From NCBI GenBank assembly GCA_947478005.1, contig CANJVG010000018.1, positions 1 through 39,073 of the forward strand: a stretch of DNA of 39,073 nt, written 5' to 3'. The notes below the pieces were generated by a model that made no database searches, was not told where the DNA came from, and saw only the letters and a list, made by a program, of their open reading frames with translations. This DNA comes from Bacteroidota bacterium. Lineage in GTDB: Bacteria > Bacteroidota > Bacteroidia > Chitinophagales > LD1. The stretch's first letter is position 1. The number at the start of each line of letters is the position of its first letter. The translations under genes and the position numbers were made by a program. Positions 1 to 39,073 of this stretch are shown piece by piece.

Positions 1-375
1 ACTCATCATTTGCGAGGTGCCCATATTGGTATAGGTGGTGCCTCCGGCAGGGTCCAGCTCTACTTGTATATACTTGGCTCCGCTGCCCCAGCTGATGCCC
101 GCAAAAGTGCCGCTAAGCACCGTGCCCTGGCCTACTGTTACACTAAACAGGCCCAGCTTATTGGTGCTTACTGTTTGGCGCTCCTGATACACTACGGTGC
201 CGGTGGCGGTGCCTGTATGAATACTAAACCTTACGGCCACCGCCTGGTTGGCTATCAAATTGCCGCTGGTGCTGCGCGCTACGGCCTGGTAGGGAACACC
301 CTGAGGCGCCTGCGCCATTAGGCCCGTGGTCAATAAAATAAATAGAGCTGCGCTTAGTAATCCTTTTTTGACCAT
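1..375 (-). CDS. Secreted surface protein, N-terminal part (cut by window start)
   Basis: The minus strand is open from an ATG at 375 down to base 1 (125 codons) and runs off the window. The protein starts with MVKKGLLSAALFILLTTG and continues LMAQAPQGVPYQAVARS, a Sec signal peptide with cleavage near AQA. The rest, with motifs such as VVYQERQTVSTNKLGLF and GTFAGISWGSGAKYIQVELD, matches a beta-rich N-terminal domain I know from Bacteroidota cell-surface proteins, which often continue into collagen-like or tail-fibre-like regions. The function is unknown; surface adhesion is a guess. It is divergent from the lipoprotein genes to its right. The opposite-strand reading here lacks family features, so the minus strand is the coding one. 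Confidence 0.8.
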   Translation of the reverse strand, partial: MVKKGLLSAALFILLTTGLMAQAPQGVPYQAVARSTSGNLIANQAVAVRFSIHTGTATGTVVYQERQTVSTNKLGLFSVTVGQGTVLSGTFAGISWGSGAKYIQVELDPAGGTTYTNMGTSQMMS

Positions 376-593
376 GGTCTGCTTTTTCTGAATGGTTATT
401 GTTTATCTTCCTTTGTTTCTACCGGTTGTCGGGTTTATAGCCTGCGTTTTAAAAACAATAATTGCGTACATCTGTTTTGAGCAGATAGAAGTGCAGATAC
501 CATTAGAAAATAAAAAGGAAAAAGTCGGTGCCTGGTCCCTTTTTGACAGTGTAATCCTAAACGAGGGCAAAAATCTAAAAGAAATTAAAAATT

Positions 594-617
594 AAAATGA
601 GCACATAGGCTCAATTT
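594..617 (+). promoter_or_regulatory. Palindromic operator and promoter of the lipoprotein cluster
   Basis: Left arm AAAATGAG, core CACATAGG, right arm CTCAATTT. A -7 box TATATTTG follows at 637-644, with its centre 35 bp from the palindrome centre. The predicted transcript starts near 648 and gives a leader of about 55 nt before the ATG at 703. This is the only clear signal in the 327-bp gap between the first two genes. On the minus side a weaker GATTTTTG sits at 568-575, again 34 bp from the centre, but I see no clear terminator beyond it. Confidence 0.7.
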
Positions 618-702
618 AATGATAAAAATAATTTTTTATATTTGCACCGATTTAGAATCGCACACACTTATTCTAATTATAAATTTAAAATTATACGGTC
701 GC

Positions 703-1455
703 ATGAAACAGCTCAAATTGTTTTTTTACTCAATGGTGCTCTGCTCTGTCCTGAGTAGTTGCAAAATGTCCCTTATTCCTAATTACACAACAGTAGATAA
801 ACTCAGCCGGCTTAATTCCGGAATGAGCAAAGCGACTGTACTTCAAACCTTGAATAACGTTTATCCATTTGACATCATGAACGGTGAATTGGACGGATGC
901 GAAGTTCATTTATACAAATACAAACACCCTAACCAACAGACTTTCAGTAACATTGAAAGTAAATCTGGATTGCGAGGCGGGCGTGAAAAATACCTCAAAG
1001 AAGGTGATGCCTACCTTGTTTATAAAAATGGTACGCTTTATAGTGCCCATACCTCAGCCAACTCCGATTTAGCATCCTTGCTCGCTTCTATAAAAGAGGT
1101 GGATAATGTGTGCCAAAATAAAGTGGCTAAAGGCTGTATGGATCCATTGTCTATAAACTATAACCCAGACGCGATGGAAGACGATGGAACATGCGAATAC
1201 TGTGAGTGCGGTTCGGTAAAAAACCCTGACTACAATTCAAGCAGGCCAAAATCTGAGTGTAATTCTCCGTGTATAAAGTCGACTAAAGAGACCACTAATA
1301 AAAAGAGTTGCGGCACTTGCGACCTGATTGATGCAATAAGAACCTCTTCCTCTAATGTAAGCCTAAATATTGACTTAGGTAAGCTGGAGGCAGAACAAGC
1401 AGAAAGTAAAAATGAATCGGCTAAAAAGAAAGTTGCTGCCAAGCTAAGGAAATAG
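703..1455 (+). CDS. Lipoprotein with Cys-rich calcium-like repeat motif
   Basis: A 250-residue lipoprotein. The ATG at 703 is preferred over the upstream in-frame ATG at 619 because it starts a proper signal peptide (MKQLKLFFYSMVLCSVLSSC, lipobox LSSC) and because 619 lies upstream of the predicted transcription start. Residues 20-130 are paralogous to the next two genes (IPNYTTV, then a GM/GY-x-x-x-x-V segment and an LYKYK strand), with a loose resemblance to BamE/SmpA-type folds that I cannot confirm. Near residue 147 there is GCMDPLSINYNPDAMEDDG followed by TC, a motif seen in many Bacteroidota and marine surface proteins. The C-terminus is charged (Lys/Glu). It is first of three tandem paralogues. 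Function unknown. Confidence 0.8.
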   Translation: MKQLKLFFYSMVLCSVLSSCKMSLIPNYTTVDKLSRLNSGMSKATVLQTLNNVYPFDIMNGELDGCEVHLYKYKHPNQQTFSNIESKSGLRGGREKYLKEGDAYLVYKNGTLYSAHTSANSDLASLLASIKEVDNVCQNKVAKGCMDPLSINYNPDAMEDDGTCEYCECGSVKNPDYNSSRPKSECNSPCIKSTKETTNKKSCGTCDLIDAIRTSSSNVSLNIDLGKLEAEQAESKNESAKKKVAAKLRK

Positions 1456-1481
1456 TGGTGGATTACCTTAAAAATACGAAT

Positions 1482-1979
1482 ATGAAAAACTTGATCATTA
1501 GCTCGATTTTAATGCTGGCTCTAACGGGGTGCAGCAAGAAAATAATACCCAATTACACAACTGTCCAGGAAATATACAACCTTAAAAAGGGGTATTCTAT
1601 GGATAAGGTTAATTCAACGCTTGGAGTAGGTCCCTATGAATTTTACACCAACTTTAATGACGGCAATAAAGTGTTGGTTTATAAATATAAAAAGCAGTAT
1701 CAGTTAGTTCCAATAAATCAACAAGACAGCCGCGAGAGCCTTTCGGGCGGTAGCGCAGAAAAGTTTAAGAATGAAGGAGATGTGTATGTGATTTTTGACC
1801 AGAAATCGAACGATATGGTTTATTACATCACCGATAGCGGAAGGAAACTTGCTAAAGGGATAATAAATCAAAGCAATCAATTGAAGCTTATTAAGCAGGA
1901 TCCTACTAAATATAAGGAGCTGTATTCGGCTATGCAGAAAAATGATAAATTTTCATTTTTAAAGATTTTCAGCAAGTAA
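1482..1979 (+). CDS. Lipoprotein, second of three tandem paralogues
   Basis: A 165-residue protein starting at the ATG at 1482 (MKNLIISSILMLALTGCSKK, lipobox LTGC). An in-frame GTG at 1455 would add nine residues in front of the signal peptide, so 1482 is chosen. The mature part IIPNYTTVQEIYNLKKG through LVYKYKKQYQ to the ESLSGG segment is close to the N-terminal half of the 2017-3069 gene and more distant from 703-1455. It begins 26 bp after the stop of the previous gene, so it is probably in the same operon under the palindromic promoter at 594. The pattern of GYSMDKVNSTLG followed by strands recalls BamE-like lipoproteins, without proof. Confidence 0.8.
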   Translation: MKNLIISSILMLALTGCSKKIIPNYTTVQEIYNLKKGYSMDKVNSTLGVGPYEFYTNFNDGNKVLVYKYKKQYQLVPINQQDSRESLSGGSAEKFKNEGDVYVIFDQKSNDMVYYITDSGRKLAKGIINQSNQLKLIKQDPTKYKELYSAMQKNDKFSFLKIFSK

Positions 1980-2016
1980 TTTTCTTTCCTAACTGAAGGA
2001 CTCGATAAAAACAATT

Positions 2017-3069
2017 ATGAGAAACTTTTTGATCCTATTTGCTTTGTTTTTGACCATTTCAGGATGCAGCAAAAAAATAATACCTAACTACACCACCGTT
2101 CAGGAGATATATAATCTGAAAAAGGGGATGAGCTTAGATAGAGTCAATGCTACACTTGGCATCGGGCCTTATGAATTTTACACCACCTTTGAAGGAGGTG
2201 ACAAAGTATTGGTTTACAAATACAAAAAACAATATCAGCTTATTCCTTCAAATGAATTGAATGACCGAGAAGGTTTATCCGGTGGCGGCACCGAGCGATA
2301 CAAAAACGAGGGTGATCTTTACATTGTTTTCGACCAGAAAACCAACGAAATGGTATATTTTGTTACCACAAAGGGAAGAGAAATTGCTAAGAAAATAATT
2401 AATGAAAGTAATCAATTAAGATTGTTGAAGTTGGAATCTACCCCGAATACCACCACTTCATTGACTACGAAAACCAGCGTAAGAAAAGCAACGAAAGCTA
2501 TGGATACCAAGGTAGTTAGTTTTATTCGTGAGCAAGCAGTGCCGGTTGAATCGGAAGTAACCGAAAAAAATATATCTCCCGATGCTACCGTAGAGATTCA
2601 AGAGAAGAAAGCGGAAGAGCCCTTAGCTGAAAAGCAATCGGAGAAAGCCGATGAGCGAAAAGTTGAAGAGGAACCTAAGGTTGTTCCGGAATCGAAAGAC
2701 AAGATTGTAGAGAAAGTAGCGGAAAAATCTCCTTCGAATACAATCGATGAAGAATCGTCTATTCCTGCGTCTAAAGAAACACCCAAAGCTAAGCCGGTCG
2801 AAATCGGAACAAATAAAAAATTACCCGTTCCAAGTTTTCTGGGCGTGTGTTCAGCTGTTGCCAAAGAAAACGATGCCAAAAAATTATCCGCTGCTTTAGG
2901 AGATTTAGGTTACCCTTCCGGTTACTTGTGGATTCCGGATTATGATGCGTCAGGCAAAAAATTATTCCGCGTGTATATAGGGCCCTTTAAAAGTAAAGAA
3001 GCGACCGATGGTTGGCTTCAAGAAATTAAGCCAATTTATCCAAATGCCTATTTTCTGTTACTGAAATAG
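2017..3069 (+). CDS. Lipoprotein with paralogous N-domain and C-terminal SPOR-like domain
   Basis: A 350-residue lipoprotein (MRNFLILFALFLTISGCSKK, lipobox ISGC). Residues 18-140 repeat the domain of the preceding gene almost motif for motif (IIPNYTTVQEIYNLKKG). Residues about 150-260 form a low-complexity Glu/Lys/Pro/Val spacer that could span the periplasm. Residues about 270-350 look like a SPOR domain (VPSFLGVC, then LFRVYIGPFKSKEAT and a final YFLLLK strand), which in known families binds denuded peptidoglycan glycan strands. The layout suggests an outer-membrane-anchored, peptidoglycan-reaching version of its neighbours. It is the last gene of the three-gene cluster, 37 bp after the second. 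Confidence 0.8.
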   Translation: MRNFLILFALFLTISGCSKKIIPNYTTVQEIYNLKKGMSLDRVNATLGIGPYEFYTTFEGGDKVLVYKYKKQYQLIPSNELNDREGLSGGGTERYKNEGDLYIVFDQKTNEMVYFVTTKGREIAKKIINESNQLRLLKLESTPNTTTSLTTKTSVRKATKAMDTKVVSFIREQAVPVESEVTEKNISPDATVEIQEKKAEEPLAEKQSEKADERKVEEEPKVVPESKDKIVEKVAEKSPSNTIDEESSIPASKETPKAKPVEIGTNKKLPVPSFLGVCSAVAKENDAKKLSAALGDLGYPSGYLWIPDYDASGKKLFRVYIGPFKSKEATDGWLQEIKPIYPNAYFLLLK

Positions 3070-3080
3070 GCAGGGGAAGA

Positions 3081-3488
3081 TTAGCTAGCATAAGTTGAGG
3101 TCATCGGTAATGCCAATTGATTCTTCTTTATCATCCTGACCACTTCAATTCCAGATAAGGTTCGTTCTGCGGATTCAAAGTTTTTGAAGCCAAGCATATT
3201 TTGAATCCGCCACTTTATAGATCGATGGTCCTGCTCAATCCGGTTATTCAGATATTTGCATTGCCTGATTTTGATTTTTGAATAGTTCCTCTTGTTGTAA
3301 ACCCTGATGCCTTGTCTGTTGACACCGCTCTTGTCAATATTGATCACAACCGGAATACTACTTCCTTCAATCGCCTCGATCAAAAACCGTTTCGCAGCAA
3401 ACGTATTTCTTCTCTTGGTAAGCAAAAAGTCTATCGTGTTCCCCTGCTTATCAAAGGCCCGATACAAATACATCCATTCTCCTTTCAC
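3081..3488 (-). pseudogene. IS6-type transposase, C-terminal fragment
   Basis: The minus strand encodes 135 residues that match the C-terminal part of IS6/IS26-group DDE transposases: KGEWMYLYRAFDKQGNTIDF at the start, the second acidic residue in INIDKSG, and the glutamate in NNRIEQDHRSIKWR. The N-terminal helix-turn-helix and first catalytic Asp (normally just before the IKVKGEW-like segment) are missing. An in-frame stop lies immediately upstream of IKVKG, and the sequence at 3489-3610 no longer reads as transposase. The full family length is about 220-240 residues, so about 40 percent is lost and the copy is dead. It abuts the lipoprotein cluster by 11 bp. Confidence 0.85.
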
Positions 3489-3615
3489 TTTGATTTATCC
3501 CATTCACTTTTCATTGGTGAAATGCGATATTTATTTTGGTATGTTTAGGTGTATTTGGAATTATTGCGGTTGTCAACAACGTCACCCTACGCGTCACCTT
3601 AAAATTTTGGCATAA

Positions 3616-3649
3616 AAAAAGGGCTTCAGTGAAAACGCTGAAACCCTTA
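3616..3649 (-). terminator. Rho-independent terminator of the tRNA-Leu locus
   Basis: On the minus strand GGGTTTCAG and CTGAAGCCC form a 9-bp stem (one G-U pair) around a short loop and are followed by seven T residues. It lies just downstream of the tRNA-Leu 3' fragment and is probably the original terminator of that tRNA. Confidence 0.75.
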
Positions 3650-3658
3650 CTAGGCTTG

Positions 3659-3712
3659 TACCGCGGGCGGGAATCGAACCCGCACGATATTTAAGTATCA
3701 CAGGATTTTAAG
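3659..3712 (-). tRNA. tRNA-Leu(UAA) 3' fragment, likely attachment-site remnant
   Basis: Read on the minus strand this is the 3' half of a class II tRNA: anticodon loop CTTAAAA (anticodon UAA), the 3' anticodon-stem strand TCCTG, a long variable arm, a perfect T-arm GCGGG TTCGATT CCCGC, the acceptor strand CCGCGGT and discriminator A. The 5' acceptor strand, the D-arm and a matching 5' anticodon stem are absent; bases to the right (CAAGT and beyond) do not pair. A tRNA kept only from the anticodon loop onward is the usual scar of a tyrosine-integrase element. By orientation the element would lie to the right (above 3713), with the intact tRNA at its far end. No integrase or intact tRNA is in this window. 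Confidence 0.8.
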
Positions 3713-3939
3713 ACTTGTTTCAGATGAGGTATTTTAAGTATTACCTGCTCAATGTAAAGGCCTATTTCGCTGTGGATTTTAAGCGCCTCTTCGATAAACC
3801 GCACTGGATACATAGTTTGAATATATATTCAAATGAATTCGTATTGAAGCGTATTAAGATACTTTTAATGTACGATTCCAGAGATATTTTCAATACTCAC
3901 AACGAAAATAACATACTATGAAAAAGGTAAACCATCCCC

Positions 3940-4413
3940 ATGAAAGACATCACGCTTGCCATTCCATCAATGCCGAATTTTGCGGCAGCTTTGCTCGGCA
4001 ATGGGAAGAGCTATGACGTATTGCTGAGGGAAATTCTCAAGTATGATTATTTCTGCGATGACCATCATTTTGTAACTCCCAAAGAATTACAGCAGAAACT
4101 TAACCTGAGCTATGAAAAATTCAGAAAGCAAATTAATATGCTTTATGACGATTTCATGCGCTCTATTTCAGGTCCGGATACATCTTTGTGCATACGCGAT
4201 AAGCTCTGTGCAATATATGTGTACTATTTTCAAAAAGAGGTGACTTTTTATGCGTGTCTTTCGGAATTGCCCAGAGTAGGAGAGCAGATGGAACTTCCAT
4301 TTATTAGGCCAATCATTGGCCACGACTTATTTCTTGTGCAAAGTGGAAAAGCCGGTCATAGAGATCAATTGAGGCCGAAGCGGATTGAGCACGAGGTTTG
4401 TATAATTCATTAA
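3940..4413 (+). CDS. Hypothetical protein with possible helix-turn-helix
   Basis: A 157-residue protein I do not recognise. Residues about 45-70 (TPKELQQKLNLSYEKFRKQI) have the spacing of a winged-helix or HTH segment, followed by NMLYDDFMRS. There is no signal peptide or membrane segment. The ATG at 3940 is the first in frame after an AT-rich stretch; the preceding 68-codon open stretch (3715-3921) is in a region without coding features. The gene lies directly inside the presumed tRNA-Leu integration boundary, so it may be foreign. It has no palindromic operator of its own that I can find. Confidence 0.55.
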   Translation: MKDITLAIPSMPNFAAALLGNGKSYDVLLREILKYDYFCDDHHFVTPKELQQKLNLSYEKFRKQINMLYDDFMRSISGPDTSLCIRDKLCAIYVYYFQKEVTFYACLSELPRVGEQMELPFIRPIIGHDLFLVQSGKAGHRDQLRPKRIEHEVCIIH

Positions 4414-4520
4414 ACTATCGAGCAGTGCTTGAAATATTGATTCGTAATGCGTTAGCTCCATTTAAGGGGTGGTCAAAAATGTCCGGCCTTCGTTGACTTA
4501 AAATTCTGGCCTAATGTGGT

Positions 4521-4646
4521 CTAAGCCTCCGGCTCCTCCAGCCTTACGAGTAATTCTTCTTTTTTAATGAAGATTTCCCCGTTTTCCTTTTTCCCCAGAA
4601 CCCATTCCGTCTCGCTCCTCAAGCAAAATTGAGTACACCTACTCAT
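4521..4646 (-). CDS. Possible small ORF or C-terminal gene remnant (41 aa)
   Basis: On the minus strand a 41-codon frame starts at ATG 4646 and ends at 4521. Its middle and end read EWVLGKKENGEIFIKKEELL and VRLEEPEA, which looks like real protein sequence (amphipathic, charged) and not random translation. The first codons overlap the palindromic operator at 4626-4649, so the start is doubtful and this may be the tail of a lost gene. Sequence beyond its 3' end (4466-4490, GGTGGTCAAAAATGTCCGG) resembles an insertion-sequence end, which fits a remnant. Family unknown. Confidence 0.35.
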   Translation of the reverse strand: MSRCTQFCLRSETEWVLGKKENGEIFIKKEELLVRLEEPEA

Positions 4647-4649
4647 AAC
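4626..4649 (+). promoter_or_regulatory. Palindromic operator upstream of hypothetical gene 4713
   Basis: Left arm AAATTGAG, core TACACCTA, right arm CTCATAAC. The right arm is degraded at its outer end. At the expected distance (centre 34 bp away) lies TAAAGTTA at 4668-4675, a weak -7 box. The ATG of the next gene is at 4713, giving a leader of about 35 nt. Confidence 0.55.
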
Positions 4650-4712
4650 AACTGGCAAATTTGGTCGTAAAGTTACACATCGGCAATAATTAGTTCACTA
4701 AATTTTACAACA

Positions 4713-5066
4713 ATGTTCCTTTACCTTAAAGACAAATCGGAATCTATTTTAGCTAAAGTTAAACCGGATTTCTTCATCAATTGGTTAGTCAGATGGTTGG
4801 AGCCAAGTCCAAAGCGACAAAATATGGGGCAAAAGCTGAACCTGCAGCTGATTCCAAACAAACTGCTCAACAATGTCAATATTACACGGTTTAAAATCTT
4901 GTTGACCAAGGAGCAATTGGTACAGAAAAAAATTGAAAATTACGAATATATTTTAAGAAACCTGCCGTTGGATTTGTTCATGGTAGGGGAGGACCCCATT
5001 AACGGAGCGACTGCTTTTGACCATGCCCAAACAATAAACGGTCATCAATTACCACTGAATCCTTAG
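4713..5066 (+). CDS. Hypothetical protein, 117 aa
   Basis: An unrecognised basic protein with no signal peptide. The middle part is rich in Lys/Asn/Leu (NLQLIPNKLLNNVNITRFKI) and the C-terminal part contains DLFMVGEDPINGATAFDHAQ. It is supported as a gene mainly by the palindromic operator and promoter-like sequence at 4626-4675 and by its position in the chain of operator-controlled genes, just before a sensor kinase. It could be a truncated or orphan reading frame. Confidence 0.45.
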   Translation: MFLYLKDKSESILAKVKPDFFINWLVRWLEPSPKRQNMGQKLNLQLIPNKLLNNVNITRFKILLTKEQLVQKKIENYEYILRNLPLDLFMVGEDPINGATAFDHAQTINGHQLPLNP

Positions 5067-5100
5067 AATGTGTATTGCATTATTCAGTTTCTTTTACTTG

Positions 5101-5150
5101 AAAATGAGTACATGTGCTTATTGTATCTTAATGTAGGCTGACGAATTTTG
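5101..5150 (+). promoter_or_regulatory. Palindromic operator and promoter of the PAS kinase
   Basis: Operator 5101-5124: left arm AAAATGAG, core TACATGTG, right arm CTTATTGT. The -7 box GAATTTTG is at 5143-5150, exactly 34 bp centre to centre. The predicted start near 5154 leaves a leader of about 75 nt before the ATG at 5229. Confidence 0.7.
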
Positions 5151-5228
5151 TACATTATTTTTTTACAGTGGCGCTTTGAAAAAAGACCACTGTGAACGGA
5201 TAGCTATAAAACCAAAGCCCAACAACTT

Positions 5229-6836
5229 ATGCCATTAGAAAAATATGAAGAAAAACTAAAGTCATTAAGGCCACTTTTAAGTGCCCCCAAAAGTCATCAC
5301 GAAATGACCGAATATTTCGGACAAATGGGTACCTGGGTGTTGGAATTTAGCTTGGGTAAGGCGGAATGGTCTAAACAGTGTTGCCTGATTTATGGATTGG
5401 AACCCCACGATCGGTTTCATACCTATGAAGAATGGTTATCGTTTATCCATAAGGATGATTTGCCTGAAGTCCTTCAAGAAATCGAAAAAACGAAAGTTGA
5501 ATTCTCGCCTGTTAGTCTTGAGTTCCGGATTGTAAAAACAAACGGGGATATAGCTTACGTAAGACAATATACAGAATATGATACCGATTATAAGGGACAC
5601 CCGATAGGAATCTACGGAATGCTTAAGGATGTATCAAATGAGCGAAAAACCAAAGAACAGCTGTTAACAGCGCTTACTCAACTGGAGCATTATAAAGGAG
5701 CCATAGATAGTTCTGCCATTGTATCAATAACCGATGAAACTGGCATTATTACATATGCCAATGAAGGGTTCTGCAAAATCTCGAAATATAGTGTGCAGGA
5801 ATTGGCAGGACAAAAACATAGTATTGTTAATTCAGGCTATCATCCGAAAAGCTTTTTTACCCAAATGTGGGATACTGTTAAACGTGGTGAAATTTGGCAG
5901 GGCGAAATAAAAAACAAGGCTAAGGATGGAACCTTTTATTGGGTTTTAACCACGATTAAACCTTTCTACAATAAAAACGGAGAAATTCAGCAGTATATTT
6001 CAGTTCGTTACGACATTACCGATAAAAAGTACTTGACAGAGCGGCTTCAAAATGTGAATAAAGAATTAGAGGCCAGGGTAAAAACCAGAACAAGTTTGTT
6101 GGAGCAGACAAACGAAAGCTTAGAGCAGTTTGTTTATTCTATTTCTCATGACCTTCGGTCGCCATTGCGGCTCATCAATAATTCCATTTCAATTCTCGAA
6201 AAAAATTATTATCAGGATGCATCTGCCGGGGCAAAGCAGTATTTGAGTATGATAAAGAACAGTGCTGTCAGTACCAGTAATTTGATAACAGACTTGCTCC
6301 ACCTTTCGAAAATAGGTAATGGTGAATTGTCCAAAAGTGTGGTAAACATAGATAAGCTCATTCAAACAATTATTGCCGAACTTTCGGCCACTCATTTATT
6401 GACAGCTAAAACAGTTATTAAGACCAGCCATATTGAATCGGTAGAGGCTAACGGAGGTTTGTTGCAGCAGGTATTCTTTAATCTTATTTCAAATGCTATC
6501 AAATTTTCCTCAAAGGTAGAGATGCCTGCGGTTGAGATAGGAATGATTTCTGTCTCAGATGAAAAAGTTTATTATGTAAGGGACAACGGGGTTGGCTTTG
6601 ATAGCGATAATGAAGAAGACCTTTTTAAGCCATTCAGAAGATTAAATTATGCCGATGAATTTGATGGTACCGGCCTAGGCCTTTCTATTGTTAAGCGAGT
6701 GATTATCAAACACGGGGGAAATGTGTGGGCTGAAAGCCGGCCGGGGCAAGGCGCCACATTTTATTTCACAGTCTGTCCGTCCTCAATCAATAAATCATCA
6801 CACTTGGACTTCAAGCTTGGGTTGTCAGCTGCTTAG
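5229..6836 (+). CDS. PAS-PAS sensor histidine kinase
   Basis: A 535-residue soluble histidine kinase. Residues about 30-140 form a PAS_3-type domain, residues about 155-265 a second PAS domain with the signature SIVNSGYHPKSFF and GEIKNKAKDGTFYWV seen in redox or aerotaxis-type PAS proteins, followed by a coiled coil. The HisKA H-box is SISHDLRSPLR with phospho-acceptor His307. The ATPase domain has the N-box NLISNAIKFSS (about 418-428), DNGVGFD (452-458) and GTGLGLSIVKR (480-490). No transmembrane segment and no receiver. The second PAS is strikingly similar to the stand-alone PAS protein at 17678, and both genes carry the palindromic operator. Its response partner is not evident; a broken response-regulator fragment follows 175 bp downstream. 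Confidence 0.92.
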   Translation: MPLEKYEEKLKSLRPLLSAPKSHHEMTEYFGQMGTWVLEFSLGKAEWSKQCCLIYGLEPHDRFHTYEEWLSFIHKDDLPEVLQEIEKTKVEFSPVSLEFRIVKTNGDIAYVRQYTEYDTDYKGHPIGIYGMLKDVSNERKTKEQLLTALTQLEHYKGAIDSSAIVSITDETGIITYANEGFCKISKYSVQELAGQKHSIVNSGYHPKSFFTQMWDTVKRGEIWQGEIKNKAKDGTFYWVLTTIKPFYNKNGEIQQYISVRYDITDKKYLTERLQNVNKELEARVKTRTSLLEQTNESLEQFVYSISHDLRSPLRLINNSISILEKNYYQDASAGAKQYLSMIKNSAVSTSNLITDLLHLSKIGNGELSKSVVNIDKLIQTIIAELSATHLLTAKTVIKTSHIESVEANGGLLQQVFFNLISNAIKFSSKVEMPAVEIGMISVSDEKVYYVRDNGVGFDSDNEEDLFKPFRRLNYADEFDGTGLGLSIVKRVIIKHGGNVWAESRPGQGATFYFTVCPSSINKSSHLDFKLGLSAA

Positions 6837-7011
6837 ATGAGGTGTATTTTATTTCCTATTCTATTTCCGGCCTTGCTGCCTCATATGTGCAGCAGTGTTC
6901 TTCACGGTTTGTTCAATAAATATATTTTCGTGCGTTTAGTCCTTACTTTTGGACCAATCAAAGGTAATATCCAAGTGCGTGACGGGCATATAATTGGCAA
7001 AAATATATTAA

Positions 7012-7139
7012 TGCCAACTATACCCGCTCTAGAATTAGTTGTAGAAGACGAAAAGAACATTCGTGCGAATATGGTCCGCTTCTTTACCATGAATTGTTAC
7101 AAAACACGGACTCAGCATCTTGGGCTATGGCTGCCTTAA
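7012..7139 (+). pseudogene. Broken response-regulator fragment
   Basis: From the ATG at 7012 the frame reads ELVVEDEKNIRANMVRFFTM, a near copy of residues 6-27 of the receiver encoded at 14330 (ILIVEDEKNIRENMVTLLTM). The DNA GAAGACGAAAAGAACATTCG is identical in both. After about 35 residues the similarity degrades and the frame stops at 7139, so the phospho-acceptor Asp and the rest of the receiver are missing. The upstream part of the open frame (from 6837) has no family features. This is probably a decayed duplicate that once followed the kinase at 5229. Apart from it and the operator at 7260, the 6837-7418 gap shows nothing else. Confidence 0.75.
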
Positions 7140-7259
7140 AGTGATTTCTATCAATTTTCTTTTTTAGTAAACAGAACGTGCCATTCTTTATTCAGGTGGA
7201 TTCCCCCTCCCTTTCCTGACATCCATAATTTTCAATTTCACAATTTATTGCATTCAAGA

Positions 7260-7309
7260 AAAATGAGTACATGCGCCTATACAGTATTGTGTTGTAGCAT
7301 ATAGATTTG
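7260..7309 (+). promoter_or_regulatory. Palindromic operator and promoter of the hybrid kinase
   Basis: Operator 7260-7283: left arm AAAATGAG, core TACATGCG, right arm CCTATACA. The -7 box TAGATTTG is at 7302-7309, exactly 34 bp centre to centre. The predicted start near 7313 leaves a leader of about 106 nt, the longest among these promoters. Confidence 0.72.
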
Positions 7310-7418
7310 CTCCTAGTTAAGAATACACACCGAAAGGAAACTCCCCAAAGGTATTTTGTTGAGTTGAAGAATTTTAAATTTTATGAGCAAAACTGCACAC
7401 TTGTATAATTAGGAACTT

Positions 7419-10400
7419 ATGAAACTGAATTTGGAAAAGAAAATACTGCTTGGGTTTGTTTTTTCAGCCGCATTGCTGGTGCTGGTGTATGTGCTGTTTA
7501 GCCGCAACAAAGAACGCTTTATAGAAAGCACCGAATTAGTCAATCACTCAAATGAGGTGATGGTTGAGCTGAATGCAATTTGGGTGGATATCACTAAATC
7601 GGAAACGAGCGAAAGGGGATATATTCTTACCGGTGGCAACGAATTTCTTGAGCCATTTAGGAATTGCAAATCAAATATAGCCAAACACTTTACACAGGTC
7701 AAATTGCTGACGAAAAATAGTCCGGCACAGCAAGAAAACCTCAGGCAAATGAGAGCAGGGCTAGACACGCTTATTAATTATTACGAAAGTTGTATTGAAT
7801 TAAGAAGAACACAAGGTTTTTTGCCTGCACAGAAAATTATTTCGGCCGGTTTTGGAAGAATAACCATGCAGGACATGGTACAGCACATAAATAGATCTAT
7901 AGCTATTGAAGATGAAATTCTTAAAACGAGGCAGTTAGTAAGCATTGAAGAGTCGCAAAGCTTTGCCCGCATTTTTTTTGTAATACTTATAATTATTGCG
8001 GGAGTCATGCTGTTTGTTTATTTTGTTGTAAGCAACAACCTCATTTCAATTAAAAAATCAGAGGAGAATGCTGCCGATAAATACTGGCACCTGAACGAAA
8101 TAGGCACCCTGGCCATATCCATGCAGGGCGATATGCTGGTTTCGGAAGTGGCACAGGTTATTATTAACCACATCGCCAGATGTCTGAATGCTCAGATAGG
8201 AGCCATTTATGTGGTGGATTCCAACAATATGAAACTGACCTTTTTGGCCGGTTATGCCGTTGATAAAACGAAGCGGGAAAGTCCGATAATAGTCTTGGGT
8301 GAAGGCTTGGTGGGGCAGTGTGCTGCCGAGCGGAAAACCATTGCGATTAGCCAGATACCGGAAAACTACTTTTTAATAGATACTGGCATAGGTGTAGTAA
8401 AGCCTCAAAATATTATGGCCTTACCGCTGGTTCACGAAGATATACTGGTGGGAGTTATTGAGTTGGGTACCATTGCTGCTTTTACCGACCTGCACAAATT
8501 GTATCTGGATAGCATATTAATCCCTGTTTCGATTGGACTGGCTGCCGGGCTGGCCCGCGAAAAAATGAGAGCACTGCTCGAAAAAACCCAGCAGCAGGCC
8601 GAGGAGCTGGAAGCTCAGCAGGAGGAACTTCGTCAAAGCAATGAAATCCTGTATGCCAAAACTGAGGCGCTAGAATTGTCGGAGTCCAAATTGAAAGCAC
8701 AGCAGGCAGAACTTCAACAGAGCAATAAGGAACTGGAAGAAAATACCAACCAGCTTGAAGAGCAAATGGAAAGGCTCGAAACAACCCAGATGGCGCTGGA
8801 AACCAAAACCCGTGACCTGGAGGTTACCAGCAAATACAAATCAGAGTTCCTCTCCAATATGTCACACGAGCTGCGCACTCCGCTAAACAGTATTCTCATT
8901 CTGGCACAGTTGCTTAGCGAAAACAAAAACAAAAACCTGGACGACAAACAAATGCAGTTTGCCAAAAACATTTGCAGTTCGGGTAACGACTTGCTGAGTC
9001 TGATTAACGAAATACTCGATCTGGCTAAAGTAGAAGCAGGTAAGGTTGAAATAGAGTCGGCTCAAATTTTGTTTAACGATGTGGTAACCGACATGCATAA
9101 CATGTTCGACATGGTAGCCAAAGAAAAAGACATTGATTTTAAAATTGAATTCGGCAGCGGCAAAACAGCGCAGGATGCTTTTGTAAGCGACAAACAGCGC
9201 GTTGAGCAGGTGTTGCGTAACCTGCTTTCGAATGCCTTTAAATTTACCGAAAAGAACGGTACTGTCAACCTGCATATTGATCAGCACGAAAACCGCAAAA
9301 GCATCAGTAACCCTAAACTTAAAAATGCCCCGCAAATTATTGCTTTTTCAGTTAATGATAATGGCATAGGTATACCTTTCAATAAACAGACTATTGTATT
9401 CGAAGCATTTCAGCAGGCCGATGGTTCAACTAAACGCAAATATGGAGGCACCGGTCTAGGGCTTTCTATCAGCCGCGAGTTGGCAGGCACATTGGGTGGT
9501 GAAATACAGTTAGAGAGCAGGGAAGGTGAAGGCTGCACTTTTACTTTTTATCTGCCCTTAACCTATGATGCTTCGAACGATTTGACTACTGCGGCTACAG
9601 CCGTAGTAAATAAAGAAAAACCGCGTAGGTTGGAAATTAAACCTGTTAAACGGGCCGTACATAATTCTGATGCGGATGAAGATGTTTTTGATGACCGGAA
9701 TACGGTTAACAACAATGATAAACTTGTGCTGATTATTGAAGATGATTTGGTGTTTGCAAAAATACTGCTCGATTTTGTGCGCGAAAGAAATTACAAGGGT
9801 ATCGTTGCTGCACAGGGCAATGCGGGTTTAAGTTTTGCACTTTTCTATCGCCCAGATGCCATTTTGCTCGATATGGGTCTGCCGCTGATGAACGGTGATG
9901 AAATTCTGAAATTATTAAAAAGTTCACCCGATCTGCGCCACATACCAGTCCAGATTATTTCGGCAGGCGACCATAAAAAGGCCGGTCTTGAGTTAGGGGC
10001 GTTTGACTTTCTGTCAAAACCCGTGCAGCGAAAAGATTTGCAATGCGCTTTTGATAATATAGAAGTTTTCATCGCCAAAAAAGTGAAACGCCTGCTGATT
10101 GTTGAAGATAACGAACTGCAGATACTAGCCATTAAGGAACTGATTGGCAACAGCGATGTACAAAGCTATTCGGCTACTACTGGCAGCGAAGCTCTCGACA
10201 TGATGCAGAAAGACCGCTACGATTGTATAGTGGTGGACTTAGGTCTGCCCGATATGCTGGGGTATGAACTGCTCGAAAAAATTAAGGCCAACCCCATGCT
10301 GAAAAACATTCCGATTATTGTTTATACCGGCCGTGACCTTGATAAAGATGAAGCCAACCGCCTGGCAAAACTGGCTGACACCGTAGTTTTAAAAACGGCC

Positions 10401-10889
10401 AACTCATACGAGCGTCTGCTTGATGAAACTACGCTGTTTCTGCACCGGGTTGAATCGAACCTGCCAAAAACAAAACAGACTATTATACGCAAGCTTCATA
10501 AAACCGATGAGATATTGAACGGCAAAAAAGTATTGCTGGTAGATGATGATATCCGCAATATTTTCTCGCTCAGCAGTGCCCTGGAGGCCGATGGTATACC
10601 TTGTATAACAGCCGAAAACGGCAAGGCTGCTCTTAAGATTTTGCAGGACACCCCTGATATTGATATTGTGCTGATGGACGTGATGATGCCTGAAATGAAT
10701 GGCTATGAAGCCACTATAGAAATCAGGAAAATGTCGAATTACGAAAAACTGCCGGTTATTGCCATTACCGCCAAAGCTATGAAAGGAGATCGCGAAAAAT
10801 GTTTGGCAGCAGGCATGTCAGACTTTATTACTAAACCAGTAAATGTGGAGCAGTTAATATCGCTTATGCGTGTATGGCTATACAAGTGA
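7419..10889 (+). CDS. CHASE3-GAF hybrid histidine kinase with three receivers
   Basis: A 1156-residue membrane hybrid kinase. Transmembrane segment about 8-28, an extracytoplasmic CHASE3 domain (about 35-175, with ETSERGYILTG), a second transmembrane segment about 183-207, a GAF domain (about 235-378), a long coiled coil (385-470), HisKA with His483 (NMSHELRTPLN), an ATPase domain (NLLSNAFKF, DNGIGIP, GGTGLGLSISR), then three receiver domains with phospho-acceptor Asp818, Asp940 and Asp1087 and switch Lys867, Lys992 and Lys1139. This architecture is common in Bacteroidota next to CheR/CheB genes. CheR follows 98 bp downstream and another kinase follows CheR, probably as one operon. Palindrome-controlled promoter upstream. 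Confidence 0.93.
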   Translation: MKLNLEKKILLGFVFSAALLVLVYVLFSRNKERFIESTELVNHSNEVMVELNAIWVDITKSETSERGYILTGGNEFLEPFRNCKSNIAKHFTQVKLLTKNSPAQQENLRQMRAGLDTLINYYESCIELRRTQGFLPAQKIISAGFGRITMQDMVQHINRSIAIEDEILKTRQLVSIEESQSFARIFFVILIIIAGVMLFVYFVVSNNLISIKKSEENAADKYWHLNEIGTLAISMQGDMLVSEVAQVIINHIARCLNAQIGAIYVVDSNNMKLTFLAGYAVDKTKRESPIIVLGEGLVGQCAAERKTIAISQIPENYFLIDTGIGVVKPQNIMALPLVHEDILVGVIELGTIAAFTDLHKLYLDSILIPVSIGLAAGLAREKMRALLEKTQQQAEELEAQQEELRQSNEILYAKTEALELSESKLKAQQAELQQSNKELEENTNQLEEQMERLETTQMALETKTRDLEVTSKYKSEFLSNMSHELRTPLNSILILAQLLSENKNKNLDDKQMQFAKNICSSGNDLLSLINEILDLAKVEAGKVEIESAQILFNDVVTDMHNMFDMVAKEKDIDFKIEFGSGKTAQDAFVSDKQRVEQVLRNLLSNAFKFTEKNGTVNLHIDQHENRKSISNPKLKNAPQIIAFSVNDNGIGIPFNKQTIVFEAFQQADGSTKRKYGGTGLGLSISRELAGTLGGEIQLESREGEGCTFTFYLPLTYDASNDLTTAATAVVNKEKPRRLEIKPVKRAVHNSDADEDVFDDRNTVNNNDKLVLIIEDDLVFAKILLDFVRERNYKGIVAAQGNAGLSFALFYRPDAILLDMGLPLMNGDEILKLLKSSPDLRHIPVQIISAGDHKKAGLELGAFDFLSKPVQRKDLQCAFDNIEVFIAKKVKRLLIVEDNELQILAIKELIGNSDVQSYSATTGSEALDMMQKDRYDCIVVDLGLPDMLGYELLEKIKANPMLKNIPIIVYTGRDLDKDEANRLAKLADTVVLKTANSYERLLDETTLFLHRVESNLPKTKQTIIRKLHKTDEILNGKKVLLVDDDIRNIFSLSSALEADGIPCITAENGKAALKILQDTPDIDIVLMDVMMPEMNGYEATIEIRKMSNYEKLPVIAITAKAMKGDREKCLAAGMSDFITKPVNVEQLISLMRVWLYK

Positions 10890-10987
10890 AAAATAGTACT
10901 GCTTGGCAGGTAGCTGCCGGATGTTCGGCAAACAGATGCCTGAGCGGAATGTGCTTTATTTTTTACCTAAACCCGAACAGATAAACC

Positions 10988-11809
10988 ATGCCGCTCCGCA
11001 TTTCATCAACCGCACTTACCCAGTTTTGGCATGAAATTCACGAAGCCCATGGGTTCGATTTCCGCGACTATTCGGAAGATTCTATTAAGCGCAGAATTGT
11101 TCATTTCATGAACGAAAAAAAAATTGCAGATCTGGAACATTTGCAGGCAAAAATATTAGTCAGCGAATCGTTTTTTGAAGAGTTTATACAGGAAATGTCA
11201 GTTACGGTTACGGAGATGTTTCGGGATGAAAAATTTTTCAAAGCCCTGCGCGAAAAGGTTATACCCCGACTGGCCACTTATCCGTTTATTAAAGTTTGGC
11301 TGGCTGGCTGCGCCACAGGTGAGGAAGCCTATTCTATAGCTATACTGCTGGACGAAGCTGGACTCAGTAGCCGTTCGTTGATTTATGCCACTGATATTAA
11401 CCAGCGATCACTGCAAATTGCAAAAGAAGGCTTGTACCCTAAAGAGAAAATGGATGCCGCTTCGCAAAACTATATGAACAGCGGGGGTACCGGTAATTTA
11501 GAGCAGTATTATCTATCGAAATACAACTCGGTAATATTTACTAAAAACCTGAAACAGAACCTTGTTTTTTCGCCACACAATCTGGCTGTTGACCGGTCGT
11601 TCAACGAGTTTCAACTGATACTTTGCCGTAACGTGCTTATTTATTTTAAACAGAACCTTCAGAACAAAGTGATTAATCTGTTTTACGACAGCTTATGTCC
11701 TTTTGGGTTTTTAGCACTCGGTAATAAGGAGACCATCCTTTTTTGCGACCGCAATAAAAGTTTTGACGAGGTAGACCGCAGAGAAAAAATATACTTAAAA
11801 ACCGGATAA
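10988..11809 (+). CDS. CheR-type protein-glutamate O-methyltransferase
   Basis: A 273-residue CheR. The N-terminal helical domain (about 1-85, with TVTEMFRDEKFF) precedes the SAM-binding Rossmann domain with VWLAGCATGEEAYSIAILL (about 103-121), YATDINQRSL and LILCRNVLIYF (about 217-227). The family transfers methyl groups from SAM to glutamates of chemoreceptor-like helices. No chemoreceptor or CheB is in the window, so the substrate may be the coiled coil of the hybrid kinase upstream, an inference from the gene order. It lies four bases upstream of the next kinase, which suggests translational coupling. Confidence 0.93.
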   Translation: MPLRISSTALTQFWHEIHEAHGFDFRDYSEDSIKRRIVHFMNEKKIADLEHLQAKILVSESFFEEFIQEMSVTVTEMFRDEKFFKALREKVIPRLATYPFIKVWLAGCATGEEAYSIAILLDEAGLSSRSLIYATDINQRSLQIAKEGLYPKEKMDAASQNYMNSGGTGNLEQYYLSKYNSVIFTKNLKQNLVFSPHNLAVDRSFNEFQLILCRNVLIYFKQNLQNKVINLFYDSLCPFGFLALGNKETILFCDRNKSFDEVDRREKIYLKTG

Positions 11810-11813
11810 TACC

Positions 11814-13700
11814 ATGAAACAAAACAAGGCAAATATTCTTTTGGTGGAAAGTGTAGCAAACAGCCTCTTTAATTTGAAACAGACTTTAAGTGATAAAGAT
11901 CTGCTCTTTTCAATTGTATACAACTGCGAAGATACCCTGCGGATCGCTTTGAGCCGCCAGTTTGACCTGGTAGTAATTGATGGCCGGACCGATATATTAA
12001 ACGGTGTGGAAATAGCCCAGATATTAAAAAGTAATAGCCGCACTAAAAACATTCCGGTGTTGTTGGTTTTTAAAGAGGAAAACGAAAAGATAAATCGGAT
12101 GGCCGGAATTAAGGAAGATGGTATAGATTATATCTATCCCCCTTTCAATACCGAAATTACCAAAATCAAGATTGATGCGCTGGTGCGCATTCAATTGCTA
12201 AAAAGAGAACTGGCGGAAAAAGAGGCATCTATAGAAATACGGAATTTTGTAATCAACCGACTCGATTGCCTGATTTGTGTACTCGATGCTGTCACGTTGA
12301 AATTCGAAAAAGTGAATGATGCTGTATTGCCAATTCTGGGTTATACCCAGGAGGAGATTCGCGGTACCTCCCTGGCCTTTTATTTAAGCACCGAGGACCG
12401 ATTTCTAATTCAGAAAAGGAATCTACTGGAGGGGGGTAATTTCACGTTTGAAACAGCCATTTATACAAAAACACGAACTATCAAATGGTTGATGTGGGAC
12501 ATTGCTATTAAAGACGGAAAGTGGTTAGCTAATGCAAAGGATATTACCAATGAAAGAGATGTAGAAGAGATAAAAACTTATCTCAGTACTGTAGTGCGGC
12601 AATCCAATGATGCCATTTACCTGCACGATGAAGCAGGAAAGATTATCTCCTGGAATGCTGGTGCTCGACAAATATATGGCTATACCGAATTGGAAGCACT
12701 TCAAATGAAAATAGCGAACATTATTCCTCGCCACCTACTCGATGAAACCAACGAAATAATTGAGCAAATAATTGCAGGCAATAAATTGTCTGCCATAGAA
12801 ACCAAACGAATCAATAAAAAGGGCGGCATGATTGATGTTCTTTTTACTGCTTCGGCATTGCTTGATTCAACCGGAAAGCTAAAATCAATTGCCATTACCG
12901 AACGGGATATTACACAAAAGAAACTGGCAGCCGAGCGGATTCAGGAGTTGCACCAAAACTTAGAGAATAACATACAATATCTGAAAGCAGCTAACAATGA
13001 ACTTGAGGCATTTTCGCATTCCGTTTCGCATGATTTACGTTCACCTTTGCGAACAATTATCAGCTTTATAAAGATGATTAACAATAAATTCGGCAGCAAA
13101 ATAGAACCCGAATTAAAAGAGATTTTCGGCTACATCGAAAGCAACAGCAACCGAATGAACCACATTATTGACGACCTACTCGCTCTTGCTAAATTCGGCA
13201 AGCAAAATATTAAACTCCGTCCGGTTAATCTGAATAGTCTGACTGCAAAAGTATGTGACTCGCTCATGCAATCTACCCCACACAAAGCACGTATTGAAAT
13301 AGAAAACCTTCCTGTGTTGCGGGCCGATGATTCCATGCTCGAGCAGGTGCTGGTTAATTTGCTGTCGAATGCAATAAAATACTCTTCAAAAAAGGAACAT
13401 CCGCTGATTTTGGTGGGGTGTACACCTACCGAGGAAGGCAATGTGATTTTTGTAAAAGATAACGGAGCAGGGTTCAATATGGAATATGGGAATAAGCTTT
13501 TCGGAGCCTTTCAGCGGTTGCACAGCTCCAACGAATTTGAAGGAACAGGGGTGGGGCTAACTATTGTAAAACGAATTATTGAAAGGCACGGAGGAAGAAT
13601 TTGGTTCGATGCTAAGATAGACGAAGGGGCTACTTTCTATTTTACCTTGCCCGAACAGTATAACCGGCCCGATACGGGAATACCCGAAGCTGCTAAGTAA
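11814..13700 (+). CDS. Pseudo-receiver-PAS-PAS histidine kinase
   Basis: A 628-residue soluble kinase starting four bases after cheR. Residues 1-130 have the receiver fold with a possible phospho-acceptor Asp56 (LVVIDGRTD), but the acidic pocket reads VES instead of the usual paired acids, and the conserved Lys is replaced (DYIYPPFN where TKPF-like is expected), so phosphorylation may be lost or altered. PAS domains at about 145-250 and 255-370 follow. HisKA has SVSHDLRSPLR with His406; the ATPase domain has NLLSNAIKYSS, DNGAGFN and GTGVGLTIVKR. Together with the upstream hybrid kinase and CheR it probably forms one signalling operon. Confidence 0.9.
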   Translation: MKQNKANILLVESVANSLFNLKQTLSDKDLLFSIVYNCEDTLRIALSRQFDLVVIDGRTDILNGVEIAQILKSNSRTKNIPVLLVFKEENEKINRMAGIKEDGIDYIYPPFNTEITKIKIDALVRIQLLKRELAEKEASIEIRNFVINRLDCLICVLDAVTLKFEKVNDAVLPILGYTQEEIRGTSLAFYLSTEDRFLIQKRNLLEGGNFTFETAIYTKTRTIKWLMWDIAIKDGKWLANAKDITNERDVEEIKTYLSTVVRQSNDAIYLHDEAGKIISWNAGARQIYGYTELEALQMKIANIIPRHLLDETNEIIEQIIAGNKLSAIETKRINKKGGMIDVLFTASALLDSTGKLKSIAITERDITQKKLAAERIQELHQNLENNIQYLKAANNELEAFSHSVSHDLRSPLRTIISFIKMINNKFGSKIEPELKEIFGYIESNSNRMNHIIDDLLALAKFGKQNIKLRPVNLNSLTAKVCDSLMQSTPHKARIEIENLPVLRADDSMLEQVLVNLLSNAIKYSSKKEHPLILVGCTPTEEGNVIFVKDNGAGFNMEYGNKLFGAFQRLHSSNEFEGTGVGLTIVKRIIERHGGRIWFDAKIDEGATFYFTLPEQYNRPDTGIPEAAK

Positions 13701-13714
13701 TTGGGGATGCCAGA

Positions 13715-13939
13715 TTAAGGCTGAGTAGGGAAATGCGTCCTCCTAATTTCTTTCATTATTTCCGGAGTTAAAAACTTTTCTACAAAACCTCGAACGTGCT
13801 TGTGTTGCTCAGCTTTAATTCGGTCTGCGGGATTAATTGAAGAGGTAGCCATCAGCACAACTATATGCTTCGTCAGGTGCTGGTCAAATTTGGCAAACTC
13901 ATCTAAAAATCCCCAATCGTTCATTACGTTTCTTGCCAA
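13715..13939 (-). pseudogene. Response-regulator C-terminal fragment
   Basis: The minus strand reads NVMNDWGFLDEFAKFD, HIVVLMATSSINPADRIKAE and GFVEKFLTPEIMKEI. This is the second half of a Bacteroidota single-domain receiver of the MNGW-FLDE, TSSxNPxD, GFxxKPLT type. The N-terminal half with the acidic pocket and phospho-acceptor Asp is missing, there is no proper start codon (only TTG at 13939), and the Lys-Pro motif reads EKFLTPE. It is a remnant lying tail to tail with the kinase ending at 13700. Confidence 0.7.
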
Positions 13940-14234
13940 ATTTGTACCTATAGAGGAATTCTAAATACTTGGAACAGGTCTATAGAGTCCATAGAATGAA
14001 AAAAAAGCGTTCTGAACTATGCTTTTCAGTTCATTTTAACCATCCGTTAAAATCGATTCTGCTTTTATTAGGGTATCGTTTATTGGTTGTTTACTTCTAC
14101 AACGGCAAATACTTGCCCGTTTATCTTGCCTTTGTTAGCTCTGGCACATAGATTGGATACCTTTCCTGTGTTGAACGATAACAGTGGGCTATTACAGTTT
14201 TTATTTACAACCGAAGATACAACCGATAAAATAT

Positions 14235-14262
14235 GTTTTTTGGCTTTATGCTATTACCTTTG
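14235..14262 (+). promoter_or_regulatory. Probable Bacteroidota promoter of response regulator 14330
   Basis: A -7 box TACCTTTG lies at 14255-14262, preceded by a TTTTTTGG stretch around 14236-14242 that can serve as the -33 element. It is 68 bp from the ATG. No palindromic operator is present here. The rest of the 13940-14329 gap shows no gene that I can support. Confidence 0.45.
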
Positions 14263-14329
14263 CTATCAAAATATAAATCTTTAAAGCGCTACCGGTATAT
14301 TGCTGTAGATACTAAAGAGAAAAGCAGTG

Positions 14330-14710
14330 ATGTCAATCAATTCTACCAGCATATTAATTGTTGAAGACGAAAAGAACATTCGTGAGAACATGGTCACCTT
14401 GCTTACCATGAATGATTACGAAGTGCGGGCCGCAGCATCTGTTGCAGAGGCGCTGGATTGTTTAAAAACATTTGAACCCCAAATCATTTTCTGCGATGTG
14501 ATTATGCCTAATGCTCCTGGCTATGTCCTGCTCGAAACCATTCGGAAAACTCCCGGCCTTAGTCATATTCCTTTGGTATTCCTAAGTGCTAAAGCAGAGA
14601 AAGCAGATATTGATAAGGCTATGAATATGGGGGCGGCTGCCTATATAACCAAACCCTTTAAGTTTGCAGATTTGGTTGGTGCCGTAAATGATATTTTGAA
14701 CATACAATAG
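14330..14710 (+). CDS. Single-domain response regulator (CheY-like)
   Basis: A 126-residue stand-alone receiver. The ATG at 14330 directly follows a GTG at 14327 and is the more usual start. Key residues are present: Glu12-Asp13 pocket (LIVEDEKN), phospho-acceptor Asp56 (FCDVIMP), Ser86 (FLSAK) and Lys108 (YITKPF). There is no output domain. It ends 8 bp from the convergent stop of the H-NOX kinase gene, whose products it may serve. Single-domain receivers next to H-NOX kinases are known phosphorelay partners, but this pairing is inference. A truncated duplicate of its first third lies at 7012. Confidence 0.9.
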   Translation: MSINSTSILIVEDEKNIRENMVTLLTMNDYEVRAAASVAEALDCLKTFEPQIIFCDVIMPNAPGYVLLETIRKTPGLSHIPLVFLSAKAEKADIDKAMNMGAAAYITKPFKFADLVGAVNDILNIQ

Positions 14711-14718
14711 GCAGCTGA

Positions 14719-16641
14719 TTATTTACTTATCGGAAACGTTACCGTTATTTCAGTGCCTGCTCCTTCTTTGCTGCTTACATTTAGTATTCCTTTGTTGATG
14801 TCGGCAAAGTATTTTACAACCACCATTCCCAATCCGTTGCCCTTAATATGCTCTACATTAGAAGCTCTGAAAAACGATTGGAAAAGCAGATGCTTTTCTT
14901 TCTCCGGTATACCTAATCCAAAATCTTTTACCGTCAAGCTCCAGGATGTATCCCTAAAATCTAATTCCAGCACGGGGTTAGGCCGGCCCTGTGAGTATTT
15001 AAATGCGTTTGCAATTAAATTCCCCGTCAAACGATCAAGATGCATAGGATCCATCATAATGTCGGAAGGCTTACCATTTACTTGAATACTTATCATTCGT
15101 CCATCTGTTTGCAAGCGGTTATAATGCTCACAAAGATTTTTTAAATAATCAACTAAATCTATTTCTTCTTTTGCATTGCTAATTTTACCCCCCTCCAGTT
15201 TACCCCAGAATAGAATTTTTTCTATCAGGTCATTTAAGCGGCTTACTTCGCTCTTAATAATTTCGAACTGATTACCGAACACCGCATCATCTACTTTATT
15301 TTTCATGGCTTTCAGTTCCATTATCTCTACTCCGGTGTAAATAGAGGTCATGGGCGTTTTCATTTCATGCGAAACCAGTGAAATAAATTTTGATTTAAGC
15401 TGGCTGACTTCCTGCTCATCCTTTAGTACCTTGATAATAGCATTCTCTGCCCGCTTTCTTTCTTCTACCAGTCTCGAACTCGATATATAGGAGCTAGGCT
15501 TGCCATTATGGTCATAAATAATGCGCGAGGAGGTCTCTATAAGTCTCAATGCTCCTGTTTTTGTTTTAAGGTGGTGCTCAATAAACCTGTTTCCCTTTTC
15601 GCTTTCCAGCAGCTTTTTACGAAAAGCATCAATATTTTCAAACTCCCTTTCATCCAAAAACGACATGGCTGGTTTCCCGATTACTTCCTCGGGTTTAAAT
15701 CCTGTAACGTAAGTAAATGATGGAGACACATAAGTATAGTTTGTTTCAAGGTCATTGATGGTTACTATATCGCTTACATTATTGGCTAATAGTTCGAATT
15801 TTTCTGAATTTTCCTTTTGCATCGTAATATCCTGCAAAGTACCTGTCGTACCAGTTATATTTCCTGCCTCGTCAAAGCTTAGAATGGCATACACCTTCAT
15901 CCATTTGGTTTTGCCATCTTTTGCCACATATCTAATCTGGTGTGTACAATAGCTTTTTTCGCGATTTATTAAGGGAAGAAAAAGGTCATAATTGCGCTGC
16001 ACATCCTCCGGGTGCAGATAGGTAAAAAATAGCTTCCCTATACTTTCTTCCAAGGTAAACTGCATGATGTCTGTCCAGGCTTTATTCAAAAATGTCCAGT
16101 ATCCGTCATTGTCTGTTTGGAAAATAATGTCGTTCACGCTATTCACCACCATCTCAAAGCGCTCCTTAGTTTTGGCTAACTCCTTATTTTTGGTTATCCA
16201 TTCTCTGTTTATTTCTTCAGCATCATTTAATGACCGCTTGGTTGCCTGAATTAAAAAAAGTTGTTCTCCGGTATTATCACTCTTTGCAAAATCGTTAATG
16301 GATAAATGATGCTTCTCAAGGCTGAATTGGTGATTAATGATTGGTAGTCCAAGTAAAAGTATTTTTCCTTCCGGCAAATGAACCAGTTGATATTTAAATT
16401 GAATGGAGTTGTTCTTTGCCTTAAAGATGATAACATCCTTGGCATTAAAAATCTCAGCAACCGATAGTTGTTTGCCACAATATTCAGCTTCGAAAAAATC
16501 TAAAACCCGCTGACCGCAAACAATTTGAGGTACAGCTTTCGAAATACTTTTCCCAAAAGACTGTATTTTCGAATCGCTGTCAATAATTAAATGGAAGGGG
16601 AAAACTTCTTGTAAATCTTCCTCCGAAAATTGAATATCCAT
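14719..16641 (-). CDS. H-NOX-associated PAS histidine kinase
   Basis: A 640-residue soluble kinase. Residues about 5-135 match the H-NOX-associated (HNOBA) domain (FPFHLIIDSDSKIQSFGKSI, then LDFFEAE and GKILLLGLP), followed by a short coiled coil and PAS domains at about 160-275 and 280-395. HisKA has SLVSHEMKTPM with His425; the ATPase domain has NLIANAFKYS, DFGLGIP and GNGLGMVVVKY. Asn replaces the usual Thr in the G-N-G-L-G box. It starts one base after the H-NOX gene stop, so the two are co-transcribed and probably translationally coupled. In characterised pairs, NO-bound H-NOX changes the autophosphorylation of such a kinase. Confidence 0.93.
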   Translation of the reverse strand: MDIQFSEEDLQEVFPFHLIIDSDSKIQSFGKSISKAVPQIVCGQRVLDFFEAEYCGKQLSVAEIFNAKDVIIFKAKNNSIQFKYQLVHLPEGKILLLGLPIINHQFSLEKHHLSINDFAKSDNTGEQLFLIQATKRSLNDAEEINREWITKNKELAKTKERFEMVVNSVNDIIFQTDNDGYWTFLNKAWTDIMQFTLEESIGKLFFTYLHPEDVQRNYDLFLPLINREKSYCTHQIRYVAKDGKTKWMKVYAILSFDEAGNITGTTGTLQDITMQKENSEKFELLANNVSDIVTINDLETNYTYVSPSFTYVTGFKPEEVIGKPAMSFLDEREFENIDAFRKKLLESEKGNRFIEHHLKTKTGALRLIETSSRIIYDHNGKPSSYISSSRLVEERKRAENAIIKVLKDEQEVSQLKSKFISLVSHEMKTPMTSIYTGVEIMELKAMKNKVDDAVFGNQFEIIKSEVSRLNDLIEKILFWGKLEGGKISNAKEEIDLVDYLKNLCEHYNRLQTDGRMISIQVNGKPSDIMMDPMHLDRLTGNLIANAFKYSQGRPNPVLELDFRDTSWSLTVKDFGLGIPEKEKHLLFQSFFRASNVEHIKGNGLGMVVVKYFADINKGILNVSSKEGAGTEITVTFPISK

Positions 16642-16642
16642 C

Positions 16643-17182
16643 CTACCAGGTTACATTGAATGAATAAGTCGAATTGTCATTATCTTGTTTCACTAAATTA
16701 ACTTCGCAAGGCGTGTTAAAACGAAGGCCAAGGCCTTTAACCAGGCCCACTACCATAGGGGCCAGCCCAGCCCTTTTCGAACTATAGATAAGTGTAAGGC
16801 TTTTATCTGTCAAATCCTGTACCTCAAACGATGGAGGAATCAGATCCGGCATTACCGAGCCAACCTTCATGTGCATCAAATTAAGGTTCTTTAAAAAATC
16901 AGGGAGATTATCACCGGCCATCTTAAGCAAGTCTCCATAACCTTCTTTAGCTGTATGAAGTATCCAGTATTCTCCAAATTTTTCCAGCAATTCATTAGCC
17001 TCTATGTTCAAAACTTGCGAAGCTGCGCCTACCAGATCATACGAAACCTTGTCATCATAAGATTTCATGCTAATAAACCTGACTTCATCAAGCCCTGCTT
17101 CATTTTTTATTTTCTCCCAGGTGTCTGCTCCGTAGCCTTGTTTTACCATTTGTTCAAGAGCCAGGTTTATCATGCCATACAT
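16643..17182 (-). CDS. H-NOX heme nitric oxide/oxygen-binding protein
   Basis: A 179-residue soluble heme sensor of normal family length. The axial ligand His104 lies in NLNLMHMKVG, the conserved proline in MPDLIPPSFE (about 111-120), and the heme-propionate motif YxSxR is Tyr133-Ser135-Arg137 in LIYSSKRAGLAPMVVG. The start MYGMINLALEQMV is typical. It is the first gene of a two-gene operon with its HNOBA kinase. I see no palindromic operator directly upstream; the AT-rich 17190-17230 stretch probably holds the promoter, but no box stands out. Whether it binds NO only, or also O2, cannot be told with confidence from the sequence. Confidence 0.96.
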   Translation of the reverse strand: MYGMINLALEQMVKQGYGADTWEKIKNEAGLDEVRFISMKSYDDKVSYDLVGAASQVLNIEANELLEKFGEYWILHTAKEGYGDLLKMAGDNLPDFLKNLNLMHMKVGSVMPDLIPPSFEVQDLTDKSLTLIYSSKRAGLAPMVVGLVKGLGLRFNTPCEVNLVKQDNDNSTYSFNVTW

Positions 17183-17422
17183 ATTCTATCAGTTTTACTA
17201 TTTTAAAAATAAGTTGCAATACTAATCCGGATAAATATCGTTTCTTCTTTCGGATTTAAGCTAAAATAAGATTCAAGCCTAATTGGGGGTGGTGGATAAA
17301 ATTCCTTCTATAGAGGTATTAATCAATCTAGTTGCCCAGACAACTCATTAATTCCTTGGAAACAAAACCTCACAAATTAAACCTTCACATAGCTTATATC
17401 CCTGCAGCTGTGACCTGTATAT

Positions 17423-17483
17423 AAAAAAAAAGGAGCCGCCTCACATTAGACGACTCCCTAACTAAACACACACGCTAGTTGAG
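17423..17483 (-). ncRNA. Predicted small RNA 1 (two-hairpin family)
   Basis: On the minus strand a -7 box TATCTTTG (plus-strand 17487-17494) lies 34 bp from the palindrome centre at 17524.5. The predicted RNA of about 61 nt has a 5' hairpin (AACTA pairing with TAGTT) and ends in a terminator GGAGTCGTC/GGCGGCTCC plus nine T. The mismatches of this stem on the plus strand become G-U pairs on the minus strand, so the minus-strand RNA is the functional form. The same terminator recurs at 18349, 18564 and 30281. Confidence 0.6.
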
Positions 17484-17512
17484 CAGCAAAGATAATGCTT
17501 GTTACCCTCGCC

Positions 17513-17536
17513 CAAATAGGTATATGTGCCTATTTT
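17513..17536 (-). promoter_or_regulatory. Palindromic operator of small RNA 1
   Basis: Arms CAAATAGG and CCTATTTT around the core TATATGTG. Both arms use the TAGG variant and are symmetric to each other. It drives leftward, with the minus-strand -7 box TATCTTTG 34 bp away. No rightward -7 box sits at the matching distance. Confidence 0.65.
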
Positions 17537-17577
17537 GAATGAGCTAAGTTGTCAATCTGTTATTATTAATTCACTAA

Positions 17578-17627
17578 AAATTGAGTACATGTGCCTATTT
17601 TCTCATCACATATTCACTCTATTTTTG
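17578..17627 (+). promoter_or_regulatory. Palindromic operator and promoter of the PAS protein
   Basis: Operator 17578-17601: left arm AAATTGAG, core TACATGTG, right arm CCTATTTT. The -7 box TATTTTTG is at 17620-17627, exactly 34 bp centre to centre. The predicted start near 17631 gives a leader of about 47 nt. Confidence 0.75.
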
Positions 17628-17677
17628 CCATCCATGATTTAAATCATCAGTTTTTATTTTGAATCAACGAATACTAA

Positions 17678-18082
17678 ATGAGAAAGAAAAAAATAAATAA
17701 GGCTGAAGTTTTTTTTGCCAAGATGGAAAATCAAGATGTAACTATTCATAGTCCAATGCTCGTTACCATCACCGATGCCGAAGGCAAAATAGTGTGCGTA
17801 GATGATAGCTTTTGTCAATTATCAAAATACACGAAGCAGGAGCTTATTGGTAATACCCATAGAATTTTAAATTCAGGATATCATGGCGCTGATTTTTTTG
17901 GTGCAATGTGGAAAAACATTAAAAAGGCAAAAACCTGGTCCAGTGAAGTTAGAAATAAGGCAAAAGACGGCTCCTTTTTTTGGGTAGAATGTAAAATAAT
18001 TCCCTTTCCCCATGCAAACGGAAAGCCATGGCGCTACATATCTGTTATGAAGGATATAACTGCAACAAAAATAGCTGCATAG
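17678..18082 (+). CDS. Stand-alone PAS domain protein
   Basis: A 134-residue protein that is little more than one PAS domain (about 20-130): SPMLVTITDAEGKIVCVDDS, RILNSGYHGADFFGAMW, VRNKAKDGSFFWVECK and a final ISVMKDIT. It closely resembles the second PAS domain of the kinase at 5229. Similar PAS domains bind flavin or heme, but no cofactor ligand can be assigned here. Without an output domain it may act by pairing with PAS kinases nearby, for example by forming mixed dimers (inference). The N-terminus is very basic (RKKKINK). It has its own palindrome-controlled promoter. Confidence 0.88.
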   Translation: MRKKKINKAEVFFAKMENQDVTIHSPMLVTITDAEGKIVCVDDSFCQLSKYTKQELIGNTHRILNSGYHGADFFGAMWKNIKKAKTWSSEVRNKAKDGSFFWVECKIIPFPHANGKPWRYISVMKDITATKIAA

Positions 18083-18150
18083 CTTCTGCTATTTGTAAAC
18101 TCATTTCGTCCTGCCGGTGTTTTGCATTTTTGTTTTATCCCCTACCTTCT

Positions 18151-18171
18151 ACTAGCTTATTGTAAGCTAGT
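18151..18171 (+). terminator. Hairpin downstream of the PAS gene
   Basis: ACTAGCTTA and TAAGCTAGT form a perfect 9-bp stem with a 3-base loop, 68 bp after the PAS stop codon. No strong T-tract follows, so it is a possible terminator or an RNA-stabilising hairpin. The stretch from 18172 to 18339 holds nothing I can name. Confidence 0.4.
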
Positions 18172-18339
18172 TAATACCTTACAATCTGGCTTAGAATATT
18201 GAATGGCCATCATAGTTGTTCAAGCGAAATGCAATGCCAAAATTGACGATGGCGCAGATAGTACCACCGCAGGTGCAAAGCATTATTATCCAGGCAATAA
18301 GCCTTTTCTTTTCAAAAATTACCATGCTATGCTGATTTT

Positions 18340-18402
18340 AAAAAAAAAGGAGCCGCCCGACCGAGGCGACTCCACTATTAATAACCAAAACCCATTTTGG
18401 TG
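18340..18402 (-). ncRNA. Predicted small RNA 2 (two-hairpin family)
   Basis: The minus-strand -7 box TATATTTG (plus-strand 18406-18413) is 34 bp from the palindrome centre at 18443.5. The RNA of about 60 nt carries a perfect 5' hairpin CCAAAA/TTTTGG with loop TGGG, and the shared terminator GGAGTCGCC/GGCGGCTCC with nine T. The 5' hairpin sequence differs from those of the other three copies while the architecture is kept. Confidence 0.62.
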
Positions 18403-18431
18403 ATGCAAATATACCATGGGCTTATTCTATA

Positions 18432-18455
18432 AAAATGAGCAGGTTTACTCATTTT
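18432..18455 (-). promoter_or_regulatory. Palindromic operator of small RNA 2
   Basis: Perfect outer arms AAAATGAG and CTCATTTT; the core CAGGTTTA deviates from the usual ACATGT pattern. The -7 box lies only on the minus side, 34 bp away. No gene follows on the plus side, so the palindrome here serves only the small RNA. Confidence 0.65.
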
Positions 18456-18555
18456 TATAACCCAAGGCTTATTGCTGAATACAAAGGATAAATACAATCC
18501 ATCGCTACCTTTCTTTTCCTTCTTTTTCGCCCTTAAAGTTTATCACTTCAGGTAC

Positions 18556-18611
18556 AAAAAAAAGGAGCCGCCCTACCCAGGCGACTCCGATGAATCAAAT
18601 GCAATTTACGC
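18556..18611 (-). ncRNA. Predicted small RNA 3 (two-hairpin family)
   Basis: The minus-strand -7 box TAGATTTG (plus-strand 18614-18621) is 34 bp from the palindrome centre at 18651.5. The RNA of about 55 nt has a small 5' hairpin (AAAT/ATTT) and the shared terminator GGAGTCGCC/GGCGGCTCC with eight T. It is transcribed away from the XRE gene at 18702 from the same palindrome. Confidence 0.62.
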
Positions 18612-18639
18612 TGCAAATCTAGCTAACTATCTAAACCTT

Positions 18640-18663
18640 AAAATGAGCAGATGTACTCATTTT
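18640..18663. promoter_or_regulatory. Bidirectional palindromic operator (small RNA 3 and XRE gene)
   Basis: Perfect arms AAAATGAG and CTCATTTT around CAGATGTA, extended by TT and AA outside. The leftward -7 box (18614-18621) and the rightward one (TTTATTTG, 18682-18689) are each 34 bp from the centre, so two divergent promoters share one site symmetrically. The XRE leader is only about 10-15 nt. Confidence 0.75.
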
Positions 18664-18701
18664 AATGCTTACCCTATTCAGTTTATTTGCATTTGATATA
18701 A

Positions 18702-19028
18702 ATGTATATGACAGGACGAGATATAACTACAAGGATTAAGGAAATACGTACTTTTTTTGGGTTAAAACAGGGAGAAGTAGCGGATCGCTTAGGCATTACA
18801 CAACAGGCCTACAGTTGCGCAGAGAAAAGCGCCAACATCCAACTTGATACCTTGCTAAAACTTGCCCAAATACTTAAGGTACATCCTTCATTTATTATGG
18901 CGGTAGAAGTACCTGTGACGGATGAAAATATAAGCATATACAGCAATGGGATTCCGTCAAACCTGATGAGTGAGGTAGTCAGCCTTAAATCGAAAGTTAG
19001 TTTTTATAGAGGCCTGATCCAGCTATAG
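18702..19028 (+). CDS. XRE-family HTH regulator, copy 1
   Basis: A 108-residue protein. Residues about 7-65 form an HTH_3 (XRE) domain: ITTRIKEIRTFFGLKQGEVA then DRLGITQQAYSCAEKS. The recognition helix TQQAYS-x-x-E is nearly the same as in the paralogue at 19137 (TQQSYS-x-x-E). The C-terminal tail ends in a conserved KVSFYRGLI motif, possibly for dimerisation. The start may be ATG 18702 or 18708; both fall just after the predicted transcription start. No toxin partner is adjacent. With its own palindromic operator it is a good candidate for an autoregulated controller of the palindrome regulon, though binding is not shown by sequence alone. Confidence 0.88.
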   Translation: MYMTGRDITTRIKEIRTFFGLKQGEVADRLGITQQAYSCAEKSANIQLDTLLKLAQILKVHPSFIMAVEVPVTDENISIYSNGIPSNLMSEVVSLKSKVSFYRGLIQL

Positions 19029-19070
19029 TATCGATATTTATTTAGAGCCCGTTGAGCCATGGGCTTCACA

Positions 19071-19120
19071 AAAATGAGGCAATGTGCTCATTTTTAAGAA
19101 GCCAATGCAGCATATTTTTG
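19071..19120 (+). promoter_or_regulatory. Palindromic operator and promoter of XRE copy 2
   Basis: Operator 19071-19094: perfect arms AAAATGAG and CTCATTTT, core GCAATGTG. The -7 box TATTTTTG is at 19113-19120, exactly 34 bp centre to centre. The predicted leader is only about 13 nt. Confidence 0.75.
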
Positions 19121-19136
19121 TTGAAAATATTAACCA

Positions 19137-19487
19137 ATGGAAATTACAGGCCCTGCAATAGCTGCTCGAATTAAACAAATACGTTTATACCGTGGAATAA
19201 AACAAGACTATGCTGCTAGTATACTAGAGATGACGCAGCAGTCTTATAGCTTGATAGAGAGTAATCAGGACCTTCGACTGTCCACTATACTCAATGTGTC
19301 CAAAATGCTCGATGTAAATCCCTTATTTGTTATGGCGGTAGATATTCCCATTAACGATACTACCATCAATAGATTCCAACAAGAACTCAACGTGGGGGTG
19401 TTTGACGAGTTGGAAAAATGCCGGGAAAAAATTGATTTTTATAAAGGTATATTGGGTTCCAAATTAAGTGAGTCGCTATTTCATTAA
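19137..19487 (+). CDS. XRE-family HTH regulator, copy 2
   Basis: A 116-residue paralogue of the preceding gene with the same layout: HTH_3 domain at about 6-63 (IAARIKQIRLYRGIKQDYAA, then MTQQSYSLIES), a conserved linker (NPLFVMAVDIPI versus HPSFIMAVEVPV) and a C-terminal KIDFYKGIL motif. It has its own operator and promoter and is not simply co-transcribed with copy 1. The shared recognition-helix residues suggest that both proteins read the same DNA. It ends 12 bp from the convergent response-regulator gene. A role as repressor or activator of the palindromic sites is inference. Confidence 0.88.
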   Translation: MEITGPAIAARIKQIRLYRGIKQDYAASILEMTQQSYSLIESNQDLRLSTILNVSKMLDVNPLFVMAVDIPINDTTINRFQQELNVGVFDELEKCREKIDFYKGILGSKLSESLFH

Positions 19488-19499
19488 TTGCCTTTGATT

Positions 19500-20180
19500 T
19501 TATTTACTGTCTTTTTTAGTTGGCTGCAATAATCCGGCATTCTGGCATTCTACCGCAAACCTAAGCAACGAGTTCTGTGCCTTAAAGCCCAGTCTTTTTA
19601 TCATATTGTAGCGGTGGTTTTTTATCGTGCTTTGGCTTAAATGAAGATCGGCTGAAATTTTGCTGGTGAGTATGCTCTTTGCCAATTCGGCCAATACCAG
19701 TTTTTCCGTTTTCGTCAACTTGACCAGCTCATCCTTAAGTAGTTTGTTTCTGCTTCCTTTCGCATTATCTGCCAGCTCCTTTGCTTTGACCAATACATCT
19801 AGTACCAAATCATCCCTTTTTCCAAGTCTTACTTCAATTGCTTTTAATAACTCTACATATTTAAAAGGCTTAGTGACATAGTCATCGGCCCCTAAATTCA
19901 TCCCATGTCTGAAATCTTCGCTTTCTGTTTTTGCGGTCAAAAACAAAAAAGGAATGTTTTTAAGACGGTCTATTTGCTTAATATTCATCAATAACTCAGT
20001 CCCATCCATTATGGGCATCCGGATATCGCTTAATATTAAGTCATAATGAGCATCCTTTAATAGCATCAACGCATCGATACCATTTTCGGCAGAATTTGCC
20101 GAATATCCCGATATTTCAAGAATATCAACCAGGTTTTTTCGGATGTTTTGTTCATCCTCTACTACGAGTATCTTTTTCAT
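19500..20180 (-). CDS. LuxR/NarL-type response regulator
   Basis: A 226-residue regulator. The receiver (about 1-118) has Glu8-Asp9 pocket residues (VVEDEQN), phospho-acceptor Asp52 (LSDIRMP), Thr82 (FLTAKT) and Lys104 (YVTKPF). A helical linker is followed by an HTH of LuxR type (about 153-215: LTKTEKLVLAELAK, ISADLHLSQSTIKNHRYNM, KRLGFKAQNSLLRFA). It overlaps the kinase stop codon by one base (TAATG), so the two are translationally coupled and form a cognate pair. The operon is controlled by the palindromic site at 22038. Its DNA targets are unknown. Confidence 0.93.
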   Translation of the reverse strand: MKKILVVEDEQNIRKNLVDILEISGYSANSAENGIDALMLLKDAHYDLILSDIRMPIMDGTELLMNIKQIDRLKNIPFLFLTAKTESEDFRHGMNLGADDYVTKPFKYVELLKAIEVRLGKRDDLVLDVLVKAKELADNAKGSRNKLLKDELVKLTKTEKLVLAELAKSILTSKISADLHLSQSTIKNHRYNMIKRLGFKAQNSLLRFAVECQNAGLLQPTKKDSK

Positions 20181-21991
20181 TATTGTTTAATTGGTAATTC
20201 AAATTTAAAAATACTTCCTTTTCCTTCCTCGCTTTCAAATTCAATTTGGCCTCCATGCATTTCTACAAATTGTTTCACTATCGATAAGCCAAGCCCTGTT
20301 CCGGCAATATCCTGCGTATTGACCGATCTGAAAAATGATTCAAATATGTTTTTTTGGTCTCCGGCCGGTATCCCGATTCCATAGTCCGTTATTTTAAACA
20401 GAACGCTTTCTTTACTAAAAGTAATCTCTATTTCAGGAGTCTTTTTGCTTTTTTGCGAATACTTCAGGGCATTGATTAATACATTCGAAAGAATGTGCTC
20501 TAACAGTCTTTTGTCAAAAATAAATTGCGCTTCAGCACCATTTATTTTCATGACAATCGTTCGACCAAATTGCTCAACCCGGCTGCTTTGAACCACCTCC
20601 TTTACCAAACTTATGCAGTCGTTCAAGGCAGGCTTGTAATCAATCTTGCCCGAATTGATTTTACCCAATACCAGCACATTATCCATTAGCTCCTTCATTC
20701 GGTCCACCTCATACTCCATTTGGTTTAAGTGCCTGCCCAGTTTATCCTTGCTTATAACGACATCTCGATTAAACAAAAGTTTAATTATATCCAGGCTCGA
20801 TTGAATGCTGGTGAGTGGTGTACGGAATTCATGGGAGGTAAGATTCACGAAATGACTTTTCAATTCATTCAGACTTTTTTCCTTCGCCAGGGAGCTTATC
20901 AAATTTTTCTCGGCCTCTTTGGCGTCCGTTATGTCCCAAAACAGGTAAACATAATTGACTATCCCTGTCTTTTCCTGAACGGGGCTAACGCTCATACTCA
21001 ACCATACATCTTCACCATCTGTTTTTTGCAGATGGATATCGGCCTTGCTTGAACCTACTTGGTCAATATTTAGCTGCAATCCTTGAAGGCATTCAGCATG
21101 CATTCCCATCTTTTCGAAAATTTCGAATAGCCGCGGACCAGTTGCGCCTTCCTGCTTCCTTTCAAAAATGGTCTCCGCCTTTTGATTCATCCACTCTACT
21201 TCGTGCAGGTCGTTGGTTATTACCACCGCATTATTGGTATTGCTCGCTACCAGGGCTAATTTGTTTATTTCAATTTCTCTCCGCTTCTTTTCGTTTATGT
21301 TTCGCATGATGCAAATCAAACCTCCATGGGCCAGGCTTGTGAGCGTAATTTCCTGTTGAATGGGGCTGCCATCTTTGCATATCCCCTGCGTTTCGCCCTG
21401 CCATCTTCCATCCCGGGCCAATTGAGGAAAAAGCTCTTCCGCTATTCGTATAGCCTCGTCTTCAGAGTATATCACCCGCCAGCTTTTGCCCAATAATTCG
21501 GCCTCGGTTTCATAGCCAAAATTAGTTAGGTGCTTCTCGTTCAGGTAATAGTAATTCCCTTCGGCATTCAGCAGCGCCACACCATCCATAGTAGAGGCAA
21601 CGGCAGCGCTCAGGTCATCCAGTTTGGCCTGCTGTTCTATTTGCTTCTCAATATTATTGAAGGCAGCCGAAATCATTCCCGAAGGTAGAGTCGTTCCGTG
21701 GACGTAAGCGGGAAAAGTACTGCCATCTTTTCGAAGCATCGTTACCATGCCTTCCCATTTACCATCGGTCTTGATCAAATTAAGCGTAGGGAGTAATTTC
21801 TTGTATTCCTCTTCACTATATTTGAAACTCCAATGCTGACCTATCAGTTCGTCTTTGCTATAGCCCGTTGTTTCGCAGGCACTGCTGTTAACATACACAA
21901 ATATACCGTTACTATCTAAAATATATAAAGCTGTTGGCAAACAATCCAGCACCACATTTTGGGCAATTATATTAGCGGAATCAATGCTCAT
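20180..21991 (-). CDS. Triple-PAS sensor histidine kinase
   Basis: A 603-residue soluble kinase with three PAS domains at about 12-118 (LDCLPTALYILDSNGIFVYV), 127-238 and 243-360, a short coiled coil, HisKA with NLTSHEFRTPL (His387) and an ATPase domain with NVLINALKYS, DYGIGIP and GTGLGLSIVKQF. It has no membrane segment or receiver. Its stop shares one base with the start of the LuxR-type regulator downstream. The predicted leader is only about 17 nt from the palindrome-controlled promoter. The signal sensed is not evident, as no cofactor residues can be assigned with confidence. Confidence 0.93.
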   Translation of the reverse strand: MSIDSANIIAQNVVLDCLPTALYILDSNGIFVYVNSSACETTGYSKDELIGQHWSFKYSEEEYKKLLPTLNLIKTDGKWEGMVTMLRKDGSTFPAYVHGTTLPSGMISAAFNNIEKQIEQQAKLDDLSAAVASTMDGVALLNAEGNYYYLNEKHLTNFGYETEAELLGKSWRVIYSEDEAIRIAEELFPQLARDGRWQGETQGICKDGSPIQQEITLTSLAHGGLICIMRNINEKKRREIEINKLALVASNTNNAVVITNDLHEVEWMNQKAETIFERKQEGATGPRLFEIFEKMGMHAECLQGLQLNIDQVGSSKADIHLQKTDGEDVWLSMSVSPVQEKTGIVNYVYLFWDITDAKEAEKNLISSLAKEKSLNELKSHFVNLTSHEFRTPLTSIQSSLDIIKLLFNRDVVISKDKLGRHLNQMEYEVDRMKELMDNVLVLGKINSGKIDYKPALNDCISLVKEVVQSSRVEQFGRTIVMKINGAEAQFIFDKRLLEHILSNVLINALKYSQKSKKTPEIEITFSKESVLFKITDYGIGIPAGDQKNIFESFFRSVNTQDIAGTGLGLSIVKQFVEMHGGQIEFESEEGKGSIFKFELPIKQ

Positions 21992-22011
21992 AGGTAATCT
22001 TTTATAAAGCG

Positions 22012-22061
22012 CAAAATTAAGCGGGCGGGGCCTAATAAAAATGAGTACATGTGCCTATTTT
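22012..22061 (-). promoter_or_regulatory. Palindromic operator and promoter of the triple-PAS kinase operon
   Basis: Operator 22038-22061: arms AAAATGAG and CCTATTTT, core TACATGTG. On the minus strand the -7 box TAATTTTG lies at plus-strand 22012-22019, exactly 34 bp centre to centre. Confidence 0.75.
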
Positions 22062-22080
22062 TGGTACATGTACTCATTTT
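22057..22080. promoter_or_regulatory. Overlapping second palindrome half-site
   Basis: Core TACATGTA and right arm CTCATTTT are perfect but the left arm is ATTTTTGG, so this is a half-site. It overlaps the outer arm of the first operator, with centres 19 bp apart. It could strengthen binding or serve a rightward promoter; no good -7 box sits 34 bp away. Confidence 0.5.
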
Positions 22081-22269
22081 TTGGCGGAGTGGCTTATCTT
22101 TTCGCTGGTATTTAATCTGCATGCCGGATAAGAGTCTCTGGCTGGTTTGCAAGCTTAAAATAATAATCTCGCAACCCAACAGAGTGATGGAGTAGGGGAC
22201 TTGTTAAATAGTCGACATCTAACCTATGGTCACATTTTGTATTGGCAGGCAGTGGTACCTAAAGAGTAG

Positions 22270-22627
22270 AGGCTCATTTCTAATTAAAAACCTTCGATTT
22301 ATAATTAAAGCGGCTTCATTTATAAGTAATTTTGAGCGATTTATAATTATAGTTCGTTGATTTATGTCTAAAGTTCATCGATTTATGATTATAAATCCTC
22401 GATCTTTAGTTATAGTTCGTTGATTTATGTCTAAAGTTCGTTGATTTGTAAGTAAAGTTCAACGATTTATGATTATAAATCCTCGATCTTTAGTTATAGT
22501 TCATTGATTTATATTTACAAAAGCCCGATTTATAATCATTGTTCGGTCATTTATAGCTATAGTTCATCGATTTATGTTTATAGTTCAGTCATTTATGATT
22601 ACAAATTCTCGATTTGTAATTATAGAT
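22270..22627. repeat. Array of about seventeen 21-bp degenerate tandem repeats
   Basis: Units align on a G/C-ATTTAT core (for example TTCGTTGATTTATGTCTAAA and TTCATCGATTTATGATTATA) that recurs every 21 bp; the core base falls at 22296, 22317, 22338, 22359 and 22380. A 63-bp block is nearly duplicated (around 22359 and 22422). The array is very AT-rich, is flanked by operators on both sides and has stop codons in the frames I followed, so I regard it as non-coding. A period of two DNA helical turns would place each unit on the same face. Confidence 0.85.
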
Positions 22628-22686
22628 TTATTAGAAAAGCGCATTTTTATTCAAAAAATGCACATAAGTGGCAGTTTGTCTGTTTT

Positions 22687-22812
22687 TTAATCTAAGGCTT
22701 TGCGGTTTCGAACAATTGGAACCGTAAAATAGAAACTGGTACCTGTCCCAATCCGGCTTGCCTGGAACACCCATTGGCTCATTAAACCTCGGGAGCTATG
22801 ACTAAGGTCATG
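22687..22812 (-). pseudogene. Histidine kinase remnant (C-terminal end)
   Basis: The minus strand reads HDLSHSSRG, then MSQWVFQASRIGTGTSFYFT followed by VPIVRNRKALD and a stop. The second part is the last strand and helix of a HATPase_c domain (compare AESRPGQGATFYFTV in the kinase at 5229), and HDLS at the front may be the H-box brought close by a large internal deletion. No start or catalytic boxes remain. Only this scrap, the 21-bp array and operators occupy the 22081-23041 gap. Confidence 0.6.
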
Positions 22813-22918
22813 TTGTTTTGGGTAACTTGCTTAAAAAGAAACTGTATAAGATTGCATACAGAATTCTGCTTGCGAAAAACTCCACTACTTTCGGTTTTTA
22901 GACTTCGTTGGCCCAAAA

Positions 22919-22942
22919 AACATAGGCACATGTGCTCATTTT
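22919..22942. promoter_or_regulatory. Palindromic operator upstream of the collagen-like gene, distal
   Basis: Arms AACATAGG and CTCATTTT, core CACATGTG. Its centre is 31 bp, about three helical turns, from that of the next site. No -7 box sits at the usual 34-bp distance on either side. Confidence 0.65.
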
Positions 22943-22949
22943 TCTATTT

Positions 22950-22973
22950 TTTGTAGGTACATGTACTCAATTT
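22950..22973. promoter_or_regulatory. Palindromic operator upstream of the collagen-like gene, proximal
   Basis: Left arm TTTGTAGG, core TACATGTA, right arm CTCAATTT. At the usual distance I find only TTTAGAAA, not a -7 box; the best candidate is TAGTATTG at 23009-23016, 51 bp from the centre. The arrangement therefore differs from the other promoters, and the site may work in another way here. Confidence 0.6.
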
Positions 22974-23041
22974 TGGCTGTTTCCAAAGGGTTTTAGAAAC
23001 CTTAGACATAGTATTGCGTTTCCTTAACCCAAAACGCAATT

Positions 23042-26000
23042 ATGATATTTCACACCCAAATTTTAAAAAAGATAAAGACATTCGGCTCTTTATTTCTTGT
23101 ACTAACCAATTCGGCCATCGCCCAAAATGTGGGGATAGGCACCAACCAGCCGAAAACCAAACTGGATGTTAACGGAGCGCTTTCGGCCAGGGTAACTTCC
23201 TTGCCTGCCGCATCCGCTGTAACAATACCCGATGATGTGACACTTTTCCGGTTAACCAACACAGCCGGTGGAAGCACTACGGCATTATCCATCGCTAATC
23301 CTAAGGAAGGACAGTTTTTAACAATCATCAATGAAGATGACAATTCGGCTACATTAAACGGGCATACCATACCTTCCGGAACATCGAGCAGTCCGAGTAT
23401 CGTAAACTTGTTAAACATAGGTGGAACATTAACCGGTTGGAAAACAACCGGAGATAACACCGTAACGTCTGGCCCTGTTGGGGCTACAGGTGCTGCTGTA
23501 TTAAACGGAACTTGGGCTCCAACGGGCGGACAAGGAAGCAACGGAGATTTCTTTATCAATACAACCACTAAATTTATATATGGCCCTAAAGCTGGAGGTG
23601 CATGGCCAACCGGTGTTTCTTTAGTAGGTTCTACAGGAGCAACAGGAACAGCCGGAACAAATGGTACAAATGGAACTAACGGTGCAGCCGGAGCCGCAGG
23701 TGCTACAGGAACAGCCGGAACCAACGGTACAAACGGAACAAATGGTGCAGCTGGAGCCACGGGTGCTACAGGAATAGCCGGTACAAACGGAACCAATGGT
23801 GCAGTAGGAGCAACAGGAGCGCAGGGTATTCAAGGTGCTACAGGAACTGCCGGAACAAATGGTACCAACGGAACAAACGGTGCAGCTGGAGCCACGGGTG
23901 CTACAGGAACAGCCGGTACAAACGGAACCAATGGTGCTGTAGGTGCTACAGGCTCGCAAGGTATTCAGGGTATAACAGGGGCTACCGGAACTGCCGGAAC
24001 CAACGGTACCAACGGAACAAATGGTGCAGTAGGTGCAACAGGAACTGCGGGAACAAACGGAACCAACGGTGCAGTAGGAGCAACAGGCGCTGCTGTATTA
24101 AATGGAACTTCGGCTCCAACAGGTGGCCAGGGCAGCAACGGTGATTTCTTTATCAATACAACTACTAAATTTATATATGGCCCTAAAGCTGCAGGTGCAT
24201 GGCCAACCGGTGCTTCCTTAGTAGGTTCTACAGGAGCTACAGGAACGAACGGTACCAACGGAACCAACGGTGCAGCCGGAGCCACAGGTGCAACAGGAAC
24301 AAACGGAACCAACGGAACTAACGGTGCAGTCGGTGTTACCGGAGCAACCGGTACTGCCGGAACCAACGGTGTAGCTGGTGCTACAGGTACAGCCGGAACT
24401 AACGGTACTAACGGAGCGGTAGGTGCTACAGGACCTACAGGCGCGGCAGGGCCAACAGGAACAATATCGGGCTTAACCAACGGTCAGGTAGTTTACGGTT
24501 CGGCTATTGGTGGAGCCGCTCAAAGCAATTCATTTTTTTGGGATGCGACTAACAGTAGATTAGGTGTAGGAACCAACACACCTGCTAACACATTCTCGGT
24601 GGGAAGTGGTAGCCAGTTTCAGTCGGATTACAGTGGCAATGTGAGCATTGCATCGAGTGGAAGTCTTACCCTTACAGGAACACAAACGGGGCAGCTATTT
24701 TTCCCCAATAGTACAGGCAGAGTATCGCAAAGCAATTCTTTAGTATGGGATATTACGAATTCACGTTTGGGTATAGGAACCAACACGCCTGCCAACACAT
24801 TCTCGGTGGGAAGTGGTAGCCAGTTTCAGTCGGATTACAGTGGCAATGTGAGTATTGCATCGAGTGGAAGCCTTACCCTTACAGGAACACAAACAGGGCA
24901 GTTATTTTTCCCCAACAGCACAGGCAGAGTATCGCAAAGCAATTCTTTAATATGGGATATCACGAATTCTCGTTTGGGTATAGGAACCAATGTTCCTGCA
25001 AATACTTTCTCAGTGGGTTCATCGAACCAGTTTCAGGTAAACTCAAATGGTGATTTAGTCAAGATCAAGAACGTTTCATACTCTTTCCCCATTTCTCAGG
25101 CTTCTGCTAACCAGGTGTTAACCAATGATGGTGCCGGTAACCTTTCCTGGGCTGCCGCATCTACCAACTTAAACTTAACCGGTGCAGTAACTTCTGTGGG
25201 TAGCACTACCTCCTTAGGTTCATTCACCTCAGCCAACTTATCAGGTGCAATGGGCGATGAAACAGGTAGCGGTGTGGCGGTATTTGCTACTTCACCAACC
25301 CTGGTAACCCCCAATCTTGGAACACCCTCGGCAGCTATCTTAACCAACGCTACAGGCTTGCCTTTAACTTCAGGTGTTACGGGTGTTTTACCGGTAGCTA
25401 ATGGAGGAACGGGGCTTTCAGCGGCACCTTCCAATGGACAGATTGATATTGGTAACGGTACAGGGTTTACAAGAGCTGCTTTAACAGCCGGTACCGGAAT
25501 TTCAATAACCAATGGTGTAGGTTCAATTACTGTGGCTACAACCGGAGCCGCCCCAACAGGCGCAGCCGGTGGCGATTTAACCGGAACTTATCCTAACCCG
25601 AGTATTGCTACATCGGCCGTTACTACATTAAAAATTGCCGATTTGAACGTTACGAATGCAAAAATTGCAGACAATGCTATAAACAATCCAAAGATTCTTG
25701 ATAATGCGGTAACCAATTCAAAAATTCTTGATGATGCTGTAAACACCAACAAGATTTTGAATTCAAGTGTTACCTACGCCAAAATTCAAAATGTAACTGG
25801 AAATCGTCTGTTAGGAAACCCTACAGGTGCTGCAGCAGTTCCTTCTGAAATCTCTTTAGGAACCGGACTCAGTTTTGTGGGCAGTACGCTTACCGGCACC
25901 GCTGGCAGTGTTACGAGTGTATCCGTGGCAACCGCCAACGGTTTTTCGGGCACAGTAGCTACTGCTACCAGTACTCCGGCCATTACTCTTAAAACAACAG

Positions 26001-27952
26001 TCAACGGCTTACTAGCAGGAAATTCAACAACCGGTGTAGTATCTGCCGCTACTCAAGGAACCGATTATCTGGCGCCTAATACGGCCATCACCGCGGCAAC
26101 CAATACTAAAATAACATACGATGACGAAGGTCTGGTTACGGCAGGTTCACAGGCCGCTGCATCCGATTTGTCGAACGGAACCAGTGGTACAGGAGCTATT
26201 TTGCTGGCCACATCGCCATCGCTTACCACACCTTCTATTGATGGCGAAACCTACTCCACCAACGCTGCGGTTACAGCCGGCACAAACGCACAAGGGCAAG
26301 GTGCGTTGACCAGCGACTATAATATTATTACCACAGCCGCAGCCAATCCATCGGGTGTTACTTTGCCATCGGCAACAACCGGTCGCAGAATAATTATTGT
26401 AAACAAGGGAGCCAATGCAATAAATGTGTACCCGGCAACAAGCGATATGATAGATGCATTAGGTTTAAGTGCATCAATCAGTATTCCGGTTGGCGGATGG
26501 ATGGAGTTTAATGCTTCCTCTGCCATGCAGTGGTATTCAACAGCTAATATTGCCGGAGTTACGGCCACCACCAGCGCTAACCTAACCGGTGATGTAACCA
26601 GTACAGGGAATGCTACTACCTACAATAACGTAGTACCATCTACCAAGGGCGGTGCCGGTACAGTCAATGGAATAATGAAAGCTAACGGAAGCGGAACTGT
26701 TAGTGCTGCTGCAGCCGGTACTGATTATGTAGCCGGTCTTGCTAACCCTTCGGCAATGATAGGATTAACGGCCATAAACGGAACAGCAACTACCGCTAAA
26801 CGAAGCGATGCGGCATCTGCTTTGTCGCAGGCTATTATTCCAACCTGGTCGGGATTGCATACTTTTACTGCCGGAATTACAGCAACCGGTACCTCCGCCA
26901 TAAGTTTGGGTGCTGATGCTGCCGCCAAGGCCATAAGCATGGGAAGCACCACAGGTGCAACCTCTATTGTGCAACGTGTAGGAACGGGTAATTTCAGTCT
27001 TGATGGCGTTGCCGGCTCCACGTATACTATAGGCGCTTCTACCACCACCGGCACTATAACTATTGGCGGTACGGCTCAAACAGGTACTATTGGTATTGGA
27101 ACGGGAACAGGTGCACAGGCACTGAACCTTGCAACCGGAGCAGGTGCCAAAACACTAAGCTTGGGAAGTACAAATACTACCAGCACTACTACCATTAACG
27201 CAGGAACGGGAGGCGTAAATATCAATACCGGTGCAGCCACCAATGCTACCACCACGCTGGGTACTACGGGTTCTCAGTTGTTTGCGTCATCCACAGCCAA
27301 TTCTGATAAATTGGGCATAAAGCCACAATCAACTACTGCTACAGCTGCCTTTACAGGAACGCTAACTTCGGCAGACCTTACAGCGGCCAGAACTTACACA
27401 TTGCCCGATGCAACCGGTACTGTGGCGGTTTCAGCCAGTGGCAACATAGCCCTTTCGGCAGCGGGTAACTTAACTTTTACAGGAACCTTGCCGGTTGCCA
27501 ATGGAGGTACAGGCTCTGCCACCCAAAACTGGGTTGATTTGACAGCCACTCAAACGGCAGCAGGTGCCAAAACATGGAGCGCTGCAGCTTCCTTTAGCAG
27601 CACTATTGGTGTAACAGGTGTTAGTACCCTAAGCGGAGGCGCCATCTTAGGTGCCAGCTTAGCTTTGCCTATTACTACTACCAGTGGTAATCTTACGCTT
27701 GATGGTACCCACTTTTCAGTAATCGTAACCGGTGGAACACCAAACATTACCTTGCCTGCTGCTTCAGGAGCTACCGGACGGGTTTATGTTGTCGTTAATC
27801 AGTCAACTTCGTCCATAACTATCAGCTCGTTTATAAACACAGCCGGCTCAAATAGTACGTCTTTATCGGCAAGCAACGTTCTCGGCACAACTACCAGTTC
27901 TAACCGGGTTATTTTACAATCGAATGGAACCAGCTGGTATCAGATAAATTAA
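23042..27952 (+). CDS. Giant secreted collagen-like/tail-fibre-like surface protein
   Basis: A 1636-residue protein with a Sec signal ([17 protein letters not shown]). After an N-terminal [16 protein letters not shown] motif, residues about 200-476 are collagen-type Gly-X-Y repeats dominated by GTN, GAT, GTA and GAA triplets. Three [15 protein letters not shown]-type repeats (69-residue period) follow at about 505-665. The C-terminal 950 residues carry phage-tail-fibre-like motifs ([29 protein letters not shown]) and many Gly/Thr/Ser/Ala repeats, ending NGTSWYQIN. There is no lipobox and no T9SS sorting domain. It probably forms a fibrous surface or extracellular structure (inference). Two palindromic operators precede it. 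The reverse-strand open frames across the collagen part are artefacts of the repeats. Confidence 0.9.
23492..24246 (+). repeat. Duplicated 159-bp block flanking collagen repeats
   Basis: The segment at 23492-23650 (coding [20 protein letters not shown] and onward) recurs at 24088-24246, 596 bp later, with few changes. Collagen triplet repeats lie between and after the copies. This indicates internal duplication within the gene. Confidence 0.8.
24569..24982 (+). repeat. Two tandem 207-bp repeats in the collagen-like gene
   Basis: Units 24569-24775 and 24776-24982 are almost identical, and a partial third starts at 24983. Each codes 69 residues that begin at [12 protein letters not shown] and include [12 protein letters not shown]. 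Copy-number change by recombination would keep the frame. Confidence 0.85.
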
Positions 27953-27956
27953 GCTT

Positions 27957-28012
27957 TAATCGGGCTGCGGTATCATTCTGCTCTTTGCAAGAATGATACC
28001 GCAGCCCGATTA
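27957..28012. terminator. Long perfect hairpin after the collagen-like gene
   Basis: A 23-bp perfect stem (left strand 27957-27979, right strand 27990-28012) with a 10-base loop begins 5 bp after the stop codon. No T-tract follows, so it may be a strong 3' stabiliser or a factor-dependent terminator. The rest of the gap to 28205 shows nothing clear. Confidence 0.7.
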
Positions 28013-28205
28013 TACCCAACAATAGGGACAGGACGTTTCTCTCAAAAAAATATAGTCTGTTTTTTTTAGTGAAGAGGAAATGGGTTCAAGATTAAAATGA
28101 ACGCCTTTTCTATTCCCAAGCGAACTATGCCCGATTTGTCTGTCAGCCTTAAATCGAATAAGAAATAAAGTCATTTGGATTAATGTATAATAAAAATTTT
28201 ATAGT

Positions 28206-30095
28206 ATGAGATTAACCCTATTTGTAGTCCTAATTGCACCTATATCGATGGTGGCGCAAACGCTGGACCCTAACGCGTTCTATAACAAAGGGGCAGAGGT
28301 AACCGTGCAGAACGGAGCTTTGCTGCACATACAAGGCACCCTGACCAATACCAACAGCGGCACTATAAATGCCGATGGGGTTATAGAGATAAAGGGTGAT
28401 ATAGATAACAACGGAGCGACTAAGTTTTATCCATCCAACCCCAACTCGGGAACCGAGAAGGTAGTAAAGTTTATTGGCGACAGCACCCAGGCTATTAGAG
28501 GTTCGTTTAACACGCCTGCCACCAATAGCTTCTATAATCTTTTGATAGATAAAGCCATATCGGGTACAGCCGTTGAACTGCAAACACCCGTGAGCGTACA
28601 GGGCTCGCTGGTTTTCGGCAGCGCAACAAGTGCCGATACTTATTCCCCTACATCTATTTCGCAAATGACGAATAACAGCAACAAAGGGGTGATAAAAACT
28701 TTTGACGGCTCGAATACCGACTATGACCTTTTTGTGGCAAACCCCGCTGTAGAGGCCGTTAGCGGCTATCCGGCTCTGGGCATGGACCGCAGCGCTAATT
28801 TTTTTGACAGCTATGTGCAAACCAGGGGAGCAAGAGGCGTGGGTTTAGGCGGTCTGAAACGCAGGATAAATCATACAGGAACCACCGCAGCCGATGCCTA
28901 TGTATTTCCTATAGGTACTGCTTCAAAAGGGTTTGAAGCCATCCGCTTTAATTTTCAAACGATTAATGGTGGTGCAGATGATTTAAGAGGCTTGTTTTGC
29001 GAAAATGCTACAAACCCCAATGGATATGTGGGGAGTGTTACCCAGTTTTGTATAGGATGTGCCTCTGTCAGCGCGCTCGACAATAACGGAATCAATCTGG
29101 CTTTCGGAACTACCACGGCAGGCTCGTTGGTCAATCCTTGTGCAACGCCCGGAAACCCTCAGCAATGGGTTATTTTGCAGGACGACCTGCCAGGTTTTGG
29201 GTACTGGAGTTTTCATGCTGCTAATAACAACAATAACAGCACCTATACGGTGGAGACATTTCCGCGCAGCTTTACCGACAATGGCAACATAGACCCTAAT
29301 TATAGTCGCGAAACCTGGAGGACTATGCACTACATAAGTGATGTGGCAAATGACCCTTCGGGTGCCGCTGCTGATTGGAATCGAGACCTTTTTGCCGTTT
29401 CCGATACCACTGACCTAATAAAATATACGCGTAATGCCGGATGTTACGATTCCTACCAACCGGGTGTGCCGGGTGGTGTGTATACGGGTTTTTCGCACTT
29501 CACCATCAAAAAATCGCTAACGGGCAATGCCTTGCCGGTTGAATTAACTGAATTAACAGCCACTCCTATTAATAATGAATTCATCAGCATTGACTGGATT
29601 ACGGCTTTGGAAATAAACAACGCAGGCTTTTTTGTAGAGCGTAGCACCGATGGTACCGACTGGTCCTCGCTTTCGTGGATTGCGGGCCACAATAACAGTA
29701 CCGTTCAGCTATCCTATAACTACCCGGACCATTCGGCCAAAACCGGCATTACCTATTACTACCGTCTAAAGCAGGTAGATAATGACGGGGCATTTGCTTA
29801 CTCAGATATAGTAACTGCCCGATTAACGGGTGAAATCACCTTCAATATTTTAGATTTTTCGCCTAACCCTACTACTGACAAAACCAATCTGGGTATCTTA
29901 TCGTCTAAAGAGCAGGAGGTTACCGTAGTGTTCTATGATATCCTGGGTCAAAAAATGATTTCGAATACACAACAACTTGCAAAAGGCAATACTAACATAG
30001 GGTTTAATTTAGGTTCCTTAGCATCCGGCACTTATACCGCTGTTATTACATCCGCCAACCAGCAATACACCCGTAAAGTTGTATTAGCTAAGTAA
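28206..30095 (+). CDS. T9SS-exported cell-surface protein
   Basis: A 629-residue secreted protein. The signal peptide MRLTLFVVLIAPISMVAQ is followed by a beta-rich domain (VQNGALLHIQGTLTNTNSG, INADGVIEIKGDIDNNG). Residues about 445-540 form a fibronectin-like segment (LPVELTELTATPINNEFISI, then AGFFVERSTDGTDWSSLSWI), typical of proteins with this ending. The last 80 residues are a type A T9SS sorting domain (LDFSPNPTTDKTNLGILSSK, VVFYDILGQKM, a final RKVVLAK), which directs export through PorU/PorV-type machinery and surface attachment. It lies 253 bp after the collagen-like gene and may be part of the same surface module. Specific function unknown. Confidence 0.9.
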   Translation: MRLTLFVVLIAPISMVAQTLDPNAFYNKGAEVTVQNGALLHIQGTLTNTNSGTINADGVIEIKGDIDNNGATKFYPSNPNSGTEKVVKFIGDSTQAIRGSFNTPATNSFYNLLIDKAISGTAVELQTPVSVQGSLVFGSATSADTYSPTSISQMTNNSNKGVIKTFDGSNTDYDLFVANPAVEAVSGYPALGMDRSANFFDSYVQTRGARGVGLGGLKRRINHTGTTAADAYVFPIGTASKGFEAIRFNFQTINGGADDLRGLFCENATNPNGYVGSVTQFCIGCASVSALDNNGINLAFGTTTAGSLVNPCATPGNPQQWVILQDDLPGFGYWSFHAANNNNNSTYTVETFPRSFTDNGNIDPNYSRETWRTMHYISDVANDPSGAAADWNRDLFAVSDTTDLIKYTRNAGCYDSYQPGVPGGVYTGFSHFTIKKSLTGNALPVELTELTATPINNEFISIDWITALEINNAGFFVERSTDGTDWSSLSWIAGHNNSTVQLSYNYPDHSAKTGITYYYRLKQVDNDGAFAYSDIVTARLTGEITFNILDFSPNPTTDKTNLGILSSKEQEVTVVFYDILGQKMISNTQQLAKGNTNIGFNLGSLASGTYTAVITSANQQYTRKVVLAK

Positions 30096-30148
30096 TATTT
30101 CAGCATTCACCGATATACTAAGAGCCTACCATCGGTAGTAATCCCCTC

Positions 30149-30190
30149 AATCACAAAGGAAGCCTTCAATCGAAGGCTTCCTTTGTGATT
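30149..30190. terminator. Strong hairpin terminator after the T9SS gene
   Basis: A 19-bp perfect stem (30149-30167 with 30172-30190) and a 4-base loop, about 54 bp after the stop codon. It is symmetric and could act for either strand. Confidence 0.75.
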
Positions 30191-30272
30191 AGGGTAAAAG
30201 TGGATACACCCTCTGTAGCCCAAACCCTTAGGCCTGGGAAAAAGATTCTCAGCTGCTAAGATAGTATAGGGC

Positions 30273-30330
30273 AAAAAAAAGAGCCGTCTAACCAGGACGA
30301 CTCTCTAACCATATTAAACCAATAATCTGT
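30273..30330 (-). ncRNA. Predicted small RNA 4 (two-hairpin family)
   Basis: The shared terminator appears on the minus strand as GAGTCGTC/GACGGCTC followed by eight T. Upstream in the RNA is a weak hairpin (ATTA/TAAT). The palindrome at 30360 lies at the same distance as in copies 1-3, but the -7 box at 34 bp is poor (TAATAGTA, plus-strand 30334-30341), so expression is less certain. Confidence 0.5.
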
Positions 30331-30359
30331 ATATACTATTACCCCTTTTTACAAAAAAG

Positions 30360-30408
30360 GTTATGAGCATATGTGCCTATTTGCACTGTTTTATTGTTTA
30401 TATTTTTG
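30360..30408 (+). promoter_or_regulatory. Palindromic operator and promoter ahead of a gene cassette
   Basis: Operator 30360-30383: left arm GTTATGAG, core CATATGTG, right arm CCTATTTG. The -7 box TATTTTTG is at 30401-30408, 33 bp centre to centre. The predicted start near 30412 lies about 15 bp before the cassette-like junction GTTATAGCCAATA (30427), so this promoter reads into the cassette. Confidence 0.68.
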
Positions 30409-30471
30409 TGTTTTCGCTTAGCAGATGTTATAGCCAATACTAAAAAACGACAACAATTGGATTGAGCAAAA

Positions 30472-30975
30472 ATGGGACAAAGACCGAAATTGAAATTAGA
30501 ACTTACAAATGCCGACAAGACACTTGAAATTGTTGGTTGGCTTTTGCTTTTTGCTCTTTGGGGTTTGACCGTTGCCAACTACCAACGTTTACCTGACATT
30601 ATTCCGACACACTTCAACGGAGCTGGTGTTGCAGACGGATTTGGAGACAAATGGATGATTTTGACTTTACCATTAGTAGCGACAGTTCTATTTGTCGGAC
30701 TAACGATTTTGAACAGGTTTCCACACATTTTTAATTATCCGACAGAAATAACCGCAGACAACGCATTAAGACAATATACGAATGCGACAAGGCTAATTAG
30801 ATATTTAAAAGTAATTACTGCTGTCATTTTTGGACTTATCGCATTTCAAAGTATTAGACACGCAAACGGACAAATGGAAGGACTCGGAATTTGGTTTTTA
30901 CCAATGACATTAGGACTAATTTTTATTCCTTTGATATATTTTGTGGTAAAATCATTTAAAGCGATAAAAAAATGA
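30472..30975 (+). CDS. DUF1648-domain membrane protein
   Basis: A 167-residue integral membrane protein with four likely transmembrane segments (about 21-37, 62-82, 112-128 and 138-160). The loop LPDIIPTHFNGAGVADGFGD plus K is the DUF1648 signature, found in SdpI-like and related proteins. The function is unknown; SdpI relatives give immunity to a secreted toxin, but this single domain does not prove such a role. Codon choice is AT-rich, heavy in ACA and GAC, unlike the neighbouring surface-protein genes, and the gene is bounded by GTTATAGCYAATA repeats (30427 and 31124), so it looks like a mobile single-gene cassette. Confidence 0.85.
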   Translation: MGQRPKLKLELTNADKTLEIVGWLLLFALWGLTVANYQRLPDIIPTHFNGAGVADGFGDKWMILTLPLVATVLFVGLTILNRFPHIFNYPTEITADNALRQYTNATRLIRYLKVITAVIFGLIAFQSIRHANGQMEGLGIWFLPMTLGLIFIPLIYFVVKSFKAIKK

Positions 30976-30984
30976 CGAAGGAAG

Positions 30985-31136
30985 AAAGCACTGGGTATAA
31001 TACGGGTTTTGCGTCAGGCTGGCTGACGTGCAAACTTGGAGATTTGTGCTGCTATTCACGTTTTGTGCAGGTTGACAGTTTTGTGCTCCGAAACCCGCCC
31101 GAACCCAAGTCCCCAAACGTTATAGCTAATAGATAA
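30985..31136. repeat. attC-like recombination site between cassettes
   Basis: A 150-bp non-coding imperfect inverted repeat. It starts GGGTATAATACGGGTTTTGC and ends with GCCCGAACCCAAG and then AACGTTATAGCTAATA. The GGGTTT near the left pairs with AAACCC near the right. The end GTTATAGCYAATA also occurs before the previous gene at 30427. Layout and terminal TATAA/GTTATA bases recall integron attC sites, although the strict GTTRRRY core is not met. Confidence 0.5.
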
Positions 31137-31181
31137 ATTCAAACTTTTGAACCCAAATTTCCTAACTAAAAACTTAATAAA

Positions 31182-31571
31182 ATGGAAACAAACCAAAATG
31201 AAAAAAGTATTTATGAAAGACTTGGCGGCCATATAGGCATTGAGGCCATTGTAGACGACATTATTCAGTTACATATGACTAATCCCGCAGTAAAAGCTCG
31301 GTTCTTGCCTTTAAAAGACACCCCACAACATTTTGCAGAGGTTCGACAACACCTGATTAACTTCCTTGCCTCTGGAAGTGGTGGACCCGAAAAATACAAC
31401 GGACGTGATATGCCGACAGCTCACAAAGGCATGAATATTAGTCAGGGTGAATACATGAATGTAGTTGATGATATCATGAAAGCGCTTGATAAGCATAACA
31501 TTGACGAACAAACAAAAAAAGATGTGCTGTTTATAGCTTATTCATTAAAAAGTTCGATGGTCAATATCTAA
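31182..31571 (+). CDS. Group 1 truncated hemoglobin
   Basis: A 129-residue trHbN-like globin of normal length. Key segments are IYERLGGHIGIEAIVDDI at the start, the Gly-Gly pair in SGSGGPEKYNG, and proximal His81 in MPTAHKGMNIS. At the B9-B10 positions, where classic trHbN has Phe-Tyr, this protein reads Ile-Ile (DDIIQLHM), so the Tyr that stabilises bound O2 appears to be lacking; such a change is common in one Bacteroidota branch as far as I recall. Group 1 globins often oxidise NO to nitrate or bind O2. With the H-NOX system 14 kb away a role in NO handling is possible. It sits between two attC-like repeats. Confidence 0.93.
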   Translation: METNQNEKSIYERLGGHIGIEAIVDDIIQLHMTNPAVKARFLPLKDTPQHFAEVRQHLINFLASGSGGPEKYNGRDMPTAHKGMNISQGEYMNVVDDIMKALDKHNIDEQTKKDVLFIAYSLKSSMVNI

Positions 31572-31660
31572 ATACCTTGACTTACTAATTGTATCATTCA
31601 ACTTACTTCAAACCTAAAGACTGAAAAGGTAATTATGTTTTAATAAAATACTTTGCAAGG

Positions 31661-31760
31661 TTACTACAGCCGCGAACACAGGTTTGGCAAAAGTGGCGGT
31701 TCCGTGCTTCGCAGCCACATTTGTGGTGAAAATCGCCACCTTCGCCAAGCCCGAAAACTA
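31661..31760. repeat. Second attC-like hairpin repeat
   Basis: An imperfect inverted repeat in which GGTTTGGCAAAAGTGGCG pairs with CGCCACCTTCGCCAAGCC, with a central CCACATTTGTGG hairpin. It ends AACTATGTAGGC, a decayed relative of the GTTATAG-type end. It follows the globin gene and precedes the BLUF gene. This 258-bp gap holds nothing else. Confidence 0.5.
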
Positions 31761-31829
31761 TGTAGGCTTTGTTTATACCCCTGCCTTGCCTGTGTCTATA
31801 ATGAACTCGAACCAATTAATCCTGTAGAT

Positions 31830-32255
31830 ATGATATATGAATTGATTTATAACAGTATTTCCGCAAAGGATTTTGACAAAAAAAGCCTGCCCGATATCTT
31901 GCTTAAATCTCGTTCCTGGAACAGCGCGAATCAAATAACCGGTTGTTTGGTTTATCATGAGTCTGAATTTTTGCAAATACTGGAAGGGCCTGAAGAGGTA
32001 GTGAAGGAATTGTATAACCGAATATTACTGGACCACCGCCATTATAATGTACAATTACTGGCCCAAGGTCCGATTAAAGAGCGGGCTTTTGCTGACTGGT
32101 GCATGGCTTATTATGATTTCTCTGTCACAAACAATTCAGCGAAAAACAAAATTTCTGTTGATTTATTGCTGCAGATAACCGGAAAAATGAACGATACTAC
32201 CATAGCCCGCTCCCTGTTTAAATTTATAACGGAAGACATCTTTCGCTCCAAATAA
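31830..32255 (+). CDS. BLUF-domain blue-light photoreceptor
   Basis: A 141-residue protein. The ATG at 31830 is chosen because BLUF domains start at this MIYELIYNS strand; an open frame 59 codons longer would translate the attC-like hairpin. Flavin-site residues are Tyr7, Asn31 (SRSWNSANQITG), Gln49 (EFLQILEG), and Trp90/Met92 (FADWCMAY). The domain covers residues 1-95; the C-terminal 45 residues are helical with no output enzyme. Such short BLUF proteins act through partner proteins. BLUF domains bind FAD and change hydrogen bonding at the flavin on blue light. No palindrome lies directly upstream. Confidence 0.93.
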   Translation: MIYELIYNSISAKDFDKKSLPDILLKSRSWNSANQITGCLVYHESEFLQILEGPEEVVKELYNRILLDHRHYNVQLLAQGPIKERAFADWCMAYYDFSVTNNSAKNKISVDLLLQITGKMNDTTIARSLFKFITEDIFRSK

Positions 32256-32454
32256 ATTGCCTCTGTCCGCACGAGGTCAGGCAGCCGGATACCCTGTACC
32301 AGCCGCGCTTTAATAATGTAGCGTTGAACAATTCTTTTTCTATTGGGTTAATATGTCGGGGCTCGGTGAGGAGTTCCAAAACCGCGGGCAATAATCCCCG
32401 ATCTTGTAACGCAATATTCAGGTCCATATAAAGGCAAACTATAAATAATCAGAA

Positions 32455-33249
32455 ATGAATGAGCAAATAGAAAAAATAAGAAAAACGATTGAACCCTTAA
32501 GACAGCAGATAATTAATCACAAAGTCTATTCATCTATCAAAGATATAGACGATTTAAAGCTGTTTATGCAATATCATGTTTATGCTGTTTGGGACTTTAT
32601 GTCCTTACTCAAAACCCTGCAAAACAACTTAACCTGCACCAGCGTTCCGTGGTTTCCCTATGGCTCGGCCGACACTCGATACCTTATTAACGAAATTGTT
32701 GTTGGTGAAGAATCTGACCTTGACCTGCAGGGTGTTAGAATGAGCCATTTCGAATTATATCTCGATGCTATGAAACAATGCGGGGCAGCCACCACTGCCA
32801 TTGAAACTTTTACAGAGGTATTAAAAAGCACGGGTAACTTTAACGCAGCTTATGCAGCTTCCGAAACCCCGAAAGAGGCCAAAGACTTTGTAGAATTTAC
32901 GTTTGGCATTATTGGCAGCGGTAAAGATTATCTGCAGTCAGCAATTTTTACGTTTGGTCGCGAGGACCTGATACCCGGCATGTTTATTTCCATCGTAAAC
33001 GATATGCACCAGAATTTTCCCGACAGTGTTTCGGTTTTCAAATACTATCTCGAACGCCATATAGAGGTTGATGGAGACCATCATAGCCATCTTGCGTTGC
33101 AAATGACATCTAACCTTTGTGGAACCAATGCCGAATGTTGGGAAGAAGCTGAAAAAGCCACTATCGACAGTTTACAAAAACGCATTGACCTCTGGGACGG
33201 AGCCTACAGACAAATAATGAAGAGAACAACCACTACTGCGGTGGAATAA
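32455..33249 (+). CDS. DUF3050 protein, heme-oxygenase-like fold
   Basis: A 264-residue protein matching the DUF3050 family: QYHVYAVWDFMSLLKTLQ (about 39-56), an INEIVVGEESD segment, SHFELYLDAM, and HIEVDGDHHSHLA near residue 205. The conserved His and Glu/Asp residues in these helices fit the heme-oxygenase-like diiron fold, so an oxidase or oxygenase role is possible but the reaction is unknown. It begins 199 bp after the BLUF gene on the same strand; the gap shows no convincing gene or operator. The last codons (RTTTTAVE) overlap a coiled-coil remnant in another frame. Confidence 0.85.
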   Translation: MNEQIEKIRKTIEPLRQQIINHKVYSSIKDIDDLKLFMQYHVYAVWDFMSLLKTLQNNLTCTSVPWFPYGSADTRYLINEIVVGEESDLDLQGVRMSHFELYLDAMKQCGAATTAIETFTEVLKSTGNFNAAYAASETPKEAKDFVEFTFGIIGSGKDYLQSAIFTFGREDLIPGMFISIVNDMHQNFPDSVSVFKYYLERHIEVDGDHHSHLALQMTSNLCGTNAECWEEAEKATIDSLQKRIDLWDGAYRQIMKRTTTTAVE

Positions 33250-33693
33250 CCAAGTGGTGCGGACACTGAACCAAGTGGTGCAAAACAGGCAGATTGACGA
33301 ATTGAAGCGGAAATAATAAATACACGGGATGGTGTAGCCCGGCAACTCTCTGTCAAATAAATTATATAACCCCAAATCGGCAGCGGTCTGCCCTACCCCA
33401 TTTTTGCACCATCAAAGTTTTTGATAAACTTTCTTTAAACAAAAGCAGAAGGGTATCTGACGTGAGTCGAACCGCACACGACATGAGACGGACCGCTCAC
33501 GACAAATGCGGCAACAAATACCCACTGACTCCCTCCCCGTTTGAGACGGGATGAAACAAAAGGGAGAACCGCTAAGCAATGAACAGCCGGTTAGGCTTTT
33601 GGATTCCTGCATAGCCCCTTTAGGGCAGGGTTGCGGGGCAGCTGTTCATCATCAAATCATCAAATTAACAAATCATCAAATCCTAATAAAACC
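33248..33693 (+). other. Mostly empty gap with a short coiled-coil C-terminal remnant
   Basis: Directly after the DUF3050 stop, in a different frame, 33248-33316 reads NQVVRTLNQVVQNRQIDELK followed by RK and a stop. This resembles the coiled-coil end of tail-fibre-type surface proteins and may be a remnant. The rest of the gap up to 33693 shows no gene, operator or clear hairpin; the minus-strand open frame at 33412-33612 is Cys/Arg-rich and unconvincing. Confidence 0.35.
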
Positions 33694-34434
33694 ATGAAAA
33701 ATCCCTACATCGATTTCGGAGCGCAACTCAAAACCTCGCTCGACTACGTTATTGCCAATCTGCCGGTTAGTCCGACCTTCGAGGACCTGAACCAGCAGTT
33801 GGTAGATTCTATTTATATCATCAATCCATCGGAGGGCGGCCCCTTGAACCTGGTGGTATCTATACTCAAGACGGTGCTGCCGAATGTGTATAATGGGTAT
33901 GTGAGCGGGAGGTCCGATGTCGGAAGTCGGATGTCGGATGGAATACAACAGCCGTCTTCAAACCCCGGACATCGGACATCCAACACCCGACAACTCTCCT
34001 CAAGCAACACACAATAATCTACTGAACAACAATACTTTATAAGCAAAATAACAGAATCTGTTTTAATCGTTTCGCCCTTGCAGATAGGGGAGTACCTGAG
34101 CCGATTGGAGGAGGAGGTAGTGCAGTCGGGGCTAAACTTTGAGCAGCAGACTCCCCTGCTTTTGGCCCTGGCTTTGGGCAAGGCGAGTAATGAGTATTGG
34201 CTGAATCAGATTACGGTATTTGCCGCCTGGGGGCCCTATCTGAATGCTGAATCATTTATCAACTATGCCAATTTGCCACATTGGGTCAGCTCGACTATGT
34301 TCGGTTCGCTGCTGGCCTACGGCCTCGTAAAACCGCCTCATATTGGCTTTGCCGATATGTTTGTGAGCACAGTCGCTGCCACGGGTGTGGTGGCGGGGAA
34401 GGTGGTTTTCAATTGGATGGGGGCTGTCAATTGA
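33694..34434 (+). pseudogene. Gene split by a palindromic insert with an in-frame stop
   Basis: Two open stretches in the same frame, 33694-34017 (MKNPYIDFGAQLKTSLDYVI...) and from 34018 onward (TEQQYFISKITESVLIVSPL, EYLSRLEEEVVQSGLNF...), are separated only by the TAA at 34015. Joined they would give about 246 residues. The residues around the break (GRSDVGSRMSDGIQQPSSN and onward) are low-quality and are coded by an inverted repeat (33911-33993), which looks inserted. The second part is hydrophobic at its end (STMFGSLLAYGLV, STVAATGVVAGKVVFNW) and may be membrane-associated. No start codon better than TTG 34078 exists for the second part. Family unknown. Confidence 0.6.
33911..33993. repeat. 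Imperfect inverted repeat inserted in a coding region
   Basis: GGTCCGATGTCGGAAGTCGG (33911 onward) is partly complementary to the CCCCGGACATCGGACATCCA stretch (33963 onward), with a short spacer. GTCGGATGTCGGATG is itself a direct repeat. Similar short palindromic elements occur scattered in Bacteroidota genomes, as far as I recall. Confidence 0.55.
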
Positions 34435-34594
34435 GAAATTAATAATGAAGAGCCGTGGAGCAGCTACGCAGACCCTACCTAAAGTGAGCTTCCCTTGAAA
34501 AGGTGGTGAGAGAACCGGGCATTATGGAAAGCCCCATCAGGAAAGCGCAAAAGCGATATTCAAGGTTCTGCGAAACTGAAAAAAGAGACGCTAA

Positions 34595-34743
34595 ATCATA
34601 GACGAAGTAATTCCCGAACCTGTACATGGCGATGTCGAGCTAATAGAAGAGTTCCGCTACCTGTTTTTATAGATATACAATTCATGCACCACCGCATTGT
34701 AAAAATACTGAATAAGTACCGCAAAAAGAAAAAGAAAGGATGA
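34595..34743 (+). pseudogene. Possible frameshifted gene remnant
   Basis: One frame reads IDEVIPEPVHGDVELIEEFR followed by YLFL and a stop at 34670-34672. The next frame continues smoothly with IDIQFMHHRIVKILNKYRKK and a stop at 34741. Together they look like the end of a protein broken by a frameshift. The rest of 34435-34832 shows no other coding sign. Family unknown. Confidence 0.3.
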
Positions 34744-34832
34744 GGCATATGGTCTAAAGAGCTTGTATTACTATTGGTAAAATAAATTTACTTCGCATCT
34801 GGTTGCCCCTTTAAGTGCACCTTCCCCAACCA

Positions 34833-35222
34833 ATGAAACAAAACATAGCACAACTGGCTTTAGTGGTAGATGATTACGACCAAGCCATTGAGTTTTATAC
34901 ACAAAAACTGCATTTCGATTTACTCGAAGACACCGTTTTGAGTGAAACCAAAAGATGGGTAAGAGTGGCACCTAAAGGCTCGACAGGTTGTGGTTTATTA
35001 TTAGCCAAAGCCGCCAACGATGAGCAACAAAGCCGCGTAGGTAACCAAACCGGTGGCCGTGTCTTTTTGTTTCTGCACACCGACAATTTTCAGCGCGATT
35101 ATCAGAATCTGTTGGATAAGGGCATTACAATTGTTCGTGAACCCGTAAAAGAAACATGGGGAATGGTGGCCGTTTTTACCGACCTTTATGGCAATTTGTG
35201 GGATTTAATTGAGGCGGTTTAG
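34833..35222 (+). CDS. VOC-family (glyoxalase/bleomycin-resistance-like) protein
   Basis: A 129-residue single VOC domain. The ATG at 34833 is preferred to the in-frame GTG at 34815 because AQLALVVDDYDQAIEFYTQK is the usual first beta-alpha unit. The second half has VFLFLHTDNFQRDYQNLLDK, then VAVFTDLYGNLWDLIE, the common metal-site strand and ending. Substrates vary widely in this family and cannot be inferred. It is a single gene with unrelated neighbours. Confidence 0.88.
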   Translation: MKQNIAQLALVVDDYDQAIEFYTQKLHFDLLEDTVLSETKRWVRVAPKGSTGCGLLLAKAANDEQQSRVGNQTGGRVFLFLHTDNFQRDYQNLLDKGITIVREPVKETWGMVAVFTDLYGNLWDLIEAV

Positions 35223-35297
35223 TAGCTGGACTATTTTGGCTCCATGATCATCAGTAAGGCGCTTGTTCGCTAAAACCGACCTGCTAAAACAACACTA

Positions 35298-35579
35298 TCA
35301 ATTCAGTTGTTTATGCCTTAGCGGCTCACATTCTTTCAGCATTGGCTCTATTTTTTTGCAACGTTCTTTAAACACCTTCACGTCTTTGCTCACTGGCACA
35401 AACAGGGCATCAACCTTGGCTATAGTAGCTGCGACCTGTTTCTTTTTTTTAGGGTCATTAAGAGTAGTAAGCAGTTCATCAAATTTTTTCACCAGTTCAC
35501 TCTTTGTGGCAGGGGCTTTTCCCTTTTTCAATTTCACTTGGTGTTCTATAAAGTGGCTTAGTGTGCTATATCGTTCCAC
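35298..35579 (-). CDS. Hypothetical small Lys-rich protein
   Basis: A 93-residue basic, helical protein (KLKKGKAPATKSELVKKFDE, then DPKKKKQVAATIAKVDALFV, ending RCKKIEPMLKECEPLRHKQL). It has no signal peptide and I recognise no family. The composition and regular helix pattern favour this strand over the opposite open frame, which is rich in Ser/Phe/Leu. It lies 56 bp downstream of the thioesterase-like gene on the same strand and may share its transcript. Confidence 0.5.
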   Translation of the reverse strand: MERYSTLSHFIEHQVKLKKGKAPATKSELVKKFDELLTTLNDPKKKKQVAATIAKVDALFVPVSKDVKVFKERCKKIEPMLKECEPLRHKQLN

Positions 35580-35635
35580 TTAGGCCGGAACATCCAATAT
35601 TGGTTAGTCAGAATATACCCGCCCGGAAACCTAGC

Positions 35636-36145
35636 TTACTTGGAGGAAATAGAATTAACCCATCCCTGCATCTTTTCGGGAATAGCAGGCGATTCCCTTG
35701 TTACTCCTAACGCTTTAAAAACTTCATTGGGTTTTAAATGCCCCTGCGGGCTTCGCACCAAGCCTTCTATATAGGTATGGGCACAAACTTTACCTTTTAC
35801 ATAAAAAACATGCTCGAGATAAAATCGGTGGTCGTTCCAATACAATAGGCGGGTGATTAAAGATACACGGTCGAAAGCTTTAATTGATTTACGATAAGTG
35901 ATGGTTTCGGCCGTGGTTACCGGCACCCAAGCTTTCTTTAGAGCCACTGTTCTGAATTCTGAATTGAACAGGAAATTCCAGCGCGCCAAACCCATATAAA
36001 GCGAGTAGGTTTGCGTAAACAGCCGCGTGAAATCAGTGTCGATAAGCGGCAGGGCTATAAACTGTAGCTCAAAATTATCAAGCAAAGCCTTTTTGCGGGT
36101 AAGCAGGCTTTTGAGGAGAACAAAAGCAAAGCGGAGTCGATACAT
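35636..36145 (-). CDS. Hotdog-fold thioesterase-like protein
   Basis: A 169-residue protein with the pattern of the 4HBT_2/THEM6-like thioesterase group: an N-terminal hydrophobic stretch, LPLIDTDFTRLFTQTYSLYM (aligned with the usual D-x-x-x-H-x-N-N region), ETITYRKSIKAFDRVSLITR, YLEHVFYVKGKVCAHTYIEG and a final LGV segment. The usual catalytic Asp is plausible in the IDTD segment, but the following His/Asn positions are changed, so activity is uncertain. Probable role in acyl-CoA hydrolysis by family only. Confidence 0.75.
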   Translation of the reverse strand: MYRLRFAFVLLKSLLTRKKALLDNFELQFIALPLIDTDFTRLFTQTYSLYMGLARWNFLFNSEFRTVALKKAWVPVTTAETITYRKSIKAFDRVSLITRLLYWNDHRFYLEHVFYVKGKVCAHTYIEGLVRSPQGHLKPNEVFKALGVTRESPAIPEKMQGWVNSISSK

Positions 36146-36360
36146 ACTTGGTTGAATACTTTAGAATGCAAAATAGATTTTATCTTGTCAGCCACAAGTG
36201 TCGGGCTTTCTTTGGCTAATCGAAGGAGGGTCTGTCATCATTCCTCCAAACGTTTTAACCCATTCATCCCACGGTTCAATGAATAAAACAAACGAGTAAA
36301 TGAACGTAGTTTGCGCAGGCTCTAAGATGTTTGTTCATTTGCCCTGCAATCAATAATCGT

Positions 36361-37479
36361 ATGAACAAGAAAATATTTTTCGCCTCCTCCATCGCTACCA
36401 TGATTCTGTTGCTTTTTGTTTTCGCTTCCTGCAACAAAACAAAAACCGTCAAGCCCGAGCGAAAATCCATTACAGAAGCTGTGTATGCCTCCGGTTTTTT
36501 GGTGCCGAAAAACGAGTATAAAGTGTTTGCTATGAGCGATGGCTATATCGTTTCTAAATTTAAAGAAGCGGGAGATGAGGTTAAGAAAGGGGAAGCTATT
36601 TTTCAAATTCAAAATGATGCCAGTGCAGCAAAGCTAGGGGCAAGTTCGTCTACGCTTGAACTGGCTAAGAAGAATGCTGATGAAAACTCACCGGTGCTGA
36701 TGGATTTGAAAAACAAAATACGCAGTGCCGAAGCGCGCTACAAAAACGATTCGTTGAACTACCAGCGCTATAAAAATATGTTCGAAGCCAATGCTGTCAC
36801 CAAAGCACAGTTCGACCAGATAGCCGTAGCTTATGAAGTTTCGGGCAACGAGTTAAAATCAGCGAAGGAAATTTTGCAACGCACCAAAGATCAGCTGAGT
36901 GTGGATGTGCGCAATGCGCAAAGCGGTTTAGCAGCTTCCGGTCTTGACGCCTCCAATTATTTCATAAAAAGTATGATAGATGGGGTGGTGTATGATGAAA
37001 CAAAAGAGCTGGGCGAGGCTGTTCGTAGAAATGATTTAGTGGCTTTGGTTGGTGAAAAAGGCAATAAAATTTTGCAACTCTCTGTTGATCAAAGCGACAT
37101 TGTAAAGGTACAGTTAGGGCAAGTAGTAGTGGTGAAGATGGACGTAACCGGGAATAAGACTTTCAATGCAAAGGTGTCGAAAATATATCCGAACATGAAT
37201 CAAAACGACCAGAGCTTCAAAGTAGAGGCAGAGTTTGTAGAGAACTATGATTTTAATTTTGTTCATGCCAGCGTAGAAGCCAATATCATCATTAATAAAA
37301 AGGATAACGCCCTGGTAATTCCAATGTCGATGTTGCAGGCTAATGATGAAGTGGAAATTAAAAGTGTGGGTATTAACAAGAAGGTTAAAATTAAAAGGGG
37401 ACTGGAGAATCTGGAGTTTGTAGAGGTGGTAGAAGGAATAGCTGAAACAGATGAAGTGGTTTTGCCGAAAGTAAAATAA
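36361..37479 (+). CDS. HlyD/MacA-like periplasmic adaptor lipoprotein
   Basis: A 372-residue adaptor. The ATG at 36361 begins a lipoprotein signal (ATMILLLFVFASCNKT, lipobox FASC). Then follow a biotinyl-lipoyl half (SDGYIVSKFKEAGDEVKKGE), a long coiled coil (about 95-190), the second half (YFIKSMIDGVVYDETKELGE), and beta-barrel and membrane-proximal domains (VVVKMDVTGNKTFNAKV, NALVIPMSML). It pairs with the permease 57 bp downstream and the ATPase after it, forming a MacAB-like ABC export system across the periplasm. No outer-membrane TolC-like gene is in the window. The substrate is unknown. Confidence 0.92.
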   Translation: MNKKIFFASSIATMILLLFVFASCNKTKTVKPERKSITEAVYASGFLVPKNEYKVFAMSDGYIVSKFKEAGDEVKKGEAIFQIQNDASAAKLGASSSTLELAKKNADENSPVLMDLKNKIRSAEARYKNDSLNYQRYKNMFEANAVTKAQFDQIAVAYEVSGNELKSAKEILQRTKDQLSVDVRNAQSGLAASGLDASNYFIKSMIDGVVYDETKELGEAVRRNDLVALVGEKGNKILQLSVDQSDIVKVQLGQVVVVKMDVTGNKTFNAKVSKIYPNMNQNDQSFKVEAEFVENYDFNFVHASVEANIIINKKDNALVIPMSMLQANDEVEIKSVGINKKVKIKRGLENLEFVEVVEGIAETDEVVLPKVK

Positions 37480-37536
37480 GGTAGGTTGGAATTGGATTTA
37501 AATCATACTGCTAAAATCTAAAATCACAAAACTCTG

Positions 37537-38796
37537 ATGTTTGGTTCTGTAAATTTTCAAATAGCGAAGACACATTTACTGTCGAAGCCTAAGCAAACGC
37601 TTATTGCCATGCTGGGTGTTACCTTCGGCATCGGCATGTATATTCTCATGATTAGTTTCATGCAGGGGTTCAATGAGTTTTTGGAAGACACACTGCTATC
37701 ATCTACGCCTGATGTTCGCTTATTCAACGACATTAAAACTGATTATTCGCATTCAATTCTTGATGAAGTGTTCGACACTTCTAAAGTGATAAATGTAGTC
37801 TATCACCCAAAGCCTAAGGACATTAATCCCAATCTTAGAAACTCGCAGCGTATTATCGATGATTTAAAAAAAGATGAACGTGTAATTGCGGTAAGCCCGC
37901 AGCTTTCTACCCAGGTGTTCTATGTAAGTGGTCCGGTTCAGATAAACGGTTCCCTGACGGGTGTAAGCATCCTGGAAGAATCGAGACTCACCGGTTTGTC
38001 CGAAAAAATGAAGACGGGTAAAATTGAAAACCTGTTGACCATTGATAACGGTATTTTGATGGGGCACGGCCTCGCCAACAAGCTAAATGTAAAGGTAGGC
38101 GATATCGTTACCTTGGCAACGCCTAAAGGTACAGCTATGCGCTTTCGGGTAGTGGGTACATTTCAATTCGGAATCGGCTCGCTCGATAATATCAAGAGCT
38201 ATGTCAATGTTTCAAAAGTGCAGCAGTTATTGGGTAAAGACAACCAATACATTACCGACATCAGCATGAAGTTGAAAAACTATGATGATGCAACAATTGT
38301 TGCCAAAGAATTTGCGGGCCGATATGGCTATACGGCCGATGATTGGAAGACCGCTAACGCCAGCGCCATGGTGTCTATTCTTATTCGCAATGTGATGACC
38401 TTTGTAGTTTCTTTTACGCTGCTGGTAGTAGCAGGTTTTGGTATCTATAACATTATGAGCATGACTATTCAGAACAAGCTGAAGGACATTGCCATTCTGA
38501 AAGCGCAGGGCTTTTCAGGCTCCGATATTCGTCAGATATTTTTGACAGAATCGGTCACCATAGGGGTTTGTGGTGCTGTAATGGGATTGTTGCTTGGCTT
38601 TTTGATGAGTTCAGGGGTCTACAGCTTGCCATTTCCTAAAAATGATTTTATAAGCATTACTCATTTTCCGGTTACTTTCCACTGGTATCATTATGCATTT
38701 GGTGTTTGGTTTGGAATTGTCACCACGCTGTTTGCGGGATTAATGCCGAGTATAAAGGCGGGAAAGATTGACCCTGTGGCGATTTTACGAGGATAA
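37537..38796 (+). CDS. MacB/LolE-like ABC transporter permease
   Basis: A 419-residue permease with a first transmembrane helix at about 22-44 (TLIAMLGVTFGIGMYILMIS), a large periplasmic MacB-type core (about 50-270, with VIAVSPQLSTQVFYVSG and ILMGHGLANKLNVKVGD), and a FtsX-type block of three helices at about 283-309 (TFVVSFTLLVVAGFGIYNIM), 338-360 and 385-408, ending with IKAGKIDPVAILRG. The ending and the coupling segment LKDIAILKAQGFSGSDIRQI are typical of this family. It is in an operon with the adaptor and the ATPase gene that begins 30 bp later. Confidence 0.93.
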   Translation: MFGSVNFQIAKTHLLSKPKQTLIAMLGVTFGIGMYILMISFMQGFNEFLEDTLLSSTPDVRLFNDIKTDYSHSILDEVFDTSKVINVVYHPKPKDINPNLRNSQRIIDDLKKDERVIAVSPQLSTQVFYVSGPVQINGSLTGVSILEESRLTGLSEKMKTGKIENLLTIDNGILMGHGLANKLNVKVGDIVTLATPKGTAMRFRVVGTFQFGIGSLDNIKSYVNVSKVQQLLGKDNQYITDISMKLKNYDDATIVAKEFAGRYGYTADDWKTANASAMVSILIRNVMTFVVSFTLLVVAGFGIYNIMSMTIQNKLKDIAILKAQGFSGSDIRQIFLTESVTIGVCGAVMGLLLGFLMSSGVYSLPFPKNDFISITHFPVTFHWYHYAFGVWFGIVTTLFAGLMPSIKAGKIDPVAILRG

Positions 38797-38826
38797 GCTT
38801 ACAAACTGCAACTGAATACATATACA

Positions 38827-39073
38827 ATGGAGACTGTTCTAAAAACAATTAAGCTCAATAAATACTTCCACGACCCCGAGGAGTTCAGGGTATTGAAGGA
38901 TGTTTCTTTTGAAGTTGGCAAAGGGGAGTTTGTTTCCATTGTGGGCAAATCGGGCTGTGGTAAATCAACGTTATTGTATTTGATTTCAACACTTGATACC
39001 GACTACCATGGAGAAATTTTCATCAATCAGAAGTCGGTAACCGGCTTATCTCAAAATGAACTTGCACGATTTA
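38827..39073 (+). CDS. ABC transporter ATP-binding protein (5' part, cut by window end)
   Basis: The ATG at 38827 opens a frame of 82 codons to the window end. It begins [20 protein letters not shown] and has the Walker A motif [13 protein letters not shown], followed by [20 protein letters not shown], as in MacB/LolD-type ATPases. Signature and Walker B motifs lie beyond the window. It is the third gene of the exporter operon. Confidence 0.93.

Follow-up and report, generated by a model that had tools for sequence, protein, structure and literature searches.

In streptococci, the response regulator CiaR drives both protein genes and small RNAs from a common site; five of its fifteen promoters belong to sRNAs, and these csRNAs had earlier been found as a binding site plus a terminator between genes (PMC8186281). 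Likewise, the multicopy sRNA family LhrC1-5 of Listeria is dependent on a single two-component system, LisRK (PMC4132741), and in Pseudomonas the redundant RNAs RsmX, RsmY and RsmZ are linked to a response regulator, GacA, and a palindromic upstream element (PMC2375449). From the phylum Bacteroidota, FopS has been described as 14 paralogous sRNAs of Bacteroides thetaiotaomicron, about 65-70 nt long, with intergenic copies and a 5' part that pairs near start codons (PMC11697453), and SnoA of the same species is a regulatory RNA with a link to nitrosative stress (PMC13370916, preprint). The regulators of Bacteroidota sRNAs are little known, the GibS factor being called 'elusive' and the FopS one 'unknown' (PMC11697453).

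The DNA analysed here is contig C18 (CANJVG010000018.1, 39,073 nt; hereafter the window) of a Bacteroidota bacterium (GCA_947478005.1, 230 contigs, 3.99 Mb; G000 in what follows), and it contains four short minus-strand units, W1 to W4 (Table 1). These units probably belong to a new multicopy family of sRNAs, minimal RNAs with one hairpin under a two-component activator, and the best reading by analogy is that they would work like csRNAs, LhrC or FopS without membership in any of them. CiaR uses the direct repeat TTTAAG-N5-TTTAAG in streptococci (PMC8186281), whereas here a palindrome is found together with a LuxR-type regulator and a -7 box TAnnTTTG, in the Bacteroidota. The LhrC RNAs, from another phylum, differ in their CU-rich target sites, of which there are three, and in a LisR element that lies upstream of -53 (PMC4132741); a sequence relation of the units to LhrC was sought through Rfam only. 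FopS has a conserved 5' seed, standard promoters and a regulator given as unknown (PMC11697453), whereas here the promoter and the terminator are common to the copies and several arms differ; the arms of W1-W4 have no such common seed, which sets them apart from FopS as described. SnoA differs in being a single locus that has a link to HcpR and lies antisense to the hcp promoter, and no palindrome-terminator unit is described for it (PMC13370916).

The comparison with Rfam that the initial annotation had called for, Flavo-1, GibS and BTnc201 included, gave no match at the gathering threshold in the window or in the loci L027, L030, L017, L145 and L147, and a known Rfam family is rejected on this ground; at E up to 5 there are eight matches in 17000-18900, for example GibS with 24 bits against 115 and BTnc201 with 21 against 105. 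Among the open-literature papers listed, judged by title and abstract beginning, none describes the palindrome, the terminator family or an H-NOX-linked Bacteroidota sRNA family, which is a weak indication, with subscription papers mostly outside its range.

The initial annotation had placed four minus-strand units in the window, and all four are found where it had put them. Read on the minus strand, each consists of a palindrome, 22 nt, a -7 octamer, 26-33 nt, a stem-loop and a T-run. The palindrome claimed for each unit is indeed present upstream of all four, and the size prediction from the box, with the start assumed, is 53-61 nt, in agreement with the proposed 55-65 nt or so. The claim of a -7 box holds for W1-W3, in which a perfect TAnnTTTG lies 20 nt past the palindrome 20-mer (22 nt past the 16-mer core), but not for W4, where the octamer at the expected place is TAATAGTA, with 3/6 positions matched and no TAnnTTTG.

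Table 1. Positions of the units, of palindromes with their boxes and of selected genes in the window.
Feature	Position	Strand	Remarks
W1, whole unit	17532-17423	minus	
W1 palindrome 16-mer, TAGGCACATATACCTA	17517..17532	minus	
W1 -7 box, TATCTTTG	17487..17494	minus	22 nt past 16-mer
W1 predicted RNA	17423..17482	minus	start inferred from box; 3' end is the T-run
W1 terminator stem	17459-17430	minus	
W2, whole unit	18451-18340	minus	
W2 palindrome 16-mer, TGAGTAAACCTGCTCA	18436..18451	minus	
W2 -7 box, TATATTTG	18406..18413	minus	
W2 predicted RNA	18340..18401	minus	terminator stem 18373-18349
W3, whole unit	18659-18556	minus	
W3 palindrome 16-mer	18644..18659	minus	common to W3 (minus) and XRE gene 18702 (plus)
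W3 -7 box, TAGATTTG	18614..18621	minus	
W3 predicted RNA	18556..18609	minus	terminator stem 18588-18564
W4, whole unit	30379-30273	minus	
W4 palindrome 16-mer	30364..30379	minus	common to W4 (minus) and gene 30472 (plus)
W4 predicted RNA, subtype B	30273..30329	minus	terminator stem 30306-30278
Palindrome sequence, TGAGTACATGTACTCA			candidate site for regulator or XRE proteins
Palindrome 16-mer	7264..7279	plus	before CHASE3/GAF hybrid kinase 7419-10889; box TAGATTTG at 22 nt
Palindrome 16-mer	17582..17597	plus	before PAS gene 17678-18082; box TATTTTTG at 22 nt
Palindrome	19073-19092		upstream of second XRE gene 19137; box TATTTTTG
Palindrome 16-mer	22042..22057	minus	before kinase-regulator pair; box TAATTTTG at 22 nt
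PAS histidine kinase with HNOBA match	14719..16641	minus	
H-NOX (HNOB) gene	16643..17182	minus	downstream of W1
XRE (HTH_3) gene	18702..19028	plus	rival palindrome-binding candidate
Second XRE (HTH_3) gene	19137..19487	plus	
Response regulator, receiver and GerE (LuxR-type) domains	19500..20180	minus	proposed palindrome-binding activator
Sensor histidine kinase before regulator	20180..21991	minus	by translation reading; palindromes 22042 and 22061 upstream

Relaxed scans and a covariance model (R1, built from twelve units, which it then recovers) yield ten units in the genome, namely W1-W4, four on C33 and one each on C154 and C56. On C33, three units stand in a tandem array that repeats every ~180 bp (C33:15045-15514, locus L027), which has linkers that are 88% identical and points toward the end of a gene on the opposite strand; two further copies on C33 look decayed (22327-22432, E 3e-4; 22961-23068, E 0.12). 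Among 60 relatives, strong matches to R1 occur in G000 and in G001, another member of the same genus, only; at E<=1 some match is seen in 15 of the 60, the best outside these two genomes having E 0.019 (G052). G001 contains two units (G001a and G001b) with the same spacing and related stems, and its cluster is kept as well, with kinase, regulator, XRE, H-NOX, H-NOX kinase and receiver genes (Pfam for XRE, H-NOX and receiver). One of its units lies between a divergent XRE gene and the H-NOX gene, the corresponding stretch of the window, from XRE 18702 to H-NOX, containing W3, W2, the PAS gene and W1, while the second is divergent from the receiver gene. In G016, also of this genus, a unit with a different stem sequence, GCCGCACC-GAAA-GGTGCGGC, is divergent from a BLUF gene, and a second one is weaker and longer (G016b, L147:6274, 111 nt, weak box). 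With ten copies, an array, a terminator whose genome-wide matches are nearly all units, stem covariation and an equal architecture in a related species, the earlier proposal of multi-copy small-RNA genes tied to the palindrome is well supported at the level of sequence. A de novo palindrome-box scan of nine loci of eight other genus members returned none, an uninformative result, as its palindrome filter was strict enough to lose even the known sites in the window and in L145. A box-plus-terminator scan pointed to a further short-RNA candidate at L200:1536 (G012), which is without this palindrome.

The palindrome has the 7-2-7 form TGAGYAC-NN-GTRCTCA, a layout that I take to resemble NarL-type sites. 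The window has its 20-mer at 14 places, with 27 strand matches where 0.5 would be expected. In the genome as a whole, allowing the 16-mer core one mismatch yields 52 strand matches, many of them on C18 and C33, against 11 for the reversed control. Examined at offsets 10-29, the 30 sides of 15 places in the window (one with four mismatches) have a perfect TAnnTTTG in nine cases, seven exactly 20 nt past the 20-mer and two one base off. The seven exact boxes face W1, W2, W3, the hybrid kinase gene 7419, the PAS gene 17678, the XRE gene 19137 and the kinase-regulator pair at 21991, and the other two face a lipoprotein-like gene near 619 and gene 30472. Pooling loci gives 54 palindromes with 106 sides and 22 perfect boxes, of which 16 lie at offset 22, two a single base away (21 and 23) and four elsewhere; this pooled count is biased because the G001 and G016 loci in it were chosen for a palindrome-plus-box match, whereas the window count is unbiased. 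All ten units have a palindrome with at most one mismatch at an equal distance, that is, several related putative sRNA genes each lie behind a copy of one putative regulator site. The -7 box itself is found at the fixed spacing in W1-W3, G001a and G001b and is near-canonical in C33b and C33c, and W4, C33a, C33d, C154 and C56 have no canonical box. In Flavobacterium psychrophilum the TAnnTTTG box is at -12 to -5 (PMC9723704), which would put the palindrome centre near -42.5, presumably the position of an activator in direct contact with the polymerase.

Some other features of the palindromes may be mentioned. They occur as close pairs at 22042-22076, before the kinase-regulator pair, and at 22923-22969, before a collagen-repeat gene (23042-27952) that has no good -7 box at the usual distance from its palindromes. 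Two paralogous small-protein genes, 4713-5066 and L029:435-788 (C140), each have a palindrome ~85 bp upstream. At 619-3069, three lipoprotein-like genes, of which the second and third are alike by eye, stand in a row behind a palindrome at 598, and the first probably starts later than listed, because its ATG at 619 precedes the -7 box at 637. Between palindrome and -7 region, the subtype-B spacers of W4 (30342-30363) and, at the same place, of C154 and the C33 units contain inverted repeats such as CCTTTTTTGTAAAAAGG.

The pattern GAGTCGYC-N3-12-GRCGGCTC is found four times in the window against 0.00 in shuffles, which confirms the common terminator of the initial annotation. A relaxed version has 11 matches genome-wide and none in the reversed control; as ten of the 11 are these units, the hairpin is a mark of the units, and a stock genome-wide terminator is rejected. 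The eleventh match, C9:37800, differs in its loop and in the greater length of its stem. When 16000-31000 was scanned for terminators in general, there was no enrichment, with 15 hits against an expectation of 14.8; the terminators of W1-W4 are the first four entries of that scan. The stems have 10-12 pairs and are followed by a T-run; a G+C-rich stem, a T-run on one strand and a promoter 50-70 nt upstream are what an sRNA gene ending in an intrinsic terminator would have, and the units conform to this, some of them with a non-canonical box. In an alignment of 12 rows, from which G016a (other stem sequence), G016b and the two decayed C33 copies were left out, 114 of 120 stem cells (95%) pair, and pairing falls to 38-68% when the partner is shifted by 1-3 columns. 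Three pairs are altered on both sides (A-U/G-C, C-G/U-A, U-A/C-G), and one more varies between U-G, U-A and C-G. Covariation scores 0.348, whereas shuffles give 0.253 and one in 500 of them reaches the observed value; counts of stem pairs or pair types in the same alignment are not above shuffles. The earlier argument for the strand was right, as positions that would be A-C on the plus strand pair as U-G, U-A or C-G on the minus strand. By their stems the units fall into subtype A (W1-W3, G001a and G001b; GGAGTCG) and subtype B (W4 and the C33, C154 and C56 units; AGAGTCG-like). Rsm RNAs bind and titrate a protein; in comparison with them, GGA at the stem base is restricted to subtype A and is absent from the subtype-B units.

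The units had also been described as two-hairpin RNAs, and of the two hairpins that of the terminator alone is supported. Thirteen 5' arms (G016b and the two decayed C33 copies left out) fold no better than dinucleotide shuffles, with a mean z of 0.06, a lowest value of -1.51 and 0.32, -0.72, 0.27 and -0.39 for the window units, and the predicted whole-RNA folds of W3, C33a, C33d, C56, G001a and G001b contain no 5' stem. A conserved 5' hairpin is rejected for these two reasons, and because the arms fold like shuffled sequence, the RNAs are regarded as one-hairpin RNAs with a single-stranded arm. It had further been stated that the 5' hairpin differs in each copy, and for the 5' part as such this is not confirmed, since W4 shares TTGGTT(A/T)AANNTGGTTAGA with three copies on other contigs; the arms of W1, W2, W3 and W4 do differ, and these four subtype-B copies alone have one arm in common. 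With regard to the distinct targets suggested earlier, a search for complements of the shared arm (at most three mismatches) showed no excess: the reversed control gave 37 matches and the arm 17, among which five are units or a decayed copy. In the C33 array, 61 of 69 linker columns are identical against 43 of 61 for spacer plus arm (p 0.015) and 28 of 37 for the arm alone (p 0.10), which is suggestive of arms that change faster than linkers.

As to what binds the palindrome, a palindrome plus box (at most one mismatch) is present among 60 relatives in G000, G001 and G016, and once in G019, a member of the same family with no regulator orthologue. Of 40 relatives, only G000, G001 (54%) and G016 (49%) have a full-length orthologue of the regulator; 35 of these 40 have matches at E<=1e-20, and outside the three genomes such matches cover part of the protein, the listed spans ending by residue 189. 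Within the genus, the three of 18 members that have palindrome plus box are also the three with the full-length regulator (p 0.0012 if genomes are independent, relatedness ignored), a co-occurrence of three genomes that are maybe one clade. Strict searches found the regulator in 3 of 396 sampled genomes of the order (E<=1e-45) and in 1 of 395 of the phylum, the window's own (E<=1e-42). A search of genome contigs with the regulator gave 66 loci, the best-scoring one with 45% over residues 1-119, and none is taken as an orthologue. In the helix-turn-helix region, N-H-R and N-M are invariant across the three regulators. Both the window and G001 have a palindrome site before the kinase-regulator pair, and in G016 the site and the regulator share a strand, the site being 1.9 kb upstream. 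The LuxR-type regulator is tied to the palindrome by association within the genus, as the protein that putatively binds this site. That the XRE proteins (18702, 19137) bind it instead, with the rest of the circuit unchanged, is unlikely, even though the palindrome precedes both XRE genes and XRE homologues adjoin palindrome sites in G001 and G016: such homologues (E<=1e-8) exist in 12 of 18 genus members, nine of which are without palindrome plus box, and XRE therefore tracks the motif less well than the full-length regulator, which is confined to the three members with palindrome plus box.

Promoter architecture, copy number, terminator covariation, the neighbourhood in the second species and the co-occurrence with the regulator can be read from the DNA; for transcription, regulator binding, signal, base-pairing and targets, I infer the following. 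The sensor kinases of the cluster, perhaps including the H-NOX branch, would phosphorylate the LuxR-type response regulator (19500-20180), which would then bind TGAGYAC-NN-GTRCTCA centred near -42.5 and activate the -7-box promoter. The resulting RNA of 50-65 nt would stop at its own intrinsic terminator, and would consist of this one hairpin preceded by a 5' arm that is single-stranded and roughly 22-32 nt long. This arm is likely the pairing part, by analogy with FopS (PMC11697453), csRNAs (PMC8186281) and LhrC (PMC4132741), and, as FopS does, would most likely base-pair with translation-start regions of target mRNAs (PMC11697453). A single signal would in this way turn on protein genes and about ten RNAs together, and W1, G001a and C33a may additionally act as leaders of H-NOX and Rrf2 genes. 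If true, this would be a Bacteroidota response-regulator circuit that uses one palindrome to activate sensor genes together with about ten tiny RNAs, of which three form an array, a counterpart in this phylum of the csRNA, LhrC and Rsm circuits and a compact means for one signal to turn on many small RNAs. The fixed spacing, with the palindrome centre near -42.5, could offer a clean promoter for activation studies in the phylum, and a constant promoter and terminator around a variable arm could serve as a natural scaffold on which to study the diversification of sRNA target regions.

Alternatively, the units may be promoter-proximal attenuators, that is, terminated leaders of the next gene with the short RNA as a by-product. 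A same-strand H-NOX gene follows W1 after 248 nt and G001a after 95 nt, the G001 leader has no -7-like box of at least 5/6 and the W1 leader only 5/6 boxes, and an Rrf2 gene begins 76 nt past C33a with one 5/6 box between. However, W2, W3, W4 and G001b have no close same-strand gene after them, and three of the four C33 units form an array aimed at the end of an opposite-strand gene; at most some copies fit this explanation, which is improbable for the family. It is similarly improbable that the units merely stop unwanted transcription from the back side of a two-way promoter, with an RNA that has no function: an opposite-facing -7 box is also present at the palindromes of W3, W4, C154 and both G001 units, but W2, C33b, C33c, C33d and C56 have no opposite-facing box of at least 5/6, a promoter plus terminator is repeated three times in the array, and W1-W3 have a perfect TAnnTTTG at fixed spacing where seven of ten reverse sides need none.

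The tandem array with its 88%-identical linkers, the two decayed copies and Y1 (IS200-like) transposase genes near C56 and C33a would agree with subtype-B copies being a small mobile or amplified repeat with promoter and terminator, rather than selected sRNAs. I consider this very improbable, as outside the array the similarity (by eye) spans palindrome to T-run plus a few bases, the stem has compensatory changes, and in two species subtype A is retained in the neighbourhood of XRE and H-NOX genes. Still smaller is the chance that the units are near-leaderless messengers for signal peptides of the sensor network, mostly hydrophobic and 3-7 residues long. Mini-ORFs before the terminator would encode MILFFS and MIIVF (G001), MYGFFFR (G016), MGFGY (W2) and MFMNND (C33c), and the ATG in G001a, G001b and G016a, which begins 6 nt past the -7 box, is no more than two bases from where the RNA is expected to start. 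Of 13 units, 5 have an ATG mini-ORF, whereas shuffles give 1.3 (p 0.003), and 11 have one that starts with ATG, GTG or TTG, against 3.8, figures that are inflated because the units are related. Against peptides, subtype-B mini-ORFs differ by non-synonymous changes; W3 and W4 have no mini-ORF.

The genes around the units offer some indication of the input to the proposed sRNA circuit. The W1 RNA is positioned 5' of the H-NOX gene on the same strand, the window also encodes a bacterial-type globin, a BLUF protein, DUF3050, CheR and the collagen-repeat protein, and an Rrf2 regulator gene is 76 nt past C33a; NO (H-NOX, Rrf2, globin) is a plausible input signal, and light (BLUF) a plausible second one. 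The genome has two matches to RRM_1, the class of the Bacteroides protein RbpB (PMC11697453). C33 carries two near-identical Rrf2-type genes, L027:11758-12192 (Pfam), the one behind the unit, and L028:5652-6086 (by eye), and the contig with unit C154 encodes a protein that by eye resembles the BLUF protein of the window (L030:8159-8515). The Y1 (IS200-like) transposase genes are at L017:529-960, near C56, and L027:10936-11397, near C33a. In the window itself, 3081-3488 reads as a transposase fragment, presumably IS6-like.
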